64,000 bases of DNA. Source: Antedon mediterranea. Taxonomy: Eukaryota; Echinodermata; Crinoidea; Comatulida; Antedonidae. Below the pieces are notes generated by a model that was not told where the DNA came from, did not search any database, and saw only the letters and a program-made list of their open reading frames with translations. A program made the position numbers and the translations under genes. Below are positions 1 through 64,000 of the stretch, one piece after another. The stretch is taken from positions 26,762,412 to 26,826,411 of the forward strand of contig NC_092675.1 of NCBI RefSeq assembly GCF_964355755.1, read 5' to 3'. The first letter of the stretch is position 1. The number at the start of each line of letters is the position of its first letter.

Positions 1-183
1 TGCTGAAGTGTGGACTAACATAAAAAAAGACAATAAATACAGACTTGGGGAAAAGTAAAAGTGCATTTAGTTGTTCAAAAGTTGGAATGATTACTCTTGC
101 ACAACTACTGTAAATACTGTACTTTCAGTTATGTTATGTTAAGTTATGTATCAACCTAATAAAACACAGTTGATTTGTACTTT

Positions 184-343
184 AAGCTTGGTTCCCACTT
201 GGACACAACGTAAGGACGTAGACGCAAAGCAAGCGAGTTGACCAATGACAAGCAACTGTTCGAATAATTCATCGCTTGTCATTGGTCAAATCACTTATGT
301 TGCGTTACGTTGTTACGTTGCGTCTCTAGTGGGAACTAAGCTT
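184..343. mobile_element. CCAAT foldback MITE, copy 1
   Basis: A near-complete palindrome bounded by AAGCTTGGTTCCCACT and AGTGGGAACTAAGCTT. The inner arms carry ACCAATGACAAGC and GCTTGTCATTGGT, so two CCAAT boxes face each other. ACG/CGT-rich GTAAGGACGTAGACGC follows each end. Confidence 0.8.
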
Positions 344-2329
344 TATACTAAGCTCTATACACCAAGAACACTATTAACACAAGAACAGACGTATGCATTA
401 AAATATAAATATTTATTTCCATCATATTTTTTAACATGTTTCAGAAATAGTTTTTGTCGATTTTCTTAAACAAAGAATGTTGCCCTCAGCAAATTTTCAA
501 TGGGATTGAAGTTAATCTTAAATTTATACCAATTTGAATCGAGGAAGGTTGAAGAAAGAAGTGAAGTTTATAGAGTCTTAAATATAAAACCTTTAAAGTC
601 TATTCAACATAAGTAAACTTTTATTTTGGAGTATTAACCCTTTGAAGACATGGCCCTTATTCCGTAGTGTCCCAAGACATCACAGGTTGACTTTTTGGGG
701 TCACTGAATTACAGTTTTTGAGCATTTGAACTAGATCAAACAAAAAAAAAACAATTTTTTGGAAGGCCAAATCATTTCATATAACAATAAAACCAATTGC
801 AGAAAGTTAGTCATAAAAATGTTATTTGCATTTTTCCTAAACTATTAAAAATACCTTATTTAGCCTCAGTCACATGGGGTAGAAACTTCTTCAAAGGGTT
901 GGAGTTTATTAAGAGAGTTAGTGCAGTGCAGAAAAGCTGATAAATTCTAGACAATTTCAAAAAAAATAGTTTGCAGAAGTTAGGCCATGAACCTTCTTTC
1001 TTTACCTAAAACTAATTTGATTTTTCAGCGAATCAAATAACAGTATTTTAGTCATGTGATCCTGCAGATAGAGCCTTAAAAAACTTGTGGAGACTACAAA
1101 CTTTTCCAATGTGTGATAAATTCAATGTTTGCAAACAAAAGTTTGGAAAAGTTTGTTAGTGTAGACTAGGTTAATAAAGGAATATGAAAACATGTTATCT
1201 CCATGGTTTAGAGAAATAATTATATATTTTTGGGATGAACAGAGAGTAGGTCAAAGTTAATCTGTAATTTTTAATTAAAAGAATTAAATTATACATATTC
1301 CTAAATAAAATATTTCTGGTAATGAAACAGATTACACAGTAAAGTAAAAATTATATGGGAAGATTCACACACTTTATAATGAAAAATAATAATTATTTCA
1401 ATTTATTGTCTATTAAACAAAATGTATTTTATATTAGTATGTGTTACTATAATGGACAAATAAATAGAAACTTTATGTTTATATAAAAAGTCTATACATA
1501 CATACAATACTCGGATGGATGTTGATATAAAGAAAAAATACTATTAACTAGCTCTTGTAAGCCTGGTCTGATTCTAAACATACCTGTATACAGTAAACTG
1601 TATATCCTCTTCACATCAACACCTCCAATACCTTGGCAACTTGCCAGTTGTAATTATAAAAAATCCAACACACACACACACACCCCCACTGTATCTCTAC
1701 ATATGACAATATTGATCCAGTACTGTAGGCAAATTCCATAATACAGGATCATATATTACCTGTATCATGGGGAAGGTTAGGTAAGTTTGGGTGAATGATA
1801 CAGGCATCACATGTGAAACAGATACTGTGTGATCATTGCCTATCCCTGGACAAATTTAGATACAGTACCGATCATCAATTGTCATCACACGCCATCTCAC
1901 TAACTATTCTCTCTCACTCAACAAAAAATGTAATATTAATCTCTCATCCATACTTCTATATAATAACTTATTTACATAATAATATTTTGTATTTACAAAG
2001 CCTGAGAGTATTAAAACATTATATAAACAGAACTAACTAAATCTGCATGGCAATCATCAAATAAATATTAATATTTATAATTATTGATCGCCTTTCACAA
2101 AGAACAATAACAAATGTTTACATACCAAGAATCTGAATTAATATTGTTTTTATCAGGTATAAACCAGCACTGTGTGATATCAAGATGATGAAGTTATAAG
2201 ATAGACTTAAACAAAGGTAATATAATGTGTTAATTAGGACACAGTATAACATGATCACAATGGTTCTGCATAACATAGCTCACAACAGATACACTCCCAA
2301 CAATAAATGAACTTGTTTCGACAATGAAG
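344..2329. other. Non-coding flank
   Basis: AT-rich, no exon-like stretch. A short CA microsatellite is at about 1670-1683. No recognisable gene. Confidence 0.6.
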
Positions 2330-2572
2330 CCTCTGTGGTCTAATGGTTATGCTGCTCGCTTTGTTATCGATAGGTTGGTGGTCCAAATCCTGCCAAAGAC
2401 ATTTTATCGCACAATCAATTTATGGGACTATATCCGTTGTGAGCTATGCTAAGTGGTACCATTGTAACTATATTAACATATGTTGTCCCAGTTAAGCACT
2501 GTATTATGTTTGACATACCTGGGACATACCTATTCTCCCCGAATTCATGGTACCATTAAATAAGAATAAAAC
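2330..2572 (+). mobile_element. tRNA-derived SINE of another family
   Basis: The head has an A-box-like TGTGGTCTAATGGTTATGC and a B-box-like GGTGGTCCAAATCC. The ~170-bp body ends with ACCATTAAATAAGAATAAAA. No Leu-family body is present. Confidence 0.6.
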
Positions 2573-3121
2573 AAACTGAATACAGTCTTACAAGAATACA
2601 AACACAGATCAACAAACATGTTATCTTTCACATGGATTTCTAATAAAAATCTCTCATGATTGTAATGCAGAAAAAGTTTATCAAATTATCTTGTAACTTT
2701 AACTATGCTTCTTTGCCATCAATGTGTAGGGCTGCGATCTAATTTTTGTCTGTAGGTGCTGCATGACATACTCTTTGGTTTTCCAATGTACTTTTAAGTC
2801 AACTATATGCTAGATGTAAATAGCCTAGCACTGCAAGAAGAGTACCTCTCAGCTAGGCTTCTCAAGATTGGCAGACATCCAGATAACTAGTAGGATGAGT
2901 GATCTGATCCTGTAGTACGATGTATGATGATCACATGATCTGGACCTCTAGCAATGAGCTAAGATGAGACAAAATGTATCTTCTTAAATCCTTCAGATAC
3001 TACATTAGCAATATGCTAAGAATACAGTACATGACCTTTGACTCTTTAGCATCTCTAATACATTGGCCAGTGTCTGTTGAATTCAAATTATCAGTTTTAA
3101 CTGTCCATGAATTCCAATGTT
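2573..3121. other. 3' flank / probable 3' UTR of FAM149B
   Basis: Follows the FAM149B stop on the minus strand. I saw no convincing polyadenylation signal in the first 500 bases. Confidence 0.5.
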
Positions 3122-6100
3122 TCATTTAGTACCCTGAGAAGCCATAAACATAAAGCCAGCTTGTGTGTTAGAGTAAGACTCCATTGTGTGTGAGCTGACA
3201 CCTGGAATTTTCACCTTTACACCTGTGATTCCTGGCATGCTTTTGGTATTTGTTACTGAAATGAAATTGAAACATTAAATAAAATTATTCATCTAATTCA
3301 GTATAAGTTGTTATGTCTTTTGTCTAATTAGACATTACAGCTTTTGGTAGCCAATTCTCGGTATTGTATCTATAATTTATACAGTGTCATAAACAAATTC
3401 TGTGATAAAGTGTCACATATGTACCACATGTGACGCCTGTATCATAGACCATAGTAGCTTAATATGAAATAATGATATACATGTGACGCCTATATCATAG
3501 GCCATATTAACTTATTATGAAATAATATACATGTGGTACATATGTAATACTGTATTACAGAATTTTCATATGATACTATAATATAGTATAACCAAAGAAC
3601 TTATAACACAAGAATCTCCTGTTCGTCCGAAGCGCGTAACAATTTCGAAAGGCATTGTGGGATAGAATAGAGCTATGGGTGGCGCCATTGTGAGCCATGG
3701 AGTAGGGCGCCCGCATCAAATTAGAAAGTCAAAATCATAGAGGGGATCTGCTAATGCTCTAGGGGGATAGAATAATTGACTGAGGAGTAGGGCGCCCGCA
3801 TCAAATTAGAAAGTCAAAATCATAGAGGGGATCTGCTAATACTCTAGGGGGGGGGGGGGGGGTAGAGTAATTGACTTCCTAGTTTGGAGGGGGCGCTGCT
3901 CCATGCTGTGAAATGGCGTCGCCCAGTTTGACCTTTTAACCCTGTACTTCCGATACTGTGTTTTGAATGCAAATTGAAGAACAGGAGATTCTTGCGTTAT
4001 AAGTTCTTTGGTATAACTGGGTGTTTATGGGGTGTTCCGTTTAGGAATTTAAATTCATTACTGGACCTTAAGCACAAAAACAAGCATGGTTTAGAAATGA
4101 AGTTTTTGAAAAAAATGATGTTTACCTGGTTGTACTGGAGGAATTTGCTTAAATAAACTTAACCCATTAGGTGTTGACAACCTTCTCAATACAGGTGTGT
4201 CAGTCTGCAAGAAAAGAAACAAACAAACATAAATTTAGATGATGGTAAAAGTAATTTACTAATGGGGAACAATGTTCACTATACATATAAGATGGGAAGT
4301 GGGCAGTTGTGGTATCTTATTTTTCTTAATAATTGTTATGTTTGTTTGTGAGTTATGTACTGGGCCCTGTGGGAGAACATTCTCTATATTGAAGAGCCTA
4401 CCCAGTATAAGAAATAACTAAAAATAATACTAAAACTGTCATTTTCACACACACTGTTACACATACATCATCCAATTGAGTTTTTATCACCAGAGGGGAC
4501 TACAAATCAAATCATTTTGTCAACTGGAATATTCACTCTTTTATATCATTGTACTGATCACAAATGTCGACAAAATTTGAAATAATAAATCACATTTCAA
4601 TAGAAAAATGTTAGAGATAAGATTTATTACCCTAAATGTGTGAGTAGTGTTTGGCCTACTTGACTCCCAAACAAACTGACTTGCTAACTTCTCTTTCGTC
4701 CGTCGATTCTGATCATCTTGCATGTGGACAGCACTGGATATTCGACCTCTTGACCTTTGTGGCTGCATAAGAAATTAATGAATCAGTTATTAACCTTTCG
4801 CTAATAATGACTCAAGCTGGGTATACAGTATGTTAGAGGTGTGTGGCACATGTGAATTGTTGAAAATAACTGATTTAGGCAGTTTACAAGCAAACTTACA
4901 AATCCTCCCTGTCTGCTGCCACCATTTTCTTTTTGTGCAGATACTTCGTTTTGTATTGGTGGCAGCATAGCATTGCGGCTCCAAGGACCTGACGGAGACG
5001 GAATCCTCTGGGGAGGAGAACCTAGACGTTCTGCGGCATTAGGATTATTTCTGAAAGAAAGATCAAAAATATTACATTAAATTCATTAATTTGTGATTCT
5101 GGATACCTGTACAAAGTTGGTAACGTTTTTTATTGACGATATTTTTTAGAAATAAGATTCTCGACGTACGTAGCTAAAGTTGTTCATAATGCTTGCACAC
5201 ATGCAGATAGACTTGTTTTCAAAGTGGGCTAAGCTTGCCCTTTTGCATGTTGGGAAATAGCGTTAATGTTTACATGAAAACTCTCTATTATGAATTAAAA
5301 CATGTTTGATTACTTACAGTCTTTTTCCTTGTACATAGTCCTCCATTTGAAGTTGCGAGGACTGCAGCCTCTGAGAGTCAATTGGTTTTAACCTAGAATT
5401 ACCCCTGAGCCTAGCAGACGGTGATCTTAAATGGCTGCTAGCCATTGGCCGATGAACTCCTGATAATGGACGGTGATAAGGAAGAGGAAGATCATCCCTG
5501 AAAAGGATAAAGTAAAGTTTCTTCACACTAATATTTTACGAAACACTTTGGCAAAATAAAAGAGGCAACCAAACATTGTTTGTTAACTTACGTTAATACT
5601 GATTGAGGGCGGTCTCTTCCATCAATGGCACGTTGGTGAATTACTTTAGCATTGATTGTCATAAGGCCATCGAGACCGGTCATCATGCCGAACCCACTAG
5701 CCATTCCAAACGAGGGCGTACCAGCTCTTGTCTAACAAAAAAGAAAAGATATATGATGTTAATAATAATTGTTCAATAAAGATTAAAAACATTTTTATGC
5801 ATTCGTTTTCTGTGAAATAAAATATAAAAATATTGAAGGTTTATTTGAGTTCTTTGTTATTTGCAATTACTTTAACAGACACTGTTTGCTCTAATTTCTA
5901 TTTTCTTGGAAAAGTACATACATTGCATTAAAATGAGATGTTTTTAATATTGTATAATAATTTTCATTGTGTTCAATTCAGCATAATGTATACATCTATC
6001 AGGCTTAATTAGATTTAACATGAAAAGTATATACAATGTATGAACAAAGGTTTAGAATGTATGTTATTTGTCTCTACAGTAAACGAACATACTGTAGGGA

Positions 6101-9100
6101 TCACACTAAAATATAACTATATCGTGTGAATTACAAATATTTAAACAAGCATTTCATTAATATTAATTTATGCACAATATAATTGTTTGACTTTACATAA
6201 ATAAATTTGACTAAACTGAAATATGAAAACTTACAGATGATGAACCTAATTTAATATGCGTATGATCAATCAATCGACACACAGGAGCCATTGGATAAGG
6301 ACTCATTGATGGGTCAAAGGTCGGCACCACAGTGTTCATTGTTGAGTCTCTTGATTCTAAATCATGGGACATTCCAATAAAAAATTTATCTGCAAAAAAA
6401 AAAAAAAAATAAGTTGTCTTGTCTACCTTAATCATTCCAACGATCATTGCTCATGGCAATTTGGACTTAGATGTTACACTTTTCAACTACATGCACCCCT
6501 AAGGGTCACATCATGTCAGTGCTGTCAATCCAAGTGTTCTCTCATCTGTCCGTCTAGTAATTATTAACCATTCTTAAAAAGGCCCTTTCATACTTGTTTA
6601 CAGTTTTTTCCCTTGTAAATTACAGTTGTCATCTTGATGAAAAGCCATGTAGAATCATGTATCTGTACACAGGTTAAACTAAGAGAACACCAACAATGTG
6701 TACATAATAGTTGATTTGTCTCTGAATAGAAGTTGGGCATAGTAGTATTTAAACAGATATTTTTCCTAATTTGTTTCACAAGAAACTGTGCCAAACTGTA
6801 TTTAGAATACTCTACATACTGTAGGAGATGTTCCCACTAGGCAACGTAAGTGATCTGACCAATCACAAGCGACGGGTTGTTTGAATTGTCGCTTGTTATT
6901 GGTCAGATCACTTGTGTTGCGTCTGTGTCCTTGTGTTCCGCCTCCAGAGGGAACCAAGCCTAAGAAGCTACAAAGCAGTATTTCTCAGTGACAACAACCA
7001 AAAGATGATAAAGTCAACAAAATTAAAGTGTATGATGGTCTTGCCATACAATGCTGTTTTATTGTACACTTACCGTTTCCTAACTCCACATGTTTCTTTA
7101 CTAGTTGCTTCAGCCAATGTATAACACGGCACCAAACATTGTCAAACACCTGTAATGTTATACCATTTTGTACTGAGCTATTTGGCGTGATTGGTGGGTA
7201 GCCCTCACGCCGCTTACGTACTAAATGTTGACTGCATACACCATCTTCATCTCTAAAATTATAACAATTTTATTACATGATATAGCTAAACACAAATGTC
7301 ATGTTATAAAGGTATATATATAGACTCAGTCATGAGAATGGATCCAATTAATGCATGGTGTATATGATATGAATCAACCAATGAAACTATGTTATAAATA
7401 TTATTTAATTCACATTTTAATATGAAAATATAAATTGAACAAGGACCTATCTCTATAAAGATGAGGCGCAGTTGATATTAACACATTTTAATTTCATACA
7501 TACCCTGCCCTGCAGTCATAGGCTAGGTACTCTTCCACAAGACCATCGGATTCAAATATCTCCTCTTCTAAATGTGGTAGATAAGTTCCTCTAAGCTCAG
7601 GACATATACTGATTGGTTCAATCTTTTGTCCAGTTACAACCAACCTAAAAATATTATACATTATCAAGTCAAGTCAAAAGTATCATTTATTGTCATTTTT
7701 TCTAAAAAGAAAAAAACATAGAAATTCTGTTTGCTCTGTTGGCGGAGCACAATATCCAACGGACACAACACGTACTCAAAACAAAAACATTACAAAAATG
7801 TCTACATGATTTTTAAGGCTCTAATAGCTCCTGGAAAGAAACTATTTGTAAATCGTGCCTTATTGGCCTTAATAGAACGAAATCGCTGACTGCTGCACAT
7901 CAACTGGAACATACTAGAGGCCAATAAATGTTGTTATTGTTCTTTTAATGTTTCCTCACACACTTTTCAATACATTTTTTATCACAAAAAATGATCTGAT
8001 GCTTGAATATACTCCCACCCCTCAGTTTAGGCCAAATTCAGACACTGGACTTTGGTATAAAATTCATTGTTAATGTAATCCGACTATAAGCTGGGACTAC
8101 ACTATGTCATATGGCAACATATTGTGGCAAAGAATACAGGTTACAGTATGTCTTTTAATAACTTACTCTTCTATTTCATTGACCCCAATATCTCCCTCGT
8201 TGTCCACAACGTCAAGCAATATGCTACCAGTTGCAGGCCGAGGGGCGTCAGCTGGTATAATTTCAAATCCGTCATCTAAAGGTGGTGTAAGCTGTTTCCC
8301 TAATACCCTGCAAATATTTAAAAAGTGAATTTATAACCAAAATTGTCATAACATTATTTTTTTAAATACATTTTTTTAATGACCTGGACTGCCAATATTT
8401 ATGTGATATATTATCATGAAATTAATGTTTGTTTTCCCAGAACTTCAACAATAAAACAGTAAAAGTGTTCTTTAAATAAATGAGGTCAAAAAAGTCATAT
8501 AGTTCATCCAACAAACACATTCCAGTAAGATCATCTGAAATTACATATTTTTTTATTTATAAAAAAGGTTAATAACCGATTTGTTCAAAATGACCTGGTT
8601 ACCTTAAATGTGGAAATCGTAAGTTCCACTGTTGACATTCAGTGTGTAACTGGGTTGTACTCTGACTCTTCTGACCTTCGTACAACAGCCTATCTATCTC
8701 CTCAAACAGTACCCTCACTGTCTTGGCTGCCTGCTTATCAAACTCCTACAACATAAAGATGAGCATGTTTACAGTTTTCAGAAATATCAAGTAGTCATAA
8801 TGGACACTTATTGAAATATAATGAGGCAGTGATAAGTAATATCTGGGAATTTCAGGAAAGAATTAAATCAAATATAACTTACAAACTACACTACTGTACA
8901 TTTATTTTACTACTGTTGAACTGATTTAAAGATCCTATACAATTGAATCTGTGAAATCAGATTTCTAAATTTCTTTCGTACACATGGATAAAAATTATAG
9001 AAGATGATAGGAAAAGAAAAATAAATAAAGTATATGCACACTTTGGCCAATAATCACTCTGATTGGAGAAGTCTTGTTAAATGCGCTATGTCACAAGACG

Positions 9101-12100
9101 TTTAGAATTCGTGATTTGGAAAGTCGAACCTTGGTTCCAACTTGGATGCAATGTAAGGATGTAAGCATGCTGCAAGTAATTTGACCAATCACGACACGGC
9201 AGATCATCCAAACTGTTGCTTGTAATTGGTCAACTCACTTGCATTGCACTATGCATTGCGTTACATCTTGAGAAACCAGTTTGTCCTTTCCCGCTTACTT
9301 ATTTTAAACTTGCATTATTAGAGAAATTCTTAATTATGGTCTGATAAAATGTTTTCTTTCCGAATATAGTTTTTTTTAAAAAGACTTTACTATTTTGCTA
9401 TTATGAAGTAATTTGTTGGGTCAAAAAGTAATTCAGATTGTTAAAAACCACTGACATTTTCAGATTTACTAACTAAAATCTGTCACCTGACACAGTGACA
9501 GGGGTGTTTCATAAATTTTGGATATATTCGAGTTGTAGCTCTCTTCTCGGAGAGAATAGGCAATGTGGGTTTATCCAGGTAAGCTAGGCACGAAATAGAC
9601 TACTATATTGAAATTAATTATAGCAAGTTGAGAAGCGCACTTATGGCTGTCAGGATGTATTGAATAATCGATAATTTAGGCGACAGTTGTGCAGTATATG
9701 ACATTTTAAATGAGAATTACTTGAAATTAGACTAATTAAAACTAATTATTAAAATGAAAGATGACATGACATGTAACAGATGATGGAAGACAAAGAATGC
9801 TTGATTATAATAATGACAGTGTAAAGATGAGCATTAAAAACAAAAGCCCAATTAGCATCTCCTTTTAAAATCTACAAACTGATTGTAATTAAACGACAGT
9901 GACTGAACAGAATTTGTTCGCGCAAATCCGATGTTTGCGCAGAGAAAAATCGAGCTACCATTTCCACGACATTAAGCCAATAGCCAATTTCATTTCCATC
10001 ACGTGTCTGCTATGTTTTTCGATTTGCATGAGTGCTAAAAGAACGCGTCAACTCATTTCCCGGGCTCTGATTGGTTGCACAATATTAAAGTAGAAACTGA
10101 TTTTGCTGAAACTACACACTGAAGAAAAAAAAATGATGGCAGAAAGGGATTTTTGAATTATATGAATATGCATGAAGGCTGATGATTCTGAATCGCATGC
10201 ATAAATTCAGCTAGTGGAAAACAGGTATAAAACTTAAAAGCAAAAAAAAATCTCTATAAAACTCTATTATTTAAATCATATTTTTGGATTATTTAAAATT
10301 GTGCGGTATTTTTTCAAGGATCAAAACATATTCTGTATACCAAACCTAAACTAATTCCTCAATGCCTATACTAAGCCTGATGTTATTGCCAGAGCATCAC
10401 CAAATAAGGGGCAAAATTCCTAGAATGTCAATCAATACATTAGTTGTTTATCCAAGCTGGTCAATTACCTTGACATGCATGTTCACATGTCTGTGCCCTC
10501 ATTAAACAAGGCCTCTTGAATTTCATGTTTCTGTCTATTTTCAGAGCAATTATTTTTCCAATTTAAAGTCTATTTAGTATTAAATTTTTAGGCAAAAAAT
10601 ATACAATTACAACTAACTGTATAAAATGCAATTGTATTGTATTACATTTGACGTAATAAATAAGTATATTAAATGATTTTTTAAAAAGGAATGCACATTT
10701 CTTTAATTAAATTTGTAAATTCTTGCAATAATATTAAAATTGAAAATTTTCATTTTCAACTGTAGCCCAGGCATATTTCCTAGTTTAAGAATGATAATTG
10801 CTTGCATCAGAAGACGATTAGAAAAGCTCAAGTGTCGGAGTTGACTTTGACCATTGATTATGGTTGGTAACTACCTACAGTACAGTATTTTCGATAATTG
10901 GCAAACCTGCAGGTACTGTGTACTGTACTTAAAAATATTATTTCAATATTAATTAAAGATAAACATTTATTGAAAAAATGTAAACTTTCCAAATTTAACA
11001 ATTTTTATAAAATTATGTTAATATACTCGCAATTTTTGATGTACATTTATTGCAAATTTTCAACTAAAAAGTGTAAAAATGTACTGTATATAATATTAAC
11101 CCTTCTTTTCAATAGTAGTAAGAGTATGTATCCTTAATCGTTGTTTATTACCTAGGGTATTGGACTAATGATAGTGGACAAATCCCATGGAGAATAAATT
11201 ATAAGAATCATATGCCACAAGGCACGGCTTCATACCGGCACCGGCCCAGCGTGACACCTGCGTATCATATGAATGCTGGTATTGTACACGATCCACGATT
11301 ACCTGTAATTGTTTAAGTGTTCAAACTAAGAAACGTTTGATTATTTGTGCCGATCACCTGCATTTGACTTATAGTACTCGGTCGGTCAATGTGTGCATTA
11401 TCCAATTTTATCCCAAATGTAAATTGCTATAATTTCGAAGTACTGTAGTTTGTCAATTTGGGGATAGACATATTAATCAATAGTTATTTTTACCCAGCGA
11501 TTTTAATCCGAGTTTCAGTGAGAAAATTTGTACTAAACAAAATTGAATTATTTCGGTTAGCTCGACGTTTATTTAGTATTTAATTTAAAGAAAACAGCTT
11601 TATTAAAATATCTTGTTTTCAAACTTGGTGGTCTTTATTGTCTTTCTACACTATCAACCTTCATGAGATTAAAAATGCGATTTTCCCATATGGACATGAT
11701 GATGTCATAGCACTACCATATTTGGGCAGATCACACTTTTTTTTGTTAAACACAGTAGTTTGACAATGTAGGCAGAGCTTAAGATAAGAAATACCTGAAC
11801 CTCATTTAACCTTTTGAAATTACACACAGTAATGAGTATCACAAACTTTAAACAATACTTAATGAATTAGAGACAATTTGTTGCCGATATTAAAAAGAAC
11901 TCAAATTTCAAATGTTGCATCTCAGTTTGATTAACATTAACCGAATAATGATCATAATTCCATTTATTACTTGTTACCATGACAACAATTGTCATAGCAA
12001 TGATTAACAATACAAAAACCGACAATACAGTAATATCATTAAATGATTAATATAATTCTAATAATAATATATTGTATAATACCCGGTGCAGAGTTACCGA

Positions 12101-15100
12101 TCAATTTATATGATAACTGAAAACAAATAGAATAGTGGAGAAATGCAAATATAAAAATAAAGTAAATTTATGGTAGAAAGAAAAAATACCACTGTACATA
12201 TAACAGAGTACATTAGCTAGAGTAGAATGACAACTGGGGGGACCTAAAGTAAGTGCACTATTTATAGGGTTGTCTCCTGTAGATGTTTTACTGTCTGTAC
12301 TATTGGAATAGACTTCACCATCTTTTGCCAAAAGAGCGTAAATTTAGATACAATTTAAGACGAGTTAAAGAATTTTGCATTCCAAAAATAAAAACGAAAC
12401 GATAAAAAAATGTCATTTTAAACTTTGGTCTTTTTCATAAGTGGTTGGCATAGTATCCTTTGATGTACAGTATTGTTTTCTGTAGTAGTATAATTATATA
12501 TTTATATATATTGTATAATATAATTCAACTAATGAAAGTTGCAAAAAAAGTATTTTATCATTATGTTACATTATGATACTAATCATGTATGTAAATAGTT
12601 CCTTGAACCTAACCCCAAAAACTTAAAGCCCCATTCCCTACGTTTTTTAGATCTAATTTAAGATCACAAACTATATTTAATTTAAAAATAATACTATATG
12701 GTCCTATTGCGATAACTTTTTTCGTCTTTAAACGGTTAAAAATGTGAAAAATAAGTCGATTCTAATAATTATAGCGGCCCGCTATAAATCCCAAAATGCA
12801 TTGCGCGCGGATTGATATTTTTGTTTTTCACCTGTAATTCGCCCACTTTTCGATCGATCGTGAGGCCAAAACAAATGAAAGACTCCTAACTTTTCAGCGA
12901 AAATACCGGGTTTTCCCCAATTTGTATCAACGGAGTCTGGCAAAAATAGAAAGACAATTAATGCAGCAACTATACAACGTCAGGCTAGGTATATAGCTCG
13001 CGTACGATGTTCGTACGTTACCGATGTTTACCAGCTAGGCCTACAAAACTAAGCCTAGCTAGGCTAGGCCTAAGACCGTCCACGAGAGGTCGATCGCCGC
13101 GAGCTACTTAGGTAGTGCATTGTTTCTCACTTTTTATCATAATTTACCATAAAACGTACATTTAAGACAAGAAATGACATGGTTTAATGTTTTTAAAGTG
13201 ATATATGTATTATTTTCCAAAAAACGTCCAAAATTGCAGGGAAGGGGTCTTTAACTCTACTTCTCAATAAATCTCAGTTAAAAGAAAAATGTGGTAAACT
13301 ATAAAATGTTGCAATTCTAGCTTTAATTTGTTATTGATTTTCTGAAATATTAAAATCAAATGGAATTAACTATTGACTAAAAAAAATCAAAGCATCTCAT
13401 TTAATAACAATCACAATTTTTTCTTCTTCATCAGAATACCAGATTGGTCGGAAGATAACTGTAATATATATGCTAAATATATTGCTAAATAGCAATCATA
13501 TCGATATTTTTAATGATAGACTTGGTTATTTTAAGAGGACGATGATGTGTTCACTTCTTGAACAGTCTGCATAACCTGTTTTAATTGAAATTTTTTATGG
13601 CATGCCAATCTATGTTTTTTATATATATATATATATTTTTTCTGTATTTTATTGTTAACCGTTTTTGATGTTGTATTGTTTTATGTTTCAAACCTGTTAG
13701 TGGCGGTATTTATCGCTGTTGGTTTTGATTGAATAAAATAAAATAAAATAAAATATAGACCAACCAACATAATATTTAAGCTAATCATCTTCTAAAAAAT
13801 CTTTCAAACTATAGGCCTACTGTGTAATAAGTTTATGTTGCTTTGTTCAGTATATTGTCAGCTACAATTTACATCAATCTCTTTTAATAATACTCTACAC
13901 TGTGCTGCTCAATAATCCTTAGTTTAATCAACAATTACCCAGCAAAAAGAACGCAGAAATGCACTTAAATGTTCAGTTAATATTAACATTATAAATTAAG
14001 TCTTGCCAGTGTAATTACATTATTTCTCAGATCACTGTCTCTTGTTCTTTAGGAAACATTGTTATGATTTCACATTTGATTTAATGTATTTTTTTAAATT
14101 TATTGATGGTGGAGAGGCACGTATCAATAATATGAAATTTAGTTTTAAAAGATGTAAAATTTAATATCAATTAATGTTTATTATACACAATTCTTGATAT
14201 TTCTTTTATGAATATTTAATTCTATACTTATTCTCTGTGAAAGATATTTCTGTATCGTGTACGTATTCATGTTCAGAATTCAAACACTATCTCAAACCAT
14301 ACATTGGTCTTGATTCGTCATTCCAGTGACGCATAGTGACCACGCAGATGTGTAGTGACCGCGCAATTTTCCGACCGCGCAGAGCTACTAAAACTTAAAT
14401 GCCTGCTTTCCTCTCAATGTAATTGTTAGGTTAAGTAGAGTTTTAAAATCATTGAAAATGATATGTATGTAATGATAAAGTTGCATTTTTTCAAGGCCTA
14501 CTGTAGAATGTATTCTTTTGAATGTACAGAATAGTTGTAAAGTATTGTATAGGATTCAGTCTTGGCCTATTAAGCTAGTATACTGTCATGTCACACCACC
14601 ACTACAGGTAAGATTGAATGAGATATTTGTATGTTTAAAGAACTGCTCTCACCACTTCACTAGTATATGGAGGCAGGCTCATTGAGATGAGAATCTGAAT
14701 GCAGGCATATTAAAGCAAATAACTATACTATAATTACTGTATATAAGAAATTCACACCAAATTTAAAATTTACTTACATCGTATTCCCAGGAGAAGAGAC
14801 TGCTTCTTGCTGAGGAGACCTCTGATGTCCAACCAGTTGACGAATCAAGGTTGGTATTAATGTTCAGCTCACCAGTCATTGTTGGTGAGGACCTGCCACT
14901 AGTCATGGGACTGACATAGTTAGAGATGGCCTCCTTCATGTTCTGAAGGTACTGAATCGGAAGCGTATCATTGGGTTTCTCCGGTAAGGGGTGATTTTCT
15001 GTCCTGGAAGAAATACCCCTCCTAAAAAGAATAAAATAAAAGTAGTATTAACGTTACATTTATTGAAGTTATCTTAAAGGTTTCTACCTAATTGTATGAT

Positions 15101-18100
15101 GCAATATAAATATCAAAATTGTTCTATAATCAAAAATTCATTAATGGTTATTCCAAATTAATTATAACATTTAAAGCATAAAATAAAGGACAAAATTAAC
15201 AAACAACCTTAGTATCCCTGGGTGACTATAAAATTTATAATGGTGTAATTAAAAAACTTATTGCTTTGTACAGCGTAACAGCGGTGCTATAAAATTCAAT
15301 AATCATTTGCATGACGTACTGTATAAAGAAAATATTAAATCTATATTAAACGAATAATAATAGATTCGTGTACTTTACGATTACCGGTATTTAAATATTA
15401 AAAATAGCCAAGGACTTGAAGAACTATTGAAAAAGAGAATTTAAATGTTAAGCGAGGATAGGAGAGACTTGAAATAATAAATTGTAACCCATGGAAGTTA
15501 CTTTAAAGTTACAAAGATTTCTTTGTTTGTGATGACAGATGGGATAAAATGAAAACAATACCAGTAGTGTTGGTCTACTGGAAAAAATGAAATCTATAAA
15601 CAGATATGAAAATATTTACACTATTCCTAAAAAAGTAGGGGATCATCAGCCGGTGTGCTAATCTGGGTGGTGCACTGTTTACTGCTATGGGTCTGTAGTT
15701 AAGCTGGAGGATAATAATAATACATTACATCCTTTATATTCTGTGCATTGTATGCTTAATGTGTTTTTAAGTCACTGAGCCGTCACATATATTCTGACTT
15801 GCAACATGACTGTGATACTATAACATGTTGAGTGTACTACGAAATGTCCATAAAGTAATTTCTATGGAAGTTTGGCCCAGTTACGGATGTACAGTATAGA
15901 AATAAGTGATAAATACCATGAAAATACACAAACAACATGTACAGTACTTAGATTTAGAAGTCATTCTTAAAAACATGAAATATCATGCATATAATGACGC
16001 GACACGTAAAAACTACTGACGCGAGTGTCAAAACACCAAGCAAAATGATAACATCATCAAAATCAGTAAACCTTTTGTTTAAATAACATGACGTGTGACT
16101 ACACAACCATGGAATCGAAAAATTGTTGTGCCCATGCATGCCATACCGCAGAGGCAAGCGTATAATGACTGACGCAACGCATGCAAACTGCTAAAAAATA
16201 AAATATACTTTTTTAAGATAGAAATTTTATATTGAAATTATTTATAGTTGAGAACCGTGAATGTCTTACCCAACTACCATCAACGAGGTAGCATCATCTG
16301 CATCAGTCTTCAAGATAACTCTTGGTAGAGTAATATAATGGATGTACATATCCAAACTCATCCCGACCAATGTACCATCTTATCAAAAACATACATTTTT
16401 TCCAACTGAAGAGCCTAGAGGCCTCCTCACCGCCTCAGCCTACCAAAGCAGAACTAAACAACTGATAAGTTTCCCTGTACAAAAGCTACCAAGACATGTG
16501 CTTGCAATTAAAAAATCAAGGCCTAGCTACAATCAACTTGTGTACCCTGCAGTGTCATCACATATAGCATTTGCTATTAACATTCTCATAGCAGAAAGAA
16601 GATTTGATTGGTCAGATTTCTTGACAAGACAAGATACTATGTAGGACATCAGATCTATTGATTGGATGATATATGATATTCACATTAGTACAGCAGAGTA
16701 CATCATAGATTGTAATTTGCATATTGTCTCCTGAACAATTATCCATACTTCATATCTTTTGAATAGGAGAATACTCTTATGTGATTATACAAGATGTGAT
16801 TACAGATGTTTTTTGAAGATAAAAATTAGTACAATTAACATTTAGGGCATTCATTTGAAAATAATAATTGGCATTGTAAAACAATACTCACTGTGTACAG
16901 TATATTACAAAAAAATAAATATATTATCACTCGGGGTACCCGAGTCTAGGACTCTCATCTCAGGCCTCGAATTTTACCGCGGCCACCGCCGTCGGTGCCC
17001 TCCCAGTTGGCCTCAATGCCCTCGAAAATTAATAGCACCCACGGCCACTACTGGCCTGCCCTTTTTTTTGCGTTGGCCGTGAGTGCCCTTCCCGAGTTCT
17101 ACCACAATAAAAACCACTGAAGTAGATAGAAAATAATGTCAAGAATATCGGACGAGACGCAAAACTATCGCCTGTCTTCGTTGTAAAGAGGATTTCCCTA
17201 AAAAACGCATTTACTTAGAGAAAACATCGAACATATTTATATAACCAAAACAATATCGTCCCGGCCGCCGTGCGTGGTAAATAATGGTATAGATAGTACA
17301 TTAAAATACAGTGGTGTACACTTTTAATAATAAAGCTAAAAACGTTCCTCGATCGGAGGTCACTGAAAGTATTAAAGTCGCACCACCCCCGCCTCAATAA
17401 TCGAGCTAGCCGCCTTCGTTGAAAAAAAAATTACACGCACTCCTACCTAGCCTAGCCTATCCTCCCGCCGCCGAACCGATCAAGCACACGCGATTCAATA
17501 CATTGGGAAAACAATTCCCTTTGACGCACACGCACCCTCTGATAAGAAATTTCACACGAAGAGGATCGGTCGTTGGAAAAACAATTCCTTTTGACGTACA
17601 CGCACCCTCTGATATGAAAATACCATGTGCGTTCCTCCTGCATGGTGTAGTCCATTCCATTACATACGTGTAAAATTAGGGGTGTCAACTTTTAGTACTA
17701 AAGTTAAACCGGTACCTCAACCCGAAGATTGTTGGAAGTATATTATATTTATATTTTATCGCACCCACCTCAATAATCCAGCCGATAGATCATCGAAAAA
17801 TCTTGTTAACGACGTCGTACACTAAATTAACAAACGCGTTTTTACCGAACTCAAGGAAATGGTATAGTCCACAATACACGTGCAGAAGCCTAAACAGAGA
17901 GAGAGGGGTCGGCGTCCGTCCGTGTTTTGAATTCTATGAATATGGATTATACTAACAAAAAAGCTTCAGAAATCGAAACTCGGAAAATAACAATAATTTA
18001 TATTCTACAACATAATGTCATTGGCTTGATTTTTACCGTGGTTAACACTCTGTGTATGAATAGTTGTAGGCCTACAAACAAATTGTTTTTGTAACCTGTG

Positions 18101-21100
18101 TTCTCTGTCCGCTGCGCCTTAGTGTATGGTCTTTAGCTGTTGGGCCTGGCTTCACATGCCTTTTTTTTATCGCATTGTTTGAAACTAAACGAAACAACTG
18201 TGAACGCTAAACATCGTACCTTAATAATTATTATTTATATGGATCGTAAATACACGTAATATTTATATATAATGAAATACAAAAAGATGTAGACAGTCCT
18301 CTCCTACTACTACTACGCAATCTGATGAATAGGGGAAATTCCCCCAAAAATGTTTGCGGGTAGAATTTTTTTTTTTTTTTTTAAATTCCACCCGGGCGCT
18401 CAACCGGAAACAAGCTATTTTTTAATTTTGGCCTAGTTATTAAAATATTTTTTAATTTTGGCCTTGGTGCCCCTTCGATTTAAAACAAATGGCCTTGGTG
18501 CCCTCCCATTTGGCCTTGGTGCCCCTCAAATCAACGAAAACCGGAGGCCAAATGGCCTTGCCCCTAAAATCCCCAAATTCGAGGCCTGTCATCTTCTCCT
18601 CCATCCGACACTACATCATTACAGCTTTTTTTGCAGTACCCCCGAGTATCGCACATTCATGCTTGTTTTTTCTAGGTGTTTTCAATACTTTATGAAATAA
18701 CATTAAACGAACTATGTAATAAACAATTAGAAAAACCATTGATAAATGTTAAGATTTTTATAACTACAGTATGTTGCCATCTCAAAATTCTATTTTGTAT
18801 TCATGAATTTTAACTCTTACGAAAATGTATGTAATTTTGATGTTTTAATTTTTGAGTTAATTTCTGTGGGGAGAGGGCTAATGTTGTATTGCTAAGACTA
18901 AGAGAAATAACCTAAAAAAAGTTGAATGAATAAATAAATTTGCATTCTATAAGAACACTCAGGATACAAAAATATTATTCTATAAAAAAAATGTTTTTTA
19001 GCCACATAAAACACTGATATCTGACCAATTTGATCAGTCGAGTTTGCCGATTACAAGTGTGCCAACTATGTGTGACACTGACAGTGACTGAGTACTGTAT
19101 GTGAAAAAAAAGTGTATTTAAACACAATACTCAAAATCGTTTACACTAAACTACTGTAAACCCAAAACCTCAAATTAAATTAACAATAACATACAAGTTT
19201 GCTATAGTAACTGAAAACCAATAATGGTTATGTCTAACACCATCAATTTAATAATTTAGTAATATAACCGGGAATATAACACGTTTGTATTAAAGAAACC
19301 TATCATGATACACTGTTATAAACATGACTGACAGCTCTCTAAATTTTTTTCCATGTTTTTTTGATAGAAAATGTCCAATTAAATTGGCAAAAATGTTTAA
19401 CGTAAACTTTTAAAACATACCATACACTGTAGTTTGTACACTAAATGCACTAATTTGTTGATCTAAAAATGTTCATACCTAATTATTTAAGACTGTTTTG
19501 TTTAATAGTGTATACAGTTGAGTGATTGTATTAATGGTTTCAAATGCTGTAGGTAGAAATACTAGGATAAATATTAAGCTAATATAGATACTATATAGAT
19601 ATTATCAAAGACCTTGTTCACACACTGGACCTGAAAGATGGTAAATTTACATTGTTTACACATTGTAATTTTATGCGGTTAGTTTTACTCAAAATTAACT
19701 GCGGGTAAACACTATTTAGTATTAAAACATTATTAAATTACCTTTAAGGCTGTTCGTTTCAAATGTATTTTAATACATTAAATACGTATGTAACATGGTA
19801 TTGCCAGTGGAAATTAAAAAAGAAAGAATTTTGAATGTTTAGAAGCATATCACAATTACAAAAAGTCCCTTGTAAACCTAGTAGAAAGGTACTTTATACA
19901 TTCAATATATGATAATTATTGACGACATAATCCTTGACCTGAAAATCAGAATGAGATTAAATTGTGTTTTAACAAACAGGTAATAGAGAACCTGTGTAAC
20001 TAATACCAAATTCATTATTTTTAAAAACACATTGGAATCATAGATCCTGACCTATGCAAGTCTTAAATTCCACCCAAGTCTAATTAACATAAGTTACTTA
20101 AACCTATTGCCATGGCAAATCAAAACAAACTTAACTTTGGCGCAAACAAATACAGTAAATGATATTTTTGCAAAATTTGGTGTTTTCTAAAAAAGAAATA
20201 TTTTAGAAAACAATTCATAGGGTTTATAGACCCTATCATGAATAAATAATAAAGTACAGTAAGCTGTCCAAAAATGGCAAAACAAAACATTGCTATTATT
20301 AAATTTCAGTATATACCTGTATTAAAGATAACTTGGACTTTTAAATAAACCACAATAGGGTCATTCCATCTCAGATCACCCAATGAGTTAAACCCTACCT
20401 CTTCCAATTTTGATGAAATTTGGTATATGGGTGATTCATAGCAATTAAAGCGAAAATTTCAAATTTTAACTTTATCGTACCAACGGTTTTCGAGATATAG
20501 CAATTTAAATTTTCGGTTTTTACGCAAAAAAGGGCGCGTCCGCCACGTTTCAAAGAGCTGTATCTCGGGAACTATAGGTTCGATTTTAAAAACAAAGGCA
20601 TTTTTGTAAAGGGGAGACCATAAGGAACCTAAATATACTAATTGTGTGTGTTTTATGTTAATTTTAAGTTGAATAAAACTTTGACATATATTTTGACCTT
20701 GAAATTGACCCCGTGGAACACGCCCGATTTGTTGATGACCATCACGAAAAATGTAGCCCTACGTGTCAACTACAACATATAAAAAAATTGGAGGGGTTTT
20801 TTTTCTTTGTTTCCATGAAATTACAATTTGAAGTTGACATACCTCTTCCTTTTGAGGGTTTCTTTTCTGCGAGTTGCGAGTTGCGAGTTGGAAAATGCGA
20901 GTTGCGAGTTGGAAAATGCGAGTTGCGAGTTGGAAAATGCGAGTTGCGGGTCGGAAAGTGCGAGTTGCGGGTCGGAAAATGCGAGTTGCGAGTGGCAAAG
21001 TGCGAGTTGCGAGTCGGAAAATGCGAGTTGCGGGTCGGAAAATGCGAGTTGCGGGTCGGAAAATGCGAGTTGCGAGTCGGAAAATGCGAGTTGCGGGTCG

Positions 21101-24100
21101 GAAAGTGCGAGTTGCGGGTCGGAAAATGCGAGTTGCGGGTCGGAAAATGCGAGTTGCGAGTCAGAAAATGCGAGTTGCGGGTCGGAAAATGCGAGTTGCG
21201 GGTCGGAAAATGCGAGTTGCGAGTCGGAAAATGCGAGTTGCGAGTCGGAAAATGCGAGTTGCGGGTCGGAAAATGCGAGTTGCGGGCCGGAAAATGCGAG
21301 TTGCGGGTCGGAAAATGCGAGTTGCGGGTCGGAAAATGCGAGTTGCGGGTCGGAAAATGCGAGTTGCGGGTCGGAAAATGCGAGTTGCGGGTCGGAAATT
21401 GCAAAAATAATTTTTCAAGGAGGTCGTACCATCCAAAAAAATAATACATGAACCAAACAATCAGTAAATAAATTACAATTTAAATTTTGTTTAGTTTTTT
21501 TCATATTGTGACCTGTTTAACAATTATAGACTAGTGATTCGAAATAGGTAGGTGAAATGAAGTTGTATTTTAGTTGTTGTTCAACGCGATGATCAAATAT
21601 ACAACACTTTTTAATTTTAATTTTTTATTTGATTATGTTTTTCCTTTGTAATGTATTATATGATGAATGTAATGGATGGTTGAAATGAACTTATTTTGTA
21701 TTTCAACACAAAACAATTATGTTATTGATACTTTATATTTTGAAATAATATAATTGTAAATATAGTAGATTAAAGTTATTATTTAATTTGTTTGCAATTA
21801 CTGATAATGATACAATTACTAATAATGATACAATAAATTATGTACATGTATTTTTGCCTTGTTAAATGAGAAAATAATAATAAATTGGTAAGAAAAACTC
21901 ACATTAAAAAGTACAGTTTGTATTGTTTACAGTATTTAGGTAAGATGATTAATGATGATTAAAAACAGACATGATGGTTGGAGTCATTAGTACTACTTTG
22001 TATTTATTTGTATTTTTGTATTTTGTATTAATATTTGTCCTCAGTGAGGAAATTCGGATTAGGCCCTCCACGGACCCACGGCAGCCAGCACCTACCAGAT
22101 TAGGCAATGAGAGTAAAGCATCTTGCCTAAGGATGCAATTAGTATGGTACAGATAACCTCGAACCCATGCCTATCACATGCTAGTCCGATATTACCATTA
22201 CACCATCACTCTCCAGTATATACAGCACCCGCCACGATTTCTAGACGGTCTCCCATCCAGAACGCAACCGGGCCCAACGTTGCTTAACTTCGGTCCCATA
22301 AACAGGGCAAGGAAACACATACCATACCTACAGATAATGGTCAAATTTTCAAAGCTATATTATTTTCTTAGAATCATAGTCAATTCTTTATGTTTATAAT
22401 ATTTTTTTGTTAAACATTTTCAGACAAACTGTACATAGATACATATAAATACATATGAATACAAAAAAAAAGAGAAGAAATACACAGTTTATTATGTGTA
22501 ACACCCATCAGCAAATCATGGAGAGGACCAATTAATGTATCTATTGAAATATAGTGCATCTCTCCAATTAAAATACATTCTGGAATCTAACCATATATTC
22601 ATAATCTACATTTTGTTTGCTTTTCATAATTTTGGAAAGAAGACTGTAAATTGTCAACCTAAAAAATTCATAAGAAGATGGAATATTGTTTTCTACAAAT
22701 AATTTTCTCTGACTTAGATATCGGATTGTCAACAACAACATGCGGAATAAACACAAATACATGCTTTAGTATGTACACGTACAGTACAGTAGGCATCTGT
22801 CAAATGTACTATGTGTATTTAAAGTAACTTTAGCAGGGTACAGATTTAAATACTGAAATCACTGGTTTGTTTTTAGAGAAAATATAACTTATAACTAAGA
22901 TAATTCAAATTTACTTGAATTGAATTGTTGAATTTAGGTGACAATAATCATTGATCTGCGCCCACAATTACATAGGAGAAGGAATTATTATTACTTATAT
23001 ACAGTATTGTTTGATGAAATGTGTGATACAGTAGGTGAAATGAAGTTGTATTTTAGTTGTTGTTCAACGCGATGATCAAATATACAACACTTTTTAATTT
23101 TAATTTTTTATTTGATTATGTTTTTCCTTTGTAATGTATTATATGATGAAATAAAAAAAAAAAAAAAAAAAAAAAAATATACAACACACTAAGAATGTAA
23201 AATTAAACTGTACATTTTGTATTGCAAGTGAAAAGATGCAGTAGAGTCGCATATAAAAAAACACTTGATCCTCAAATAAATGAATACCGTACACAGAATA
23301 CATTAGAAAGTACTGGAATCAACACAGTGTTGCTTGCTTATGAATTGGTTAAACTGACTGATTAAATGAGGAGATTGCACCCTTATTTATATCTTATTGA
23401 TATATGGGGGTGTCAATTATGACTTCATCGCATAACTTAGAGATGAGAATAGTTAGTTTTTAGATGAAACTTAAATGACATCATCATCTTTAAGAAGAAA
23501 TTATAGATGACATCATACCAACTTTAAGTCACAATCCCTTATTTGGTATAGTACACAACAAGTGTCCATGACAGGTAAATGTCATAACATAATGGGCCCT
23601 TTGGGAGTACCTAGTACAAAAGTCTGCATAGTGTAGTGCTGACTTATACAAGTAATAATATGTTAACAATTATATGAAAATGATTGTGTAAATAATAAAG
23701 TTAAAAGTAAAGTCTAAAAGTAAAAATGCATTAAAAATCATGTGGTGGGCTAAACTGTCAGGCTTCTTATATTTATTAGTAGGTAGCAGACACAAATCTA
23801 CAATGTGGACCTTTATCAAAGCAGTCATTAATTGTTTTAGTAAAAGATACCTGCCCCAGGGTGTGAGTTAATTGCTTCATGGAGACCATGATTAAGAATT
23901 CATTATCTTTTAAACCTACCACCAACCCCACCTCAGCTTCTCCTCCCAACCAAGATCCACATACCATACATCCCTGAGATGGTTCAAATGTAGTAAATTT
24001 TAAATCAGATTATTTGATACAACATTACCTCTAAATGCCAGTATTTCCTTATACATGAACATTCAAACAAACAAAAATAAGCGAGTTAAAAAAAATCTGC

Positions 24101-27100
24101 GAGTTAAAAAAAAATCTGCGAGTTAAAAAAAATCTGCGAGTTAAAAAAAATCTGCGAGTTAAAAAAAAATCTGCGAGTTAAAAAAAAATCTGCGAGTTAA
24201 AAAAAAATCTGCGAGTCAAAAAAAAATCTGCGAGTTAAAAAAAAATCTGCGAGTTAAAAAAAAATCTGCGAGTTAAAAAAAAATCTGCGAGTTAAAAAAA
24301 AATCTGCGAGTTAAAAAAAAATCTGCGAGTTAAAAAAAAATCTGCGAGTTAAAAAAAAATCTGCGAGTTAAAAAAAAATCTGCGAGTCAAAAAAAAATCT
24401 GCGAGTTAAAAAAAAATCTGCGAGTTAAAAAAAAATCTGCGAGTTAAAAAAAAATCTGCGAGTTAAAAAAAAATCTGCGAGTTAAAAAAAAATCTGCGAG
24501 TTAAAAAAAAATCTGCGAGTTAAAAAAAAATCTGCGAGTTAAAAAAAAATTTGCGAGTTAAAAAAAAAATCTGCGAGTTAAAAAAAAATCTGCGAGTTAA
24601 AGACAAATCTGCCAGTTACAAAACAAATCTGCCAGTTACAAAACAAATGCTTGATTTAAAAACATAAATGTTATATATTTATCAGTTACAATTGGATAAC
24701 CCTTCTCTTTTAACATTTTGGTGAGCCACTGAGTGTTCATTTCGATTTTAATCTTTTGGATTTTGAACTCTTTACTTTGTTTTGTTTTTGTCTGATGAAA
24801 TAAATGAAAAAATATACATATTTGAAAATTCTCACTCTGTTTATATATATATGTGTGTGTGTGTGGGGGGGGGGGGGGGTGGTATTAAGGTGGCACATAA
24901 GGAGATACTGGCATGTTTGCATTAGTAGTTATTATTTGTTTTTTGTACTAAAAACAAGTTAAATTAAATCAATGGCAATCACATAGATAAAAGAAGATAA
25001 AAGTAAGAGATAAACTGGTCACTCATCTGCAAACAATAATAAATCAAAAGGTATTATATTCCATTTTAAATTACTTGAGATTGTTTTACAATGGACCTAA
25101 GAGAGTCCTCCCAACCAACACCAACTCCTTCAAATGTAGTAAATTTTAAATCAAAGTAGATTATTTTGATACCTCACTACCTTAAATGCATGCCAGTATC
25201 TCCTTATATGCACACTTTACCCTGCACCCTTAAAAAGCTTCCGTCCATCCATGTACAAATTCCGGTTATCACTATCATCACTTTATCTCTCTTCTGCCAG
25301 AGAAAATCCAGAAGAATAGTGTTCAGAACATTCAGAATACAGATACAGGTAGTGGACTGCACTAAACACTTTAAGCATGTCAAAACACGGGTGTTTCGAA
25401 ACTAGACCCGAGACCAGAGACCAGAGACCCGAGACCCTATACGAAAAGGGAGACCCCACTATACGAAAAGGGAGACTCCACTATACGAAAATGGAGACCC
25501 CACTATACGAAAAGGGAGACCCCACTATACGAAAAGGGAGACCCAAATATACGAAAAGGGAGACCCAAATATACGAAAAGGGAGACCTAAATATACGAAA
25601 AGGGGTTGTATGGGGTAAAATCATATGTTACGGGCTCTTGGCCTATACTCATCTCGTGGAGTTTTTGCCTGAGAAACAGTGTTTCTTCACCAAGTGAATC
25701 TAATCTAGGCCTACCTCCAGTGCTTAGCCTAGAACTGTAGTAAGCACTGACTTAACTAAAACATAAACAAGTTGAGCATTCAGAAACAAATAATGCTAAA
25801 GTGAATAATAAAAAAATATTGTAAGCAGTGTAAAGAAAATAATTAAATTTCTTGCCATTGTCATATATGCCACAATAGGTTAATTTTGGTGATCATTCTA
25901 CACTATGTACAGAGTCTACACACCTGGGTGGGTTGTATCATGTCGCACTGGTCGCACATATGCGAGCAAAAATGCAGATCAAATATAATGATTAATTGTT
26001 TCATATCACATGCTCAGGCAATTTGTTTCTAACATCCACAATACAACCCACTCTATTTTGTTTAGGTAGGACTGGTGTATTTGACCCGCAACTCGCGTTT
26101 TTCGACTCGCAACTCGCGTTTTTCGACCCGCAACTCGCGTTTTCCGACCCGCAACTCGCGTTTTCCGACCCGCAACTCGCGTTTTCCGACCCGCAACTCG
26201 CGTTTTCCGACCCGCAACTCGCGTTTTCCGACCCGCAACTCGCGCTTTCCGACTCGCAACTCGCGCTTTCCGACTCGCAACTCGCGCTTTCCGACTCGCA
26301 ACTCGCACTTTCCGACTCGCAACTCGCACTTTCCGACTCGCAACTCGCACTTTCCGACTCGCAACTCGCACTTTCCGACTCGCAACTCGCACTTTCCGAC
26401 TCGCAACTCGCACTTTCCGACTCGCAACTCGCACTTTCCGACTCGCAACTCGCACTTTCCGACTCGCAACTCGCACTTTCTGACTCGCAACTCGCACTTT
26501 CCGACTCGCAACTCGCAACTTGCATTGAAGTAACACTCCTTCCTTTTAGTGTATTTTTGGTGTCTGTCCATGCATTACTTCAATGTCAATTTGATGTATT
26601 CCAAAAATAATTTTATTTACAAACTAAATATCATTATAATGTTACAATTGTCTATGTCTGGCCTTTACTCCTTGTCATCTGGCCAATTCAAACAGTATTT
26701 AGAAATGTTGTGGCGATCATTTTGGGAAATACTGTAATTCCTAGTCGAAGAGGATTTTATAAACGGAGAGGCTATAATACAATGTACATTTGATTCAGGA
26801 ATCCAACAACAGTCTTCTTTGGACAGCCAATAAAAGGTTTTCGCTGGCCCATGAGGATGCATAAATTTAATTTGATAATCCCCAAACTCTTCTGAGACAT
26901 CCACAACCAAACCAATCCATGGGACACCATCATAACTACAGCACACAAAATTCTGAAGTCTAATAATGGTGGGTTGTGTATCAGCAACAATTTAATTTTC
27001 ATCACTGAAAGATTCTTGAATCACAACCACATCCGGAGGGTTTATCTGGGTACTAAGTTTGTAGACCTGCATCTGTGCCAGAGAAACAGGAGCAAAGCGA

Positions 27101-30100
27101 TGATATTGTAATGTACCCTTGATGGTCTGGGTGAGGTTGAATCTTGGCTTTATTTCTTTTTCCACAGTAGATACCTCATCTATTCCCACATGAAAAAAGT
27201 TGATGCCTGGAATGTCCATATGAGCGAGTCATATGGCCGAGCGGTTAAGGCAGGGGTGCCGTTTACCGTACCTAAAGAGCCAAGAACAACATCGGCAAGG
27301 GTTCGAGGCCGACTCGCTCCTAGTTCTGGTGGTGGAACAAGTCTTCTCGGATAAGGACTATAAACCGTAGGTCCAGTGTACACAGTTATAACCTGTGTGT
27401 ACTTTAAAGAACCCAGTTCATTATTCGAAAAAGAGTAGGGGTTACCCCAGTGAACTGGTTCACACAATAGCCCCTGTATCAGGGGGATTACCACCTATCT
27501 GATAGGACACTGATTAGTTCACTATTGGTAATCCTTGGCCACATTGCCTAAAGACATAAAATAAAAATTAAAAATTACACAGTAGTCGAACATACTGAGA
27601 GATGTGAGAATATGACATTCAGTCAAACGCTGTAAGCTTCTCTTAGTGACAAGCCTCTTAACTGTTCCACCTATGCCATCACATGCACTCTTGCCATGTG
27701 ATGTAGCGAAAAAATTCCACTCGGCGTCTAAACCAAAATCTTCCTGGTGGTGGCAAAGGTTAATAAAGTTATATTTGTTTTTGCATTGGCTGCCACATCC
27801 ATCTGTGAAATAATGAACTTTTTTCATGGTTGGTAGTTTTGTTTTTAAATAGGGGATGACAACCTTTAAAAAGGCCTATACAGTTAACTGTTGTATGTTC
27901 TCTGCAATCACTTATTATGCATATGTTAATGTGCATAATAACATAGTAAGGACACTAAACTATGTGTCAAAATTGATTTGAAAAGTATGTGAGTTACCCA
28001 GTATTTCTCATATCAAAATATATCTACTGTTTAAGTGGGCCTGATGAGAAAGCGTAACAATAAGACACCTTAAGCGTTAGTGTTCACACTGTGTATAAAG
28101 TATAACAACACCAAAAATACACTAAAAGGAAGAGGTATGTCAACTTCAAATTGTAATTTCATGGAAACAAACAAAAAAACCCCTCCAATTTTTTTATATG
28201 TTGTAGTTGACACGTAGGGCTACATTTTTCGTGATAGTCACCAACAAATCGGGCGTGTTCCACGGGGTCAATTTCAAGGTCAAAATATATGTCAAAGTTT
28301 TATTCAACTTAAAATTAACATAAAACACACACAATTAGTATATTTAGGTTCCTTATGGTCTCCCCTTTACAAAAATACCTTTGTTTTTAAAATCGAACCT
28401 ATAGTTCCCGAGATACAGCTCTTTGAAACGTGGCGGCCGCGCCTTTTTTTGCGTAAAAAACGAAAATTTAAATTGCGATATCTCAAAAACCGTTGGTCCG
28501 ATAAAGTTAAAATTTGAAATTTTGGCTTTAATTGCTATGAATCACCCATATACCAAATTTCATCAAAATTGGAAGAGGTAGGGTTTAAAATTCCATTTTT
28601 TTTGGGTGAACTGAGATGGAATGACCCAATATCGACGAAGGGATGAACATTTAAAAAATAAAATAACTAACTATTCCATAATATATAATACTGAAGCTTT
28701 ATATCATGTTCATTCAGGAAAAAAAACCACTCTTGATGTAATTAAATTATAATAATTATATCATTACTATACTGTTGTAGAGAAACCTCAAAAGTAATCA
28801 TAGTATAGTGTATCCTAGCAACAGAATGAGAGTTGATAAACCTTATACAGTAGTATGGTTATTTAATTGCAAGATGGCCTTTAGTTTCAATTATTTCTCA
28901 TAGTTTAATCAATGCTTTTATGCATTCAAATGACTGTTCACAGTTAATTTATATCAATTATCATAATAAACAGAATTTCCTAAACATATCCAATACCCTA
29001 GGAACTCATGCATACGATTAAACCATAACAATTCTGCAGGCTCAATAGACATCTAATTTACTGAAAATTATTTAAAAACTTTTATAGAACCATCATACCA
29101 AAATAGAGGTTGATATACTGTACGGTAGTCATCATACATTTTCTAATCAAGTAATTTGTATGATAAAAGAGTTGCATTTGCTTTTAATTAAAAAGATTAT
29201 TAGAAAAAGGCCAGTCTACTGTATAACGGCAAGGAGAAAATTTCCCCTTCACAATTCAATGTGTTGATATTGGGTTGCAGGGAATATTGCATTTTCCTTG
29301 GGACAGGCCAAGGAAGTTAAATACGAATTTCACCTTGGTCATTTCCATAAAACAGTGCCGTAGCCGTGAGAATTAAAGTAGTGCAGTTGTCGCATCAAGA
29401 GGGAACAATACATTCATTGTTGTAAACATACAATTTTAGCATAGTATTAGTTATTAAATATGGAGACAATTTATTCTATGTTTTAATTCAACAAACGAAT
29501 GTTTTATACTTTAAATAAAATAGCAACACACTCACAGTCACACACACAAACAAAACATTAACATAACAATAGCACCTTTGCAACAGACCTGATTAATTAT
29601 ACCATCGTATTGACTGTTTGATACCACTACATACAATAACACTAGTGTATATTACAGTAAATGATATCCTATTGTTCTTAATTTTTCAACTAACTAAACA
29701 CCAATGAAAGATATTGAATTTATTCAATTAAAACCAACAAAAGTGTTGGTGTTTTAGCATACAAACATTGTCTGTTTTAATGTTTTGTCAAGTAATTCCC
29801 ATGAGGCAGCCAATATGTAATGAACAAAATGAGCTTACTTGCCAACCTCCATGGATCTTAGTTAGAAAATGTTAGACTACTATTACTACAGTCTCCTGTC
29901 CTCAAGTCAATTACACAAATTACATGGGCGCCTAAAATCTTTAACAGCAAGAAATACCTTGATGTATGCCAACAATAGAATTGATTGTTCAATAACATTT
30001 CTTCATCAACACACAATTGTTACGCCAATATTTGTATAAATTCTGGTAATTAGGATGCTTTATTATTGATTAATTCTTAGATTAAACAAAATACACAAAA

Positions 30101-33100
30101 TCTCGTGATAATTTTCCCTGTATACATATATCCTGAACAAACAGAGTAACACAAAGTAAATATTTGATATTGGTTTCAAGTCTCTAAAATACAATCTGAA
30201 AGAACTACAAGCAACGCGTGTAAACACAAATGCACTTGTGTTCAATCCAAAAGTAAATTAATGATTAGGTACTTAATTTTAAACTTAATTTGTGTCAATT
30301 GATCAAGCTAATAGTATCGCATAAACAACAACACGGAAACAAAGAAATTTTTTTTTCTTCAAGTAAGCAATATTTGTTGTCACAGGAAGAAACTCGTCTA
30401 ATTAATATACCCATCATGCCATCACAATGGCTAAAAGACTAAAGGGGGGGGGGGGAGAAGGGGACTTTCAGTTCAGACATACTTTTCACACATCCTTGAA
30501 AGAAAAAAGGTTTTGTGTGTACTTGGCCGAGATTTGTTGAGACTGGAGAAACTTGGCAGAAAATACGGTTTTACATTCGGCAAATAATGCCTTCACAATA
30601 AAAAAAAATCAGGAAAGGGGGGGGGGGGGGAAGACTAGGACTTTGAGTATTTCATGAAATTATAATTAATTTACCAGTATCAATTAAGCTCTCATTTCAG
30701 AATCATGCTTTTCACTCCCTTAAAAGAAAAATAGGTTTTGTGTAAATGGCTGAGATTTGTTGAGACTGGAGAAACTTGGCAGAAAATATGGTTTTACATT
30801 CGGAAAATAGATTAGGAAGAATTAAAACAGCTAGTATTGATAGTCTTATGGTTTAGGAGATGGAGTAACATATTTCAGGATGGTACTAATAGGCCTATAG
30901 AATGAGTGACATGTATGCTACAGCTGCTATGAAATCATGAAATAGGTGTAAATCTTTCAGTAATGAACTGCTGTACTTTTGACAAATAACCTGTAATTAA
31001 TTTTTTATTCAGAATATTAATAAAATACAGTTTTAGGTCAAAGAATGTAAAACGAAAAATTACAAACAAAAAAAATTTACATAAAAGTATACCTACACAG
31101 ATAATACAGTTCCTAAGCAGCATAAAGAATCACTCTGGCACGAGGATGAGGTCGGAGGTCGTCCTTTTACACTTCCTCTAGTATTAAACCTTTGCTGAAA
31201 ACCTAAGCCAAGATCCTTTGAATGTAAAGTCATCATCAATGATTTTACAAGAGACATGGAAAAATACTTGTCAAAAATCACCAATTCAAAATAAAATGCA
31301 ACATATCACAGTTTGCATGATTTACCGTAGTTCGACGCCAAGAAATTCATTTTACCGACATAACCTACTCGCAATGCTCCAACTAATATCCTCATTAAAT
31401 TTATGTTCCTGTAATATCCTGAATAGCAAAAAACCATAAAATTGTTCGATCTAAATTCATGATCTATAAACCAAGCCTGCGAATTATTACGTGTATATTA
31501 TTAGTTGACAATGTATTCAACGATGGAAATAGAAAGTCGTTGTGACTAAGAAATGAGATGGAGTATAATACAATGAAGTATTTCATGTATAATCATCAGT
31601 TTTCTCACAATAAATATATGTCACCATTGAATAGAAGTATATATGCTATTAGGCTTTACTTGCCTAATTATGTGAGTAACAACATTTAATCCAAACATTT
31701 CAGCATCGTTAATGTTAATATAAGTCGCAATGTAGTACAGAATTCAGAATATTAAATTTATCCATCACCATAACATTCTATAAAACTATAAAAAGTAGCT
31801 CCAATTCAATCAATATTAAATGAGAACGCACTTTTGCAAAGTTTTGAAAACGAGAAAAAAAATAAAACAAACAGATGAAGTAGACATCTTCTACTGTTGT
31901 AGTTCAACTTCTAAAAAAATTAATGTGCTTGTTTATTTGTTTGTAGTTGATCCAACATGGTAAAATAGGCAAATCAGTAAAGTACAGTTCACATCATGTT
32001 GATGGTAGACTTTGCATCCAAATTCACTTTTTCCATCTTGACAACAAAGACAAACAAAAAAACAAGATTCTTCTAATGTTTCTCTTCACATCGATTGTTA
32101 AATAATATGTGACAAAGTTTAACCAATGACTTCAGTTTTACTTTAAATTCTAAGAATTTATCCCAAATAAATCCATAACCATCTGTTTTTACTTGGAGAT
32201 ACTACTACTGTATCACTTTTGGACCTTTCAAAACATAGTAATCCATGTATTTGCATCTGATATTTTGGTTTACACCTATATACAGTACTGTAGGTTAAAA
32301 CTAAAAATCTATTTGATGTTTCGACAGTGCACTATGTACGTGCACAAATATTATAAATGATTCCAAGGCCACGTTTCCTCTTTCCATTTTCTAAAAGGCA
32401 GTATTATTGATATTTTTCTACTGTACTTTATCTTTATTTCAATTCATTGGCTAATAACAAAGGCTACACTTGTGCATGAAGTAACAGCAATAACAAACCA
32501 ATGCACCAATTACTTTTGCTTCTTAGCTGCTATGGTGACATACGTTAACTAACACCCACGTGCGAATGTTGAAATAAGTCGGCAACACGCTTGCACAATA
32601 GGTCGGCACGTTAACAAGGATGTGTAATTGATGATACCTAACGATTAAGAAGTCTCAAGTACATATTGCTCGTATAAAACAATTGATGTCAGTAGTGAAC
32701 TTAAATGCTTTATTGCGTAGTTATCTCAAGTTTAATAATGACTGCGATGCAAGTATTTCGGTCAAGTATGATTGCACAAATTCATATGTACTCAGCTTGT
32801 CTTATTGATACATTATTCAATTTTCTTATGTCGTTAAGTCTGTTGTAGCATCAGAAAAACAACATTTAGGTTATACAGTCACTCAGAAGGGATGGCCAAT
32901 TGACATGAAATTGATATCAATTGGTATCAAAAATTGGCAAAATACCTACATTCAAAATATGTTTCTTCCTTGAGGAAATAAGAAATTTTCTAAAATTTTA
33001 AACGTCAAAAATTATCTGAAAAATCATTTGCAAAATAACTAGAACACATGTCGGTCTTGAACATGGAGGTGAGCTACCGCTAAATTCTTCTTTTCGTAAT

Positions 33101-36100
33101 TGTTTCGCACTTCGTGGAAAAGGGCTTATGTCGTGTTTATCCAGGTAAGCAGGCACGATATAGACTGATTAATTTTCATAGCATATTCACTTGTTTTATT
33201 TGTTATGAAAATTGATTTTCTTAATAGAAAATTCATTCATTACTTGTTTAGAAAAATCGTATTGAGAATGATGATAAATGATGATATTGTGCTTTAGGCC
33301 TTGGAATGTCGAAAGAGTTGAAGTCACGAAGATAAGAAAAACATATTATTCTTTCTGATCATGTAAGCTTCTCCTTTTACATCTACACATGTTTTTCTTG
33401 CAGAAATTAATTTCTCCTTGAAAATTAGTTTTTTTCTATCAACTGACTTCAGAATGTCTTGATTCGTTTCAAATTGCTGTAGTAATAGTACATTGACAAA
33501 AAAAACAATCAAGCATCATTAAATCATTAAAACAGTATTGATAAACGTAGGTGAAACTCTTGTCTCTCTCTTGAAGAATAAGTTACTTTATTTTCTACCA
33601 AGTTACTTGGCATTTCCCTATGCACTTGTACGTTATAATGATAGTCTTACAAATTGACTTTTCTGAATGAATAGCGTATTACAAATTACTGGTATGCACA
33701 TGGGAACAAGGTTCTGAGCATCTTCAGGACAGCTGGTTTGAATTAACAGCAGCGACACTGAGCACAATGAAACATCTAGCTAGGCTAAATAGTTAATCAA
33801 CATATTCGTTCTAAAACGGAAGAACTTGGCCGCATTTGCAAGAGCAAAACATGCTGTGCAGTAACAAACTATGTTGCTAATCCTGGACTAAACTAATCAG
33901 ATGCGGAGATATACCAGCTGTAGTACTATAGCCACTGACTTTAGATTCCCTAGTAAAAAACACTTGGATACTAAACACTTTTCTGCCTCAGTGCATCTCT
34001 TAGTGCAACTGTCCGTTCAATCATATAGAATCATTAACAACAGGTTGAAGAAAAAGAATCTCGAAAACGTAGATGTTTTTTTCAGCTCTCCAAAACAAAA
34101 GGATTAAAAAATAGCCAGAGGGATTAACATATAAAGTTTAAAGCTTCTGGAATCTAGGGTAGGCTAGTTGTTAAGTAAACAGCACTGATAGAAGGCAGAC
34201 TAATGCATTAAAGACAAATTATTTCCCTCCACCCTTGGGTCACAAACTAAAGCACTAAGGCTTTTGTCGATAAGGAGAAAAAAACCAAAAATAAGCACAA
34301 TCTCAATATCTTGGGAAAAATAATATTATACTGTAATAATATTTTAAATTAATACAATGCTTGATGGAAAATAACATTGATGTCTTCAATGTCATAAGTT
34401 ATTTGCATGCACTATTGTATTATTTAACAATGTTTATAGAGCTTTGTTAACATCCCTGGTACTCGCTCTGCAAATATTGTACAGTTATAGCCCTTAACCA
34501 TACTATTATTCTAAATAATGTAGAACTAAGTAGAGCCCTTCTTTAAGTGTTCCATAAACAATATTGTTGTATAGAAAACCAAATGTGTTTGTTAGCAAAG
34601 ATCATTAGGAAACTGTATTTTTAATCTGTCTATTATTCAAGCGGTGTTTATTTACCTTTAGTTTGTTACTAAGCAAAAAATGTTGATGAGTATAGTATCT
34701 TATTCTATTCTTTGTGTACAAAAACTATAAAAAAAATATAAACGAGTGATACTTACTAGGATGTCTGAGGCCCTGATTTTGTTACTTTACATATTGTCAA
34801 TCACAATTTTTAAACAGTATCATCATAATTTATTGAGTGTGTAATTACAGAATGGTGTTAAACTGAGTGTACTGTACCCTGTATAAATTGGTGTATTTTA
34901 AAGAATTTTTCTCAATGCAGTAGAGGAGGGGGGGGGGGGGATCCAGGAAGATAGCTCCTCCTTAACAAGGAACGAACAACTTTTGATATTTATTTTTGAC
35001 AAACTAAAGACTGTAACAGTAGTGTCCTCTTGAAACATTTACAAAAAAATTGTTGAATATGCCATTTTAATTTCACATTATATATTCACTTTGAATAAAA
35101 ATGTGAGCGAAAAAAAACTATATTCACTGTACCTGAAGAAAAAGCATAAAAATAGTCAAATTGTCTGTTTAATGGGTTTTTGTTAATTCAGCCTTTTTTT
35201 TTATTATCTTTGTTAGTGCAAAATAGCCTATTCATACTGTAGGTCTGATTATGTTAATCTTCATTTTTCATGTTTTTTGTGGACAATACTACTGTACATC
35301 TTTAACTATTATTTCAGCTTGTTAATAAAAATCCTGGACCTGCCACCTCAATCTAAGTGGGGATTGGTTGTTGTTTACGGTAGATATAAAAATTAAAATT
35401 CCATTTTGAAATTAATTAATCAGATGTTTTGAAGAGCAAATTAAAGTTTCATATTCACTTTGATAATTTCTGTTAAATTTTATGATATTTGAAGAGTAAC
35501 CTGTAATTATATTGGCTGTTATGTGATGCACTCACGATAACCTGCATTCAAGATATGCATATTAAATTAGATCTAAGTAGTTAGCAAAATAATTGAATCT
35601 CATAAACATTGTAAACAGCTGCTACCAACTCCTTAAGCTAGTAATTTATTATTATAATTATGTTTATGTGCAAATTTAATTAATGGAAAAAAAAATTTCT
35701 ATAGTTTTGTTTTATTTTTAGCAAAGATAACATTAACTATGTTCAATTTTAATAAAATCCAAGGCTTTCAGTGTTTCACATCAAACTGTAGCCTGTCTTT
35801 AATGTTATAAATTTTAAAAAACTAAAAAATAAAAAAGAAAGCACAGACCATCACATCAGACAGCCTTTTTTTAGAACTCAGGCTACTTGATTAAAAAGGG
35901 GTCTGAGTGATGACCACGACTCATCTGGGACAGGTGGTCACTTGGACCAAACAGGTTAAAAGGCCAACTCAGACATAGTCGTGGGACGAGGCAGCTCTTC
36001 AGGGGGATATCAAACATGTTCAATGTTCTCCCGACGACTTAAAAACTACAATACACCCTATGCTATCTCAAGACAACTTGTCTTGTCGGGATTTACAGTA

Positions 36101-39100
36101 TCTCATAGGGCCTGTTTCTGCTGCAACTGCTCAAAATACGGTATAAAAATACGGTATAAAATACGGTATTTTTTATACCGTATTTTTTAGTACCCCGTTT
36201 CTGCTAACAATACTTCTTGGGTGGTCGTGTTAAATTTCATCTTTTTTACCCAAATTGCCATTCATTTATTTGGTCGATAATTAAAAGTCGCAATAAAGGA
36301 AGTTTTACGTCTCACTTTCAACAGCCTAGCCCTAGTGATAGAGATGTTGTGAGAGCACAGAAAACATCGTAATGGGGACAATTAATTCGTTCCCTCCCCG
36401 AGTTATTGTATTTTGCAATGTTGTATTGCTTTCGCAGGCTCTTCAGCTTTGAGTTTACTTGCTTTGGAGACAAGTCTATTCCATACTCCTGCTTTATTTT
36501 TTTAGAAATGTCTTTATAAATGTGGTTGTCCCTTTTATTAGTTGGCCAGACATTTTAGCTTCCCCACACACATTTATTTAGTAAAACTGTGACGTCTTCG
36601 CTCCACATTTTCGCCGAATATATCTATACACGTGTGTAAAGCATCTGACAGCGACAGAAAATAAAAATACGAATGTTGACCTTTTGTCATGTAAAAAAAA
36701 AATACGGTATTTTTTATTGGCAGCAGAAACGGGTACAAAAAATACGGTATAAATTTGTAAATACCGTATTTTATCCACAAATTTTGTGGGGAAAATACGG
36801 TATACAAAATACGGTATATTTTTTATGAGCGCAGTTTCTGCTGCCAAAAATATACCGTATATATACGGTATTCAAAAAATACCGTATAATATACTGTATT
36901 TAGTTGGCAGCAGAAACAGGGCCATACAGCACCGGCGAGTCAAGACATTTCGTCTGGCCTTGTCCTACGATGCTGTTTAAGTTGGCCTTTAGTATGATTT
37001 TACATTAGCACCTTGACACAATTAAATTGTATTGTATAAGAACATAGCAAACAATGTTGGTAAAAAATATTTTCCAATTACTGACAATATGACATTGCAT
37101 TAGGATACTTTTATTCTAAAAATTGTCTATTGCTAAAACATTTCCAGATTTGTGTTCACTATCTTTGACCCTCCTGAATGAACAAAGCTTTGGTCTATTC
37201 TTTGATGAGAAAAGGGAAGTAAAATTCAAAATGCACAATGAATAAATTACATCTAAATTATCATATGAATAGATTTCTTTAATCCAAGCAATTATTCAAT
37301 TTCATAAACAATTTATGAATCAATCCGATATAATTTATAAATATACATTTTTTTACAGTATTTGTGATGATTGATAAATAATTTCAATATAGAATGATCA
37401 TCAACATCTTTTAGACCAAAGGATCATCAGTAGAATGCAACGTCATCTTATATTAAAATATAATTATGACTTAATGAAATTTGAAGACTAGTACGATAAG
37501 TGATGATGTGAAATAATTACTCTTCTCCAACAAAACAAACCATAATTACATCTCAATCTTCATATCACAAACATAGCAACAGTTGCCATGACAAACATTG
37601 CTATTGATCTGCCATTCCTTATAGTACTGTATCATTTATGTCAAGCTCAAGGCATAATGCGACTAATCATGGATGGAACCACTCTAAAAAAGGGAGATTA
37701 CACTATCAATAAAAAAACTATCATTAATATTAACAATCCCTGGTAAATAATAAACTAGTCCAAAAGTTATATAAGCTAATGAGGGCTCACTTTGATTTTG
37801 ACATGATCTACTCTTCTTATTTTTTTTAATACTCTGGGTAGGCTTCAAGATGGGCTTCTTTTCGAGATTACTTTTGCAAACTAAAGAAGAGGACTTCTTT
37901 TCGAAATGAATGCTGAAAATGTGTGAATTGCTATCTACAAGTACAGTACAATAAAATAGGATTTTTGAGATATTATGCCAAGTTTACATATTGTGAACCA
38001 TACCATTTCTAAACTGTAAAGTTATATATGGCATTAATTAAATTACCTTGTTCCTTTGATTTACAAATAGTCTATTTTAAAGTTCCAGTGGCTTGATTCG
38101 AGATGGGCTTTTTTCAACAATGAAGGAGGGGGTTTCTTTTCGAGATGGGTCTCTTTTTAAGGTTTTACGGTACATTTTTTTAATACAGGTCTCACTTCTG
38201 TTATGGATGGAACTACTCAAGCTGAGACATGATAATATATAGAAACACGTCCAGGGACACACAAGCTACGGCTTTATAAGTCTCAACATTAAGTTAAAAA
38301 AAGAAAGGGAAATTACAACATCAACAGGGAATACTGCTACACATTTCTAAAATTGTGTATCAAAAAAATACAATACAAAACTATATTTCTCGACTAAGAA
38401 ATCAGTTTGATAATTAATATTGCTAAACAAAAATGAAATTTTTTCCTGCATCAATCAAAAAACATAATATAATCTCCCTGTAGGTAAATACTGTAAAGTA
38501 AGTCCAAAAGTTATGAACTAATGAGGGCTCACTTTTTGACATCATATGTATTTTTTTTTAATATCATGAAAGAGGGCTCACTTCTAAAAATTAACTAAAG
38601 GTAGTTGAAGATAAAACATTAACAATACTTTGTATATTAATATATTAATAATTTTTGCTAAGTTTAATTGTACAGTAGTTTTCTCTGAGGGAAACATGAA
38701 ATAGTAACAGCGCTGTGCTTAAGTTTGTACATTGCGTCTTAATGGGAACCAAACCTACTATATGCTATATTTTATTTAGCATAATAACAACAGGATATTT
38801 CACCTTTGAATTTACAACTGATTCAATATTTGTTCACGTTATTCACACGAGTATTTATTTACTTAGGGTTTATATTAAAGCATGTATACACATCACTAAG
38901 AGCAACACTTATGGGTTGCCAATGGTGCTTTCTTTATCTATACCCCTCTTTACTAATATTTTCAAACAATAGAAATAAGTTAAACTAACTTGTCATAAAA
39001 TGATAATCGAAACAAGTGGACAATAAACAGTTATTAGGTTAGGTCAAAATGGTCAAAACAGTAAATGCATCCATTCTGTATTGTATTAATGCTACATAGT

Positions 39101-42100
39101 TAAAGTAGAAGAACTCTATAAATATAGAGAATCAACCAAGTGTGCCTTTTTATAAAGGTATGTAATGTGGGGAAATAACCTGTGTCTTCCAGTCTAACTG
39201 AGCTAAGTTACGCACAGGTGTGGACAACAAACACAACAACTTTCTCCTTCACCTAGGCGGTCCCATCATGTTGAATGTTGCCACCAAATGGCACGGGCTG
39301 ACTGGACCAGTACAGCGGGTTAACCTCCCTACTCTTCCGAAAGATGAACTGGGTTCTAAAGTGTAAAGTGCACACAACCTAGATGTGTAGATTGGACCTC
39401 AAATTTTATATATATATCCGAGAATACTTCTTCTACAGTACCACAAGAAGTATGGTTGATTGTATAGCTATAGTCTGCAATGCCCCTGCCTTAACCACTC
39501 ACACACTTGACTTGAAAATTGAATCCACTAAATAAGGTGTTTGGTGAATTTACTGTTCTTCTATCATTGCTTTTTACTTAGTCGTTTGATGACATACAGT
39601 AGCACATATTAATATTTTTCTGCATGCAATTTATTTCTGTCATGGGCTGAATGCTTACATTGTGGATAAATTAATTCACCAAAACCTGCACAGATAAATT
39701 CTATTCTAAAGCTATGTCTATGCTAAAAGGGTGCCCAAATATGGTATTGATATGCCCAAATACGGTAAATATGGTAGTGATATGACAGCATCTGCATGTC
39801 CTTATACTGTATGGGCACATCACATTTGTTTGTCACATAAAGTTTGATCATGTAGATAGAACCTAAATCTTATAATTTAATCTACTGTCATAAAATCATC
39901 AGTTAAAATCATCAGTTATTGTTTTATGTGTTGTACTCTACTAAAATAAATTTAGTTCCATATCAACTGTCAAACTGTCTACACCTACAGTGTTCAACAA
40001 TTTGATCCATAAAAAAACCCCATTAAAATGTCATTTAATCTTCTGAAAAGAGAGTAAAAAAACTGTGTGGAAAGGTCAAATATATTCTGACCTCACTGTT
40101 GGTTGCCATAGCGAGTGATGTAATATCTTCTCCCTATAGATTTAAGTAAAAAATGAAGCTTAATTCAGGTGACACTACTGTATTGTCAACTGAATAAATC
40201 TAATAAAATTCAAAATAAATATTAATCCAATAAGTACTTAATAATAGACTTCAGTCTTCAGTAATAAAACTAGAACCTACACTACAGTATTCACAATCAT
40301 AATAAAATCTGACCATTTATGACGAATTAGAAAATAGATAGTAGTACAGTTCTTCACAAATGTATGTTTTGTCCATTAACGCATTAGAATACTGTAGTAA
40401 CATTTTAATAATTGTTATGTGCGAATACAGTACATGGCAACATCTGAAGTTTAAAAAAAAGCAAGAACACATTAACAATTTCTTACAAGAATAATGAAAA
40501 GCGAAAACAGAATGTTAATTTGTATATAAATATTTGTTGATGGATTCAAACATGTACTACAAATGGAGAGAGGCATTATATACCAATAGATAAAGTTTTG
40601 GTCATCTCTCCTTCATCTTTTTTTTGTGTAATATATTATACCATATGGACAATTGTCTGAAATAAAAGTTGAATTGAATTGAATTGAATTAGTAGTACTT
40701 TGTTTGTTTGTTTGTTTGTTTTATCTTTATACTGGGTAACCTCTTCAGTCAAAGACTGATCTCCCAGAGGGCCCAGTTGGTGATCAGTGGCTGTGATGTA
40801 CTAGTACACCGGGGTAACCCCCTACTCGTCTCGAAAGGTGTACTAGGTTCTTTAAAGTGCTCACGAGCAAGTTGTGTACACTGGACCTACGGTTTATAGT
40901 CCTTATCCGAGAAGACTCGTTCTACCACCAGAACCATGGAGTGAGTGAGCCTCGAACCTCTGCCGATGTTATGGCTACGTGATTACGGTTCCACTGTCTT
41001 AACCGCTCGGCCACTCACTCATACAGTACAGTACAGTATGTAGTTCCTCGCAAGGTTATTATGGAAGTTTGCGTACTACGATAAGTAAACATTATAAAAA
41101 GCTGCTGAAAATGATAATAATTAATTGATGAATTTTAATTATTAATACCAATTGAAAGTTATTAATATTACAGTACAGTGTGTTTCTTATAGTGACCAAG
41201 ATTAAAGCTCTTTCTATACTACTTTTTTATACTAGTTTGAAAAAAAATGTGATGTGCCCAAATATGGTAGTGATATGTATATGGGCACATTACATTTTTT
41301 TGTCATATAAAGTTTGATATTATATCCAGAGCTTTTTTTAATTTTATTTATTTTTTTTATCCATTTGAAAGTAGAAACCAACAGCGATAATTACCGCCAC
41401 AAACAGGTTTTATACAAACAAAGCCAGGACTGTTTAAAACACCTTGATTGGTCCTAACATTGCTCAAGGGCTTCTCTCGTCCAGTGTGCCCACCTTGACC
41501 AGAGGTCTGAGGCATATACTAGATGCAGGGGCTGCCATAAGAGTCAGCAGTGCTATTTCAAATGCCTAACGGGACCCCAGCTCCGTATACAGCACCCGAT
41601 ATTCCCAGATGGTCTCCCCTCCAAGCTCTAACCAGGCCCAATGTTGCTTAACTTCGGTGATCTGACGAGAACCGGTGTCAGATCACCGAAGTCTTTACTA
41701 ACTGTATTCGAAGTTTCCCTGACATAACAATTCAATCAACTTTAAAACAATACTGTTGTAGGTAATAATAAATTATTATTATTTTCAGCAGCTTATGATG
41801 TTTACCACTGTTCAACATTCTTGTGAATGAATGAAAAACAAATCAAGGTCTCTAAATTAATTGAACAGGTAGCAATTGCATTCCATGATACATTCTTTCC
41901 TTTCAAGACACATTGCACCATGTATTGACTATGTAGTAAACAGCCTACTGTAAAATATATTAATTTGGATCAATATTCTAAGACTAAGAGGTCACCCCTT
42001 CAGAATAAACTGTTTCTATTAATAGATTAATTGACAATCATCACTCAGAACACTGTACAGTTATTTGTTTTTTTACTGTTTTTAAAGATGTTGATGTTTA

Positions 42101-45100
42101 AAATAAATCATAATTTGTATTAATTATTTTACAGAATTTCTGTTGCTATTAATTACTGTAATATAGAAAAAATGATAATAAACAAACTTTATACTAATTT
42201 TAGTACTTAAATGCATCACAAAATCCCAAACAAATTTAGTTACAGTATACAGTAGTCAGCTAGTTAGTTATACAGTGTATAGTACAGGTATTAGTAGCTA
42301 CTTTGAAGATATAAAGATGCCTCTATCAACCAAAACAAAATGGAGTGATACGATAAGGATTTTAATAGCTGAATTTTCTAGCTTTACACAGTACATACAA
42401 CACCGAAAAACATAAAATATGAATTGAACATTTCTTGAATTGAAGCTAAACAATGATTATTGTTTTTTAAAATTCTCTATATCAACCAAAAAAAAAGAAT
42501 TAATGTTTTTATCGCGGTTAGAATTAGTGTCACTTTAAATGTGTCATCAGTAAAATTATCAATTCAAAACAGTTTTAAGAAACTTTGTCTGGAGTTTTTA
42601 TTTAGAATTCAGAATTTATAAGCTACAGTATTGTGTGAAACTAACACTACTATAACTAACAGGTTAATTAGTGTGAAAACTCATCAATGTTGGTGTATTA
42701 ACAAATAATATAAAACTTTTGATCACAACACATCAATCGGAAAGAATTTGTTACCTCCGCAATTTTCGTCTGTAGCTGTAGACTTACTGTAGATAATTCA
42801 TAAATTATATATTTGGTAAAATTTTAAATTTTTTTCACTATGACTCTTTATCTATGGATCTTAATTTCCGAGTTAAACGATAAATCATAAAAAAAAATAA
42901 TTACTAAACATGAATAAATATTTTTAAATCTTGCAAACAATAAGATTTCATTGTTTCACTTTCAAGTCAACAAATAAAATATATTTTTACTTGGAGTAAA
43001 AATCACCTCTGGAGCTACAGTACTTTATTGTAAAGGCCATCTGAGCTATATGCTTGTTACCAAGTTACCAATTCATAAACATTTACCATACTTAAATATA
43101 ACCTTCATTCATGATTATGAATGGAAATTGGCTTCATAGAAAATGTTAACGTGAAAGTCCATAGTGTGAACAATAAAAAAAATATCAACATTAATAAATT
43201 ACATATTTGTATATTTATAACCTTAAAAAAATATTGTTATTTTGACTTAATTTGATTTGACTTAACTGTAAAATATGATTTAATTCAATAAATGAGTGAT
43301 AAATAGAAATAATAAAATTGTATTTGTATCATAAAGAAATGTTTCACTATTGGGTTGATTTATATTAAATCTGAACTACTATGAGTATTATAAGATATAT
43401 CTTTAAATTTAAATTGATATAAATTTCCAAAAATTGTTAGATGAATAAATTATATTATATTTATTCGTCCAATAATTTTTGGAAAATTACTTTCCTTCGG
43501 CATTGACACAAAACAGTAAAAATAAATGAAATACAAATGAGTTAAGTAATAAAATGACCACTGTACAACCTGATTAAAATTGAAAATTTAATAAAAAGAT
43601 AGCTTGGTTCTCACTTGAACGCAGCACAATGCATGTTTGGTTGATCCACCAATTGGTCAAATCACTTGTGACCTGCTTATGAACTTGCGTCGTCGAGTTC
43701 AAGAACCAAGCACCAGTAAAAACTGGTTATTTTTAATGCTTGTATATATACTGTAATGCAGTATTTTTATAACAATAACATCATAAAGAATTACTATATA
43801 GGAAATAAAGTAAACTAATGTATGTGTGACGGTAAGTGGAAAACCGCGTACAGTACAGTAGGTTGTTCCATATAGAATCTGTATCTATCCTGAGCGGAAA
43901 GCGCCCGTCCGCTTTGCATTGTGTGTAAATGGTCATAAAGCGTGGTTCCCACTAGAACGTAACGCAAGGACGTAAACGCAACGCAAGCGTTTTAACCAAT
44001 GACAAGCGAAGTTATATACAGTTAGCAATCACATGCGAATAAGCAATCGCTTGTGATTGGTCAATTCACTTGCGTTGCGTTTACGTCCTTGCGTTACGTT
44101 CTAGTGGGAACCAAGCTTTAGGAATAACATAGATTCTATATTTGTTATTACCGTTATCGCTGGTCTGTGTAAATTGGCCTTTTACACTGATTAAAGAGAA
44201 TGTCACCATGTAACTAGAGGAGGGAAAGTACCATAGGTAGCAATTCAAAAGGAATTTTCTTGTTAAATTCAGTAAATTGATACAGTCAGAAAAAAAAACC
44301 TGCATGAAAAAGTTTGTTAAAACCTCCAATGAACAGTAAGCTTTTCAATTTTGAAATCTCATGTCATTGAATGTCAGAAAAATAAGCTATTAGTTTTAAT
44401 CATTAACATAAAGTAACTTAATATTTTATTCAGAGACAATGAGACGCTTGCTGTTCAGAACTTGACCGGTCTAACAACCAGAAATATGTATTTAGTATCA
44501 AAACATCTGTGGTTATAAAGGTATCATTCAATTATGTATTTGAATTCAGATCATTTGATAGGGACTTTGAACTTGTGAGGATTACATAAACCAATAAAAT
44601 CTAGATATAAAAAGTATTCTAGACCAACTGTCTCACTAAAAACCATTTGTAATAATAACAACAATACATTCAACCAACAAAATGTACAAATTAAGGCAAG
44701 GCCAATTGTTTAAACTCAAAGAAAAGAGTCCACATATTTTAAACTCCAATTTATTCTGGTCTGGTGTTATCAGGTACAGGTTTTAAAATACGTTAGACAA
44801 CATTTTAGCTACAGTATCTTTCAAAACAGGCCCTAAACACATTCAAAATATCTGTGTTCAGTGTAAGCGGATCCTAATATTATCAGATTTACATCCAACA
44901 GTACAGTTGTGCTCTGCTTTGTGTTACAGTATCTCTGATACAATGGTTTCTTCTCTGATTATTTTGAAAGGTATATTAAACTATACACATGCAGAACAAG
45001 GTACTGTAAACTTATTAAATTCAGATAGAACAAATAAATTGATTAAAAAAATTAAAAATTAGATAACACATCATAAAGGATGAAAAGAAGATGGTCAATT

Positions 45101-45623
45101 GAGATGGTCAATCTGGTATGCAGGGATGTCACAAGCTTTTTGGAAATACGGTACTGATAACCCCACTAACGCCAGACCTGAAAATATGTCAGAGAGGGCT
45201 ATTGTAGTCAGTTTTTCTTGAAGAATTGTAGTCAGTTTTTCTTGAAGAACTGTACAGCAGTACAAAATTTAGTAGTACAGTAAAACTAATCAACTTGGAT
45301 GCAATGCTTATCAGGGACTATTCAATTTGAGTCGGCATCAGCACATTCTTATTATAGGTGGGAGATCTGAGCATTCGACTACTCGTCCACAGGTACAGTA
45401 TGAACGTTTAAGTGAACAGTTGACTCGGTCAGTGAACTTGTGGTTAGAATAGTAGGCCAAAAAAAGAAGAAAGGTCACTCCAGAAATCATATATTACAAC
45501 GCTGTGCCAACAATGCTTTCTCCTGCCCTTTTCTCTCCCTTCATCAACCTCGCAAAAAATCTATAAATAAACTTACACTTGCATGATTGGAGTCTTGACA
45601 CTTCTAGTCTTCACATTTGCCAT
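3122..45623 (-). CDS. FAM149B1: FAM149B-like protein (DUF3719 family), 13 coding exons
   Basis: Exons, in transcript order: 45577-45623, 14778-15021, 8603-8745, 8167-8307, 7504-7644, 7074-7252, 6235-6389, 5592-5731, 5318-5497, 4900-5050, 4631-4762, 4126-4204, 3122-3255. All introns are GT-AG, all phases join, and the sum is 1866 nt (621 residues plus stop). Recognisable family blocks are LFSWEYDEFDKQAAK and LFEEIDRLLYEG around residues 90-120 (the DUF3719 core), ECQQWNLRFPHLR, LVEEYLAYD, REGYPPITP, QVFDNVWCRVI, SRNAMLPPIQ and SRPNTTHTF; these run in the same order as in vertebrate FAM149B1. The length is close to the human protein (582 aa). FAM149B1 is known as a ciliary-signalling protein linked to Joubert syndrome; no enzymatic motif is visible, and the C-terminal half is Ser/Pro-rich and probably disordered. 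Intron 1 is 30.5 kb and intron 2 is 6 kb. I infer identity from remembered family sequence, so paralogue choice (A or B) is less certain than family. Confidence 0.9.
3395..3565. mobile_element. Small foldback MITE with internal tandem duplication
   Basis: ACATATGTACCACATGT (3415-3431) and its exact reverse complement (3530-3546) are nested in longer imperfect arms. Inside, CATGTGACGCCT...TATCATA occurs twice, 53 bp apart. Confidence 0.65.
3591..4012. mobile_element. 422-bp MITE in the last FAM149B intron
   Basis: Terminal inverted repeats of 34 bp differ at one base and start ACCAAAGAACTTATAAC. Flanks show ATA on both sides, a possible 3-bp duplication. The interior holds a tandem duplication of about 80 bp (3700-3780 and 3785-3875, AGTAGGGCGCCCGCATC) and a G run at 3848. 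Confidence 0.8.
4357..4432 (+). mobile_element. Leu-tRNA SINE tail fragment
   Basis: GGGCCCTGTGGGAGA and GAAGAGCCTACCCAGTATAA match the 3' end of the SINE at 40721. It lies in a FAM149B intron. Confidence 0.55.
6830..6959. mobile_element. CCAAT foldback MITE, copy 2
   Basis: GTTCCCACTAGGCAACGTAA at one end, GAGGGAACCAAGCC at the other, and inner arms GACCAATCACAAGCGAC and GTCGCTTGTTATTGGTC. Lies in a FAM149B intron. Confidence 0.75.
9130..9279. mobile_element. CCAAT foldback MITE, copy 3 (diverged)
   Basis: Begins CTTGGTTCCAACTTGG, with inner TTGACCAATCACGAC and GCTTGTAATTGGTCAA; ends near GAGAAACCAG. Confidence 0.7.
9280..12626. other. FAM149B intron 2, proximal part
   Basis: AT-rich. GTTTATCCAGGTAAGC with the following AGGCACGA (about 9570-9600) recurs at 33130-33165. 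A partial MITE is at 11690-11745. No gene. Confidence 0.6.
12627..13250. mobile_element. TTAA-flanked MITE, 624 bp
   Basis: TTAA occurs at 12623-12626 and 13251-13254. The ends AGCCCCATTCCCTACG and (reverse complement) AGACCCCTTCCCTGC are imperfect inverted repeats. This suits a piggyBac- or Kolobok-derived MITE. The interior is locally GC-rich and contains TAGGCCTA motifs; no coding capacity was seen. Confidence 0.55.
13622..13757 (+). mobile_element. 5'-truncated SINE tail of the 5S-headed family
   Basis: GTGGCGGTATTTATCGCTG with the following GGTTTTGATTG matches the tail of the element at 41338-41693, and the copy ends in AATAAAATAAAATAAAATAA. The 5S head is absent. Confidence 0.65.
13758..14777. 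other. FAM149B intron 2, distal part
   Basis: AT-rich intronic sequence; nothing recognised. Confidence 0.6.
15022..16954. other. Start of the 30.5-kb FAM149B intron 1
   Basis: A 100-residue open frame on the plus strand (16342-16644) has no recognisable domain and I do not call it a gene. Otherwise nothing. Confidence 0.5.
16961..18588. mobile_element. 1.63-kb inverted-repeat element, hAT-like ends
   Basis: Ends are CAGGCCTCGAATTT and AAATTCGAGGCCTG, flanked by TCATCT at 16955-16960 and 18589-18594. Several subterminal copies of TTGGCCTTGGTGCCC and GGTGCCCTCCCA occur near both ends. A ~55-bp direct repeat (around 17500-17560 and 17570-17625, GACG.ACACGCACCCTCTGAT) lies inside. No transposase was recognised. 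A 6-bp duplication is unusual for hAT (normally 8 bp), so the superfamily is open. Confidence 0.65.
18595..20353. other. Intron 1 stretch without features
   Basis: AT-rich; several ACTGTA/TACAGT motifs; no gene or clear repeat. Confidence 0.6.
20358..20853 (+). repeat. Left long inverted terminal repeat
   Basis: This is the inverted partner of 28124-28627. It begins GGGTCATTCCATCTCAG and ends ACCTCTTCCTTTT, after which the two sides diverge. The right arm has a few extra bases in an A-run close to its tip. There is no evident coding potential. Confidence 0.85.
20869..21400 (+). repeat. Tandem array A, 21-bp unit, about 25 copies
   Basis: The unit is GCGAGTTGCGGGTCGGAAAA plus one T, with T/C and G/A variants; the first copies read GAGTTGG instead of GGGTCGG. 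The 21-nt period has no stop in most frames, so long repetitive reading frames appear on both strands; I do not regard these as genes. The array begins 15 bp inside the left long inverted repeat. Confidence 0.95.
21548..21667 (+). repeat. 120-bp segment, source copy without poly(A)
   Basis: This segment is identical over 120 bp to 23031-23150. The downstream sequence here is ordinary (TGTAATGGATGG), not poly(A). Confidence 0.9.
22028..22306 (-). mobile_element. SINE with 5S rRNA head fused to a tRNA-like module
   Basis: On the minus strand, 22295-22217 matches the 3' two-thirds of 5S rRNA (CCGAAGTTAAGCAACG, GGATGGGAGACCG, GGGTGCTGTA), including the internal promoter region. It is followed directly by a tRNA-like module with an A-box-like GATGGTGTAATGGTAAT and a B-box GGGTTCGAGG. 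A body and an A-rich tail with ATACAAA repeats finish the element. It resembles SINE3-type and 5S/tRNA dimeric SINEs. Confidence 0.75.
23031..23177 (+). repeat. 120-bp segment, second copy ending in poly(A)
   Basis: It is identical to 21548-21667 and followed at once by ATA and a run of more than 20 A. A poly(A) tail on only one of two direct copies suggests retroposition of a transcript end. Confidence 0.85.
24081..24648 (+). repeat. Tandem array B, 19-bp unit, about 27 copies
   Basis: The unit is TCTGCGAGTTAAAAAAAAA, with small changes in A-run length and a few GAGTCA variants. It ends with two degenerate units containing CTGCCAGTTACAAAAC. It shares the core TGCGAGTT with arrays A and D but otherwise differs. 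Confidence 0.95.
25438..25607 (+). repeat. Tandem array C, 22-bp unit, about 8 copies
   Basis: The unit is TATACGAAAAGGGAGACCCC plus AC, with later copies changing CCCAC to CAAA. It is preceded by short GAGACCA/GAGACCC repeats (25405-25436). Confidence 0.9.
26082..26520 (-). repeat. Tandem array D, 21-bp unit, about 21 copies, inverse orientation of array A
   Basis: Read on the minus strand the unit is GCGAGTTGCGAGTCGGAAAG plus T, the same family as array A. Variants are sorted in blocks along the array: GACCCG units with GCGTTTTCC first, then GCGCTTTCC, then a long run of GCACTTTCC with GACTCG. Repetitive open frames here are by-products of the 21-nt period. Confidence 0.95.
26665..27827 (-). 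pseudogene. Broken transposase-like protein (DGC..Q.KN / HFFATSHGK family)
   Basis: On the minus strand 27827-27522 reads VHYFTDGCGSQCKNKYNF, then HHQEDFGLDAEWNFFATSHG and CDGIGGTVKRL. From about 27219 it continues with FFHVGIDEVSTVEKEI, and from 26990 with the C-terminal block CCSYDGVPWIGLVVDV, IKFMHPHGPAKTFYW and CCWIPESNV. I recall this order from large uncharacterised protein families spread through invertebrate genomes and thought to be transposon-derived. The copy is dead: a Leu-tRNA SINE (27222-27500) splits it, a stop codon lies near 26993, and the N-terminal half is missing. The Asp-Gly pair may be part of a DDE-type catalytic centre, but that is inference. Confidence 0.7.
27222..27500 (+). 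mobile_element. Leu-tRNA-derived SINE
   Basis: The head (27222-27320) folds like tRNA-Leu: the GAGCGAGT and ACTCGCTC ends pair as an acceptor stem, the A box is TGGCCGAGCGGTTAAGG and the B box is GGGTTCGAGGC. It is over-long for a tRNA. The body holds CTTCTCGGATAAGGACTATA and GTAGGGGTTACCCC. It interrupts the transposase remnant. Confidence 0.85.
28124..28627 (-). repeat. Right long inverted terminal repeat
   Basis: This is the inverted partner of 20358-20853, nearly identical over about 0.5 kb. It is followed directly by AATA, which also precedes the left arm. Confidence 0.85.
28632..35957. other. Intron 1, long quiet stretch
   Basis: Only the duplication at 30480-30812, G-runs (30445, 30618, 34928) and the short dispersed repeat near 33130 stand out. 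A minus-strand stretch at 31093-31284 looks weakly coding (RGSVKGRPPTSSSCQSDS) but matches no family I know. Confidence 0.5.
30480..30812 (+). repeat. Imperfect tandem duplication with G-runs
   Basis: GGCTGAGATTTGTTGAGACT and GGAGAAACTTGGCAGAAAAT occur in both halves (30520-30600 and 30748-30812), about 230 bp apart, each half with a preceding G-run (30445 and 30618). Confidence 0.7.
36108..36923. mobile_element. Harbinger-like non-autonomous element with ATACCGTA-rich ends
   Basis: TIRs GGGCCTGTTTCTGCTGC and GCAGCAGAAACAGGGCC differ at one base. ATA flanks both sides (36105-36107 and 36924-36926), the 3-bp duplication expected for PIF/Harbinger. More than ten AATACGGTAT/ATACCGTATT motifs lie in both orientations in the subterminal zones, with extra inverted copies of GTTTCTGCTGCCA. 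Confidence 0.7.
36318..36608 (-). pseudogene. Myb/SANT-like (trihelix) domain relic inside the Harbinger-like element
   Basis: From the ATG at 36608 the frame reads MWSEDVTVLLNKCVWGS, a stop, and then continues as IYKDISKKIKQEYGIDLSP, KQVNSKLKSLRKQYN and CPHYDVFCAL. The spacing (Trp, LL, IxxKI, VNxKLKSLRKQY) is that of the Myb/SANT-like DNA-binding proteins encoded by PIF/Harbinger transposons and related host proteins. One in-frame stop and the lack of a transposase make it a relic. Confidence 0.65.
37780..38590 (+). repeat. Degenerate repeats with GAGGGCTCACTT and TTTCTTTTCGAGATG
   Basis: AAGTCCAAAAGTTAT...CTAATGAGGGCTCACTTT is present near 37760-37795 and 38500-38535; TTCTTTTCGAGAT recurs at 37858, 38095 and 38134. 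No coding signal. Confidence 0.55.
39230..39515 (-). mobile_element. Diverged Leu-tRNA SINE copy
   Basis: Traces of the SINE head (GTGGTTAAGGCAGGGGCATT on the minus strand) and body (TTCTCGGATATATATATAAA, GTCCAATCTACACATC) remain, in the same order as the full copies. Confidence 0.6.
39707..39858. mobile_element. MITE family with GGGCACATCACA arms, copy 1
   Basis: Shares CCCAAATATGGTA, GGTAGTGATATG, GGGCACATCACATTTGTTTG and ATAAAGTTTGAT with 41212-41339 in the same order. Confidence 0.6.
40721..41022 (-). mobile_element. Leu-tRNA-derived SINE, near full length
   Basis: On the minus strand the head has GTGGCCGAGCGGTTAAGAC and a B box GAGGTTCGAGGC, then the same body as the copy at 27222, including CTTCTCGGATAAGGACTATA. 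It ends ACCCAGTATAAAGATAAAAC next to a TTTG microsatellite. Confidence 0.85.
41212..41339. mobile_element. MITE family with GGGCACATCACA arms, copy 2
   Basis: AAAGCTCTTTCTATAC at the left and TATCCAGAGCTTTT at the right are imperfect inverted ends; inside, GATGTGCCCAAATATGG faces GGGCACATTACAT. A third, partial copy is at 11690-11745. Confidence 0.6.
41338..41693 (-). mobile_element. SINE3-like element with 5S rRNA-derived head
   Basis: Minus strand 41674-41580 reads as 5S rRNA: ACCGGTTCTCGTCAGATCAC, CGAAGTTAAGCA, GGAGGGGAGACCATCTGGGA and GGGTGCTGTA. A ~200-bp body follows, then a tail with GTGGCGGTAATTATCGCTG and an A-rich end. The 5' edge carries a 15-bp inverted copy of CTTCGGTGATCTGAC, which forms a hairpin. 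Confidence 0.8.
41694..43424. other. Intron 1 stretch without features
   Basis: Very AT-rich; no gene or repeat recognised. Confidence 0.6.
43425..43493. repeat. Hairpin-forming inverted repeat, ~68 bp
   Basis: TTTCCAAAAATTGTTAGATG and AATAAA pair across a 10-bp TATA-rich loop with TTTATTCGTCCAATAATTTT and TGGAAA. Confidence 0.75.
43601..43711. mobile_element. CCAAT foldback MITE, copy 4 (internally shortened)
   Basis: Ends AGCTTGGTTCTCACTTGAAC and GTTCAAGAACCAAGC; one inner CCAAT arm (CCAATTGGTCAAATCAC) remains. Confidence 0.7.
43937..44119. mobile_element. CCAAT foldback MITE, copy 5 (best preserved)
   Basis: Arms of about 70 bp pair almost perfectly: GTGGTTCCCACTAGAACGTA with TACGTTCTAGTGGGAACC, and ACCAATGACAAGCGA with TCGCTTGTGATTGGT. 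Flanks AAAG and CTTT extend the pairing. Confidence 0.85.
44120..45576. other. Intron 1, end adjoining exon 1
   Basis: No recognised element. A short direct repeat GTAGTCAGTTTTTCTTGAAGAA occurs twice at about 45205-45250 (shown here only by position beyond 20 bases). Confidence 0.5.
45577..45623 (-). CDS. FAM149B1: FAM149B-like first coding exon (30.5 kb from exon 2)
   Basis: The ATG (45621-45623) has A at -3 and G at +4, and an in-frame TAA lies five codons upstream, which fixes the start. The exon encodes MANVKTRSVKTPIMQ plus two bases and ends at a consensus GTAAGT donor. Its phase (two bases left over) fits exon 2, which opens with one base, giving V-RGISSRTENHPLPEKP. The 17 residues before the GI dipeptide equal the spacing in vertebrate FAM149B1, and the basic, Thr/Ser-rich character matches. 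A nearer candidate upstream of exon 2 (16269-16361) also has a compatible phase but shows no family resemblance. Confidence 0.8.
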
Positions 45624-45907
45624 TCTTTCCTTTTCTTAATTCATGATTGACCCAAGTGTTCAACACTTTTGTAAACATCGCGATGCATGCAGCATTAACA
45701 ATGATGTTTACCGATAAAATGGCAAGCAGCTGCAAATTTTCAATGTAAATTCCAATTAATTGATGGATACATGTAGATATTCGTTGACTCTCCCTATCCT
45801 CAACCATTAGTATCAAGCTAAAAAATATCGTAAAAAGATACACTTAATTATTTATCATGGCCAGTGTTGCACGATTTACATCTTTTCATTGAAATATATA
45901 AAAGGAA

Positions 45908-46072
45908 GGGCTAGTGTTGCCCGAAAGCTCTGCTAACTTTTCTCGCTGTTTTACTTCTCGTTTTGATTTAGCTTTTCGCTTTTATTTTGTATCTCCATTG
46001 AGATCCAGCCACTGATACCTACAGCATTGTCATTTTTTTCAGTAATTTGCCTTTGGATAAATAATATTATAA
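45908..46072 (+). repeat. Second copy of the Penelope-like repeat, hammerhead core lost
   Basis: Matches 59116-59270 from GGGCTAGTGTTGCCCGAAAG to GTAATTTGCCTTTGGAT, with small indels. The CTGATGA segment is replaced by unrelated sequence. It lies just upstream of FAM149B exon 1. Confidence 0.75.
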
Positions 46073-46675
46073 ATATATAATAATATAAATGAAATGGATC
46101 TGTACAGTAGGCCTACACATTGCAGATGACAATATTTATACTGTAAACTTTTTTTAATTTAATTTATTCATCCTACAGCGTACTTCGCAATTTTTACATT
46201 TAAGTTTCAATATGAAAGGTGGACATATTTTATTTATAATTATTAATACTGTATATTAATACAAAAAAAACATTTTAACTTATTACTGTAAACCCAACAA
46301 GCGCTTTAAGCACTCTGTAGGCAAGTGTTCCAAGGTCCTTGAAATAAAAAATACTGTTGTGCATTCAAAACGTTTAATCAATTACAAAATTATACAGTTG
46401 TTTGTAAATTATGTGATCAAAAATTGATATTGTATTAACTGAAATTTGACATTTTAACAAATGAAATTTGATATACTGTATTGTATCATATTTCACTCTA
46501 AACTGTCAGTATGCGGGCATGAAAACATCAAAACTCTGCCATGACTGCGAGAGGCCAGCAGGGGTACAGCCAATAATAATATTGTTGCGCTTTGCAAGAC
46601 TTTCTTTATAAACGGAAGGATCTTCTTGTGCATTTTTAATTTATTTTTTTAAACAAGACAATTTTAGAAATATTT

Positions 46676-47035
46676 GTAGGCCTAGCCTAGGCCTAGTTTT
46701 TATCTAATCTAGCCTAGACCTACTGTACTGCAGATTATTATTAGGATTACAATACGAAGTTTTAGGCCTACATTAAATTCTCCCTGGCTAGCTAGGCCTA
46801 GCCCTATCTCCTATGTCTAGGACAGACCTGGAAAACCACATCAGGTAGCCCTATAACAAGAGGAAATTATAGGGCTAGGCCCTCTAGGCATAGTAGATGG
46901 TCCTACGCTAGGGCATAGGCCTAGAGTAGTCTTTTTCCCAGCTCTGCTCTCTGGTCTGCCTAAACTTAAAGGCTAGCTTTCTACATGTCATAGGCCTATT
47001 CTAGCTAGGCTAGGCTAGGCTTAGCCTAGACAAAA
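46676..47035. repeat. Cluster of TAGGCCTA/AGCCTAGG motifs
   Basis: At least fifteen overlapping variants of TAGGCCTA, AGGCCTAG and TAGCTAGGC in 360 bp, not in a fixed period. Smaller clusters lie at 13030-13075 and 50760. Confidence 0.7.
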
Positions 47036-50000
47036 AGATGATGAAATGATATTTCAACTTACCACCACAGTAATATCTATATAATCGGATTATACAAATG
47101 CTTATAATATTATTTTTTGTTAACAATCACAGAATATTTAGCCCTGGTTACGAGCGAAAAACGTCGCTCAATTCTTCAATAGACATGTCAACAGAAAGGT
47201 CACATTCCCACGATGCGCGTTGTTGGTTGACCTGGTGATGGTTGACACTTTGCTCTCATTCATTAATTTTTTGTCGTAAAAAAGATTTTCTTTTTCATTT
47301 GTGACGTTTGTAAAAAGACACAAAAGATCCCTAATCCACTATAAATTTAAAACATGACATATTAAACTTTTTTTTGTATTTATAATAATATTGAATAAAC
47401 CATAAAGAAACGGAATATTCTAATACTAAATAGAGGGCGGTAGGATTATTTTTTAATCAAAAGGTAGGCTACTTCTGACATCAGTCTAACTCCAAAAAGT
47501 TTTTAGTTTCTGCTTCCCACCGCATTTAAAAAACGAATTGAAAAAAAAGGTGGGAGAGGGGAGGGGACTGATGGAAAGCAAAATAATAGCAACTATGTAC
47601 TTAGACATACACATGGTTCTGCTTTTACACTCGGACAATAATTTTAAAAGTGAATGGAAATGTAATCACGTATAAATAGAATAGAGACGTAACTTGAAAC
47701 ACTAAACATTTGCCTCCTGAACGGTATACCTCCATGCTCCTTCATAGGTCTTTGGAAAAAAAAACCCGTCAGACTAATACTAATTTAGGTTTTTATGATA
47801 CCAACCGAGTATGTAGGGCCTACGCTACACAGGTCTTCCATAATATAATTCAACTACTTGATTACTATAATTCTTCTTTTGAATCGAATAATACAAACTC
47901 ATTCATTCATTAAGATACTAAAGTACCGATTAATTTTAATGCTCACACCTTCTTTTTCTAACACGGACAATGTAATGATACCGACAATCTTAACCTTTGA
48001 GAGTTGAATCAGATGGACATACTAGGGTCATTCTTCAGTAAGTGTCTAAAATCGTGTCCCGATACTTTGGTGGGATAGATACTGGAAATTCATCATTAAA
48101 AAATAAAAATTCTTGGCTTATATCATAATCAACATTATTGTAAATATAATTAATTACATAAACCGAAGATGATAACATTGATATTGTTAATTTTTATAAA
48201 AATGTTTCTGGTAACCCCCTAAAACCTCATGTCCCGATACATCTTCAATTTTATGATCGCCGTATATATTTGATAGCAGGACTTTTGTTATTGAAAATAT
48301 TGTAAAAAGTTAGTTAATCATGATTTCATGCGATTTTATTCTTCAAAATACATCTCTACATACATTAAATCTAAAATGTTAAAGTTTTTGTTTGGAAAAA
48401 GCTTGTCCCGCAGTTTCGTGTCATATCCGTCACATAATTAAAATGTGCCGTCTACAGGTTAATGAACGACGGGCAAAAAAATTGATTGTGCGTTGTAAAC
48501 ATCCGAAGATATTGAAATAAAACTAGCCGCATATCATTTTCAATAAAAGAGGAAAAAAGCCAATAAAACGAGGTTTTAGAAAAATTACAGTTGCGTACCT
48601 TTATTGAATGTCATATCCGAACGGTATAGACCTCATTAAATAATTATAATTTCTGGTTTTTTTTTCAACTGGAAGTACAATTTATTCACGGTATCTAAAG
48701 TATGTAGGCCTACTCCGTCTCCGCTGTCAGACATGCCTGATTTGAAACGATAAAGATGAGGAAATCTGTGAGAATGAGAAAAAGTCGTTTCAAATTAATT
48801 AATTAAATTTCAGTATATCACCGGGCGGTTTAGAATTAATGTTCTTTGCCTGATTTGTTTATATATATAAAAGTATCTCTTCGGAGATTCCGCCTCGTGA
48901 ATAAAAATCAAAGATCTTATATACTAAAGATGGGACACTCTCGAAATTCTACGTGCAATTCACACGGAGCTCATTTTATAGGGCGCCCTCTCGCTCAAAC
49001 AAGTAGATTTATTGATATGATCAGATATGTCTTCTGTATTGTAACTGAATACTCAATTTTTTTCATCACAATAATTGCGGTAATGTGCGATTAAATTATA
49101 AATGATAGACTTATTTCCTGTACTTTGTATATCTCTATTTGTTTTAATTACTGAATATTGTTGTTATTATTGAATGTTTATCATCATCCTCAAAATCATC
49201 ATCTAGGAGTAATCATCACTCACATCACTACTACTTATTTATGCGAGTCGGTCCCTCTGGTATTAACACTAAGCGCATCGTATTCCGTTTTTGTCCTTGA
49301 TATGTTCTTCCTTTTTATCCAGCAGCAAAACAGTGCATATTAGGAAAATATATTGTCAAATAGTGTGTTATAAACAATTAAAAAAGAACAAGAAGTCACT
49401 TTTTAAAATCACTCTTCGACTATTTTATTGCAGTAATTTTTCGGAATATATTTATAAACAATCATAGGCTTAAGCCTACAGGCATGACATGAAACAGATT
49501 ATGATAGTCAATTCTGAGACAATTCATACTAGGAATACATGTACCCATCATTCGCCATGACATTCATTTATTATTATAATTTATTTAAAACCTGAGATAA
49601 CAATTAGTTATGTTATAGTAGTCTCAGTTTAAAATTAACTCAATAACTATTGCGAAATTATGCACGGGCCACCCAGAGGAAATATAGAAAATGTAGAAAC
49701 ATTGAAATAATATTTACAATTATTCAATCATCATACCAGACCGTCGTAATGATCATCATTTCTAGCCGATAATGCACAGACCGGGGCGCGTACAGACCTC
49801 CTACAACTTTGACATACCTCATAAATGTTATATTTTAATTAATTTTTTACTCTTCTTCTTATCACTGATTATGTCTCTGTTGAAGAATATATGCGTAGGT
49901 TTACGTAAGTTTCAATTAGCAATGTTTCAATTGCTGGTGAACAAAGATTCAACTTCATACCAAATCTATGTAACATGGTAGCGATTTTTAACTTTATTTT

Positions 50001-50084
50001 TCTGCTGATGTTTGATTTATGTATAAGTATTTGTTAAAGTTAGAAACAAAAATCTTTTCACACAGATAGATAGGACATTAACTA

Positions 50085-50271
50085 CTTGGTGTGGTGGTGG
50101 ATTTGGGACATCAAATATTGTAGGGACTGCATTCCATACAATCTTCTTGTGACCATCAGTATTTGAGATTCTTCGAAATGAATATTGCACAAGTGGCAAT
50201 TACGGTGTAAATAGGAACTTGGTTTCGTTCTCAAATCCGCGCGTCGTGTGTTCTGGGCCCATTTTGCACAC
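50085..50271 (-). pseudogene. THAP zinc-finger domain relic (frameshifted)
   Basis: After a good acceptor (TTTACAG) the minus strand reads CAKWAQNTRRADLRTKPSSY and then CHLCNIHFEES, matching the middle of a THAP domain (Trp, then Cys-x-x-His with following Phe). The C-terminal THAP hallmark AVPTIF followed by PNPPP is in another frame, about 20 residues on, so one indel separates them. The first Cys pair normally lies in an upstream exon, which I did not find. THAP domains occur in P-element-like transposases and in host DNA-binding proteins; either origin is possible. Confidence 0.65.
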
Positions 50272-51955
50272 CTGTAAATTAATAATTGTCTAGTGAGTTT
50301 TTGCTTTATCATAATTAACGTTTACGTTATTATAGGACATCTACGTGCATGCTAATTGATTTTCAAATTGGTTAGGGCCTAAAATCAAATACTTAAGCCT
50401 AACCTAAAACCACTAACTAACTAACTAACGGTTGAATTTCATAAATATTAAGTATAAGATTCAATTAAAAATTGTTTGTTAGGGCTACTCAACGGATAAG
50501 TAATATAACCAGGGAACAATACAAATAGTGTAATTTCACTGTTATTATAACTAATGTCCTAGCCTAATAATGATAATATTAATCATTTCATGCGTTAATA
50601 TACTGTAATGTACGTAACGGCTAGTTAAATTAAACGAAATAAAATAACCATGAGACAGAAAGCAAATATTAACCATGAGACGGAAAGCATGAAATAATCA
50701 AGATCACAATTTGTTTATATTAAGTATTATTATTATTATTTGTATAATGTAAAAAGAGGGACTAGCCTAGGCCTACAGCGACATGCCAATTGGGCTTCTT
50801 GTAGTCTTTCGACCAAATTTTTACTTATATGCCAACAATTGTAATGATATTTATTTGGTCAATAAATGTTTCTTGAATTGAAAGTTTTAAAAATTGTTTG
50901 TTAAGGGTACTAAATTTTAAAGGATAAGTAATAAAACCAGGGAACAGTGAAATTAGTGTAATTTCACTGTTATATAACTAATGTACTAGGAGTAGTAGCC
51001 TAATAATGATAATAATAATCATTTCATACGTTTATTAATAATAGGCCTACCTAGCCTAGTTTATTAAGATATGTATAAATTGAATACAGTAAAGTAAGAT
51101 TAGTCCCCAGGCCTACATAGCATATGTTAAGGTGTAGGCTACTTATTTAATTACATAAATTTACCTGTTCTTGTCTGAGAAAATTGTAAAGCTTAAGTTC
51201 TGGGTTGGCCTTTGAATTGCTTTTACAATTAATTGCAGCACAGTACATCCCTCCACTTTTTCTCTTTTCATTCATTGTTTCTTAACCATACAAACTTTGG
51301 CGCGACTCCTCAATCCCATTTTCTAAAGAATACTGCGATCGCCACGCAAAAGTTCGTTACTTGTTTCAAAGACATGGAAAACGAACAGAGCATAGATTTG
51401 AGTGACGAACAAGAAACGGAGAAGTTTACATTTGTAGTCAGACCTAGCGAAGTAATAGATAAACCTTCAACAATTCGACGACGAACTTTGAGTAGATTTG
51501 CTAAATCACGAGTTAGTGCAAGAAAAAGTCAATCTAAGCGAACTGTTAACTTTTCGTCATGTTGCAAAGATTGGTCATGCCAACGTCAGTGTGAACGAAC
51601 AAGTCCCTCGAATAGTCCTGTTCGTCGCCTGGCCGCGAACGCACGAGAGCGTCGTCGAATGGATTGTCTGAACACGGCATTTGACGACCTTCGCGCAGTT
51701 TTGCCATCACTTGGAGGGAATCAGAAGCTGTCTAATGATACATTACACATGGCAATGACGTATATAGACTGTCACATATGTTCTGTTAATATGCTAATTA
51801 TATTTGTTTGTTATTTGCAAATTATGCAAACTACGTTACGCTCGGTGAAGTAATAAAACAGTAGTTGAATTAAAAGAACCGTGTTGACGAGTCACACTTG
51901 TAATATGGTGTCAGAATAGTGGAAATTCACTCAAAATGGAATCGTTGAAATTTAA

Positions 51956-52352
51956 GCCTAACTTGCTCCGGTGCACCCCATCTATGTTTAGGCCACCCGC
52001 TTTTGCATGTTAGAATTAGAGTTTGGAGTACCACATCTGCCTGTGTAGCTCGTATTGCTTCTTCAATTTTTGCTTTACTCATGGGCAATATTTCGTCTAG
52101 ACTATGCACCCTATATTTCAACTGTTCAAGGGGTTGGGCATCACGATCAACCTTATCAGGATATGCTCTGCTGAGAGCATCAGCTATGTACATGTACTTT
52201 CCAGGAACATACTTAACATCAAGCTCATACTTTATCAATTTGAGCAGCATTTGTTGTATTCTAGGACTAGCTTTATGGAGTGGTTTACGTGTGATTGTTT
52301 CGAGTGGTTTATGGTCAGTGTGAACTTCAACAGCTCGGCCATATACATATTG
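51956..52352 (-). pseudogene. Ty3/gypsy RNase H C-terminus and linker to integrase (fragment)
   Basis: Reading leftward from 52352, the fragment shows the RNase H signature VHTDHKPLE, then the C-terminal block VPGKYMYIADALSRA, typical of gypsy polyproteins. A linker follows (ATQADVVLQTL and GWPKH), which in full elements precedes the integrase zinc finger. The integrase itself is absent. The fragment is inverted relative to the LTR and RT of the same element. Confidence 0.85.
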
Positions 52353-53094
52353 GTAAAGTTACTCTAAATGTAAAAGTTGATAACATCCAAAATGATTATG
52401 ACTTCTTTATTACTAATGTTGATGGTCCACCTATACTTGGATTGAAAGCCTGTAGGGAGCTTGGTCTGATCAAACGTGGTAACAATATGATGTGTAGTGA
52501 TAATGTGATAAATAATAAATATGTACATGCACGAACTAAAGATTCTTTGATTCGAGAGAATCGTGATGTATTTACAGGTTTAGGTAAATATCAAGATCCT
52601 TATGACATCAAGTTGAAAAGTGGTGTTTCTCCAGTAGTCCATCCACCCCGCAGGGTGCCACTTAGTCTGCATACCAAGCTGAAAGAAAAACTTGACGATA
52701 TGGAGAAGAGGGGCGTGATTAAACGGACCGACAAACCAACAGATTGGGTCAACAGCCTAGTGATAGTGGAGAAACGAGACGGATCCTTGAGGTTGTGTTT
52801 GGATCCACGTGATTTGAACAAAGCCATTAGACGTGAACATCATATGATACCGACCTGTAAGGACGTAGTGAGTCAGCTGTCAGGTAAAATACTTTTCACT
52901 GTCTTTGACCAGAAAGATGCGTACTGGCAAGTTCCTCTTACTGACGCTAGCGCAGATATATGTACATTCAATACTCCTTTTGGACGATACAGTTTTCTAA
53001 GAATGCCATTTGGTATCTGCAGTGCTAGTGAGGTGCTACAGAAACGAAACCAGCAAATATTTGGTCATATACATATTGGTGGTATTTGTGTATA
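52353..53094 (+). pseudogene. Ty3/gypsy protease end and reverse transcriptase N-terminal half (fragment)
   Basis: The fragment opens with the end of a retropepsin-like domain (PILGLKACRELGLI). The RT fingers and palm follow: MEKRGVIKRTDKPTDWVNS, KRDGSLRLCLDPRDLN, the first catalytic Asp in VFDQKDAYWQVPL, and FNTPFGRYSFLRMPFGI. It stops just before the YxDD box, so it cannot encode an active polymerase. The 15-bp stretch CATATACATATTGGT occurs at both ends (52340-52354 and 53066-53080), marking the breakpoints. Confidence 0.85.
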
Positions 53095-53166
53095 GAAAAG
53101 CAGATCGCCAACATAGACGAGCTGATAAAACTTCTAGAGAGTACTTCTAAGAAAACTATAAACTGA

Positions 53167-54423
53167 ACGTAAGTTGGATCAAACATCAAAACAATTTTGT
53201 TGTTAATCTAATTTTTTTTGCTGTGAATGGTTGCTACAACAAATGGAGGTGTTTTTTTTGCAGGAGTACACACATTATCAACTATCTGTTTTACAACACA
53301 TGCAGTAGTAAAGGAATATTTTAAGTTTAAAAACAATTCCCTGTTTTTTAAAGACGCCTATTTGTAATTGACTTACACGGACCTACCTATAGGCCTACTG
53401 TGTTTTTCTATGTAATAAATGTATTGCATTTTACAATATGAATTCCGAAATATGAATATAATATATAGTTATTGTGTTCTGAGATGTACTTTTGAGTTCT
53501 CTCCTACTATTACAGAACTACATACGCGGTGTACCGCAAACTTTATTTCAACATCGTCGTGCAATCCTTCAAACATAATGTGGATGGTTTTAACTTTCTT
53601 AACTATATTAAGATACCACCAAGACTGTGTTAATTCAATGCAGATTACATAATCAAGGCTATAGGCCTATAAACGCCTTCAAGATAATTCCGTATTTTGT
53701 TCAATTTAATAACACGTTTTTGCCTTGCTTTTCATAGAAATGTGCGCTATAATGGTAATATTTGTATATATTTTTTTTCAAATTAAATAAATCATTTTCC
53801 AAACAATAGACATGTTATTATGTTATGTTCATAAATATTTGGGGAGGAGGAGGAGTGTTGGTACCCGGTCTGGGGCGAATATACCTGGTCAAACTGTATA
53901 GCATTATTAGAGACAATGTAATATTATTGCATATAATAATACGTTTCTTATTTCAATAAAAATTAATTTTAATTCACCATAACACATGAGAATAAGAATT
54001 TTGACCTTCAGCCAATATTAACATTATTTGTGTCCAGATATATTATAGAATAAGCAACAACATATCGCATAATAATTTGCTAAAGTTAATTTTAATGATG
54101 ATTTGTTACATTTCTACTACTCTCTTTCTACTCACATAAGCATATTAGTATATACATTAATTAAATTGTGATACATCCGCGTTCTAGATACCTTGGATTA
54201 TTCATTTTCGAGAAATATCGGTCTTCAACAAGTTTAGAGATTTTGTAAACTATACGTCATAGGTCCTAGTAATTACAATTTTGTTGACCACTGCTCGTGG
54301 GAAAGTAATGAAGTTAAAATACAAGATGGTCATTCATTCATTTGGTCAAAATCAATGGGTAAATAATAATAATAACGAATATGAATTCTATTTTAATCCC
54401 TATGTATTTGTATATTATTTATT
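53167..54423. other. Convergent 3' flanks of the bHLH and sulfatase genes
   Basis: AT-rich, no recognised coding sequence. AATAAA signals are present near 53414 and 53787. Confidence 0.5.
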
Positions 54424-57400
54424 TTATGGTACTGGTTCCCATGGGTCGAAGACACAATCATTTCCATTCAGGCATGGGTCAGCTTGTTCTCGCTGAGGAG
54501 CTGGAAAAAATACAGGTACTGACTGGTTGTGATAGTTGTAGAGTTTAGTTAATAAGAACTTAACAACCGTAGGATACGCTTCAGACAGGTCATTCATTTC
54601 AAGTGGATCTTTCCTGACATTGTACAGCCAAACAATTTGATCGGAATGGCTACTTTGCCCAATTATTGTGGTAAGGCCGGAATCGGGAGGTGCTATCCAA
54701 TCTGTTTGCCCTGTAAAAAAATAAAGTAACGGCGTAATAGAAGGAAAATACATCATTATTTAGACCGACACGATTAGAGGAAACCAAAATGTTTCGTTTC
54801 TTTTTCCATCAACACTATTTTTTTACTCTACAGCTCACTATGTCGGTCGGTTGGTCGGATGGCCGGTCGGTCGGTAAACACTAACTCAAATTTGAGCACG
54901 CGACTTCAGCCGAGCCATGTATATGGCCTTGTTGTATTTATGTGTTCGAAACGGGGAGAGAGAGTTATGGTGGGGGGGGGGGGGGGAGTGTCTATAGGCG
55001 AGGGAAAGAAAGAGAAACTACCTCTGTTATGGAGGAGTGATTTTGATTTGGGGAGTCTAGTAATTAGGTATAAAAATGACCCGAATTATGGGAAGATTTC
55101 AGACTACTTTTGATAGAGGTATCAACATGACCGTGAAAGTTTTAAACTAAAGGAGTGGGATCGAGGAGAGGTACCCGCTTTTCTGGGGAGAGGTACCCGC
55201 TTTTCTGGGGCGGGTATTTCAGTACCATTGCAAAACTCACCAGTATTTCCAGTCAAAAGCTTCCAGTCTCTGTATCGTATTGCAGCCTCAATACTGACAT
55301 TAAATAGGCTTATATCGACAATCCAATCTCGACCACCAGAAACTACATTCAATGGATTGATGTTGTGCAAAAGTTCAAGACGACTAGAACAAGTACCATA
55401 CCTGTTGATTGAGATTGTCAAAATAACTAATAACACATAAAAGTGGATGTTAAGGAGCCTTTGAATTACGACGGCTACCTCTCCTGGGTTTAGAATTTAT
55501 ATTTATTTATTATAAAATTTGAAGCTTTGTAACAACAATAATAACCCTACTTATTGATCTTGAGCTTGGACCTACTTTGAACATGGAGCTACCTTTTGAA
55601 CCCGGAGCTACCCTTTGAACATGGGGCTGCTAACCGTTGAACCTGGAACTACCGGTACCCTTCGTAACCGTCGTAAAATTTGAAGCTTTGTAACAACAAT
55701 AATAACCCCCTTATTTCAGCAAAACAATAGAAACTTTAAATCATGAGTTAACCTTTGAATCTGGATCTAGCCTTTGGACCTGAAGCTAACCCCTTTGAGT
55801 CTGGATCTACCGGAACCTGGACCTACATTGAACATGGAGCTACCCTTTGAACCTGGATCTAACCTTTGAACCTGGATCTACCCTTGAACCTGGATCTACC
55901 CTTTGAACCTGAAGCTACCCTTTGAACCTGGATCTACCCTTTGAACTGAGGCTAACCGTTGAACATGGAACTACCGGTACCCTTTGAACCTGGACCTACA
56001 TTTAACATGGAGCTACCCTTTGAACCTGGATCTACCCTTCGAACCTGGATCTACCCTTTGAACCTGGATCTACCCTTTGAACCTGGATCTACCCTTTCAA
56101 CTCGGAGCTACCCTTTGAACTTGGAGCTACCCTTTGAACCTGGATCTACCCTTCGAACTTGGAGCTACTTTTGAACCTGGCGCTACCTTTTGTTTTTGTT
56201 TTTTTTATAATGCCAATGACCATAACCACCAGGCTACAACATCATCTACCTTTCGGAACTGGAGCTACCCTTTGAACCTGGAGCTATCATTTGAACCTGG
56301 ATCTACCCGTTGAACCTGGATCGACCATTTAAACCTTGACCTATACCCCTTGAACCTGTATTGACAATTGAACCTGGACCTATACCCTTTGAACCTGGAT
56401 CTACCCTTTGAATTTTGAGCTACCCTTTGAACTTTGAGCTACCCTTTGATCCCACACACCAGATACCAGTAATATTATGTCATTAAATATTGTCAATTTG
56501 GGAAATGACTGTAATGTTTTAAGAATCATACTTGATAGTATTCCACTGGTTGATTCCATCCAGTGGTTTTGTCCCGTTTGTGTTCCATCCAGCTATACCT
56601 TCAACAATGGTGGGAAACCAATCACTAACGTGGATCAGTCCATTGTTAATAGTGCCCTTAACTTTTACCGAAAGTAATGGACTATGGACAAATCCAACAG
56701 CTCGGATACCTCCTTCGAACAGCGAGAACTTTAAACCACGTAATGGCCAGTTATTACCCTCACTTCCTCCAACGCCACCATTATCTAGAATGATAATATC
56801 TATTATTTAAATTATCTATTCTGTTATTTCGAAATCAAACAAAAATGTTGCTTTACTTTGGATTAGGCGATAACAACGTAATACTCACCACTAGAAAATA
56901 TTATGATAGTGTCTTCATAGATTCCAGTTTCTTTCAATGCATCTATGACCTAATTAATATTATTAAATCATAATATAATTTTTAAATATCATAATATTCA
57001 AAACAATAAATGTGATTTCAAAACACATCATCGTACATACAGATATCTTACCCTCACTTCCGTGAATGTGGGAAGTCTACAGGACCCGACATGACACCAG
57101 CAAAATGACACATAGGCGCAATATTGGTCATATAAAAAAAAACTGTCAAAAAACTATCAAATACCGGCTTACTAAGTGGTTGATATTCTAGAAAGGAAGA
57201 TTGGAAAGAGGGATATACATAGTAACATTAGAGAGGAATAATGTTTATTTCCATGTCCTGGATAAGCTGCTAACAGGCTGGCTTAAGGAAAAGAAGATCA
57301 TCAGACCGAAGAGTATCATTGAACAGTACACTCATAGTGATTCTTGACAGGGAATCACTATGGCGTCTATATTAGACTGATCAAGAAGTTATACATCCAT

Positions 57401-59522
57401 TTCTTTCATGGTAAAGAAATGTCAGAGAGCAGAACAAAGTAAAAAGATGCTGAATGGGTAAAGAACTGCCAGTCAGCAGAACCAAGTAAATAAGATGCTG
57501 CATGGGTAAAGAACTGTTATAAGGCAGAACCAATTACAATTATGAGTAGGCCTAATACCGTACTGTAAATGACATTATAATCTTGTACGGTGTAATTCAT
57601 CCAACATGTACGCAAAATCGTTTAATTCCTTACAGGAAAAAAGCAATAAAACAACTTGCGGCAGTTCAGTTTATTACAAGTGTTACAACAGCATAATTAT
57701 AATATTATTATACGTTTTAAATTACAAAATTCGACGCTTATTACAAAGTGTCAAATAATAAAAATTTTAATAAGGAACCTTAGTTTGAGTAACATGTCAA
57801 ATTACCTTTCCAATGCCTTCATCTAAACAACTCACCATCGCGGCATAAGAAAGTCTGTTTTCATCAGTAAATATACCGCGCAGTGGTTCTTTATACTCAT
57901 CTGGTACTTCGAGTGGAGAATGTGGTGCTTGGTACGACAGGTACAAAAACAAAGGCTGGGAAAAAATGAGTGTTATGTTATTAAATATTTAAATTAATAC
58001 CGTATAAGTAAATGGCCTGGACTTTTACATTGATGAGAGATAGGCATGGGTGGGTTGGGTGGTAATAGTTGCCTTACCTTGTCTTCCGTTTTGTTCTTTA
58101 TTATGTCTATGGCTTCATCAGTAAAAACGTGAGTAGAGTATGTACCATTGTACTCAAATGCAGGTAAGTAGTTTCGATGGAAGTCGTAGCCATCAACCAG
58201 TGGTGGTAGAGATTTGTGACTATAGTGAGTGCCGAAACCAAGATACAACCCTAAACAGAACATACGTTTTGTTTGATTACATTAAGTTATGAAATGTGCA
58301 ACTAAATTGTGTGACGTTATTTAAAAGATATTTAATATTAAAAAAAATAATTGTCATGTTTACAATTAATTAATTAATCACTGTCATCACCATGGTAATT
58401 ATTATCTTTATATCCGGTAATGTGCATATCCAGTTTAGAAATTTTATTTCTCAGATTCGGATACCTTTTATTACACACTCTTGCACTTCGCAAAGGTTAA
58501 GAAAAAAGCAGAGGTAACCATGCGAACTAGATCATCAACTGTTACTAGGAGCAGTTTTATAGGTCCTATTCTGCAACACTAATAATAATAATAAATAGAT
58601 AATAACATTAACTCGATCATATAGGTTAAGTATTATTCGATCTGTAAGATTACGTTGGTTTTACTATTTCATTTACTTGTATAATTCGCTTCTTATTTAA
58701 GACTTAAATGTTATATTTGATACTTTTTGTTTTTTTATTGACTTGTAAATGAACAGTCTTATAAACGCGTGCCGCTGATACAAAAGCGTGTGTTTAATAA
58801 AGTTTATCAGTTTATCAGTATACGCTGCCGCTCCTGTAATCCAATGGACGTCAATCGAGCGACATAATATTGTTTATTCTTTCGGTAACTACAATTATTT
58901 TAGTACAATTTTGTTGAGCGTGTCAAATGGCCGAGCGATTAAACCATGGGCGTTTTACCGTACTTAATATCGGCATGGGTTCGAGGCCGATTCTTACACT
59001 TACTTTGTATCATGTGATCCACAATTAAAATAAAGGTATAGGATGTATGTTATAATAGAGGGTACTTTGGATAACTTTATGACGTTATCCAAATTCCTTC
59101 ACTTGCACTGATGAAGGGCTAGTGTTGCCCGAAAGCTCTGCTAACTTTTCTGGCTGTTTTACTTTATCGTTTTGATTTAGCTTTTCGCTTTTTTGTTGTA
59201 TCTCCATTGAAACCTCCAGCCACTGATACCCACAGCATTGTCATTTTTCAGTAATTTGCCTTTGGATTTATAATAGTAGTTTAGTTAGATGCAATAATTA
59301 TAAGGTGCGGTATTACTATGCAAATCAATATTTACCCAAGAATGAATCGAAACCCCTGTTATTTGGAAGACATGCCTCATCATAGTAACCTAGATGCCAT
59401 TTTCCTACCAGGTGAGTAGAATAGCCAGCTTCTTTCATCTTCTGAGCTAAAGTTATTTCGTCAGTTGGTAAGCAAGATGGTATCGAATCTGTGAAAACGC
59501 CATGCTGTAATCCTGTACGAAT
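54424..59522 (-). CDS. Arylsulfatase B-like sulfatase, 5' end missing
   Basis: Seven exons in transcript order: 59336-59522, 58078-58250, 57806-57955, 56889-56949, 56532-56784, 55241-55401, 54424-54710. All have GT-AG borders and phases agree, giving 423 residues to a TAA stop. Family blocks, in order, are [21 protein letters not shown] (the conserved active-site Lys and His), [15 protein letters not shown], the metal-binding SDNGG split over exons 4 and 5, [47 protein letters not shown] and the C-terminal SVPVFFPAP. Arylsulfatase B removes 4-sulfate from N-acetylgalactosamine in lysosomes; invertebrates carry many paralogues. Human ARSB has 533 residues, so roughly 110 are missing, including the signal peptide and the C-x-P-S-R box whose Cys becomes formylglycine. 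That exon should lie beyond 64 kb, past the LINE block, unless it was lost. The exons seen are intact, so the gene could be functional. Confidence 0.9.
55560..56450 (+). repeat. 19-bp minisatellite in a sulfatase intron
   Basis: The unit is CCCTTTGAACCTGGATCTA with variants (GAGCTA, CATGG, CTTGG). About 35 degenerate units, interrupted around 56190-56230. It fills most of the intron between exons 5 and 6. Confidence 0.9.
56950..57805. other. Sulfatase intron with coding-like debris
   Basis: Besides the tandem repeat at 57413, the plus strand at 57245-57350 reads like a decayed protein ([18 protein letters not shown]) ending in a stop; family not identified. Confidence 0.4.
57413..57535 (+). 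repeat. ~50-bp tandem repeat in a sulfatase intron
   Basis: Two and a half units with GGGTAAAGAACTG, AGCAGAACCAAGTAA and AAGATGCTG. Sits between sulfatase exons 3 and 4. Confidence 0.7.
58917..59000 (+). mobile_element. Leu-tRNA SINE head fragment
   Basis: TGGCCGAGCGATTAAACC (A box) and GGGTTCGAGGCCG (B box) match the SINE head at 27222; the body is missing. Confidence 0.65.
59094..59270 (+). mobile_element. Penelope-like terminal repeat with hammerhead core
   Basis: The copy starts near CACTTGCACTGATGAAGG and continues for ~160 bp with GCCCGAAAGCTCTGCTAAC. The same block without the first motif is at 45908-46072, over 90 percent alike by eye. The combination of CTGATGA, a stem, GAAA and TA is typical of Penelope-like element repeats. 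No Penelope RT or GIY-YIG domain is in the window. Confidence 0.55.
59108..59145 (+). ncRNA. Candidate minimal hammerhead ribozyme
   Basis: CTGATGA (59108-59114), stem II GGGC/GCCC with loop TAGTGTT, GAAA (59131-59134), a 2-bp stem III (GC/GC with loop TCT), then TA at the expected cleavage site. Stem I pairing is not convincing by eye, so activity is uncertain. Confidence 0.45.
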
Positions 59523-60129
59523 CTAAATAAAGAAAACCAAACGTTATTCTAAAATATATCGTTTGTCTTTCTTAATGCGTCGATAAAAAAAATTATTAAA
59601 CACCACCAAAAAAAAAAGGAATAAACTTGCTTCATCTGAAGGTTCATTTTGTTTGTCTTCGAGTAGCACATTATTAATACTATTTCAGGTAAATTCTACC
59701 CACACTGGCATGCTTTGGCAGGTTTTATTGACGTTTTTTAATAACTATCATCGTGTGACTGTTACTGCACTGCAGATGGATAGAATCAAGTAATTCTTTT
59801 TTTATATTTCCTTCACTTTATTCCAAATCACAATTTTTTTACTTAACAATTTTAAAACAAATGCAATAATATGAAAAGGAATAGGGCAACCACGAACAAG
59901 CAAAGCTTTACAACTGTGGCACCCTTTAAAAATATAAAACAAATTATTTTAATAGTATGCATGAAAGAATCGAAATTTACTAAAAACAGTTTTTTTTTAA
60001 TAGTACTGCAAGATAATAAATATGAAACTATACTAACTTATATATACATATAATTAATAGCATTGATTACATTTTTTCTCTGCAAAAAAGACAGTTTTCT
60101 TCTTGACACAAATACTTTATAAATGATAA

Positions 60130-62446
60130 CGTTCAATATAAATACAATCTAACTTCTTCTTAAATAGTGATGTATTTCTACATTGTTTTAGATCATCCGA
60201 TAGATAAGATTGTTCCTCACCTTAGACCCTGCAGTATACGAGAAGCCTTGACGGCCAACATTTGTATGCTTCAGATCTATTACAAGATTGTTTTTATTGC
60301 GCGTGTTATAATCATGATACGAGTCGAAGGTGTGGAAAAATCCATAAAATGACTCTGGTAATTTTCCATTTTTGTAGAGGAACATTAAATTTGCTACATT
60401 TTTTTCATATAGATCGAATATGTTTAAGGTATTAGTTTTAATGAATAATGGAGAAGATGGATGTAGGTAGTGGACTTTACATATTATTCGGAGGGCCTTT
60501 TTTGTAAAACGTGAATTCTATTTAAATTATTATACCAGTACTCCACACAGTAATGACATATGTAATGATGGGAAGGATAAGGGGTTTATAAATAATGAGC
60601 AATATTTCATATGGTAGTATGGTTTTTAAGAGATTCATAGCTCCAATAATGGCAGAAATCTTACTAGTGATTACATTAATATGCTGTAAGAAATTTATTT
60701 TTTCATCAAGTATAACTCGACTCCTAAAAATGTTGTTTGATAAACTCTTTCAATAACGTCTTGATCAATAAAAATGTTTACATGAGATGTATCAATAGTA
60801 CTATTTCTACCACTAAAAACCATAAATTTGGTCTTTTTAGTATTTATGGTAAGTTTGTTTGCCTTAATCCATAAATTCAATTTTGTTAATTCATTATTCA
60901 TAATATCAATAGCTTCATTTACATTGTTGTGTTGTAAGAAAACACTTGTGTCATCGGCAAACATTATTAGTTGTGTACTGGTACACACTGATTGCATATC
61001 ATTTACAAACATTAGGAATAATAAAGGACCCAAGATTGATCCTTGAGGGACACCGTATTTTATCAACTTTTTGTCGGAATTTATTCCGTCAATAGTTACG
61101 AATTGTTCTTTTTCGCTTAGATAACTGCAGAACCATTTATGTTCAATACCTCTGATCCCAAAATAGGGTAATTTTTTAGTAAGTATGTTGTGGTCTATCG
61201 AATCAAAGGCCTTAGATAGGTCGAGAAATACGCCATAAACAAACTGCTTATTGTCAATTGCCATTGATATTTTCTCAATTCGTTCATACACCTTTGACAT
61301 ATACAAGATAGTATGGATATAGGCCTATAATTTCGTATATCGTCTCTAACGCCACTCTTATATACCGGTATAGTTTTTGCCAATTTAAGTTTATTTGGAA
61401 AGACTTCTGTGCTGAGTGATAGATTGACTAAATACGTAACAGGTTTAGTTAATATATCAGCATTTTTATTTATGTATTTTTCCTCGATATCATCGTGGCC
61501 TGGTGACTTGCTTGTGTTCAGGTCCGATGGGTATGTTTTGACGTCATACTCTGTTAACGGAGTAAAGAACATGGAGTTTTGTATGCTATAATTATTCATG
61601 TAGTCTATTGGATTTACATGTGGGTAATTTTCATTTGCCTTTTCTGCCATTTCTTCACCAATACTATTAAAATAAGAATTCATGACTTCCGCTTTATCAG
61701 TGGGAGTTTCAAATGTTTCAGAACGATATGTCACTTTTGCTGGGATTTTAGATTTTTTATTTCTTCCCAGAATAGCATTTCATGTCATTTTTTCGTTTTT
61801 CGAAGTCCTCTTTATAATAACTTATTTTTCTTTGTCTAATGATTGTTGTTAGTTTGTTTTTGTATTTTTTATATTTTGATTTATTAACACTAGAAGGATT
61901 CTTTTTATATTTGATATATAATTTCTCTTTAGTATTTAGAGACCGTTATATACCATCAGTCATCCAGGGTGACCTTATTCTATCGGTTTTCAACCTAACC
62001 TTTTTTAACGGGAAACATCTATCAATTAGTGTTGTAATTGTATTTGAGAATCGATTATATGATACATTTGCATCAGAGCAATTTAAGACATTATCCCACT
62101 GTTGATTTTGTAACTCATTTCGAAATAATTGATTTTGTACAGTCGAAAAGTTACGCTTAAAAACATATGTGCTTGTTTTACTTTCCGTATATTTTTGTGA
62201 TTTATCAATGCTTATTACTGGACAATGATCAGATATATCACTAAACAAAATATTAGTTTCAATGTCATGAGTGTTTGGAGAGTTTGTATAAATGTTGCCT
62301 ATTATTGTTGACGTTTCCTCAGTAATGCGCGTCGGTTTATTTACTAGGGGTATAAATGATTCTGAGATCATAAAATCGACATGCTCTTGGACATTACCAC
62401 AGAGTTGTACATATTTAGGTCAACATTGTAGCCGCCCATGAGATAA
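60130..62446 (-). pseudogene. CR1/L2-group LINE, 5' part separated, several frameshifts
   Basis: Reading leftward: end of an AP-endonuclease domain (YLMGG near 62430, FIPLVNKPTRI, DISDHCPVI), RT with NYRPISILS, VFLDLSKAFDSIDHNIL, GVPQGSILGPLLFLMFVNDM and the catalytic FADDTSVF. A C-terminal block with HDYNTRNKNN ends near 60188. Frames change at about 62395, 61290 and 60700 and stops intervene, so it is inactive. The mode of insertion places it in a sulfatase intron or just 5' of the visible exons. The exact clade is uncertain. Confidence 0.8.
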
Positions 62447-64000
62447 GTTTTTTTCTCTTTTTTTTCTCTTTTGTGGTTAACCACCACCTTTATTTATTCT
62501 TTCATACAAATTTCGTTCACATTTCATTTTCATACATTAAATTTCTGTTTTCTACTTTTTTCGTTATTTTCTGATTTTTACTCTTTTAACCTTTATACAT
62601 ATAGTGGTTTGATTATATGCATACAAAAACTGTACATCTTAAAATACAAAAATGGATGCCACTTATAAGTTACAACATGCCTAGTGTATTCATATCTTTT
62701 AAAATATATTTAAACTGAATCCAGGGATTCTGGCATACAGGTTTTTTAAGTTCAGTTTTAATTTTAATTATGTATATGACGTACACAGCTATTGAATACA
62801 ATTGGTTTTTTAATTGACATTTACTTCCTAACAGGAGTTCTTAGAACGAGCTACTGCTGTTATTTAGCTTTTTAAAAATATTGTCAATTTTTTCCCATAG
62901 TATTTGATTACGTCTACAGTAATAAAACATATGTTTTTCGTATTCAATGACTCCACAATTGTTACATATGTTATTATTTTTCAGTTTCCAGTTATACAGT
63001 TTTAGATTTGTAGGTACAACTCTATTTAGTAATTTGTAATTCAATTGGGCAAATTTCTTAATTTTTTCGTTTTTCACTTTTCTTTTCCAGACATCACACC
63101 ACTTGATATCTTCATTAAATATGTTATTCCATTTAAGTATGCTTTTCGGGGGAATAAAAACATTATTAACAAAGTTAGAATAAACATCTTTTGTTGTCAT
63201 CTTAATTATATTGTTGATATTGTATTCCAGATTCACATTCATATATTGGTTCATATTTGGCATATTATGTTTAATTATACTTAACCACTCTTTTGGAATA
63301 GCTCTGGTTAGAGAAACATATTCAGCTATCCAGTTTTTCTTAATACGTAATTGTTTAATTATTTCTATAGGTTTCATTAGACGATTGAAAATAATTATAT
63401 CTCCAATTTGATTAAAACCTGCATCTATCCAGTTCTTAAAGAATAGTGGTTTGTTTCTATATTTAATATCATTGTTGTTACCCCATAAGTTTTGCTTTAT
63501 CACTTCTTCATACTCGTTAATTGTACCTTCATTATTCATATTATTAAATTCAACACAACACTTTAGAACATTATAATAAAAAGATGGTATAGTATCTAAG
63601 CCCATGTTATTTTGAAAATTGATATTTGACATACTTAAAATTAGTTGTTCGGTTCCAAATTTATTAAAATAGTATAGTGGTAAGATTTTCCATCTTACGT
63701 GTTTTCTACACAGTAATTTTCTTGCCCATATCATTTTCAGAGAGTTTATGTGTAATGCGAAATCAGGCATACCTATGCCCCTTTTAATCATCTTACCGAT
63801 TAAAGTTTTTCTTTTTATTTTTTCTGTTTTTCCATTCCATAAAAAGTTATATATCAATTTATTTATTTTAAAAATAACATCATCTGGTACATCAATTATA
63901 CATGCATTGTTTGTTAGTTTAGACAAAGCTAAACTTTTTAAAATGGTAACTTTGCCAAAACAGGTTAGGTTTCTTCCTTTCCATCTATTGAGTAGCATTT
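62447..64000 (-). mobile_element. L1/Tx1-like LINE 3' portion with poly(A), cut by window edge
   Basis: The minus strand carries an open frame from the window edge to 62841 (385 residues seen) corresponding to the C-terminal region of an L1/Tx1-type ORF2. It begins LNRWKGRNLTCFGKVTIL, with NFLWNGK and a terminal zinc knuckle ICNNCGVIEYEKHMFYYC. A 3' UTR and an A-rich tail (62447-62475, read on the minus strand as A runs broken by G) follow. The tail abuts the endonuclease part of the other LINE, so it inserted there. Confidence 0.8.
62841..64000 (-). CDS. L1/Tx1-like LINE ORF2 C-terminal region (partial at window edge)
   Basis: A single uninterrupted frame with no stop, rich in Asn, Lys and Ile. 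It covers the region downstream of the RT palm: WARKLLCRKHVRW, LFFKNWIDAGFNQIGDI, WCDVWKRKVKN and the C-terminal CxxC...H...C knuckle of LINE ORF2 proteins, whose role in retrotransposition is known but poorly defined. The RT catalytic domain lies beyond the window. The lack of stops over 1.16 kb suggests a young copy. Confidence 0.8.
   Translation of the reverse strand, partial: MLLNRWKGRNLTCFGKVTILKSLALSKLTNNACIIDVPDDVIFKINKLIYNFLWNGKTEKIKRKTLIGKMIKRGIGMPDFALHINSLKMIWARKLLCRKHVRWKILPLYYFNKFGTEQLILSMSNINFQNNMGLDTIPSFYYNVLKCCVEFNNMNNEGTINEYEEVIKQNLWGNNNDIKYRNKPLFFKNWIDAGFNQIGDIIIFNRLMKPIEIIKQLRIKKNWIAEYVSLTRAIPKEWLSIIKHNMPNMNQYMNVNLEYNINNIIKMTTKDVYSNFVNNVFIPPKSILKWNNIFNEDIKWCDVWKRKVKNEKIKKFAQLNYKLLNRVVPTNLKLYNWKLKNNNICNNCGVIEYEKHMFYYCRRNQILWEKIDNIFKKLNNSSSSF

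Follow-up and report, generated by a model that had tools for sequence, protein, structure and literature searches.

Aberrant HIV proviruses, in the cases set out in PMC5041404, mostly have one normal end, with host DNA, or viral DNA of either orientation, attached at the other. Complex LTR elements of the Triticeae, as they are presented in PMC1950507, contain three LTRs, are flanked by 5-bp duplications and have been attributed to strand switching in reverse transcription. As for DNA transposons, the account of Pack-TIRs in PMC8277862 explains them by gap filling in broken TIR elements of animals, 56.9% of the cases given there lying within 15 kb. The locus described here has likenesses to each of these systems. 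It lies in the window, by which we mean the whole stretch of 64,000 nucleotides that was analysed, and consists of part of an Atonal-family bHLH gene interrupted by retroelement DNA. We consider it very probable that a parent gene was copied with its 3' flank to a place 2.23 Mb away and truncated, and that a rearranged one-LTR cDNA of a Ty3/gypsy element was later inserted into helix 2 of the copy.

The pentamer TAGAC occurs at 51765-51769 and at 53114-53118 (both on the plus strand) and encloses an insert of 1,344 bp (51770-53113). Upstream of the insert, an open reading frame runs from the ATG at 51374 to the residues TYID at 51769, and past the second TAGAC the frame resumes in phase as ELIKLLESTSKKTIN followed by a stop codon (53119-53166); the initial annotation had noticed both the repeat and the resumed frame, and both were found as it described them. 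In its current state the frame reads 27 residues into the LTR of the insert and stops at 51851-51853. Flanks and protein were searched against the whole of a single assembly (354 Mb, 18 contigs). The upstream flank had a single further match to the gene part, at C6:24584385-24584788 on the same chromosome, with 98.8% identity, and in the protein search this paralogue had 98% identity over 132 residues, the 15 remaining matches having 35-54%. The downstream flank matched the next bases, C6:24584784-24586045, the overlap between the two matches being exactly TAGAC. At this place the paralogue has TATATAGACGAGCTG, in which TAGAC stands a single time and no insert is present, and both flanks align to it (uninterrupted at C6:24584385-24586485), which establishes the insertion and its 5-bp duplication. 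The TAGAC repeat is no chance match and the insertion is real; a local assembly error may be present within the insert. The intact version that had been suggested to lie elsewhere exists as this uninterrupted copy, but it is a paralogue on the same chromosome and not an allele.

The paralogue is part of a parent gene at C6:24584249-24584836, 2.23 Mb from the window copy, whose open frame has 195 codons from the ATG at 24584249 to a stop codon ending at 24584836. Its HLH domain is complete (PF00010, 70.7 bits, profile positions 1-52 of 53), and the half in the window scores 55.4 bits. The best relative of solved structure is NeuroD1 (2ql2, E 2.8e-11), to which parent residues 131-188 align without gaps, YIDELMKLLES lying over YIWALSEILRS through helix 2; this alignment bears out the proposal that the insertion interrupts helix 2. 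In a tree built from the parent, 18 other bHLH stretches of this genome and the four PDB domains of NeuroD1, TWIST1, TAL1 and ASCL1, the parent had no supported partner (0.31). When three sequences that we take to be the domains of ATOH1, ATOH7 and ato were added, the parent joined them with a support of 0.95. The identity of the parent is 64-65% to these Atonal domains versus 53% to NeuroD1. The parent would accordingly be named an Atonal-family bHLH gene, a label that rests partly on these three added sequences. An NCBIfam search with the parent gave nothing useful.

The window holds a 5'-truncated duplicate of this gene. Homology to the parent starts at 51369, inside parent codon 46; the part upstream of the insert (51369-51769, plus strand) is the one that is 98.8% identical to the paralogue, and the part downstream (53119-53166, plus strand) comprises, according to the frame and the paralogue alignment, the end of helix 2, the C-terminal tail and the stop codon. 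The first ATG of the window copy, at 51374, is parent codon 48, and the first 45 codons of the parent are missing together with its 5' flank. Since the copy begins inside parent codon 46 beside a TIR terminus, it has no parental promoter or N-terminus. There is also a 3-bp in-frame deletion at about 51734/51735, which changes LSKYD to LSND (SKYD to SND), with loss of the K-Y pair. The 18 other bHLH stretches that were read from this genome all lack a gap at this site, indicating that the 3-bp loss belongs to the window copy. Compared with a working Atonal gene, which has a full frame, a start and a motif of the LSKYE type, the window copy falls short, and its frame is also broken by the insertion. 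Because it is 5'-truncated and has a further in-frame lesion, the window copy was probably not a working gene when it was hit. Its ATG may still start a shorter protein.

These results do not agree with two statements of the initial annotation. Both gene halves had been said to lack other lesions; compared with the paralogue, the copy lacks 45 codons at the start of the frame and 3 bp within LSKYD. A conserved regulator itself had been thought to be disrupted; the copy that was hit is a truncated duplicate, and the intact 195-codon parent stands 2.23 Mb away. That the window gene is the resident Atonal gene was likewise ruled out by the intact parent, the 45 lost codons and the lost 5' flank. 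A recent clean insertion that segregates in a working Atonal gene, with the other allele intact, would agree with the youth of the element, the resumption of the frame and a reading frame that is otherwise nearly intact, but with an intact parent elsewhere, and with 45 codons, the 5' flank, the KY pair and (as described below) the right LTR missing, we regard it as very improbable.

We also considered whether the duplicate, expressed from the transposon, could have worked as a shorter bHLH gene, in which case the insertion would have removed or altered a real function. An open reading frame at 51233-51853 starts within the left part of the surrounding TIR transposon and runs in frame through it into the gene, and only 2 substitutions are present in 401 bp of the coding sequence. 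In the duplicates as a whole, 3 of 449 coding sites differ, compared with 96 of 3,086 non-coding sites (3.1%) in three blocks (P 0.0018); the non-coding count leaves out the blocks at 59.56-59.80 kb and 67.08-67.34 kb and one at 54.9-58.5 kb, which is more diverged and consists in part of tandem repeats. However, the adjoining non-coding stretch of about 0.7 kb has 7 mismatches at 716 sites and is about as similar as the coding sequence (Fisher P 0.75), so that the low coding divergence is not evidence of selection. The case for purifying selection on the duplicate is therefore weak. With the conserved K-Y pair also lost, a shorter working gene seems unlikely, although the duplicate may have had a spell of function after the duplication. 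The window copy is a probable pseudogene that was further broken, its intact parent remaining.

The duplication extends beyond the gene into its 3' flank. Within the window the flank occupies 53167-59798 (plus strand, matching the parent locus), and the duplication continues beyond the window at 66635-67336 (window numbering), matching the parent up to 24593085; of the parent locus it covers 8.7 kb or more. The 6.8-kb stretch between 59798 and 66635 is absent from the parent. This stretch (59798-64000 and 2.6 kb beyond the window) is found only in the window copy of the duplication, and minus-strand open reading frames between 60695 and 63998 resemble, by eye, LINE-type reverse transcriptase (FADD motif). 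In the other direction the co-linear homology ends at 51369; the four stronger matches further upstream lie in the wrong order or orientation, and the longest of them, 644 bp, is a high-copy repeat with 2,035 first-look candidates genome-wide. A mis-placed allele (haplotig) was rejected as the identity of the second copy, since co-linearity stops at 51369 and the copies also differ by the 6.8-kb stretch. The gene at C6:24584249 appears to be the ancestral copy, as judged by its complete frame and motif.

Immediately to the left of the duplicate lies the left part of a TIR DNA transposon (48909-51366, plus strand), recognised by genome matches and with the terminus CAAAGATCTTATATAC. Among the best 40 of 100 candidates, it has at least 26 matches of 600 bp or more elsewhere, with 82-94% identity. 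No open reading frame of at least 110 amino acids lies wholly inside 48909-51366. Three other copies of the transposon extend 87-94 bp further, to the element end, and the missing last 90 bp or so are found 28 kb away at 79373-79470 (C6:26841784-26841881), in the same orientation and about 96% identical to another copy. At its outer end each part adjoins the octamer ATAAAAAT, which is the same on both sides without a mismatch; the repeat is A-rich and some chance of coincidence remains. Both ends were found in 3 of the 13 other copies inspected, with an exact 8-bp repeat, a 7-bp repeat and, in the third, a repeat consistent with 8 bp as judged over 5 visible bases only; in the other ten, the stretch that was read showed no left end. 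The two parts thus probably belong to a single element, which encloses 28 kb. As a separate observation, about 59 bp just left of the element (48909) recur at 79789-79847.

At the left junction, CAAAGA (51367-51372, plus strand) is the same as the TIR terminus. Its last four bases, AAGA, are common to the parent gene, where they also stand just before Met-48; the duplicated segment thus starts with a 4-bp identity, through which it is joined to a TIR terminus. The inner borders of the two transposon parts have a 7-bp repeat of transposon sequence (CTTGTTT). A second copy of the transposon, inverted (76835-79375), closes the inner stretch at the right, and at the left the stretch begins with CAAAGA. 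Besides the duplicate, the 28 kb hold this inverted copy, the 6.8-kb stretch and about 9.5 kb of further sequence. The locus resembles the Pack-TIRs of PMC8277862, as characterised there, in that a segment copied from the same chromosome lies between two parts of one TIR element and has a 4-bp identity at its left junction. It differs from them, as far as that account goes, in that the parts stand about 28 kb apart, with a second TIR copy and a LINE-like stretch that the parent does not have in between, and in that the source is 2.23 Mb away, whereas 56.9% of the cases there lie within 15 kb. The target of the insertion, a gene fragment inside a split TIR transposon, is somewhat unusual, and it is a case, easily read from the sequence, in which part of a developmental gene was copied into such a transposon.

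To describe the insert, we use the coordinates (e) of a copy of its family at C8:25238030-25242628, in which e1 is the first LTR base. The insert consists, in order, of e1-189 sense, e3055-2657 antisense, e1321-2049 sense and e2671-2624 antisense, after which TAGAC follows directly. The single LTR (51770-51905, plus strand, 136 bp, TGTCAC...TGTAATA) is identical to both LTRs of the C8 copy. According to the mapping to that copy, the start of the internal region follows at 51906-51958 (plus strand, to e189), and the TGG directly after the LTR is presumably the primer-binding site. The first inverted piece (51956-52354, minus strand) corresponds to the RNase H region (Pfam RT_RNaseH, 24.4 bits against a cut-off of 24.8), and the next, sense piece (52345-53072, plus strand) to the RT region (Pfam RVT_1, E 2.3e-7). 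The second inverted piece (53066-53113, minus strand), which in the element adjoins the first, forms the right end ...GCCAACA; past this point the antisense of the C8 copy continues with TCTCC, without any LTR sequence. Against the PDB, the RT piece matched the RT/RNase H of 4ol8 best (E 1.5e-14) and the Ty3-G Gag-Pol of 7q5b second best (E 6.2e-14), and on these similarities we assign the family of the insert to the Ty3/gypsy LTR retrotransposons, with an RT related to that of Ty3.

The insert resembles Ty3/gypsy LTR retrotransposons in its LTR, its Ty3-like RT and RNase H and the 5-bp duplications of the regular copies of its family, and differs from them in having one LTR, internal pieces of mixed orientation and a non-LTR right end. 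A regular insertion has two LTRs, each forming one end; here there is one, and the right end is antisense e2624. The initial annotation had spoken of a clean TG...CA element. The left end is indeed a true LTR start, but the right end is antisense internal sequence whose CA is coincidental, and one LTR with three re-ordered internal pieces does not make a clean insertion. Nor can TG...CA be the paired ends of the element, since the LTRs of this family run TG...TA (ending TGTAATA).

The family was represented in the assembly by 37 LTR matches at 25 loci, and 19 of these loci, all but C6:15298651, C7:13693201, C4:11325258, C7:2747224, C7:8662680 and C10:10723132, were inspected for a target duplication. 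An exact 5-bp duplication was present in all nine regular two-LTR copies (the C8 copy and eight others with regularly oriented body pieces), in the one deletion copy and in three of the four solo LTRs, that is, in 13 of the 14 regular copies overall; at the fourth solo LTR, C3:3897029, four of the five bases agree. A 5-bp target duplication is thus usual for the family. Among the five irregular copies examined, the window insert is the only one with an exact duplication. It was looked for and found absent at the inverted-body copies C11:9498603 and C6:12586312, and it was also absent at C4:17997949 (5'-truncated) and C5:2447790 (LTR plus leader), suggesting that irregular structures in this retroelement family arise with no visible sign of integrase. 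That the window copy is an exception among them may be due to chance.

Some of these loci have structures of their own. At C11:9498603-9502677 both LTRs have one orientation, the body (e578-3366) is inverted between 7-bp inverted identities and there is a further deletion. The copy at C6:12586312-12591371 is a mosaic of e1-563 in sense, a repeated 3' stretch, 48 bp of LTR and antisense e3137-1097, with a 2.1-kb insertion inside the last piece. At C4:11325189-11325519, 3' internal sequence (e4343 onward) precedes a single LTR and the leader (to e215) follows it, an order that a one-LTR circle or a tandem would give. The older copy at C5:2447790-2447972 (91.6% identical) ends at e187, near the e189 junction of the window insert, which may be chance.

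The junctions between the pieces of the window insert have overlaps of 3 bp (GCC), 10 bp (ACATATTGGT) and 7 bp (CATATAC). When sense and antisense positions of the C8 copy were joined at random (200,000 trials), 5.6% of the joins shared at least 3 bp, 0.042% at least 7 bp and 0.001% at least 10 bp. Both inner junctions lie within 15 bases of each other on the antisense template. Strand switching in reverse transcription, followed by integrase accepting an AACA end, would be the most likely mechanism, at about an even chance. In the proposed history, the Atonal-family gene was copied with its 3' flank, in a segmental duplication, to a place 2.23 Mb away, and the copy, starting in parent codon 46, lies between two parts of a TIR transposon, both as read directly from the present arrangement; later, in an order suggested by the divergences, a rearranged cDNA of a young element with 136-bp LTRs entered helix 2. 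During reverse transcription the enzyme would have left the antisense template at short identities, copied about 0.73 kb of sense RT sequence and returned within 15 nt. Integrase would then have joined both ends, taking ...AACA instead of the usual ...AATA; since the 5-bp duplication is the family's own, integrase most probably made both cuts.

A possible though less probable course is that both LTR ends integrated normally, the right end was lost before repair and end-joining patched the gap with pieces of element cDNA. Loss and patching would account for the exact TAGAC, the one good LTR and the filler of mixed orientation. Truncated copies without a duplication do occur in the family, HIV proviruses with one normal end and the other joined to viral or host DNA are among those presented in PMC5041404, and a capture of retrotransposon-derived sequence at breaks in mouse zygotes is described in PMC4516963. 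On the other hand, the long junction identities (10 bp and 7 bp) and the return to the point of departure, within 15 nt, fit one strand-switching polymerase better, and the host duplications in PMC5041404 are, among the cases given, usually much longer than 5 bp. Regular insertion of a two-LTR element, followed by rearrangement in place with loss of the right LTR, seems quite unlikely: inverted and deleted bodies are known among the other copies, but a breakpoint would be needed exactly between the last LTR base and an intact TAGAC, and nothing predicts this.

With strand switching as the preferred mechanism, the insert can be set against the two described kinds of irregular retroelement integration. 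The HIV proviruses, as given in PMC5041404, are alike in having one normal end with extra viral sequence in either orientation opposite, and differ in that their host duplications are usually large, compared with exactly 5 bp here. The Triticeae elements, as given in PMC1950507, are alike in that their structure is laid to strand switching and that 5-bp duplications flank them, and differ in having three LTRs and two LTR ends, compared with inversions and one LTR here. The somewhat unusual feature of the window insert is its exact 5-bp target duplication beside a non-LTR end; our keyword search of the open-licence literature found no paper on an insertion with one LTR in which an exact duplication accompanies a non-LTR end.

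As regards age, the RT piece differs from each of four young copies by four substitutions, of which three recur in all four comparisons; with one of these copies there is a 1-base gap in addition. The other pieces are each identical to at least one copy, so that 3 differences over the 1,344 bp are private to the insert. By this measure the duplication looks several times older than the insertion, even when half of the 3.1% non-coding divergence is assigned to each copy. The broader claim of an LTR-element insertion with a target duplication in helix 2 of a bHLH sequence of the Atonal family is supported, as is the claim that it is young compared with what surrounds it.

Because the target is a truncated duplicate and an intact gene is present, the insertion is ordinary in its consequence and of little import as a gene disruption. 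Its value lies in a datable, anchored integration of a cDNA with one LTR end and a regular duplication, for which an empty-site paralogue is available in the same assembly. It also serves as a warning that an apparently clean target duplication and TG...CA in raw sequence can conceal an insert of mosaic structure, and that one may take a duplicated copy for the resident gene.

Two further features of the window lie well upstream of the locus. At 20713-21451 and 25996-26610 there are minisatellite-like tracts that are open in several frames, with repeats such as CELRVGK and ASCGSEN, and the two tracts have a common unit in opposite orientation. The segment at 12618-13254 is a very numerous young repeat, with 39 other full-length copies of 99% identity among the best 40 of 2,035 candidates.
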